Shown piece by piece: positions 1 to 24,422 of a stretch of DNA of 24,422 nucleotides (positions within the stretch are counted from its first letter, which is position 1; each line of letters opens with the position of its first letter). A program made the translations under genes and the position numbers. The notes beneath the pieces are model-generated. The model had not been told where the DNA came from. It did no database searches and worked only from the letters and a program-made list of their open reading frames with translations. The stretch is from a virus: the IMG/VR virus record IMGVR_UViG_3300028045_001253, positions 1-24,422 of that record; one strand, 5' to 3'.

Positions 1-824
1 CTATGCGCTTCGCCTGTACCCGTTACCAGTTCTTCCGCTGTGCCGTTGGTTGGTAAGGCGAAAACAATATCATCGCCGCCAGTTACTTCTTCTGGTTTCT
101 TTCCACTTCCAGAAGCATAAATTAGAGCGAGTTCGTCACCGTTGCCAACGTCTGTGCCGTAAGTGCCGTCAAAAAGTACCCTTCTGTAAACAGTGAGACC
201 TTCTATGATTGCGTTGGCAGGCAAGGCTGAACCATTAGAGCCAATACAGATTAATTCATCTGGAGCAAATGATGCAAGAGCCGCTGCTCTGCTAAATGTA
301 TGTACGTCATTTACAGAAATACGAATATAATTAGTCCCGTCTAAGGCATTATCTATGTCCCAACTAATAGCAACATTATATCTACTTCCTCCCACAGTTG
401 TAAGGGTTGCGGCAGCCGTTTGATTTCCTAATCTTACAAATACACGCTGATTATCATGTTCGTATTTGCAATGATAAAAAGCATTTACATACCAAACATA
501 TTCATCATTCGTCTGTGTTGCGTCACGGTCTTTTTCTGGTGTCCACCACTTGACCGCTGTTCCCTGATACGGGTCAAAGTTAGCATAAAAGTTATCACTA
601 ATCTGTGCGCCCCTGCTATAACTCACCACATCAGGCACACCGCTCCCGTCAAACTTACCCTGAATAATAGGTGCAGCATCAAAAACAGACGTTGTACGCT
701 TCGCCATCTTTGCGGTGAAGGTGGCGAGGGCTGTGTCGAAGTTGAAGGTGGGGACACTGTCTCCAGAGATGCGGTATCCTAACCTAATCATTCTTCCTAC
801 ATCATCAAAGAATCCTAACTTCAT
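1..824 (-). CDS. LamG-like phage structural protein, N-terminal part (runs off window)
   Basis: The minus frame opening with ATG at 822-824 stays open to the window edge, giving 274 codons with no stop, so the C-terminal part is missing. The translation starts MKLGFFDDVGRMIRLG and continues into a beta-rich stretch typical of LamG/concanavalin-like domains in phage virion proteins: a segment near residues 65-80 with GTAVKWWTPEKD, aromatic-rich strands, then NALDGTNYIRISVND and YRRVLFDGTYG. AAGG lies about 8 nt before the ATG, and the start abuts the stop of the preceding gene at 825. A role in the tail, fibre or baseplate, possibly binding a carbohydrate receptor, is inferred from fold-like features and position. 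I see no specific family signature. It lies just downstream of the sugar cassette, so it is also a candidate glycosylation target. Confidence 0.6.
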   Translation of the reverse strand, partial: MKLGFFDDVGRMIRLGYRISGDSVPTFNFDTALATFTAKMAKRTTSVFDAAPIIQGKFDGSGVPDVVSYSRGAQISDNFYANFDPYQGTAVKWWTPEKDRDATQTNDEYVWYVNAFYHCKYEHDNQRVFVRLGNQTAAATLTTVGGSRYNVAISWDIDNALDGTNYIRISVNDVHTFSRAAALASFAPDELICIGSNGSALPANAIIEGLTVYRRVLFDGTYGTDVGNGDELALIYASGSGKKPEEVTGGDDIVFALPTNGTAEELVTGTGEAH

Positions 825-1100
825 TTAGATTACCTTGAATCCACTTACTGTACCAGATTCACCAGATGAAGCTACCCCCCACCAACCATCTTTAGAGTAG
901 TTATCTGTAAATCCTTGACCGTCTGCTAAAGTCATTCCTTTAGAAGCAACTGTTCCAGAAAATCCAATTTGTACATTACCTCCCTCATTGTACATAACAA
1001 CAGCATGTCTTCCAGAATCATCCGTAAAAAGTAAAGTAGGAACATCTCCAACTACAATTCTTATATGTTCCCTATAACCATCAGCCATTTTTTTATCCAT
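825..1100 (-). CDS. Small beta-rich virion-like protein, function unknown
   Basis: This 91-aa protein opens MDKKMADGYREHIRIVVGD. AAGGAG sits 6 nt before the ATG, which supports this start. The sequence alternates short strands and Gly/Ser turns, for example NVQIGFSGTVASKGMTLADG and GWWGVASSGESGTVSGFKVI. This layout is common in small phage proteins that form a beta-sandwich in the virion (minor head, tail or fibre-associated), but I cannot name the family. It has no signal peptide or membrane segment. It is the first gene after the terminator and promoter at 1133-1221, and its stop touches the start of the LamG-like gene, so the two are probably co-transcribed and translationally coupled. Confidence 0.65.
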   Translation of the reverse strand: MDKKMADGYREHIRIVVGDVPTLLFTDDSGRHAVVMYNEGGNVQIGFSGTVASKGMTLADGQGFTDNYSKDGWWGVASSGESGTVSGFKVI

Positions 1101-1132
1101 AATTGCTCCTTGTAGACTTGTTTTATACTCTA

Positions 1133-1161
1133 ATTCTATTCCACTTCTATAAGTAATGCAA
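1133..1161 (-). promoter_or_regulatory. Candidate sigma70-type promoter for the tail/fibre genes
   Basis: On the minus strand TTGCAT (1161-1156) and TAGAAT (1138-1133) are separated by 17 nt. The -10 matches the consensus at 5 of 6 positions and the -35 at 3 of 6. The site lies just downstream of the terminator-like hairpin at 1168-1221 and just upstream of the gene starting at 1100. A restart of transcription at this point would make sense. Confidence 0.35.
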
Positions 1162-1167
1162 TAAAGA

Positions 1168-1221
1168 AAACCCGCTACAGTTGAGCTTTTACCACGAAGG
1201 GTAAAGAGGCCTAGCGGGTTT
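1168..1221 (-). terminator. Two-tier hairpin terminator closing the sugar cassette
   Basis: A perfect 10-bp inverted repeat (AAACCCGCTA at 1221-1212, TAGCGGGTTT at 1177-1168, read on the minus strand) is followed by a U-rich tract (TCTTTATT). Its 34-nt loop contains a second small hairpin of 6 bp (TTTACC with GGTAAA, 1205-1200 and 1193-1188). It begins 23 nt after the stop of the last glycosyltransferase gene. The GC-rich stem with downstream U tract supports Rho-independent termination on the minus strand. The large structured loop is unusual for a plain terminator. Confidence 0.6.
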
Positions 1222-1244
1222 ACTAAATATATTATACTATAGTT

Positions 1245-2063
1245 TCAATAATATTTGTAACTGTCGTAAAGAAATAATCCGCTTTGACTCCACTTCGCTT
1301 TAAATATATTAGCGTTTTGATGTAAGGAAAATCCGATCTTCTTTTTCTGCACAGTTGCCCCCACATGATGATGCCCGATAATGTCAGTATCAATATACAC
1401 TCTCTTTCCTAAAGACTTTATAGCAAGTGCCAATGAAATATCTTCGTAAGTACCGAGTCCATAATCAACATCAAACCCACCAACTCGATTGAACAGTTCC
1501 CTACGAACTACAAAACATGCTCCAGTAACTCCAAAAGCATCTCTGGACACACAACATTTAGGATTATCTGCGCTCCATCCAACTAAAGGGTGAATGACAT
1601 TGGCTTCAACATCCATAGCCAAACCCACATGTTGAACTTTTCCAGCAGGTCTTCCAGGGTCTACACTGTCTTCTGGAAAGAGAAGTTTTATTCCTAACAT
1701 ACCGATTGTTTCATCTTTCATTACTTCAAGCATTTGTTCAATAGCAGTATCAGAAAGAACAACATCATCAGTAAGTAGCAAAACTAAAGGAGCTTTCCCC
1801 ATTGCTATTCCAGCGTTACAGAGACGAGGGTATCCAACATTTTGTCCAAGCATCTTAGCATTGTATTTCTCTAACAACTCTCTATTTTGATTTCTGTCTG
1901 GAATATCATCATTACCATCAATGAGATAGGTGTTAAACTTTTTCACTGTTTGAGTTTCTAAGGCATCTAAACATTTCTCTAGGATGTCGTATCTACCAGC
2001 GGTAGGAACTACTACATCCAGAAGAAACTTTTCCTTCTTTGACTTGTTTCGTTTTCTACTCAT
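1245..2063 (-). CDS. Family 2 glycosyltransferase (GT-A fold)
   Basis: This 272-aa protein transfers a sugar from a nucleotide donor in the cytoplasm. The N-terminus is basic (MSRKRNKSKK) and is followed by the GT2 opening strand LLDVVVPTAGRYDILEKCL (about 14-32). The metal-binding DxD-like motif is LTDDVVL (97-103). A late acceptor/catalytic region reads GGFDVDYGLGTYEDISLA (195-212), with the acidic pair E207-D208, then HHHVGAT. No membrane segments are seen, so it is probably soluble. The ATG overlaps the end of the upstream GT4 gene by 8 bp, implying coupling. It is the last gene of the sugar cassette and is followed by the terminator at 1168-1221. Donor and acceptor cannot be read from the sequence. 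Family assignment is firm. Confidence 0.88.
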   Translation of the reverse strand: MSRKRNKSKKEKFLLDVVVPTAGRYDILEKCLDALETQTVKKFNTYLIDGNDDIPDRNQNRELLEKYNAKMLGQNVGYPRLCNAGIAMGKAPLVLLLTDDVVLSDTAIEQMLEVMKDETIGMLGIKLLFPEDSVDPGRPAGKVQHVGLAMDVEANVIHPLVGWSADNPKCCVSRDAFGVTGACFVVRRELFNRVGGFDVDYGLGTYEDISLALAIKSLGKRVYIDTDIIGHHHVGATVQKKKIGFSLHQNANIFKAKWSQSGLFLYDSYKYY

Positions 2064-3201
2064 CTAAAACCTCTTCTATCATTTCTTTAAGTTGATTTAC
2101 GGGAATATCCCATGTAAGCGATTTTACATAATGTAAAGCAGCATCAGACATGTGCTTCATAATACGACCATCTTTTACACAATATAATATTTCTTCTGTC
2201 GCTTTTTCTCTGTCTATCATACTACGCTTAGAATTGCCCCAAACATCAGTAAACTCGTACTCAGGACGAATCAAAAACCCTCTAAGAACTGTCCCTAGAC
2301 CATCAGCAAGCAATTCAGTCATTGCTCCTGTATTAGTAGCCATAACTGGTAATCCTACACTCATAGCTTCTAGCAGAGGTAATCCAAGACCTTCTCCCTT
2401 GCTCGTATTCAAATACAAATCAGAAGCAGCATATAGTGTCCACAGCACATCTTGAGGCAATCCACGTTCCATAACCACTAGCTCATCATTTATATCTAAA
2501 GTCAAAGCTAAATCTCTGATTTTATGTCCTACATGAGAATGTTCCCTAGTCACTAAAATGTACTTTAGATTCTTTACACCAGACTTCTTTACCTTAGAAA
2601 CAATATCCATAGCAGCCCACAAATTCTTTCTTTCTTGATTATCTGCTACAGAAAGAATGACAAATTTGTCTTCTAGTTCCATTGATTTTCTAATTCTATT
2701 TCTTGTCTCTTCGTCACGTTCAGGCCAAATCTCTGTGTCAGAACCAATCTTAATATGTTTAGCTTTTGTAAGCCCTGCTTTATGCGCTGCCTTAGTTGCT
2801 AACTCACTAATGAATAAAGCTCCGTCAGCAAACATCAAAGAAGCAGCCCATGTCATAGTAAGAGGGCCATTCTCTAGTGGAGTGATGAAAATGTATTTAG
2901 AATCTAAATCCTTCAACTTCTCGATGAAGAATTGTTGGTGAGGAACATCTAAAGCGACTACTACTACATCAGGTTTCCAGTCCAAGAAATGTAAATTATG
3001 GGCAATAGCATGAGCAGATTTGAAATCTTTAGCTGGAATGATAGAGAAGGGAAAGTCATGCTCACTGCCATCATTCCCTAGTCCGACTGCCTTCACATCA
3101 AAACCTAGACCAACAAGACCTTTCATCAAAGGCAAAGAAATGTACATGTATCCAGAGCCTATAACCGCTAAATCAGTAATAAATAAAATGTTTTTAGTCA
3201 T
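2056..3201 (-). CDS. Family 4 glycosyltransferase (GT-B fold)
   Basis: This 381-aa protein has two Rossmann-like halves. The N-terminal half opens with NILFITDLAVIGSGYMYISL. The C-terminal donor-binding half contains the GT4 signature GEGLGLPLLEAMSVGLPV, with two glutamates spaced E-x7-E. ILSVADNQERKNLWAAMDI matches the region that usually holds the phosphate-binding Arg/Lys. I place the start at ATG 3199-3201, because AGGTGG lies 6 nt upstream. A TTG two codons earlier is the alternative. The gene overlaps the DUF5662-like gene by 8 bp and the following GT2 gene by 8 bp. It is likely a soluble cytoplasmic transferase acting in series with the neighbouring GTs. Substrate is unknown. Confidence 0.88.
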   Translation of the reverse strand: MTKNILFITDLAVIGSGYMYISLPLMKGLVGLGFDVKAVGLGNDGSEHDFPFSIIPAKDFKSAHAIAHNLHFLDWKPDVVVVALDVPHQQFFIEKLKDLDSKYIFITPLENGPLTMTWAASLMFADGALFISELATKAAHKAGLTKAKHIKIGSDTEIWPERDEETRNRIRKSMELEDKFVILSVADNQERKNLWAAMDIVSKVKKSGVKNLKYILVTREHSHVGHKIRDLALTLDINDELVVMERGLPQDVLWTLYAASDLYLNTSKGEGLGLPLLEAMSVGLPVMATNTGAMTELLADGLGTVLRGFLIRPEYEFTDVWGNSKRSMIDREKATEEILYCVKDGRIMKHMSDAALHYVKSLTWDIPVNQLKEMIEEVLDE

Positions 3202-3658
3202 GTACAACCACCTGTGATTCTAGTAGTTTAGCGGTATTCCTAAACGCTTCCATCAATACGTCAGGAGAAATGTCTAGTGGATATACTTCTCCCTTTCTAC
3301 CCATACCTGCCATAACACAATCTACAATCATTTCTATCACATCAACAAGGTTAACATCGTCAGGCACACCATCATCTTGTAGTAGATGATGCCTATTTAC
3401 TTTACGATGATTATCCCACCAATCAGTTGTCTCAAAGTTGTTTTTGAAGTCTTTGTAAAAAGCATCTAGCCCATCTTTACTTCTCTTATCAAAGTCGTGC
3501 CAAGATTCTGCTTTTTGCATCATCCCTATAAAAAACTCCAACCCTCTCTGAACATCTCCTATATGTTGGAGACTACTCTCTAACAACTGATCTTTAGTTA
3601 CCTTAGACACATCACAAGTTCTAGTGTCTGCTGTCTCACTCTTTTTTATATGTATCAT
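3194..3658 (-). CDS. DUF5662-like phage protein
   Basis: This 154-aa protein of unknown biochemical role has a helical core. HNRHH-like and acidic motifs recall the DUF5662 family found in many phages and some bacteria: NHRKVNRHHLLQDDG followed by NLVDVIEMIVDCVMAGMGR. The conserved His/Asp/Glu residues suggest a metal-binding site, possibly a hydrolase, but that is inference. An AAAGGA box 7 nt before the ATG supports the start. The gene sits between a homing endonuclease and a GT4 gene. It overlaps the latter by 8 bp and so belongs to the same transcript, although the family is not specifically linked to sugar metabolism. It may be an unrelated accessory gene carried within the cassette. Confidence 0.6.
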   Translation of the reverse strand: MIHIKKSETADTRTCDVSKVTKDQLLESSLQHIGDVQRGLEFFIGMMQKAESWHDFDKRSKDGLDAFYKDFKNNFETTDWWDNHRKVNRHHLLQDDGVPDDVNLVDVIEMIVDCVMAGMGRKGEVYPLDISPDVLMEAFRNTAKLLESQVVVHD

Positions 3659-3673
3659 ATTTTATCCTTTCAT

Positions 3674-4408
3674 TTATATTGAATGTGTATTATATGTTTT
3701 ATTAGTAATAATGTCACTTATAATAGACTGACTTACATCATAAGCATTAGCTAATTCCCATTGACGATAATTACCAGATGCGTACCTTTTTCTTATATCC
3801 TCAGCCTCAACTTGTGTTAGTTTTGCCTGAGGATGACTTTCACTAGCAATACCAAACAAAGCACTTTTCTCTCCAGACCTATCTTTTGACATACGTTTTT
3901 TGGTTTCTTCTGTATGAGTCTTTCCCCAAAAATGATTCCTTTTTCCTGTAAATGCAATAGATAACTTTTTCTTATGTTCATCTGAAAGTTTACATCCCCT
4001 TTTTGAAATTGAAATTTTTTCTTTGGTTTCGTCTGAAACTATATGCCCCATTTGAGATTCAGACATCTTTCTTTTGGTCTCTTTTGAATGGTTTCTATCT
4101 CTATTAGGAGCAATAACATCTTTAGCAATATTATAATCAAATCCGTATTTTACCACATTATCTAAATACCACTGCTCTCTAATAGGCACATTTTCTCTAT
4201 CGCTTACTACTTCTACGATTTCAAATTTGAAACTACTTTCTTTATATTTATTCCATGCTCTTTGTAAATGACTATTATCGTGAAATTCTCCCTTTAGTTT
4301 TCGTGTATGTACCCGCCATCGTGTATCAATATCTACACTACCACCTACATACATCTTCCCATTCACAAGATTAGTAATTTTATACACTCCAGATATTATT
4401 TTAGACAT
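3674..4408 (-). CDS. GIY-YIG homing endonuclease with NUMOD3 repeats and HTH
   Basis: A free-standing site-specific DNA nuclease of the kind that spreads its own gene between phages. The catalytic domain is visible as GVYKITN (GIY variant, residues 7-13), MYVGGS (YIG variant, 19-24), Arg30 and the metal-binding Glu78 in REQWYLD. About residues 100-190 carry several NUMOD3-like basic repeats (KETKRKMSESQMG, DETKEKISISKRG, DEHKKKLSIAFTG, EETKKRMSK). A C-terminal helix-turn-helix follows (WELANAYDVSQSIISDI). I choose ATG 4406-4408, with AAAAGGA about 9 nt upstream, over a TTG seven codons earlier. It overlaps the end of a glycosyltransferase gene by 13 bp without breaking it, so the insertion is neat. 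Confidence 0.88.
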   Translation of the reverse strand: MSKIISGVYKITNLVNGKMYVGGSVDIDTRWRVHTRKLKGEFHDNSHLQRAWNKYKESSFKFEIVEVVSDRENVPIREQWYLDNVVKYGFDYNIAKDVIAPNRDRNHSKETKRKMSESQMGHIVSDETKEKISISKRGCKLSDEHKKKLSIAFTGKRNHFWGKTHTEETKKRMSKDRSGEKSALFGIASESHPQAKLTQVEAEDIRKRYASGNYRQWELANAYDVSQSIISDIITNKTYNTHSI

Positions 4409-5442
4409 GAAAATATTTCCTTTTCCCAAACATCTAAAATTCTATTAAGGGAGAAGCGTTCTTTAGCTAATCTCTGAACTTCTTTAGCTTTCTCTTCTAA
4501 CAAGTCCTGATTTCTCAGTAAATTGACTGCACTAGCGACAAACTTCTTAGACCATTCTGGTGTAAAAGGACTTCCAGGTATCATAACTCCCATGTTAGTT
4601 GTAGACAACGCTCCCCAATCATTTGTAATTGGGAGACATTGTGCTACCTGGTTTTCTGCGGTAGAAATACAAAAAAGCTCATCGTACGAAGACGGGTACA
4701 GTTCTAACTGAGCTTCTAATTGATGCCTAATAAGCTCATCTCTCTTTACTGCACCAAGATATGTTACTCCAGGAAGCCTAGCAAATTTAGCCTTGAACTG
4801 TTGCGTTGCTTGAGGGTCTGCCCACTCACTCCATAATCTCCAATCTGATGTAATCACCAAAGACGCTTCTGGAACATCTCGAACAATCTCTGCCCATACA
4901 GCATGTAACTGCATCACACCTCTATCTGGCATGTGATTGAAGATGCAACGATAAGGAACTTTCTCTACTTCATCTTCTTCATACTCCCATACACGGATAG
5001 GAATATCTATGGTAATAGTGTCCTGTATGCCATAAAAATCTTTGAAATAATCTGCATGACGTTCTGAAATGGTGACTATTTTATCTACTTTTGGGGCAAA
5101 ATCTTTGAATGATCCTGTAGTGTGCTGGTCACATGATAGCCATACCCTGTATCCTATTGTGTGTGGAGTAAGTCTTACATTAGGAGAACGCCATATAATT
5201 ACTACATCTCTTTCATCTTCTGGAGTGAAAGCATCTATTGGAAGCTGACTGAAAATCGAACTGTTAGGGGATTTAGGACTATTATATAATGTCACATCAT
5301 GCCCTGCTTCATGCCAAGCTCTACAGATGGTAAGCATGAATAATTCAGAACCACCTACACCCATACGACCATCTTCACCGAAGATACTAGCTTCTGTAAC
5401 TTCAAGAGGACTACCGTCATTACAGATTACGTCTATCTTCAT
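4396..5442 (-). CDS. GT4-like glycosyltransferase (GT-B fold)
   Basis: This 348-aa protein resembles two-domain GT-B transferases. The N-terminal glycine loop MGVGGSELFMLTICRAW (27-43) is typical of GT4 enzymes that bind the acceptor there. HEAGHDVTLYN and VDKIVTISERHADYF follow. The C-terminal donor site reads ELYPSSYDELFCISTAENQ, where a Glu-containing segment replaces the common E-x7-E, then a WGALSTTNMG loop. No membrane helices are seen. The start lies 1 bp after the methyltransferase stop (5444). The last 13 bp overlap the GIY-YIG gene. It is probably the third or fourth transferase in the assembly pathway encoded here. Sugar specificity is not predictable. The family call is good, but the exact CAZy family is less certain because the signature is diverged. 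Confidence 0.8.
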   Translation of the reverse strand: MKIDVICNDGSPLEVTEASIFGEDGRMGVGGSELFMLTICRAWHEAGHDVTLYNSPKSPNSSIFSQLPIDAFTPEDERDVVIIWRSPNVRLTPHTIGYRVWLSCDQHTTGSFKDFAPKVDKIVTISERHADYFKDFYGIQDTITIDIPIRVWEYEEDEVEKVPYRCIFNHMPDRGVMQLHAVWAEIVRDVPEASLVITSDWRLWSEWADPQATQQFKAKFARLPGVTYLGAVKRDELIRHQLEAQLELYPSSYDELFCISTAENQVAQCLPITNDWGALSTTNMGVMIPGSPFTPEWSKKFVASAVNLLRNQDLLEEKAKEVQRLAKERFSLNRILDVWEKEIFSCLK

Positions 5443-5443
5443 A

Positions 5444-6025
5444 TTAGTACCTTTTAGCCTTTTCGCACATAAACCAAAATTCTTGGTCAGTATTCTTTCT
5501 CCATATCACCTTCCATCCAGAACGCTTCAATAGGAAATTCCACTGATCTTCTTCAAGTACAGAATAATGCCCTTGTCCCACACGACCCCAATAAGCAGGA
5601 TTTGGGAGAACTAGACATAGGAAGTGTGCTGATACCCTATGCCACTCCATTAGGGTAAGCAGTGGGGCAGGACTATGCTCTAGGGAATGACGAGAGAAGA
5701 TTAATCCAAATGAAGCATCTGCAAACTCTTCCAAGAAACTAAAGTCGCCATTGATAACATTCTTTCCTAAACCTTTTAGTTTCTCTACGTCCATTCCATT
5801 TGATATGCCAGTGTACTCCATTCCAAGGCTTTTGAAGAACCCTTCTGCTATAGCAGCATCTCCACATCCAACATCAAGAACATTAGTAACTCCTTTCAAC
5901 CCACTTATCCATTCAGTCATAATGCCACGCATAAGTGCAGTATGACCTTTATCTGGAGGAGATGGATAGTCATCACCGATTATTTCGTTTAAAAATATAT
6001 TCCAGTTTACAAAATTTCTAAGCAT
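5444..6025 (-). CDS. SAM-dependent class I methyltransferase
   Basis: A 193-aa Rossmann-type methyltransferase of the Methyltransf_11 kind. Motif I is VLDVGCGDAAIAEGF (about 49-63). An acidic/post-I region (EYTGISNGMDVE) and a motif-II-like stretch ASFGLIFSRHSLEHS follow. The final strands end in EFWFMCEKAKRY. A much longer open frame extends upstream to 6130, but it would overlap the preceding gene by 124 bp. The ATG at 6023-6025 has GGGAG 6 nt upstream and reduces the overlap to 19 bp, so I prefer it. Its place between an RfbH-like dehydratase and a glycosyltransferase suggests O-, N- or C-methylation of a sugar or nucleotide sugar, by analogy with methyltransferases in O-antigen and deoxysugar clusters. 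The substrate is inferred from context only. Confidence 0.82.
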   Translation of the reverse strand: MLRNFVNWNIFLNEIIGDDYPSPPDKGHTALMRGIMTEWISGLKGVTNVLDVGCGDAAIAEGFFKSLGMEYTGISNGMDVEKLKGLGKNVINGDFSFLEEFADASFGLIFSRHSLEHSPAPLLTLMEWHRVSAHFLCLVLPNPAYWGRVGQGHYSVLEEDQWNFLLKRSGWKVIWRKNTDQEFWFMCEKAKRY

Positions 6026-7344
6026 CCGCTTCTCCCATCTAAGAACTCCCTGAAAATTTCTACTATATAATCCATCATGTCTATAGTCAAGTTTGGATGA
6101 ACTCCAATCCAGAAAGACCTTTCTGTACAAATATCACTATTATATAATTTAGATAGTGTTAGATACTCAACATTCTCATAAGCAGGTTGCCGGATAAGAT
6201 TACCACCGAACATATTTCGTGTGCCTACTTTCTTTTCATTCAGGAAGTTTATGATTTCTTTTCTTGTAAAATCACAAGCGTAGGATTTCAAAGTTATAGG
6301 AAATCCAAACCAAGAAGGATCACTATTTTCAGTCGGTCTAGGAAGAATGAACCAATCTTCAAAATCTAACATCTTTTCGGAGAGATATATAAAATTATAT
6401 CTACGAGCATCTACAAATTCTTGTAATCTATCCATCTGAGAGGATAATAATGCTGCCTGTAAATCTGTAATTTTTAGATTATATCCTAAACGAGAATAGA
6501 CATATTTATGATCGTATCCATCAGGAAGACTTCTAAATTTATGTTCAAATCGTTTACCACAGGCATTATCTCTACCTGGGTCACAGTGACATGCCCTACC
6601 CCAGTCCCTAAAAGATTTCACAACCTTATTTATCATAGGACTATTTGTAAGAACAGCCCCACCCTCCCCTCCAGTAATATGATGTGCTGGATAATAAGAA
6701 TGTGTAGAAATATCTCCATAAGATTCTACTGGCTTCTCCTCGAAAGTAGAACCTACAGCATCACAACAATCACTAATCATAAAAATATTATACTCTCTGC
6801 ACAAATCTTCAAGAGCATCTGCATCAAATACATTACCAAGAGTGTGAGCAAGGACAACAGCTTTAGTCTTACCTATCACAATAGCTTCTGCAATATCATC
6901 TATCTTAGGAACGTATGTACCTAATTCAACATCAACAAATACAGGAATTGCCCCGTTCTGTATAATAGCATTTACAGTAGTTGGAAAATTCAAAGCCGTA
7001 GTAATGACTTCATCTCCAGGAAGAAGTCTACGCTCTCCAAACTCAGGTACAGTTATCGCTGTAATGGCAAGTAAATTGGCACTGCTTCCACTGTTACACA
7101 ATGTAATATACTTTACACCATTTCCCAAATGCTTACGAAGTTTATTCGTGTATTCTCTTGAATACTTCCCTTCTGTATACCATTGCCCAAGTGAACATTC
7201 CACCAATTTTGCTACATCATCTCCATTTATATCCGCACCATGAGGAGAGATGTAAGTTTCTCCAGGAATGAACTCACTAAATGTTCCTGAAATCAAGTGT
7301 CTACTGGATTCTATTATTTCTTTTCTTCCCATTTTATACGGCAT
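6007..7344 (-). CDS. rfbH: RfbH/E1-type nucleotide-sugar 3-dehydratase (PMP- and [2Fe-2S]-dependent)
   Basis: A 445-aa DegT/DnrJ/EryC1-fold protein with the marks of CDP-6-deoxy-4-hexulose-3-dehydratase (E1/RfbH/DdhC/AscC), which removes the C-3 hydroxyl on the way to 3,6-dideoxyhexoses. The usual PLP-binding lysine is replaced by histidine in SYYPAHHITGGEGGAV (H221/H222), as in this subgroup, so cofactor is held non-covalently as PMP. Asp192 fits the PLP N1 contact. The cysteines C194, C252, C254 and C262 give C-X57-C-X1-C-X7-C, exactly the spacing known for the E1 [2Fe-2S] site. Length matches the family (about 437). No E3 reductase, cytidylyltransferase or CDP-glucose 4,6-dehydratase is seen in the window, so the host or unseen phage genes must supply substrate and electrons. 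It overlaps the SDR gene upstream by 11 bp. A second ATG four codons in is possible. Confidence 0.9.
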   Translation of the reverse strand: MPYKMGRKEIIESSRHLISGTFSEFIPGETYISPHGADINGDDVAKLVECSLGQWYTEGKYSREYTNKLRKHLGNGVKYITLCNSGSSANLLAITAITVPEFGERRLLPGDEVITTALNFPTTVNAIIQNGAIPVFVDVELGTYVPKIDDIAEAIVIGKTKAVVLAHTLGNVFDADALEDLCREYNIFMISDCCDAVGSTFEEKPVESYGDISTHSYYPAHHITGGEGGAVLTNSPMINKVVKSFRDWGRACHCDPGRDNACGKRFEHKFRSLPDGYDHKYVYSRLGYNLKITDLQAALLSSQMDRLQEFVDARRYNFIYLSEKMLDFEDWFILPRPTENSDPSWFGFPITLKSYACDFTRKEIINFLNEKKVGTRNMFGGNLIRQPAYENVEYLTLSKLYNSDICTERSFWIGVHPNLTIDMMDYIVEIFREFLDGRSGCLEIL

Positions 7345-8164
7345 TTTTTATTATCTCGTCTACGGTATCATATACTGAATATTCAGGCAAGAACCCCAAA
7401 GAACGTAATTTAGCTGTATCCAATTCCATCTTATCTGTTTGAACATTCTTATGAAATGTGGGAGTTTTCTTAGTCTTTATCTTTCCTGTAGGCATTGTCA
7501 TGTAAGCATAGTAAACTAAATCTTGGACTTTATGAGATGTTCCAGAACCTATATTTACGATCTCACCAAGAGTAGAGTCTGAATCCATAGCTATCTTTAT
7601 GGCTCTAACTACATCCATCACATTCATGTAGTCTCTGTAAACACCAGTATCATATAGGGACACTTCTCTATCATTACACATTTCTGTAATCATATAATGG
7701 AGAGCGTTTTTCTTTGCCCCTGCTCCATTATCTTCACCACCAATAACATTACATAGGCGTAAGATACGATATTTCATTCCAAAAGTATTACAATAGCTTT
7801 CTAATAACATCTCAGCAGCGTACTTCGTAATGGAATAAAATCCTTTTGGATGACAGGAAGCATCTTCTTTTACAGGGAGATCTTCTTGCGCTCCATATAC
7901 GAACCATGACGACAAAAAGGTTATTTCTGAATCTGTTCCAAATACCTTTCTCATGTTCTCTAAGAAAGTGATAAAAGTAGTAAGATTTGTATCTATATCA
8001 AGATGAGGAGCTTCATGCACATTGTAATTATCCGTAGTGCTAATTGTGTATAAGACTTTATTGGAAACAGGCATATAATCAAACTTATAATTCACTAATA
8101 CGTCCGCACCAAATTGCCTTACAAACTCCGTACCAATGTAACCCTTTCCAAATAAATTTATCAT
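7334..8164 (-). CDS. NAD(P)-dependent extended SDR: sugar-nucleotide epimerase/reductase
   Basis: This 276-aa enzyme has the nucleotide-binding loop FGKGYIGTEF (G6-x-G8-x2-G11) directly at the N-terminus. The catalytic set is S85/S86 in FLSSWFVYG and Tyr110-x3-Lys114 in FYSITKYAAEML. LRLCNVIGG and YRDYMNVMDVVRAI follow, as in GalE-like and CDP-abequose/paratose-synthase-like enzymes. The C-terminus LGFLPEYSVYDTVDEII fits the substrate-binding end of this group. Its stop overlaps the RfbH-like gene by 11 bp, so I infer that it may act on a neighbouring 4-keto-deoxysugar intermediate, for instance as the C-4 reductase. A 4-epimerase or 4,6-dehydratase cannot be excluded. Start ATGA overlaps the preceding stop. 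Confidence 0.82.
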   Translation of the reverse strand: MINLFGKGYIGTEFVRQFGADVLVNYKFDYMPVSNKVLYTISTTDNYNVHEAPHLDIDTNLTTFITFLENMRKVFGTDSEITFLSSWFVYGAQEDLPVKEDASCHPKGFYSITKYAAEMLLESYCNTFGMKYRILRLCNVIGGEDNGAGAKKNALHYMITEMCNDREVSLYDTGVYRDYMNVMDVVRAIKIAMDSDSTLGEIVNIGSGTSHKVQDLVYYAYMTMPTGKIKTKKTPTFHKNVQTDKMELDTAKLRSLGFLPEYSVYDTVDEIIKNAV

Positions 8165-8532
8165 CTGTTTACAGGATTATGCTCGTTAGTATCTATTTGA
8201 GCTTTACATGCTAACAATGCACCTTGAGAACTTCCATGATTTTTATAGGCATCGTAATTTATTACTACCGCAGGAGAACCACATGTACAGAATAATACCC
8301 ACCCCAATTTTCTAGCATCTCTATATACAAAATGGTTATCGTATGGAGTACATTTCACCTTCTGACCCATTGTAGGAATGATGATGTACTCCTGCCTGGT
8401 GAATTCTTTACCATCAGAAGTAACTTTATTCAAATCTCCCCTATGATGAATAATGTTAGGGGCTTTTGCTTCCTTTATAGCCTTCTCTACAAGAGATAGG
8501 TTGTTAGGAATACTACCATTATTTTTACTCAT
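8161..8532 (-). CDS. Unknown 123-aa protein with Cys cluster
   Basis: I do not recognise this protein. It is 123 aa with no membrane segment. The N-terminal part is polar (SLVEKAIKEAKAPNIIHH). The middle holds a strand-rich segment (RQEYIIIPTMGQKVKC). The C-terminal part contains WVLFCTCGSPAVVINY and LLACKAQ, giving three cysteines in the second half plus C62, which could bind a metal. Similar short proteins with a CTCGS motif occur in phages and may be zinc-binding, but that is only an impression. It overlaps the upstream CgeB-like gene by 4 bp (ATGA) and the downstream SDR gene by 4 bp, so it is firmly embedded in the sugar operon and co-translated with it. Confidence 0.72.
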   Translation of the reverse strand: MSKNNGSIPNNLSLVEKAIKEAKAPNIIHHRGDLNKVTSDGKEFTRQEYIIIPTMGQKVKCTPYDNHFVYRDARKLGWVLFCTCGSPAVVINYDAYKNHGSSQGALLACKAQIDTNEHNPVNR

Positions 8533-9458
8533 TCTAATCCAAACTCCTCTAACACTTTGCCAACAAGTGCATCATAGGTGAAATCTTCCATGTTAACTTT
8601 ATTATACGCAGCAAGAGCAATTTCTTCTGCTTCATGTGGACTATTCAATGCCCACTGTACTCTAAGCACAGCTTCTTCCAAATCGTCAAATCCTAGATAG
8701 TGATGACCTTCCTCGAACCCAAATCTATCCAAATCTTCGCATCTATCTATAATTGGACATAACTTCATTGCCATTAGTTCAAATACACGAGCGTTCAAAT
8801 CACCTAAAGATGACCAGTTTAGTCCTAGTCTAGCTCGGTTATTCAATTCTCTATACTCATCAAAGATTGGCCCATTCTCAAATAGAACAGAAATCCCTAA
8901 AGATCGTAATCTATCTATCCATTCAATTCTCTGCGGATAGGGCATACCGATAAGTACTGCATCAGCATCTTTCTCAATCTCTGTCATAGGATAGTGGACA
9001 TCAGGGTCAAATGCGTAATGTAAAAGTACATCGTCCCCTTGAGCATACTTCGGGTGCATATTATAGGACACGTCAGAAACGCTTCTTGCATGAGAATAAT
9101 CTAAACAGTGGCTATCTGTAAAAATAGAAACAACTTTTCCATCGGATGGCTTACTTACCCAATTTACACCTGCGTCAACAGCAATCACAATATCAGGAAT
9201 CCATCCATCTAATTGCGCCTTTACTATTTCATAAGGAATTCTTCCAATATTGGGCTTAAAGGGCAGGGGATAAGTAGGAGGATTTGCATATTTCTCAGGC
9301 AAGTTCATCCCTCCCATCCAAGGAATAAATGAACCAGTGTAAGGCCCTGTAGTTCTCAAATCTACATCAGGATTGCGATTGAAAGCATTTTCCCAATAAT
9401 TTTTCATTGCTAAAGGATAATGAATTGAAAGAAGTAAAACTTTTATTTTTTTCATCAT
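8529..9458 (-). CDS. CgeB-like glycosyltransferase (Glyco_trans_1_2 type)
   Basis: A roughly 309-aa GT-B-like protein. The N-terminus KIKVLLLSIHYPLAMKNYWENAF starts the first Rossmann half. WIPDIVIAVDAGVNW and VVSIFTDSHCLDYSH resemble the acceptor half of CgeB-like proteins. The donor half shows LGLNWSSLGDLNARVFELMA and GFDDLEEAVLRVQWAL, the typical C-terminal Glyco_trans_1_2 pattern with Arg and Glu in the nucleotide site. I place the start at ATG 9456-9458, giving a 4-bp ATGA overlap with the HNH gene. A TTG at 9473 and the adjacent ATG at 9455 are alternatives. It is soluble. CgeB-like proteins are common in phage and spore or surface glycosylation loci. Target unknown. Confidence 0.8.
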   Translation of the reverse strand: MMKKIKVLLLSIHYPLAMKNYWENAFNRNPDVDLRTTGPYTGSFIPWMGGMNLPEKYANPPTYPLPFKPNIGRIPYEIVKAQLDGWIPDIVIAVDAGVNWVSKPSDGKVVSIFTDSHCLDYSHARSVSDVSYNMHPKYAQGDDVLLHYAFDPDVHYPMTEIEKDADAVLIGMPYPQRIEWIDRLRSLGISVLFENGPIFDEYRELNNRARLGLNWSSLGDLNARVFELMAMKLCPIIDRCEDLDRFGFEEGHHYLGFDDLEEAVLRVQWALNSPHEAEEIALAAYNKVNMEDFTYDALVGKVLEEFGLE

Positions 9459-9934
9459 TCCACCCATCCCCAATGTCTACCATTTAGAATATGATTTATA
9501 CAACTTTCAGAAACTAAAAACTCTTTAGCTAAACCTTTGTAGGTTACTCCTTTACGCCTAAGAGCCTTTATTTCTCTTACCTTATCTTCATTCAAAATTG
9601 CCTTATTATTCAGTATACCTTTATGACTTCTCTGTCTTCCTTTCTTAAACATGTCTTTTATATTATCCGCCTGTGTCCCAACAAAAAGATGATTTGGATT
9701 TACACAGGAAGGGTTGTCACAATGATGACAAACTACTTCATTATCACTAAGTTCACGCTTAGAATACAGCATCCATGATATTCTATGAGCCATATCCTGC
9801 GTATTTTCATAATAGAAAAGACCATATCCATCATGATTAAGACTAGAACCAACCCACTCCCAACATTCATCTGAATTCTTTTCTATATACTTACTATGAA
9901 ATCTACTTAGTTGTAATTTATTTAGAGTATACAT
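9455..9934 (-). CDS. HNH homing endonuclease (HNH_3 type) with C-terminal HTH
   Basis: This 159-aa free-standing nuclease has the HNH_3 core typical of phage homing enzymes: AHRISWMLY (49-57), the zinc knuckle VCHHCDNPSCVNPNHLFVG (68-86; C69, C72, C77 and H82) and TQADNIKDMFKKGR. A short C-terminal helix-turn-helix (GLAKEFLVSESCINHILNG) probably contacts the target. I choose ATG 9932-9934, which has GGAG 7 nt upstream, rather than a TTG five codons earlier. It overlaps the end of the GT2 gene by 17 bp and the start of the CgeB-like gene by 4 bp. It therefore interrupts the sugar operon without disrupting either neighbour, and borrows their transcription. Confidence 0.9.
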   Translation of the reverse strand: MYTLNKLQLSRFHSKYIEKNSDECWEWVGSSLNHDGYGLFYYENTQDMAHRISWMLYSKRELSDNEVVCHHCDNPSCVNPNHLFVGTQADNIKDMFKKGRQRSHKGILNNKAILNEDKVREIKALRRKGVTYKGLAKEFLVSESCINHILNGRHWGWVE

Positions 9935-10592
9935 CCCATTTCTCCGCAAACTTCTCTATGTTTCTTCGAGTTATTTTTTCTCTCTCTTCTCCGTATCCTA
10001 AAGTTTTACCCCCAAGATGAAGCACAGTATCCCTCGGCAATTCCCATAACTCATACCCTTTAGACAATGCAGTAGTGGACAAATCCATATCCTCCGCATC
10101 ATTCGGAACATATCTAGGATCAAAATATCCTAATTCTTTCCATCCTTCATTAGTGGTTGCCAGAACAAACCCTTCTGCATAAGGAAATATTTTTTCGCCA
10201 AACTTGTTCCATCCAGTAGTTTCTCTATACACTTTACCGCTAATTAGGGTTTTTGGATATTCAGCCAACCTATCTTCTATCTGTTCAAAGAAACCTTTAT
10301 AAACCCTAACATCAGTAGTTATAAGAATAACAATATCTCCAGACGCTACTTTCAGTCCCTTATTAGCAGTATAAAGAAATCCTAAGTTACTTTCGTTGCT
10401 GATGACAGAAAGGGGGAGCATCTTTTGTCCCTGCCACCAAGAAAGACCATCTACGAACCCATCTTCTGTGCTTTTATCATTTACAACAATCACTTCAAAT
10501 TCATTAGTACCTTTAGTGCTATGAATATCATAAAGCAATTGGTGCAGTAAAGCCCAATTATTATAGGCAGGAATTACTACAGAAGTTTTCAT
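9918..10592 (-). CDS. Family 2 glycosyltransferase (GT-A fold)
   Basis: A 224-aa soluble transferase. The GT2 opening KTSVVIPAYNNWALLHQLL is at residues 2-20. IVVNDKSTEDG (35-45) carries the nucleotide-binding aspartate. A TTDVRV segment (92-97) sits where the DxD motif normally lies. YVPNDAEDMDLS (161-172) is the acidic catalytic/acceptor region. It is shorter than most GT2 enzymes and has no C-terminal membrane helices, so it is unlike dolichol- or undecaprenyl-phosphate transferases. That suits a cytoplasmic acceptor. GGAG 5 nt upstream supports the start. It overlaps the RmlD-like gene by 4 bp, as second gene of the cassette. Confidence 0.87.
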   Translation of the reverse strand: MKTSVVIPAYNNWALLHQLLYDIHSTKGTNEFEVIVVNDKSTEDGFVDGLSWWQGQKMLPLSVISNESNLGFLYTANKGLKVASGDIVILITTDVRVYKGFFEQIEDRLAEYPKTLISGKVYRETTGWNKFGEKIFPYAEGFVLATTNEGWKELGYFDPRYVPNDAEDMDLSTTALSKGYELWELPRDTVLHLGGKTLGYGEEREKITRRNIEKFAEKWDVYSK

Positions 10593-11428
10593 AAAAGCTC
10601 CAATCCATCTCTGTATGAATACTGAGGTAATCCTAACTTGGCAGAAAGAGATACATCTAAACCTGCTTTATGTGGTCTAGGAGCAAACTCTTTCTTGTCT
10701 TTTTTGTGGGTACGAATATCAGTTCTCATACCATTCATTTCGAGCCAAGATTTTACAAAGTGACTCCAAGATAAAGTCTCACTTCCAGAAATGTGAAGCG
10801 TCTTAGGCATTTCATCTACTCTGCTCAGATACTTATCTAAACTTATTATGAAATGATTTAGGTGCATAAATGAACGATACATGAATGTGGGGAATGTTTC
10901 ATCTCTAGTAGGATTAAAATGAGTAGAAATCTTGTAGTCTCTCTCACTAGAAAACAAATAACTTGTACGAACAATCTTCATGTTGTCATACTCATTAGCC
11001 ATATACTCCCCCTGCAATTTGCTTCTGCCATACTGGTTTACGGGAACTGTACGGTTGTAGTCTTCTGAATATGGGCCTTTCTTTATCCATCTTTTCAATG
11101 AAAAATCAAAGTAATTTTTTCCGCTAAAGACATGATCTGTAGATAAGATTACCGATGGAATGTCTAGTTTCCTAGTCACTTCCCCTAAATTGAACACCCC
11201 CATAACATTTACATTAAACATCTCTTTGAAATTATCATCATTTTCGCACCATTCAGGAGATGACTTAGAAGCAAGAGAGACGACCACATCACACTTACAT
11301 GATGTAATCGCCTTCTCTACACTTCTTTCACTTCGGATGTCACAGTCTAAAGGAACATATCCTTCTTGTTTCAATAGCTCTGTGCCAACTCGACCTTTAT
11401 AGCCGATAACGCCTATTTTCTTTTTCAT
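10589..11428 (-). CDS. RmlD-like sugar-nucleotide reductase (SDR)
   Basis: A 279-aa SDR resembling dTDP-4-dehydrorhamnose reductase. The NAD(P) loop is GVIGYKGRVGTELL (G9-x2-G12-x2-G15). VVVSLASKSSPEW precedes NVNVMGVFNL, then VILSTDHVFSG (93-103). The catalytic Y133-x3-K137 lies in VNQYGRSKLQGE. The C-terminal PRPHKAGLDVSLSAKLGL fits the RmlD-type sugar-binding end (usually RPxxxxLD). In the rhamnose pathway the enzyme reduces a 4-keto sugar. Here RmlA, RmlB and RmlC are not visible, so the substrate may come from the host. It is the first gene of the cassette, 21 bp after the holin-like gene in gene order, with a GAGAAG box before its ATG. Family call is solid, substrate uncertain. Confidence 0.83.
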   Translation of the reverse strand: MKKKIGVIGYKGRVGTELLKQEGYVPLDCDIRSERSVEKAITSCKCDVVVSLASKSSPEWCENDDNFKEMFNVNVMGVFNLGEVTRKLDIPSVILSTDHVFSGKNYFDFSLKRWIKKGPYSEDYNRTVPVNQYGRSKLQGEYMANEYDNMKIVRTSYLFSSERDYKISTHFNPTRDETFPTFMYRSFMHLNHFIISLDKYLSRVDEMPKTLHISGSETLSWSHFVKSWLEMNGMRTDIRTHKKDKKEFAPRPHKAGLDVSLSAKLGLPQYSYRDGLELL

Positions 11429-11449
11429 TTATCTTCTCTTTGTTGTAAG

Positions 11450-11791
11450 TTATCCCTTTGCTGGAGTAAGTTTCTCCATAATACTTTTCAGAAGGGTTGT
11501 ATAGACTAAGGTAGCAAATGTAAAGGCTGGTGCAATTGAAGTTAATAGCGCACCAATCCATGCAAATCCTGCTCCAATAACATCTACTGGACTACCCAAG
11601 AACGAAATTTCAGGCAATACGGGAAGCTGAAAAATCAAAGCCAATACTAAGGATACTCCATACACTAACCACTGTAGTATAACTGTGGGAACGTCTTTAC
11701 CAGATTTGATCTGGTAAGTCTTTATTCCCCAAACAATAATCGAAGCTGCAAGCCCGATTACAAACAACATCACTTCACTAATTTCCATCAT
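11450..11791 (-). CDS. Holin-like small membrane protein
   Basis: This 113-aa protein has three hydrophobic segments: about 6-22 (VMLFVIGLAASIIVWGI), 37-57 (TVILQWLVYGVSLVLALIF) and 70-100 (DVIGAGFAWIGALLTSIA and onward). The C-terminus is short and charged (KSIMEKLTPAKG). Size and topology fit a holin, which would permeabilise the membrane so that a lysin reaches peptidoglycan. A GH25 lysin is encoded in the same window but 8 kb upstream, so they are not adjacent. There is no sequence signature that proves holin function, and another small phage membrane protein is possible. The start overlaps the stop of the preceding gene by 4 bp. Confidence 0.55.
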   Translation of the reverse strand: MMEISEVMLFVIGLAASIIVWGIKTYQIKSGKDVPTVILQWLVYGVSLVLALIFQLPVLPEISFLGSPVDVIGAGFAWIGALLTSIAPAFTFATLVYTTLLKSIMEKLTPAKG

Positions 11792-12030
11792 CTTTCTCCA
11801 GTTTCATACAATTTTACATTCACTGCACTAGCTACAAAAAATCTCTTTTTGCGCTTAACACAACACGCTCGTGTATCAATATTTAGTATCTTAGATAAAT
11901 CACCTTCCTTCACCCATCCCAAAGAAATATTATTACTCGGAGTCCAACTATAGAGAGTATCACCTACCTTTACATGCCACCCATTTGCTGTGTAATGCTG
12001 CGTGGCTACATAACCATCTCTAATTACCAT
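11788..12030 (-). CDS. Unknown 80-aa protein, possibly from a leaderless transcript
   Basis: I do not recognise this protein. From ATG 12028-12030 it reads MVIRDGYVATQHYTANGWHV, then VGDTLYSWTPSNNISLGWVK, and ends with a basic patch (CCVKRKKRFF). It is probably a small beta-rich soluble protein, perhaps SH3-like, with no membrane segment. A TTG six codons upstream is an alternative start. No ribosome binding site precedes either start. A TATACT -10 box lies exactly 6 nt before the ATG, so transcription would begin at or next to the A of the ATG. It overlaps the holin-like gene by 4 bp. Confidence 0.6.
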   Translation of the reverse strand: MVIRDGYVATQHYTANGWHVKVGDTLYSWTPSNNISLGWVKEGDLSKILNIDTRACCVKRKKRFFVASAVNVKLYETGER

Positions 12031-12036
12031 AAAGAT

Positions 12037-12065
12037 AGTATACCACAAAAATTATCTTATTTATA
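12037..12065 (-). promoter_or_regulatory. Extended -10 promoter candidate just before ATG 12030
   Basis: Minus strand TGGTATACT (12045-12037) gives an extended -10 (TG-n-TATACT). The -35 position 17 nt upstream is poor (TATAAA, 3 of 6), as is common with extended -10 promoters. The hexamer ends 6 nt before the ATG, which implies a leaderless mRNA. A weak 6-bp hairpin followed by a T run (12068-12047) lies over the same stretch and may end the preceding transcript. TGGTATACT also occurs at 14636-14628. Confidence 0.45.
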
Positions 12066-12070
12066 AGAAT

Positions 12071-12319
12071 TTAGTAAGAATGTATAACAGACTTCATTCG
12101 CTGTATAGATTCTTTAAATGCCGCCGCATTTATCATAAGAGTTCCTGTAACGTACTCAGAAACTACTTTTTCAAAATCAACTCTTCCATTGTCTCTAAAA
12201 TAAAATACCTGATGTCTAGGGTCTGACTTATCTGCATGACTATAAAATCCACCTAGAGCTATCAAAGCAGAAGCCAGGTAAATATCTTTGGTTTCAAAAT
12301 CTTCTCTTTTATCTTTCAT
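12071..12319 (-). CDS. DUF5659-like small phage protein
   Basis: This 82-aa protein of unknown function resembles the DUF5659 family of short phage proteins. The opening FETKDIYLASALIALGGFY is very characteristic. QVFYFRDNGRVDFEKVV and YVTGTLMINAAAFKESIQRM follow. The predicted fold is alpha/beta with a central strand pair. It is often seen among small accessory genes near phage replication or early regions, with no known activity. AAGGA sits 7 nt before the ATG. It follows the strong terminator at 12341-12377 and ends just before the promoter-like element at 12037-12065, so it may rely on read-through or a promoter I could not identify. Confidence 0.6.
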   Translation of the reverse strand: MKDKREDFETKDIYLASALIALGGFYSHADKSDPRHQVFYFRDNGRVDFEKVVSEYVTGTLMINAAAFKESIQRMKSVIHSY

Positions 12320-12340
12320 ATAAATTCCTTATTAAAATGA

Positions 12341-12377
12341 AAACACCTTACTAATATAATAATTTAGTAAGGTGTTT
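12341..12377 (-). terminator. Rho-independent terminator after the 95-aa gene
   Basis: A perfect 14-bp inverted repeat (AAACACCTTACTAA at 12377-12364, read on the minus strand as the 5' arm; its complement at 12354-12341) has a 9-nt loop and is followed by TCATTTTAAT. The stem is AT-rich but long. The T-rich tract is only on the minus-strand side, so it ends the transcript of the 12402-13576 small-gene group. Confidence 0.75.
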
Positions 12378-12401
12378 ATATCAAGCATATGAATTTATAT
12401 T

Positions 12402-12689
12402 CTAATCAAACATCCCTACAGTTTCACTAAAATCCATAGTCTGAGATAAGCAGAGATTAGGCTTTTTATATAATGGTCTAGGTCTCAAACCATGAGAAAT
12501 ATCTTGTGTAAACGTAGGGTTTACACCAAATAATTTACATTTCCTAGTTGTTCTATTGAAATAATCGCATGGTGTAACATAATCAGTTTCATCTCGTTCT
12601 TCACATAATCTGCCAGAAGGAACAAACTTCTTAGAGTAGTCTACATCTTTTCTACCTAACCTTCGTTCATGTGTGATATTCAATTCCAT
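12402..12689 (-). CDS. Unknown 95-aa protein with four cysteines
   Basis: I do not recognise this protein. It is hydrophilic and starts MELNITHERRLGRKDVDYSK. Four cysteines lie at about residues 29, 41, 51 and 80 in the contexts RLCEERDE, TPCDYFN, KCKLFG and NLCLSQ. This could hold one zinc ion or an Fe-S cluster, but the spacing matches no family I know. GGAG spaced 5 nt before the ATG overlaps the stop of the 52-aa membrane peptide gene (TAAGGAG), so translation is probably coupled. It is the last gene before the terminator at 12341-12377. Confidence 0.65.
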   Translation of the reverse strand: MELNITHERRLGRKDVDYSKKFVPSGRLCEERDETDYVTPCDYFNRTTRKCKLFGVNPTFTQDISHGLRPRPLYKKPNLCLSQTMDFSETVGMFD

Positions 12690-12698
12690 ATTTTCTCC

Positions 12699-12857
12699 TT
12701 ATCCAATTAATATAGGTAATACGATCTCAGGAACTTCCTGGCTTACTTGTGACGTAATAAAAATATACATGACTGTAACTATTAGTATTCCACAGAAAAC
12801 ACCAGAGATGAAGACTGTGAAATAGCGGAGGAATTTGGTTATTAGCTTTGTATTCAT
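12699..12857 (-). CDS. 52-aa single-span membrane peptide
   Basis: A small gene easy to overlook. ATG 12855-12857 opens 52 codons reading MNTKLITKFLRYFTVF, a hydrophobic helix at about residues 12-36 (IFITSQ ends it), and a short tail ending VLPILIG. The basic N-terminus and hydrophobic middle predict one membrane span with N-terminus inside. An in-frame stop lies three codons before the ATG, so the start is fixed. GGAG lies 12 nt upstream, a rather long spacing. Its TAA stop is merged with the ribosome binding site of the next gene, a strong sign of real coupling. A 67-codon frame starting with TTG over the same DNA is less convincing. Function unknown: possible lysis, superinfection-exclusion or host-membrane peptide. 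Confidence 0.65.
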   Translation of the reverse strand: MNTKLITKFLRYFTVFISGVFCGILIVTVMYIFITSQVSQEVPEIVLPILIG

Positions 12858-12915
12858 ACTTATCTAAGTCTCCAAGTAAGTGTAGGTACAAAATATATCC
12901 TATAATTACACTTTT

Positions 12916-12937
12916 ATCCTTATTTGACAATAAGGAT
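12916..12937. repeat. Short perfect hairpin in the spacer before the 52-aa gene
   Basis: A 9-bp inverted repeat (ATCCTTATT and AATAAGGAT) has the 4-nt centre TGAC. No U tract follows it on the minus strand, so it is not a standard terminator. It lies between the stop of the zinc protein gene at 12949 and the 52-aa gene, and could be an operator or an mRNA end-protecting hairpin. Confidence 0.5.
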
Positions 12938-12948
12938 TACCGTTATTA

Positions 12949-13248
12949 TCACTTTATCGGAAGTTTGACGGTAATAACTCCTGATCCTTCACAAGTAACG
13001 CAATCACAACCACCAAACGGGTCAGGTGATCCTAAAATATCTTTACCGCTACCGCCACAATCGTCACACTCTTCATATACATCTTCGCACCAACGACAAG
13101 CGTATTTTTCAAACCTACGCATTTGGTCATCACAATTCAAGCATGTTGCATCATCTATACTTACACTATTCTCGCAAAAATAACATACAACATTCATCGC
13201 TATTCGATCTGGAGGCATCCTAGTATCTTCTATATCTCTATCATTCAT
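12949..13248 (-). CDS. Zinc-binding protein with DnaJ-type cysteine motifs
   Basis: This 99-aa protein has 11 cysteines in paired knuckles: C22-x2-C25, C36-x2-C39, C51-x2-C54, C61-x2-C64 (CDDCGGSG) and C83-x2-C86 (CVTCEGSG). The last two are the CxxCxGxG repeats that build the zinc-binding domain of DnaJ-type chaperones. There is no J domain, so it is not a full co-chaperone. Such stand-alone zinc modules may bind unfolded protein, nucleic acid or a partner, and small ones occur in phages. The first four knuckles resemble a rubredoxin/zinc-ribbon pair. AAAGGAG before the ATG supports the start. It is second in the small accessory group after the gene at 13301-13576. Confidence 0.75.
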   Translation of the reverse strand: MNDRDIEDTRMPPDRIAMNVVCYFCENSVSIDDATCLNCDDQMRRFEKYACRWCEDVYEECDDCGGSGKDILGSPDPFGGCDCVTCEGSGVITVKLPIK

Positions 13249-13300
13249 AATCTTCTCCTTTCCTGCATTTTACACCATTTATTCTTTATTAAGGTTAAAA

Positions 13301-13576
13301 TTAGATTGGGGATTTTTCACCTATTGCACCTTTTAGCCTTATAAGAGTTTCAGGATGAGCCATTACAATATCTCCCATCTTATAAAAAGAGCTATCTGGT
13401 TTGTATTTCTTAGTAATCACCAACTCTTTCTTACAAAAAGGAGACCACTTTCTACCATACAATTTAGTAAAAAGCCTTTCTTTTATGCTCCTATTTACAT
13501 ATTTTGCAGTATATCCATCTGGCACTACTAAATTGCCATCTGATACGAGTTTGAAACCTGCTACATGATTCATCAT
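13301..13576 (-). CDS. Unknown 91-aa basic protein
   Basis: I do not recognise this protein. It reads MMNHVAGFKLVSDGNLVVPD, then a basic middle (NRSIKERLFTKLYGRKW and KKELVITKKYKPDSS), and ends MAHPETLIRLKGAIGEKSPI. It is lysine-rich, soluble and probably alpha/beta, so it could bind nucleic acid, but no motif confirms this. AAAGGAG sits about 7 nt before a double ATG; either could start. It is the first of the accessory group downstream of the GIY-YIG gene at 13635. The 58-bp spacer between them has no terminator that I can see. Confidence 0.6.
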   Translation of the reverse strand: MMNHVAGFKLVSDGNLVVPDGYTAKYVNRSIKERLFTKLYGRKWSPFCKKELVITKKYKPDSSFYKMGDIVMAHPETLIRLKGAIGEKSPI

Positions 13577-13634
13577 AATTTTCTCCTTTTCATATATCTT
13601 ATCAGAAAATACCTAGGTGCAGATTAGAATTAGA

Positions 13635-14528
13635 TTAGTATTTATCTTCACACAACCATGACTCATATCTAACAACTCTACCAACTGTAGGTTGACTAAT
13701 ACCTCCACATATCTCTCCTATCTCTCTTTGCGAGTAATTTCCTGTTTTCCATAATCTACGCATCTCTCTAGCAACATCACAATTTATTTTTGAAAGAGCG
13801 TGTTCTTCTTCTCGTGGAGCAGAGTTCTTTATATTTTGTTTATGTGCGCGGGATAAAGTTTTTTCTGGATACTTTGGAACACCTCTACCTAAATCTTTGC
13901 GGATAATCTTTCCTATCATAGCAGAAGACACTCCCCATATATCTCCAATTTCTTGTTGTGTGTAATCTCCAGACATATACAAGTTCTGTACTTCTTTATA
14001 GTCGGGTTTTGGTATAAGCAACTCACGTTGTTCTGGAACACCTTTTCCTAAATCTTTCTTTACAATTCTACTAACTGTACGCCTACTCACATTATATATT
14101 TTACTAATCTTTTTTGTAGAAAGGTTAGTATCTTTATACAAATTTTGTATCTCTAATTCTTCATCTAAGGTTAAAGCAGAAACCTTTCTTTTCATTTCTT
14201 CTGACATAATACGACCTTCTGCATGTACATCCGCATATTTAGATAAATTATAATCCTGTCCCCACTCAACTACATTATCCAAATACCATTGCTCTCTATC
14301 ATATATAGATCCCCTATCTACCACTTCTTCTAAAATACTAAATTCAAAAGATGTTTCTCCATGAACATTCCATGAGTTCTGCAAAAGCGGATTGGGGTGA
14401 GCATTTCTTCTAAGAAAACTTTTATGATGATTCCACCTATGTACAATATCTATACTACTCCCAATGTAAATTCTTCCATTCTCTAAGTTTACTATCTTGT
14501 ATATTCCAGACACATTATTCATATCCAT
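13635..14528 (-). CDS. GIY-YIG homing endonuclease with three HTH repeats
   Basis: This 297-aa protein has a GIY-YIG nuclease domain at the N-terminus (SGIYKIVNLENGRIYIGSS, Arg in HRWNHH, Glu in DREQWYLDN). The rest holds three helix-turn-helix units: about 125-155 (LSTKKISKIYNVSRRTVSRI), 175-205 (DYTQQEIGDIWGVSSAMIGK) and 270-290 (NYSQREIGEICGGISQPTVG). The first two are followed by a near-identical KKDLGKGVP/RKDLGRGVP stretch, so the DNA-binding part grew by duplication. It was probably free-standing from the start. It follows the capsid gene, has its own terminator-bounded promoter and structured leader, and is the first gene of a new transcript. ATG at 14528 is used here; the ATG two codons later is equally possible and no strong ribosome site is seen. 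Confidence 0.87.
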   Translation of the reverse strand: MDMNNVSGIYKIVNLENGRIYIGSSIDIVHRWNHHKSFLRRNAHPNPLLQNSWNVHGETSFEFSILEEVVDRGSIYDREQWYLDNVVEWGQDYNLSKYADVHAEGRIMSEEMKRKVSALTLDEELEIQNLYKDTNLSTKKISKIYNVSRRTVSRIVKKDLGKGVPEQRELLIPKPDYKEVQNLYMSGDYTQQEIGDIWGVSSAMIGKIIRKDLGRGVPKYPEKTLSRAHKQNIKNSAPREEEHALSKINCDVAREMRRLWKTGNYSQREIGEICGGISQPTVGRVVRYESWLCEDKY

Positions 14529-14533
14529 TCCAA

Positions 14534-14622
14534 AACAAATAGCGGCTAATGAAATTCGAGTGTTTGCTTATGACACAAGTTCACTAACCGCTATTTGTTC
14601 TCGAAGTCTTATGTCATAAGCA
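14534..14622 (-). promoter_or_regulatory. Highly structured leader: interleaved inverted repeats (pseudoknot or tandem operators)
   Basis: Read on the minus strand there are three blocks, A (14622-14608), B (14605-14600) and C (14599-14580), then their complements in the same order: A' (14579-14565), B' (14560-14555) and C' (14553-14534). C/C' forms 20 pairs, including two G-U pairs that hold only in minus-strand RNA. A/A' forms 15 pairs with one G-U. A sits upstream while A' sits in the loop of C/C', so the RNA would fold as a pseudoknot. A (CTTATG-a-CATAAG) is also a palindrome, and A' is an imperfect copy of it, so a pair of repressor operators is an alternative reading. It fills the 5' leader of the GIY-YIG gene. 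Confidence 0.6.
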
Positions 14623-14627
14623 TAAAG

Positions 14628-14656
14628 AGTATACCATTAAAATAAAAAGAGTGCAA
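14628..14656 (-). promoter_or_regulatory. Extended -10 promoter candidate for the GIY-YIG/accessory transcript
   Basis: Minus strand TGGTATACT (14636-14628) forms an extended -10. TTGCAC (14656-14651), 17 nt upstream, is a weak -35 lying inside the capsid-gene terminator stem. The predicted transcript start falls at about 14621, the first bases of block A of the structured leader. Confidence 0.5.
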
Positions 14657-14673
14657 GAAATTCTTGCACTCTT
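14647..14673 (-). terminator. Strong Rho-independent terminator after the capsid gene
   Basis: AAGAGTGCAAGA and TCTTGCACTCTT pair perfectly over 12 bp around a 3-nt loop, followed on the minus strand by TTTATTTT. It is 24 nt after the major capsid stop. This would isolate the abundant capsid mRNA from the genes downstream. Confidence 0.85.
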
Positions 14674-14697
14674 AATCTAAATCGGACTAATCTTATC

Positions 14698-15885
14698 TTA
14701 ATCGTTCGATAAGTGGACTACTGGACAGGTTGATACCGATCTCCCACTGAACAAGCTCGTATATTTACCATGAGCGCATCGAGCTTTGGCAACTAGGACA
14801 GTTTTCTTCCAAATCTGGAACGCAATTGCAGTACATCCAGGAGCTAAGTCCTTGAAAGCCAATGGAATTTGAGTCTTACGGAATATCAAAGGTTCTCCGT
14901 TGTGGCTCATACGCAGAGCGTAAAGGCTAGATTGGAATGTGGTTGCACTTGAAGCTGTGCGAGTAAAGTTACTATCCGCAACAACCATGAGCGTACCGAT
15001 GCCAGTATTGACTTCACCTGCGAAGTTGTAACCAGGAACGATGCGTTTTCCATCATTATGATTTACAAGTTGCGAACCTTGATAACCAAGTTGGAAATAT
15101 GCGCTCATCATTTCTTGGATGGCAGTGGGATGACCGAAAACTGCGGTAGGTTTAGCACAACCTTCTGCTAAGAAACGGTCAAAGTTTGCACCAGAGAACG
15201 TGCCAGATGCCTCACTCGAAGCGTTTGTATGTGAGCCATTGCCAGAGGTGATGAGAGTTTCAATGCCATCATATTCGAGAGCGTTAGAGCTTGCGTTACC
15301 ACGAACTAAGAGGCGATCTTCGCCATTCAGTACGAGGGTTGCCATCAAAGCCATTTCTTTTGCTTTCAAATTAGCAACTGCCTGATTAGCTAACGTATTT
15401 ACACCAGCAACACCAGGAAGTCCTTGACCAGCAGGCATAGGCCCGTTCAAACTATCAATACCTACACCAAAACCGCCTTGCGACATGCCTGCTACAGCAG
15501 CAGAGTGCATGATGTCAGAAAGGGTTAGAGATTTGTAAGCGCCAATGTTTTTTAGTGTGGCAGTAACATTATCACCATCATGCTCATAATTTTCAGGGCA
15601 TGCTCCATCCGCAAATGAAACATAAGATGAACCAGAGACAAAAGCAAGTTCATCCATCTCTCGATAAGTAAATGCTTTCAGTCCAGTGCTTTCATCTGGA
15701 ATAGCCCGAAGCAAATTTACTTCTTCGCACATAGCGAGAAGTTCGGTTGTGTCTAGGGGAGTGGGGTACTGTGCAGCAAAATCACCAGGAGTAGTTACTC
15801 CAGGAAGTACAGGGTCAGTTGCTTTTGAAACAAAGCCCTGCTCTTTTACTTGGTCTTGACCAAGATTTAATACTAACTCAGGCAT
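14698..15885 (-). CDS. Major capsid protein (putative, HK97-like fold)
   Basis: A 395-aa protein in the position expected for the capsid subunit: directly downstream of the protease-scaffold gene and just before a strong terminator. It starts MPELVLNLGQDQVKEQGF and has the expected composition, rich in Ala/Gly/Asn/Ser with a PLDTTELLAMCEEVNLLRA helix early on. TDPVLPGVTTPGDFAAQYPT resembles an N-arm. The YDGIETLITSGNGSH region near the middle and the late HNGEPLIFRKTQIPLAFKDL recall capsid subunits in which an E-loop and P-domain precede a conserved Leu/Pro-rich tail. AAGGAGG lies 5-7 nt before the ATG, the best ribosome site in the window, as expected for a very abundant protein. No sequence motif is diagnostic, so the call rests on context and composition. 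Confidence 0.75.
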   Translation of the reverse strand: MPELVLNLGQDQVKEQGFVSKATDPVLPGVTTPGDFAAQYPTPLDTTELLAMCEEVNLLRAIPDESTGLKAFTYREMDELAFVSGSSYVSFADGACPENYEHDGDNVTATLKNIGAYKSLTLSDIMHSAAVAGMSQGGFGVGIDSLNGPMPAGQGLPGVAGVNTLANQAVANLKAKEMALMATLVLNGEDRLLVRGNASSNALEYDGIETLITSGNGSHTNASSEASGTFSGANFDRFLAEGCAKPTAVFGHPTAIQEMMSAYFQLGYQGSQLVNHNDGKRIVPGYNFAGEVNTGIGTLMVVADSNFTRTASSATTFQSSLYALRMSHNGEPLIFRKTQIPLAFKDLAPGCTAIAFQIWKKTVLVAKARCAHGKYTSLFSGRSVSTCPVVHLSND

Positions 15886-15974
15886 TATAGCCTCCTTCTA
15901 AATGAATAGGTTTCCCACGCCGCCGAAGAAGGCTTAACCGTAGTGTTGGTTATAGTTTTATTCTACAACCTTGA

Positions 15975-15993
15975 TTACATTATGTAAAGTATA
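15975..15993 (-). promoter_or_regulatory. Weak promoter and palindrome in the capsid leader
   Basis: TATACT (15993-15988) lies just after the stop of the protease-scaffold gene. A palindrome TTACAT-a-ATGTAA (15987-15975) follows directly, where the transcript would start. No good -35 is present. It would give a leader of about 95 nt for the capsid gene. The rest of the 110-nt spacer holds only a small GCC/GGC hairpin and the ribosome site. Confidence 0.3.
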
Positions 15994-15995
15994 AC

Positions 15996-17513
15996 TTATC
16001 CCAATCCTGCAAGTCTCTCAATTTGAGATAATTGTTTTTGTCCCTGCTCAGTGATATTACTTCGCTTTACTTCAATACTTCGAGGAGCAGGAACTTCATC
16101 CGTCAATACTGGAGCTACGGATTGTACAGTAAGCCCACTCAATTCTTTCACTAGCTGCGAAACGATTTCCTGTTTCAAAGTAGGAATAAGTTCTTGCATA
16201 GTGGACTTTATGACACCAGCAACATCACCTAATGCTCCTTGAGGAGTAACTTTAGATTTCACAACTTCTCCAAGCTCATTGAACATAGGCTGAATTTCTT
16301 TCAGAGCATCTTCCCCGTATACACCTTTTTCAGCAAGTTCCGCAAGTTTGTCTTCTAAGGCCTGTGCAAATTCAGATACTTCTGATTTAGGAGTAACTTC
16401 TTCTACAGGAATAGCTTCTACTTTCTTAGCGGGAAATACTTCCGCTTCAACTGGTTTTTCGTCTTTCATAATTACCTCATCATTTACAGATTTCTCTGTA
16501 CTAGGATTTTCAAGTTTTATTTGCCACTTACCTTCATCAGCTTTACTCTTCATAGGAACAAAACCATGTTGCACCTTTTTCCACGAAGAACGCTCATCAA
16601 ATAAGAATTTTCCTTCAACTTCTTTATATCCCACCTTAAATAGCTGTCCGTCTTCATTTACAATAACACTTTTTTCCATGACAGCTTGTACCCAAGGACT
16701 AGGCTCAATAAATTCATCGTAAAAGGCATCTCTAACAGCCCATGCAAGTTCTTCAATGTCTGTTTCAGCCTTCACAACCATAATATCTTCAACTACTTGA
16801 GATTTCTTCTCAAGTTCGATGTCTCCAATAATACTTTTTGCATCATCTTCTTTAGTAACAATTCCATTAGATTTCATTTCAATCTCCACATCAGTTCTAG
16901 GATGAGCAGGAACACGAGTAAATGCTTTGTGTACCAAATGCCCTTTTAGATAAACCTTATTCTCAACACCTTTCGTACATAATTCGCACTTATCTTCTAA
17001 AGATGTTCTTGTAAATACAAAATCATCTTCGTCTTCAATCTCATGTTTATGCTCTAAATCAATAAAACCAATAGAAACTCTAACAGGATTTTCAAAGTCT
17101 TTTTCTTCTGCATATAAATCATTGTAAACAGATTTCCAAACACTATTCCCTAATTCATTATCATGGAGAACATCTACAGACTTTAGTTTTTTTCCGTCCA
17201 AATAAATCTTTTCTTGTTCCCCAGGTAGTTCAGTAAAAGCGTCTGACTTATAATGAGCAATTGAAAGATAAGGTTTACCGCCTTGCCACTTTTCTTCGTG
17301 AATAACGTCATCAAAAGGCTCTGGAACAGGAAGATTTTCGTCACTACGTCTAATAAAGTCTTCAAACAACTCTACAGACATCTTCTCTCCGAAAACATCT
17401 TCCCCCGTATCAGAATTCACCATGCGTAATCGCATAGTCCCGTCTGATTTTTCACGAGAAGCTTTTATAATCATCATATCAACGCTAGAAATAGTGCTTT
17501 TACCTTCTTCCAT
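15996..17513 (-). CDS. Prohead protease fused to a scaffold domain
   Basis: This 505-aa protein appears to combine capsid-maturation functions. Residues 1-215 resemble a phage prohead protease: His87 in LSIAHYKSDAF, a serine motif VRVSIGFIDLEHKH (S147), then GHLVHKAFTRVPAHPRTDVE, which matches the 'vPAn..t' end of serine prohead proteases. It carries a C176-x2-C179 knuckle nearby. A second unit at about 250-345 (LAWAVRDAFYDEF, VIVNEDGQLFKVGYKEV) resembles a short domain often found in or beside phage proteases. The C-terminal 150 residues are helical and charged (FAQALEDKLAELAEK, MQELIPTLKQEIVSQL), as in scaffolds. GGAG 5 nt before the ATG supports the start. Adjacent to the capsid gene. The exact catalytic residues need structural support. 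Confidence 0.7.
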   Translation of the reverse strand: MEEGKSTISSVDMMIIKASREKSDGTMRLRMVNSDTGEDVFGEKMSVELFEDFIRRSDENLPVPEPFDDVIHEEKWQGGKPYLSIAHYKSDAFTELPGEQEKIYLDGKKLKSVDVLHDNELGNSVWKSVYNDLYAEEKDFENPVRVSIGFIDLEHKHEIEDEDDFVFTRTSLEDKCELCTKGVENKVYLKGHLVHKAFTRVPAHPRTDVEIEMKSNGIVTKEDDAKSIIGDIELEKKSQVVEDIMVVKAETDIEELAWAVRDAFYDEFIEPSPWVQAVMEKSVIVNEDGQLFKVGYKEVEGKFLFDERSSWKKVQHGFVPMKSKADEGKWQIKLENPSTEKSVNDEVIMKDEKPVEAEVFPAKKVEAIPVEEVTPKSEVSEFAQALEDKLAELAEKGVYGEDALKEIQPMFNELGEVVKSKVTPQGALGDVAGVIKSTMQELIPTLKQEIVSQLVKELSGLTVQSVAPVLTDEVPAPRSIEVKRSNITEQGQKQLSQIERLAGLG

Positions 17514-17515
17514 GT

Positions 17516-17821
17516 TTACTCCAGAACAGTAATGTTCAAATATCTCTCTTTGAAACCAATTTCAAAAACATACAATATCCAGCTAGTTACCGCGCCTGTC
17601 AAAAATTCACTCATAAAAGGGACATAACCAACACCTAACTCATAAAAAATGGTAGATAATAAATCTACTCTAAAAATAGCTGCGAGTGTGGTAAATACCC
17701 ACACTCCAGAACAAAGCTGACAACTTTGCCATTCATTCAGAAATTGTGGAAGGGGAAATTTCTGAATAAGGAGAATAACTAATCTCCCGAATAACGCAAC
17801 TAACAAAAACCATTTAAGCAT
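17516..17821 (-). CDS. Small membrane protein with WxxCxxC motif, DUF1360-like
   Basis: A 101-aa protein with three or so hydrophobic stretches: residues 3-18 (KWFLLVALFGRLVILL), about 38-55 (LCSGVWVFTTLAAIF) and 75-92 (TGAVTSWILYVFEIG). The pattern WQSCQLCSGVWVF resembles the 'C..C.g.W' of DUF1360-type membrane proteins, which recur in phages between portal and capsid genes with unknown function. The start overlaps the 63-aa gene by 8 bp, and the stop is 2 bp before the protease-scaffold gene. A role in head assembly at the membrane or in exclusion is possible but unproven. Confidence 0.6.
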   Translation of the reverse strand: MLKWFLLVALFGRLVILLIQKFPLPQFLNEWQSCQLCSGVWVFTTLAAIFRVDLLSTIFYELGVGYVPFMSEFLTGAVTSWILYVFEIGFKERYLNITVLE

Positions 17822-18005
17822 CTAAATATGCACGCACAAAACAATCTTTTGCTTCTAATAACTTTCTCATTCCAGCAGATTTCTCTGCACCATCTGGAAG
17901 CATCTTTTCCATGAATTTAGACAACACAGCTACAGGCTTAGAAATCTTTTGTAGTTTCTCTGGAAGATGTTCATAACTAAAATACTTATCTACATTAGTT
18001 GGCAT
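17814..18005 (-). CDS. Acb2/Tad1-type helical hairpin domain protein (putative)
   Basis: A 63-aa protein whose core KFMEKMLPDGAEKSAGMRKL (30-49) followed by LLEAKDCFVRAYLDA closely parallels the consensus 'lcPdgrEkSlAltkLeeA...Aia' of the Acb2/Tad1 hairpin family. Proteins of this family are phage sponges that bind cyclic (oligo)nucleotides made by host CBASS or Thoeris defences. It is shorter than classical Acb2 (about 94 aa) and may be a diverged relative with another role. The start has AAGGA about 8 nt upstream. It starts 1 bp after the 83-aa gene in gene order and overlaps the membrane-protein gene by 8 bp, so it is made with the head genes, late in infection. The similarity is by recollection of the pattern, not an alignment. 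Confidence 0.55.
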   Translation of the reverse strand: MPTNVDKYFSYEHLPEKLQKISKPVAVLSKFMEKMLPDGAEKSAGMRKLLEAKDCFVRAYLDA

Positions 18006-18006
18006 A

Positions 18007-18258
18007 TTACTTATCCTTCTTTGGTCTACCTGCTTTTTTCTTCGGTGGAGCTAACTCATCAACATACTCATATTTCGCCAAATGAATAAAGAAAAAATCT
18101 ACATTCACTCCAGCAGCATTATGCCTCATACCACCATAAGTTTGTCCAGTAACTTCCCACCCGTTTTCATAAAGCGGTTTCAGGGCTTCACGAAAATCTG
18201 TATGACCATTCGGGTATTCTAAAGGTACTGTCTGCCAATTTACTTGTTTCCTAATCAT
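18007..18258 (-). CDS. Unknown 83-aa protein with AT-hook-like tail
   Basis: I do not recognise this protein. Residues 1-65 are an alpha/beta unit: VNWQTVPLEYPNG, EALKPLYENGWEVTGQTYGG, then FFFIHLAKYEY. The last 15 residues are very basic with a GRPKK core (PPKKKAGRPKKDK) that resembles an AT-hook, so it may touch AT-rich DNA. GAGGTGA 6 nt before the ATG supports the start. It overlaps the portal stop by 8 bp and precedes the Acb2-like gene. Being produced with packaging genes, it could act at the portal or on packaged DNA, but this is speculation. Confidence 0.6.
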   Translation of the reverse strand: MIRKQVNWQTVPLEYPNGHTDFREALKPLYENGWEVTGQTYGGMRHNAAGVNVDFFFIHLAKYEYVDELAPPKKKAGRPKKDK

Positions 18259-20200
18259 AACTAATCACCTCTTGTTTGATTCTTCCTAAAAGATTTTTTA
18301 CTTCTAGGTTAATATAAGCTGAAACGAAACTGTCAAAATCTCCATATAAGGCTTTATGGACATCTTTTACTATATTATCGTAATTTGTTTCTACATCAGT
18401 GTCAATACCGTTTTCTGCCAACAATATATCTTTTAGGAGGTAAACGGTAGACTTTCCTATAAATTCTTTTGTTCCTTCATCTATATCACTCTTGAACTCA
18501 TTGGCAACACTAACCCAATCTACATTATGTAATTTCTCTTTCTTATCATCAGACATATTCCTTGAAGCAAACTTTTCTAATTCTTCTGGTAAGGATTTAT
18601 CGAAGGATAACTTCATCCATTTCTTACCTTTCCAAACCGATTTTATAGCTTCTATTAATTCTAAGGAATCTACATCTCCAAATAAAGATGTGTCTACTAA
18701 TGAACGAACTAAATAAATGTCATCTTCTGAAAGCTCTTTCTTTGCTGTAATAATAGACTTACCTGTAGATTTTACAATGTCTCCAACAAACCCCTTTACA
18801 TATCGCTCGAAATCTTTAGACTTCTTTACAGAAATTGCAGAAAGTCTTACATTACCCTGTCCACCAGATGCAGCACTTTCAGAACTTCCAAGAGAACCTG
18901 GACGTTCTGGAGTGTTACCTGTATCTACTGGCTCAACATCTTCTGGAATACCTTCTGGAAAATCCTTATTCATCAACCCATCTTGGAGCATCTGCAATCT
19001 CATTTCTTCACGAGAGAAGATTCCCATTTCATACATTGGCTTGAAAGCAGTAACAGTAGCTAATCTTGCCTTACCCATTGACATATTCACTTCATCGTCA
19101 GGGTCAATGATATTAAACTGTAGCGTATCAGGAAGAAAGTTTTCCATGAAACGCTTTATCGCTTTCTTGGCTCTAGCTATACCTGTACGCTTGCTTCTAC
19201 GTTCTTGACGTATTGAACCCGCTAAAGTTTCTCCAGATGCCGATGTGGTCTGCAACCCTATATCTCCCAAAGACAATCCATAAGCAGCAGTTACTATAGC
19301 GGCGTATTTCAGAGTAATGCGATCATACATAATGTCGTTAGGAACTTTACCAAATGGAATAAATTTTACATCCGTTGTATGCTCATATAGAATAGGAATA
19401 GCAAATGAGCTAGGATCTCCAGCTTGGAAAGCTCTAAATGCTGTAGCCCAATCATAAGCAGAATCCTTTTCCATATCACCCAAATCTAACAAACCCGCTG
19501 GAGGCGTATCTAACAGTAAGTTTGAATAGTATGAATCTCCCCTACGAAGCATTTCCAAAGCGAAATACACTTTTTCAGGAGGGGCCATTCCCCACCCCTC
19601 TCTGAGAATGTTCGTACTTGGTGTCATATAAACACGAGACATAGCATGGGATGGAAACTGTGCAGAATGTCCGTTGTAATACTGTATAACAGGGACTTTC
19701 CTATTCAAAGTAGGGTATAAAGTTGCCCCATCCATAGGCTTTACCCATACAACTCTACCATTAGGATTGTCTTTCTTTCTTCCTATTTCTGCACCAGCAC
19801 CAAAAGGTATATCTAGGAAATCAGACAAAACTCGCTCAATTAGACCTTCGTAACCAAAATCAAAATAGTCTCCACCCTTATCAATAAGTTTAGTATAATA
19901 TTTGATTACAGATTTCAATTCGTCACGTTTTTCACTGTCTCTAGCAGTAACAGACCAATCAAATCCGATTACACTGGATTGTAATGATTCTTTACAGTCT
20001 ACAGCAATTGGCTGTAACATGACAAATTTACGCCACATATCAGCACTTACTACATCAGGTCTAGCCCAAGGGGTAGTAAATCTACTAAAGAATATGTCAC
20101 CCGTATCAATAGACCGCTGTCCAGATTCTTTTGTTGGAGGAGGAATCTGAGGAGCGGGGTTTAGCGTATTCTGTGAACTTGGAAATCCTTGTGTAGCCAT
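18251..20200 (-). CDS. Portal protein
   Basis: A 649-aa portal, the dodecameric ring through which DNA enters the head. Evidence is position (two genes after the large terminase, before the protease and capsid) and sequence: WRKFVMLQPIAVDCKESLQS, then SVIGFDWSVTARDSEKRDEL (portals start with such a 'W.v...d' strand), GLIERVLSDFLDIPFGAGAE, and a central helical stretch NDIMYDRITLKYAAIVTAAYG with GETLAGSIRQERRSKRTG, where portals keep their tunnel helices. Residues from about 460 onward form a charged helical tail of nearly 190 residues (SSESAASGGQG is the hinge), longer than most siphophage portals. The tail could be an adaptor or injected-protein-like domain. GAAGGA 5 nt before the ATG supports the start. 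Confidence 0.82.
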   Translation of the reverse strand: MATQGFPSSQNTLNPAPQIPPPTKESGQRSIDTGDIFFSRFTTPWARPDVVSADMWRKFVMLQPIAVDCKESLQSSVIGFDWSVTARDSEKRDELKSVIKYYTKLIDKGGDYFDFGYEGLIERVLSDFLDIPFGAGAEIGRKKDNPNGRVVWVKPMDGATLYPTLNRKVPVIQYYNGHSAQFPSHAMSRVYMTPSTNILREGWGMAPPEKVYFALEMLRRGDSYYSNLLLDTPPAGLLDLGDMEKDSAYDWATAFRAFQAGDPSSFAIPILYEHTTDVKFIPFGKVPNDIMYDRITLKYAAIVTAAYGLSLGDIGLQTTSASGETLAGSIRQERRSKRTGIARAKKAIKRFMENFLPDTLQFNIIDPDDEVNMSMGKARLATVTAFKPMYEMGIFSREEMRLQMLQDGLMNKDFPEGIPEDVEPVDTGNTPERPGSLGSSESAASGGQGNVRLSAISVKKSKDFERYVKGFVGDIVKSTGKSIITAKKELSEDDIYLVRSLVDTSLFGDVDSLELIEAIKSVWKGKKWMKLSFDKSLPEELEKFASRNMSDDKKEKLHNVDWVSVANEFKSDIDEGTKEFIGKSTVYLLKDILLAENGIDTDVETNYDNIVKDVHKALYGDFDSFVSAYINLEVKNLLGRIKQEVISYD

Positions 20201-20212
20201 AAATAAATCCTT

Positions 20213-22153
20213 CTATAGGTCTCTTGATAGGTTCACAATAGACAACTTCTCGCCTGAATTTGCCCACCGATGGTATCCATCTTTCGGGCAGGTATAAATA
20301 GCAGAAATTTTAGGTATTGGTGTCCCAGTTTTTTCCATCCTCTCCACACCACCTTCTATGACAAGCTGTTTTATTCCTGGCTGATGCGTCACTTTCGGCT
20401 TTCCGTTAGACAGTATCTCAGGGCTTTGTTGCGTGGCGAAAAACACATATCTTGGATTACCATATATATCTTCTGCTTTAGGCATAGGATTTGTTATGTC
20501 AAGACCACCTAGTATGAAAGAATTATTAGTAATCTTTTCATCCACAATGAAAGCATTGCCTCTGGTAATAATCGAATACTTAATTTTGAACGGACTTGCA
20601 TTTGGATTTTGTCCTGAGACATAATCTCTGTGACCGTCCTTATCTTGCAAGTCAGTAAAGAAGCGATTATCTGCATAAGTATAAAGCCACGCCGAAACAT
20701 AGTAATCAATTCGATAGCCAGGAGCAGCTACCATTAGAAGCTCAAACGCCAGCCATTGCAAATCTTCTGTAGTTTCAATCCATCCTGAATGTTGCTGATT
20801 ATCCTGCCACAAAACAGCGGTATCTGGCTGAGTTGTTGTATAGTCTTTAGTTTTGGCGTGTTCAAAATAAACGTATTGACCATCATCTGGAACGGTTACA
20901 GTTCTAAGCAAAACAGGATCTTGTTTTCTAGGGGGTATTAGTCTATTCAATGTTGTCTGTGGAATATCAACTATCGGCAACATGTCTTTTGCTGTGTAAT
21001 CTACCCAACCCCATCCATCTTCTTTGTAGTCATTGTTATACCAAGTGACACGCATAAAATTATCGACAACCTTGTTACCCAATAAGATAGCGGATTGCTC
21101 TGCCATAAACTCAATGATGCGCCCGTTAGGACTTGAATATATTGGCACTTTTGCATAACCAGTATGTCGAGTGAAGTGCAACTCGCTTACAGGGTCAGGT
21201 TTCCAATCTTCCCTGCCTACTGCTGGTGGCTCAATGGGCGGTTCAGGCTCTTCAACAACATCTTCTAATTCAAGTAAAGTTTGTCCATTATATTTTACTG
21301 CTACGTAAGCGTCTTTTAGAAGCAACCACTCATTTCCATTCTCTTTCTTTACTAAATCTGATCCTACAAGAACACTCCCTTTCCACATAGCTCCAACTTT
21401 ATTATCAGACAGAACTTCTGGAGACGTTCTTATGTTTATACCAGTTGGGCTAATTACAGTTCCCTTATACTCTCCAGGGTCTACTGGCTCAACTGGAGGA
21501 TCAATCGGGTCTGGAGGAATTACGATGGAGTTACCCGTAAAAATTTTCCACTCTTCATCAGTACCCCTAAAATAATTTAAATCAATGAACTTTTTCACAT
21601 AAGGGTCTAATCCGTAAGCAAGACCATCTCCCTTTTCAGAGTATTGCCAAAGAAGACATTTGAAAGGTTTGTCGAATGGAGCTTCCGCTTCGTATCTAGC
21701 TTCCCAAAATGGGTACTTCTCGAATAAATACCACTTGTCAGAAGGAACTTTCTCTGAAAAATAATAATACCTGGTGTAAACTCCAATTCTTCCAACCATA
21801 TCGGGAATAAGACGTTCAATCTCTCTCAGGAAAGTGTGGAAGTCTTCCCACTTAGCGTAACTAGCACCTTCGTAATCTCTTTCGTAATCAGCCCAAATGT
21901 ACCCTTCTAAAGGATTATCTTTCAATACAGCAGCAAGAAGCTCTGCTTGTCTTGATGGTTTATATCTTTGATCGAAAAACCAATAAGTGCTTCTAGGCAA
22001 CATGCCTTCCGAAGCGTCATAGTTCTTCTGAAAATAATTATCAATCCAAGAACCCTGCCCTGCACGAAGAATAGTAAATTCTGCCCCATTAGCTACCATC
22101 TTTGTGTAATCTACATTCTCTGCCCAAAAACTTGTATCAGTACCGATTCTCAT
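20213..22153 (-). CDS. GH25 muramidase with SH3-like domains and novel C-terminus
   Basis: This 646-aa multidomain lysin has an N-terminal GH25 (lysozyme) domain at about 1-195: IGTDTSFW with D6, YIWADYERDY with D89 and E91 as the catalytic acidic pair, and LLWQYSEKGDGLAYG at the end. A Pro-rich linker (PPDPIDPPVEPVDP) leads to a first SH3-like domain (about 230-300; ISPTGINIRTSPEVLSDNKV), a second linker (EPEPPIEPPAVG) and a second SH3-like domain (330-395; YAKVPIYSSPNGRI). The last 250 residues are aromatic and beta-rich with no family I recognise; they may bind cell wall or the virion. It cleaves peptidoglycan. Location between terminase and portal rather than beside the holin-like gene suggests either an endolysin or a virion-associated lysin. 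Confidence 0.82.
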   Translation of the reverse strand: MRIGTDTSFWAENVDYTKMVANGAEFTILRAGQGSWIDNYFQKNYDASEGMLPRSTYWFFDQRYKPSRQAELLAAVLKDNPLEGYIWADYERDYEGASYAKWEDFHTFLREIERLIPDMVGRIGVYTRYYYFSEKVPSDKWYLFEKYPFWEARYEAEAPFDKPFKCLLWQYSEKGDGLAYGLDPYVKKFIDLNYFRGTDEEWKIFTGNSIVIPPDPIDPPVEPVDPGEYKGTVISPTGINIRTSPEVLSDNKVGAMWKGSVLVGSDLVKKENGNEWLLLKDAYVAVKYNGQTLLELEDVVEEPEPPIEPPAVGREDWKPDPVSELHFTRHTGYAKVPIYSSPNGRIIEFMAEQSAILLGNKVVDNFMRVTWYNNDYKEDGWGWVDYTAKDMLPIVDIPQTTLNRLIPPRKQDPVLLRTVTVPDDGQYVYFEHAKTKDYTTTQPDTAVLWQDNQQHSGWIETTEDLQWLAFELLMVAAPGYRIDYYVSAWLYTYADNRFFTDLQDKDGHRDYVSGQNPNASPFKIKYSIITRGNAFIVDEKITNNSFILGGLDITNPMPKAEDIYGNPRYVFFATQQSPEILSNGKPKVTHQPGIKQLVIEGGVERMEKTGTPIPKISAIYTCPKDGYHRWANSGEKLSIVNLSRDL

Positions 22154-22160
22154 ATCTCAC

Positions 22161-23678
22161 CTATAGTGTCATAAACTCGGATTTCTTCCAAACCTTATAC
22201 GGATTTAGTTCAAACATCCCGTTTGTGATTGAAGTAACTCTATCGTCATGGACAACTTGAGTAAATCCATCTATCTGTTTCAAGGTTTCCTTGTTCCATG
22301 CAGCTTCCATCATATACATTCTACCCTCTTGTGCTAGAGAAAACCACAACAAGTTCGCAGCCAAAACACGATCTCCGACCTTTTTTACATCTAAACCCTT
22401 CACAGTATGCGCTTGTAACTCAGGAAATCGCTTGAAATACTCCCGAACTGCGGCAACTGTTATCTTTCCTGATGCTCCAGGCTCTTGCTCAACCATAACT
22501 GTAATGAGTGGGCCATCTGCTCTAGCAACATTAGCAATTATTTCAATCGCCTTTTTGTCCCCCCAATGACCACCAATTTGATTTTGAATACAAAATATTG
22601 GTTTATCATTTGATTTTCCTTTGTGCTTAGAAATAAGAGTGCCTACCATTTCATCAGGATCATTCTTTGCTTGCTTCTTTTCAGTAGCAGCTAAATCCCA
22701 ATATCTAAGAACATTAGTTTGGTCGGGAAGTAGCTCTTTGATTATCTTATTTTCTCCATCATCATTTGCGGTAAACCACCTAGCGTCACCAATCTTCCCC
22801 CCTTCTTCTGCAAAGTCTCCATCTACTTCTCTATCCTTCAACCAACCAGAAGGATAAGAGCTGAGAATAGACACATAAAATCCAGGGTCAAGATTTTCTT
22901 TGTTATCATTGATAGACCCCTTGAAAGAAGAAATAAGGGAGTCCATACTAATTCCTTCTTTCTCCATAATTCCCAATACGACATCAGGCAAATCTTTTTC
23001 AATAAAGAACTCATAAAGCCAGTGGGACATGCCCATTGGAGTAGTAGTAGTCCATGCTTGAGGGTTTTTACCAACACGAACAGAAGCAATAGCCATTTTC
23101 CAAGCCATGCCTGTAAGATCATTTCGACTTTCATCGTACCAAAGCCAATTGATATTTGGCCCTCGTGCGCTATCTGGATTTTTCAATCCCTTGCACATCA
23201 CACTAGCCCCATTCATAAAGACCATTGTAAAAGGCTGAGAAGGTTGCCATTCATCATTAACTCTGTGTTTCTGCGTAGAAACAACCATGTCCCAAGGTAT
23301 CCACTGTTTGAATTCTTTCCATGTGGAATCTTTGAAATCAGAAAACAAAGGATTTATTACTGCCCCATTTTCCCCATTCATTATTTTACGTAGAGCTTTC
23401 TGTCCACCCGCACAACTTTTACCAGAACCACGACCCCCATAATACAAGGAAAATCGGGATTCTGTTGCTATAAATCCAGCTTGCGCTTCTGTAGCATTAT
23501 AAAGAGTGCCGTCTTTCTTTATGAAGTAGCCATTCTCATCTACTGGCCAAACAAGATTTTTCTTTTTTAGAACTCCAGAACTTTCTTCTGGTAACGCTAT
23601 ATTCCTTGAGTTTAGCTCTTCTAATACAAGGAAAAGCGCACGTTTATCTTCTAATGTAAAATTCTTAGTTCTAGCCAT
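22161..23678 (-). CDS. terL: Terminase large subunit
   Basis: A 505-aa DNA-packaging motor. The ATPase has Walker A GGRGSGKS (81-88) and Walker B with catalytic Glu in NWLWYDES (177-184), preceded by FKDSTWKEFKQWIPWD. The RNase-H-like nuclease shows LRYWDLAATE (D328), a central Glu region VMVEQEPGASGK and a late HDDRVTSI. The full set of expected catalytic sites is present, so the enzyme looks intact. It cuts genomic concatemers and drives DNA into the prohead with the portal. The start codon is 1 nt after the small-subunit stop. Ribosome site is weak (AGAAG), suggesting translational coupling. Confidence 0.93.
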   Translation of the reverse strand: MARTKNFTLEDKRALFLVLEELNSRNIALPEESSGVLKKKNLVWPVDENGYFIKKDGTLYNATEAQAGFIATESRFSLYYGGRGSGKSCAGGQKALRKIMNGENGAVINPLFSDFKDSTWKEFKQWIPWDMVVSTQKHRVNDEWQPSQPFTMVFMNGASVMCKGLKNPDSARGPNINWLWYDESRNDLTGMAWKMAIASVRVGKNPQAWTTTTPMGMSHWLYEFFIEKDLPDVVLGIMEKEGISMDSLISSFKGSINDNKENLDPGFYVSILSSYPSGWLKDREVDGDFAEEGGKIGDARWFTANDDGENKIIKELLPDQTNVLRYWDLAATEKKQAKNDPDEMVGTLISKHKGKSNDKPIFCIQNQIGGHWGDKKAIEIIANVARADGPLITVMVEQEPGASGKITVAAVREYFKRFPELQAHTVKGLDVKKVGDRVLAANLLWFSLAQEGRMYMMEAAWNKETLKQIDGFTQVVHDDRVTSITNGMFELNPYKVWKKSEFMTL

Positions 23679-23679
23679 T

Positions 23680-24219
23680 TTATTCTACTTCTTCTTCTGT
23701 AACTTCCATATCTATAATCTCACCAGAATCAGAAGCCTTTTCAAGAAGTTTCTGAGCTTCCAGAAGAAGGGTTTCATCAGACATCTTCAACATTTTTACT
23801 AGCCTTTCAGATATGCCACGAGAAGTTCTTTCTAATTCTGCCCCCTTGAAAATTGCACTTACAGCAGATGATGAAGTATCAAATTTATTCTCTCTGATCC
23901 ACTCTATCCCCATCTTCTGCAACTCTTTACCTTTTGATGCCATTTGTTTCAACATCAAAACTCTATGGTTTACTAATTCATCATCTACTATTGCTTCTGC
24001 TTTTGCATCTAAATCATCAGCATGAACATCCCAACTATCTTCATGCCTCCAATTTACTACAATTGCATGAGACGGAGTTCTTCCATATTCATCCTCATCC
24101 ATCTCTTTTACAAAAGAACCTAATCCAGGTTTCCCCCTTGAGTACCAAGCATTGAAGCAATTCTGTTTGTAAGTCTTTGAATAAGTTTTGTATACTTTCT
24201 TTGTCTTTGGTATAGTCAT
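23680..24219 (-). CDS. Terminase small subunit-like protein
   Basis: This 179-aa protein lies directly upstream of the large terminase gene, the usual place for the DNA-recognition subunit. It is basic at the N-terminus (TIPKTKKVYKTYSKTYKQ), followed by a short helical segment (AWYSRGKPGLGSFVKEM) and a long helical middle (VLMLKQMASKGKELQKMGIEW; AVSAIFKGAELERTSRG). The tail is acidic (IIDMEVTEEEVE). The order N-terminal DNA-binding, central oligomerisation helices, acidic C-terminus fits small terminases, but no family motif is diagnostic. There is no ribosome binding site before the ATG. The promoter at 24226-24254 places its -10 box 6 nt before it. Confidence 0.65.
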   Translation of the reverse strand: MTIPKTKKVYKTYSKTYKQNCFNAWYSRGKPGLGSFVKEMDEDEYGRTPSHAIVVNWRHEDSWDVHADDLDAKAEAIVDDELVNHRVLMLKQMASKGKELQKMGIEWIRENKFDTSSSAVSAIFKGAELERTSRGISERLVKMLKMSDETLLLEAQKLLEKASDSGEIIDMEVTEEEVE

Positions 24220-24225
24220 AAGACT

Positions 24226-24254
24226 ATTGTACGAAAGTTTATCTTTTTTGTAAA
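24226..24254 (-). promoter_or_regulatory. Sigma70-type promoter giving a likely leaderless terminase mRNA
   Basis: Minus strand TTTACA (24254-24249), 17 nt, TACAAT (24231-24226). Both hexamers match consensus at 5 of 6 positions with ideal spacing. The -10 ends 6 nt before the ATG of the small terminase gene, so transcription should start on or next to the A of that ATG. No AAGGAG-like site precedes the ATG, in keeping with a leaderless message. Confidence 0.6.
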
Positions 24255-24262
24255 GAAGAATT

Positions 24263-24422
24263 TCATGTAACCAAATTCTTTCTTTGCTGCTTTGTCAGAG
24301 AACTTTCCTTTGTTCTGTCACTATGACCGCATTTCAAACATTCATAAATGTAATAAGAGTTAGCTCCAGTAGTCATAATTCTTCTTTCTGTACCATTCTC
24401 ACCATTCAGGATAGTGACTTTA
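24263..24422 (-). CDS. Partial CxxC-containing protein (C-terminal end only)
   Basis: A minus frame open at the window edge ends with TGA at 24263-24265 after 52 codons. Its translation includes GENGTERRIMTTGANSYYIY, then ECLKCGHSDRTKESS, with one C-x2-C knuckle followed by His. It could be the C-terminal part of a small zinc-ribbon protein. One knuckle alone does not define a family. The remaining part lies outside the window. An internal ATG could start a 37-aa version. The stop precedes the terminase promoter, so the gene may belong to a preceding transcript. Confidence 0.5.
   Translation of the reverse strand, partial: KVTILNGENGTERRIMTTGANSYYIYECLKCGHSDRTKESSLTKQQRKNLVT

Follow-up and report, generated by a model that had tools for sequence, protein, structure and literature searches.

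A conserved glycosyltransferase cassette in the head module of an uncultured phage lineage and its probable role in virion glycosylation

A phage that carries a long run of sugar-modification genes beside its head genes poses the question of what those enzymes glycosylate. The window analyzed here is a 24,422-nucleotide stretch of viral DNA (IMG/VR record IMGVR_UViG_3300028045_001253, positions 1 to 24,422). A preliminary description placed a sugar-modification cassette at the border between head and tail-fiber genes and proposed that its products decorate a virion protein, such as the capsid or a LamG-like protein, in the cytoplasm. The locus was analyzed by family searches, AlphaFold models and comparison with related contigs.

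Composition of the cassette

Positions 1245 to 11,428 form one minus-strand run that encodes five glycosyltransferases (GTs), an RfbH/E1-type 3-dehydratase, two SDR enzymes and a methyltransferase (Table 1), and family searches recovered every enzyme class named in the preliminary description. The term sugar-modification cassette is accurate for these genes and too narrow for the run, which also includes two homing endonucleases, a DUF5662-like ORF with no match in the relatives searched, and a conserved Cys/His protein, u123. The GIY-YIG and HNH endonucleases are missing from those places in close relatives. The RmlD-like reductase is present in most, though not all, relatives. Translation of the methyltransferase probably starts at 6025 rather than 6130 because the protein has 193 residues in relatives. 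No Pfam or PHROG match was detected for u123, and its AlphaFold model (pLDDT 77) has no fold match in the PDB or BFVD. Just beyond the run, positions 11,450 to 11,791 encode a 113-residue protein with three transmembrane (TM) segments and no Pfam match.

Table 1. Genes of the cassette and its capsid-side flank, in window positions
Feature	Position	Strand	Evidence
GT2a, GT2-family glycosyltransferase, last core gene before the connector module	1245..2063	-	PF00535 1.3e-10; same place in 24/24 spanning contigs
GT4, GT4-family glycosyltransferase, core gene	2056..3207	-	PF00534 4.7e-17; phrog_2170 1.1e-26; 24/24
DUF5662-like ORF	3194..3658	-	PF18907 1.6e-5, slightly under curated cut-off
GIY-YIG homing endonuclease, cassette insertion	3674..4429	-	PF01541 2.2e-8; NUMOD3 1.1e-19
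GTb, glycosyltransferase (phrog_2170), core gene	4396..5442	-	PF13439 1e-6; phrog_2170 9e-11
SAM-dependent methyltransferase, variable part	5444..6025 (trimmed start; called ORF 5444-6130)	-	PF08241 3.8e-8; 193-aa orthologue in G002
RfbH/E1-type NDP-4-keto-6-deoxyhexose 3-dehydratase, variable part	6007..7344	-	NF011936 571 bits; PDB 3bcx/3bb8 E 1e-140
Short SDR (epimerase/4-ketoreductase-like), variable part	7334..8164	-	PF01370 2.7e-24
u123, lineage-specific Cys/His protein in every cassette	8161..8532	-	C82, C84, C109, H118 invariant
GTc, PF13524-type glycosyltransferase, core gene	8529..9473	-	PF13524 3.8e-15; 24/24
HNH homing endonuclease, cassette insertion	9455..9949	-	PF13392 6e-7; phrog_59 5e-26
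GT2d, GT2-family glycosyltransferase, first core GT	9918..10592	-	PF00535 3e-19; 24/24
RmlD-like SDR reductase	10589..11428	-	PF04321 7e-29; TIGR01214 1.8e-22, under equivalog cut-off
cl7, small conserved protein (Cys-Cys motif) between MCP and cassette	11788..12030	-	alignment; conserved order
Major capsid protein (MCP, HK97 fold), flanking anchor, candidate acceptor	14698..15885	-	phrog_212 0.0013; AlphaFold model

The RfbH protein scores above its NCBIfam equivalog cut-off (571 versus 423 bits). A histidine replaces the PLP lysine, and a C-x57-C-x-C-x7-C motif is present, which we take to be the [2Fe-2S] motif of RfbH/E1 3-dehydratases. These features liken the locus to the CDP-3,6-dideoxyhexose pathway (RfbF-G-H-I-J/Asc enzymes), to which relatives add an RfbG-like SDR, an RfbF-like nucleotidyltransferase and a cupin isomerase. 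The phages differ from that pathway in lacking an RfbI/E3-type flavin-iron-sulfur reductase (PF00970, 0/11 records, some of which may be fragments; control working), and the 4,6-dehydratase carried by the nearest relative is missing from the window. The dideoxysugar pathway is therefore either host-dependent or broken. The variable sugar made in this window is probably a 3,6-dideoxyhexose.

Position, conservation and exchange of the cassette

The AlphaFold model of the MCP matches the SPO1/HK97 capsids with an E value of 5e-12. The gene on the far side of the cassette in relatives encodes a head-tail adaptor (PHROG 442, E = 0.0017), which places the cassette within the head/connector module rather than at the head/tail-fiber border as first described. 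The order GT2d-GTc-u123-GTb-GT4-GT2a was identical in all 24 contigs that span the interval from MCP to adaptor, a stretch of 8.5 to 26 kb, so the gene-order comparison proposed in the preliminary description returned the same five GTs and Cys/His protein each time. The spanning contigs represent 23 MCP groups at 95% identity, and 21 of them were retrieved via MCP or TerL alone and not through cassette genes. GTb was found in 29/37 records; the remaining eight stop short of the GTb position. This arrangement is conserved far beyond chance, and the cassette, with the same core between MCP and adaptor in 24/24, is not a passenger. None of the papers searched describes such a cassette.

Among the spanning contigs, only the genes interspersed between the core genes differ; they comprise sugar-nucleotide, methyl and sulfo genes and additional GTs. 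The variable genes in relatives include a nucleotidyltransferase, a 4,6-dehydratase, a cupin isomerase, a sulfotransferase, a ThDP enzyme and more GTs. Some relatives' cassettes also hold genes of cell-surface type, namely an ABC importer (G007 and G008), an LCP protein (G034) and a multi-TM protein (G017 and G021). Strong positional conservation could in part reflect operon inheritance.

Comparison with the near-identical phage G004 located a sharp edge. The head genes at 12,060 to 23,427 (about 11.4 kb) match G004 at about 99 to 100%, and identity falls to about 60 to 70% at the cassette edge, with a breakpoint near 12,060, just upstream of cl7. This collapse next to matching head genes suggests that the cassette is exchanged between phages by recombination.

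Related modules also follow other capsid genes. In contigs L271 and L274, a capsid gene of another family (phrog_1357) is immediately followed by homologous GTc and GTb modules (252-299 and 301-322 bits, respectively), which also include SDR and DegT genes, and in podovirus MW202524 a GTb homologue comes after the capsid gene. GTc had no match in the named-phage collection.

Site of glycosylation and candidate acceptors

As the preliminary description had stated, TM segments are absent from the core GTs; the sole hydrophobic stretch, at the GT4 N terminus, is read as a Rossmann strand. The reported lack of a flippase and a Gtr-type anchor was borne out as well. GtrA (PF04138), the Polysacc_synt flippase (PF01943) and the phosphoglycosyl transferase (PF02397) were each found in 0/31 records with working controls. 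The best-supported reading is that a virion protein is decorated in the cytoplasm. The evidence for it is a GT core that occurs throughout the lineage at a constant place behind the capsid gene, unaccompanied by any membrane GT, flippase, GtrA or phosphoglycosyl transferase. The modules behind other capsid genes and the head-module precedent of the Corndog-group mycobacteriophages lend further support. The part of the preliminary proposal that named the LamG-like protein is not supported. This ORF (positions 3 to 824) continues past the contig end, has no Pfam or PHROG match and no homologue among the relatives tested, and it was set aside as the acceptor because it is not conserved.

The same enzymes could instead alter a cell-surface glycan of the host during infection, leading to superinfection exclusion, receptor masking or seroconversion. 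O-antigen loci are the typical home of RfbH-type dideoxysugar enzymes, most phage GTs in PHROGs carry an annotation as O-antigen conversion proteins or morons, and the ABC importer, LCP or multi-TM genes of some relatives' cassettes point the same way. We consider host-surface remodeling unlikely. GtrA, flippase and phosphoglycosyl transferase were each found in 0/31 records, similar modules lie behind unrelated capsid genes, and accessory seroconversion genes do not share the universal presence and constant late head-operon location of this module. In DNA hypermodification, the GTs would glycosylate modified bases of phage DNA, a role for which placement in the head operon has no particular rationale. 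Thymidylate-synthase-type enzymes were found in 0/12 records (control working), and the C5 DNA methylase present in 5/12 records, which would favor a DNA substrate, is not universal and is located outside the cassette. Tet/JBP was likewise found in 0/12 records in a search whose control was silent. Phage GTs able to decorate DNA are mentioned in a passage of PMC12619734 that cites Pyle 2024, and a DNA substrate here is very improbable. We give equally little credence to the idea that these are selfish or hitch-hiking sugar genes that the structure of the operon retains and that lack any one conserved acceptor. Two homing endonucleases and a volatile interior would fit such genes, but all five core GTs persist in each of the 24 spanning contigs, across 23 MCP groups.

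Decoration of a virion protein leaves the MCP, the tail tube or a variable head fiber as possible acceptors. Residue N106 of the MCP forms an N-glycosylation sequon in 27/29 sequences; it was set aside as evidence, since the stretch is generally conserved and no cytoplasmic N-glycosyltransferase of the GT41 type was recognized in the cassette. A search for Ser/Thr-rich acceptors returned mostly antisense frames, and the only credible candidates were proteins in L272 (1021 residues) and, weakly, G008 (1028 residues). In a search for the host, no MCP relatives were found among GTDB genome contigs, and E1 relatives are scattered over many phyla with at most 51% identity. The G034 LCP is slightly closer to Chloroflexota in a five-genome comparison, yet 400 Chloroflexota genomes contained no convincing MCP (best score 19 bits).

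Taken together, the locus is quite probably a late-expressed virion-glycosylation module. Working in the host cytoplasm, GT2d, GTc, GTb, GT4 and GT2a, all of them soluble, would assemble a conserved core oligosaccharide together with u123. The acceptor would be a structural protein of the phage, most likely the MCP, followed by the tail tube or head fiber. The variable genes, in this window those for E1/RfbH, the two SDRs and the methyltransferase, would make and cap the outer sugars and would be traded between phages through recombination. The resulting glycan is thus predicted to have a fixed core and variable outer sugars, and it may benefit the phage in adsorption, shielding or stability.

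Comparison with known glycosylation systems

Few phages are known to have glycosylated virions, and the trait is generally regarded as a curiosity. Passages of PMC12363180, PMC11600133 and PMC12619734 that draw on Freeman et al. 2023 describe it in mycobacteriophages Che8, the Corndog group and Myrna. Those systems likewise use soluble phage GTs and a methyltransferase, and in Corndog relatives the set lies in the head module: in cluster O phages, the genes that separate portal from capsid include those for an O-methyltransferase and three GTs, enzymes that PMC11600133 and PMC12363180 report to modify the capsid and tail tube. The GT genes studied here also lie inside the head block, whereas the Che8 GT (gp110) is outside its own. 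The Corndog-group GTs precede the protease and MCP rather than following the MCP, and number three without adjoining sugar-nucleotide enzymes, compared with five core GTs and variable pathways here. Among the Catdawg GTs, no homologue of GTc, GTb, GT4 or u123 could be detected; gp35 alone shows generic GT2 similarity (33 bits). The Gtr seroconversion cassettes (GtrA-GtrB-GtrC) also consist of phage-borne glycosyltransferases, and the present locus differs from them in having no GtrA, no membrane GT and a fixed head-operon position.

The GT core is as constant a feature of this widespread uncultured lineage as the capsid gene. More tentatively, and with a chance we place a little short of even, capsid glycosylation may be obligatory and self-contained throughout a whole tailed-phage lineage, with a fixed core, swappable outer sugars and u123 as a new dedicated component. 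Phages with identical head proteins would then differ in glycan "serotype" by cassette exchange, displaying dideoxy, branched, methylated or sulfated sugars. Such recombination-switchable serotypes would have consequences for the ecology of phages, for their adsorption and stability, and for immune recognition, and the locus would offer a compact, testable system of cytoplasmic protein glycosylation. Its modular interior is a rich source of unusual sugar enzymes. The counterpart would be chlorovirus PBCV-1, which encodes its own GTs and sugar-nucleotide enzymes and builds, in the cytoplasm, an MCP glycan with a conserved core and strain-specific extensions (PMC7019647). Both viruses encode GTs and sugar-nucleotide enzymes, and the phage glycan is predicted to share the division into core and variable parts. 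PBCV-1 is an algal virus unrelated to tailed phages, whereas the phage genes form one compact operon adjoining the capsid gene.

Glycosyltransferase core between the capsid and adaptor genes

The genes of the window, an IMG/VR fragment of 24,422 bases, lie on the minus strand in the order TerS, TerL, GH25 endolysin, portal, protease/scaffold, major capsid protein (MCP), small genes, sugar cassette and two contig-end ORFs. Within 1245-12319 the spacing between adjoining reading frames runs from -124 to +22 bases, the pattern of a single transcription unit with overlapping or abutting frames, which suggests late expression together with the head genes. Two homing endonucleases, a DUF5662-like ORF and the conserved Cys/His protein u123 lie among the sugar genes, and a 3-TM protein lies ahead of the cassette; the preliminary description lacked all of these. 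The endolysin gene sits within the packaging block and is 48% identical in relatives, versus 86% for portal in the same relatives.

Coordinates of features in the window and in related viral records
Feature	Record	Position	Strand	Remark
Sugar cassette	window	1245-11428	minus
Methyltransferase start	window	6025	minus	probable; a relative's protein has 193 aa
E1, RfbH-type 3-dehydratase	window	6007-7344	minus
u123	window	8161-8532	minus	Cys/His protein
3-TM protein	window	11450-11791	minus	113 aa, no Pfam match
cl7	window	11788-12030	minus	small conserved protein
GIY-YIG homing endonuclease	window	13635-14528	minus	behind MCP
MCP	window	14698-15885	minus
GH25 endolysin	window	20213-22153	minus	between TerL and portal
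4,6-dehydratase-like SDR	G002	9220-10152
ABC sugar-importer set	L043 (G007)	14373-16974		counterpart in L055 (G008)
Ser-rich protein	L272	9481-12546	plus	1021 aa

The first relatives were found through TerL and E1 scans. MCP alignment located 39 loci among viral contigs, with no match in GTDB genomes, and profile searches over the MCP loci returned an identical gene order everywhere. Presence and order were scored by family HMMs after whole cassettes were fetched. The order MCP - cl7 - GT2d - GTc - u123 - GTb - GT4 - GT2a - cl20, which contains five glycosyltransferases (GTs), was found in 24 of 24 contigs having both MCP and cl20, over MCP-to-cl20 spans of 8.5 to 26 kb. Three of these contigs (G036, G037 and G039) were found via u123 and hence depend on the cassette; the remaining 21 came via MCP or TerL. 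The set corresponds to 23 MCP groups at 95% identity, with G002 and G005 sharing one. GTb was present in 29 of 37 records, and the other eight are short records or stop a little way past MCP on that side. The cl20 gene is assigned as the head-tail adaptor because it matches PHROG 442 (E = 0.0017) and a Neck1-type gene lies two places beyond (phrog_5, 1.6e-6). The MCP assignment gains support from structure: an AlphaFold model of modest confidence (pLDDT 65) matched the capsids of SPO1 and HK97 in Foldseek, with E values as low as 5e-12. The cassette, for which the preliminary description had proposed a search for the same gene order in related contigs, is real and defines the lineage; that description said too little about it, not too much. 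Six cysteines (C53, C96, C243, C351, C370 and C387) are invariant in 24 MCP family sequences.

Dideoxysugar step, variable interior and cassette exchange

The DegT-family gene (E1) scored 571 bits, above the NCBI RfbH equivalog cut-off of 423 bits, and its alignment with the E1 structures in PDB 3bcx and 3bb8 gave E about 1e-140. It keeps the histidine in place of the PLP lysine (YPAHHITGGEGG) and contains C-x57-C-x-C-x7-C, which we take to be the [2Fe-2S] motif of E1. The domain of the RfbI-type reductase E3 (PF00970) was found in 0 of 11 phage records, while control genomes gave matches, so the dideoxysugar step would rely on host electron donors. A 4,6-dehydratase-like SDR occurs in the nearest relatives (G001, G002 and G005) and is missing from the window, which suggests that the substrate is probably supplied by the host or by unseen genes.

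Gene sets between the core genes differ among relatives. They include RfbH-type E1 or other DegT enzymes, 4,6-dehydratase/epimerase SDRs, nucleotidyltransferases, a cupin isomerase, sulfotransferases, methyltransferases, a ThDP enzyme with an additional methyltransferase, GT17 and extra GT2s. Minimal cassettes (G024, G025 and G030) carry the GT core, and no SDR or DegT gene was detected in them, so the host would have to supply the sugar donors. Four cassettes (L141, L142, L143 and L149, from G027, G028, G029 and G035) contain a divergent minus-strand block within the plus-strand operon that encodes a ThDP enzyme, two SDRs, a methyltransferase and a DUF7796-like protein and resembles a branched-chain sugar pathway. 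Variants of a motif centered on S-[IV]-R-V-[KRQ]-R-I-x-[EQ]-[AS] recur, at the end or inside, in otherwise dissimilar proteins, one of them GT2-like, of the G034, G020, G021, G026 and G040 cassettes (L147/L148, L133, L135, L140 and L155); four strict matches fall in C-terminal tails versus about 0.5 expected.

The head genes of G004 match the window at about 99-100% from 23427 down to about 12060, and at the cassette edge, starting with cl7, identity falls to about 60-70%. Assembly error of the metagenome is possible for one contig; the same cassette-side pattern appears in four others (G001, G002, G003 and G005), where the MCP-to-cl12 block is 91-100% identical to the window (mostly 97-100%) and most cassette genes are 68-93% identical. 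Three G002 cassette genes (a sulfotransferase, a GT2 and the dehydratase) are missing in the window. This near-identical head block beside a divergent cassette looks like recombination swapping cassettes behind a common head block. The GIY-YIG endonuclease behind MCP is 100% identical in five relatives and sits in the middle of this highly similar block; the local sequence sharing may therefore be driven by homing.

ALTERNATIVES: DNA modification and host-surface remodelling

Modification of DNA by the cassette GTs would be expected to involve base-modifying enzymes, and the usual ones were missing in the tested records, although the Tet/JBP test was weak, its control being silent. Remodelling of the host surface would call for export or anchoring. 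GtrA (PF04138), the initiating phosphoglycosyl transferase (PF02397) and the Polysacc_synt flippase (PF01943) were found in 0 of 31 records, with all three controls giving matches, and simple hydropathy of eight records showed no transmembrane segments in the core GTs. Transferases without membrane helices and the lack of a flippase or Gtr-type anchor had been noted from the window at the outset. Outside the core, G007 and G008 carry an ABC importer (assigned by reading the sequences), G034 an LCP gene and G017/G021 a multi-TM protein, so a surface role is possible for some members. The importer set, which lies within the cassette, comprises a permease, a lipoprotein binding protein and an ATPase, accompanied by GH42-like and GluRS-like ORFs. 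The gene in the G034 cassette (L147/L148) encodes a LytR-CpsA-Psr lipoprotein with PT-rich linkers of the kind seen in Chloroflexota proteins.

Putative acceptor and known virion glycosylation

MCP is the favored putative acceptor because it is the sole constant neighbor of the core; the preference draws on position and on no site evidence. GTb and GTc profiles also match phages outside the lineage. In L271 and L274, loci of other backbones, GT4, SDR, DegT, GTc and a fused GT2/GTb immediately follow a capsid gene from a different family (phrog_1357), in L271 together with a methyltransferase and a GT2. A homologue of GTb, scoring 191 bits, lies one gene past the capsid gene of podovirus MW202524, and the corresponding position in Microcystis phage Mae-JY09 holds a GT of distant similarity. 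This recurrence behind unrelated capsid genes is the strongest comparative sign and hints at the capsid or its surface as the target; the GTb-positive contigs were picked on GTb, so the capsid-GT link is an association and gives no frequency. The Ser-rich protein of L272, a phage of another backbone, has several hundred residues of repeats (SESASPSV...), comes after a cassette that encodes GTb, GT2s and a sulfotransferase, and is a candidate natural O-glycan acceptor.

The cassette fits best with phage virion glycosylation, as a putative new form on a much larger scale that would work like the known systems. Che8, Corndog and Myrna are reported to glycosylate capsid and tail tube by their own GTs (PMC12363180, PMC12619734), and cluster O phages to carry an O-methyltransferase followed by three GTs (PMC11600133). 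We located this set between portal and protease/capsid in Catdawg and Firecracker. Unlike those of the cluster O/Corndog-type phages, the cassette GTs belong to other families, except for generic GT2 similarity. Chlorovirus glycosylation is virus-encoded and cytoplasmic, with a conserved core glycan and strain-specific outer sugars (PMC7019647); the cassette would share this logic.
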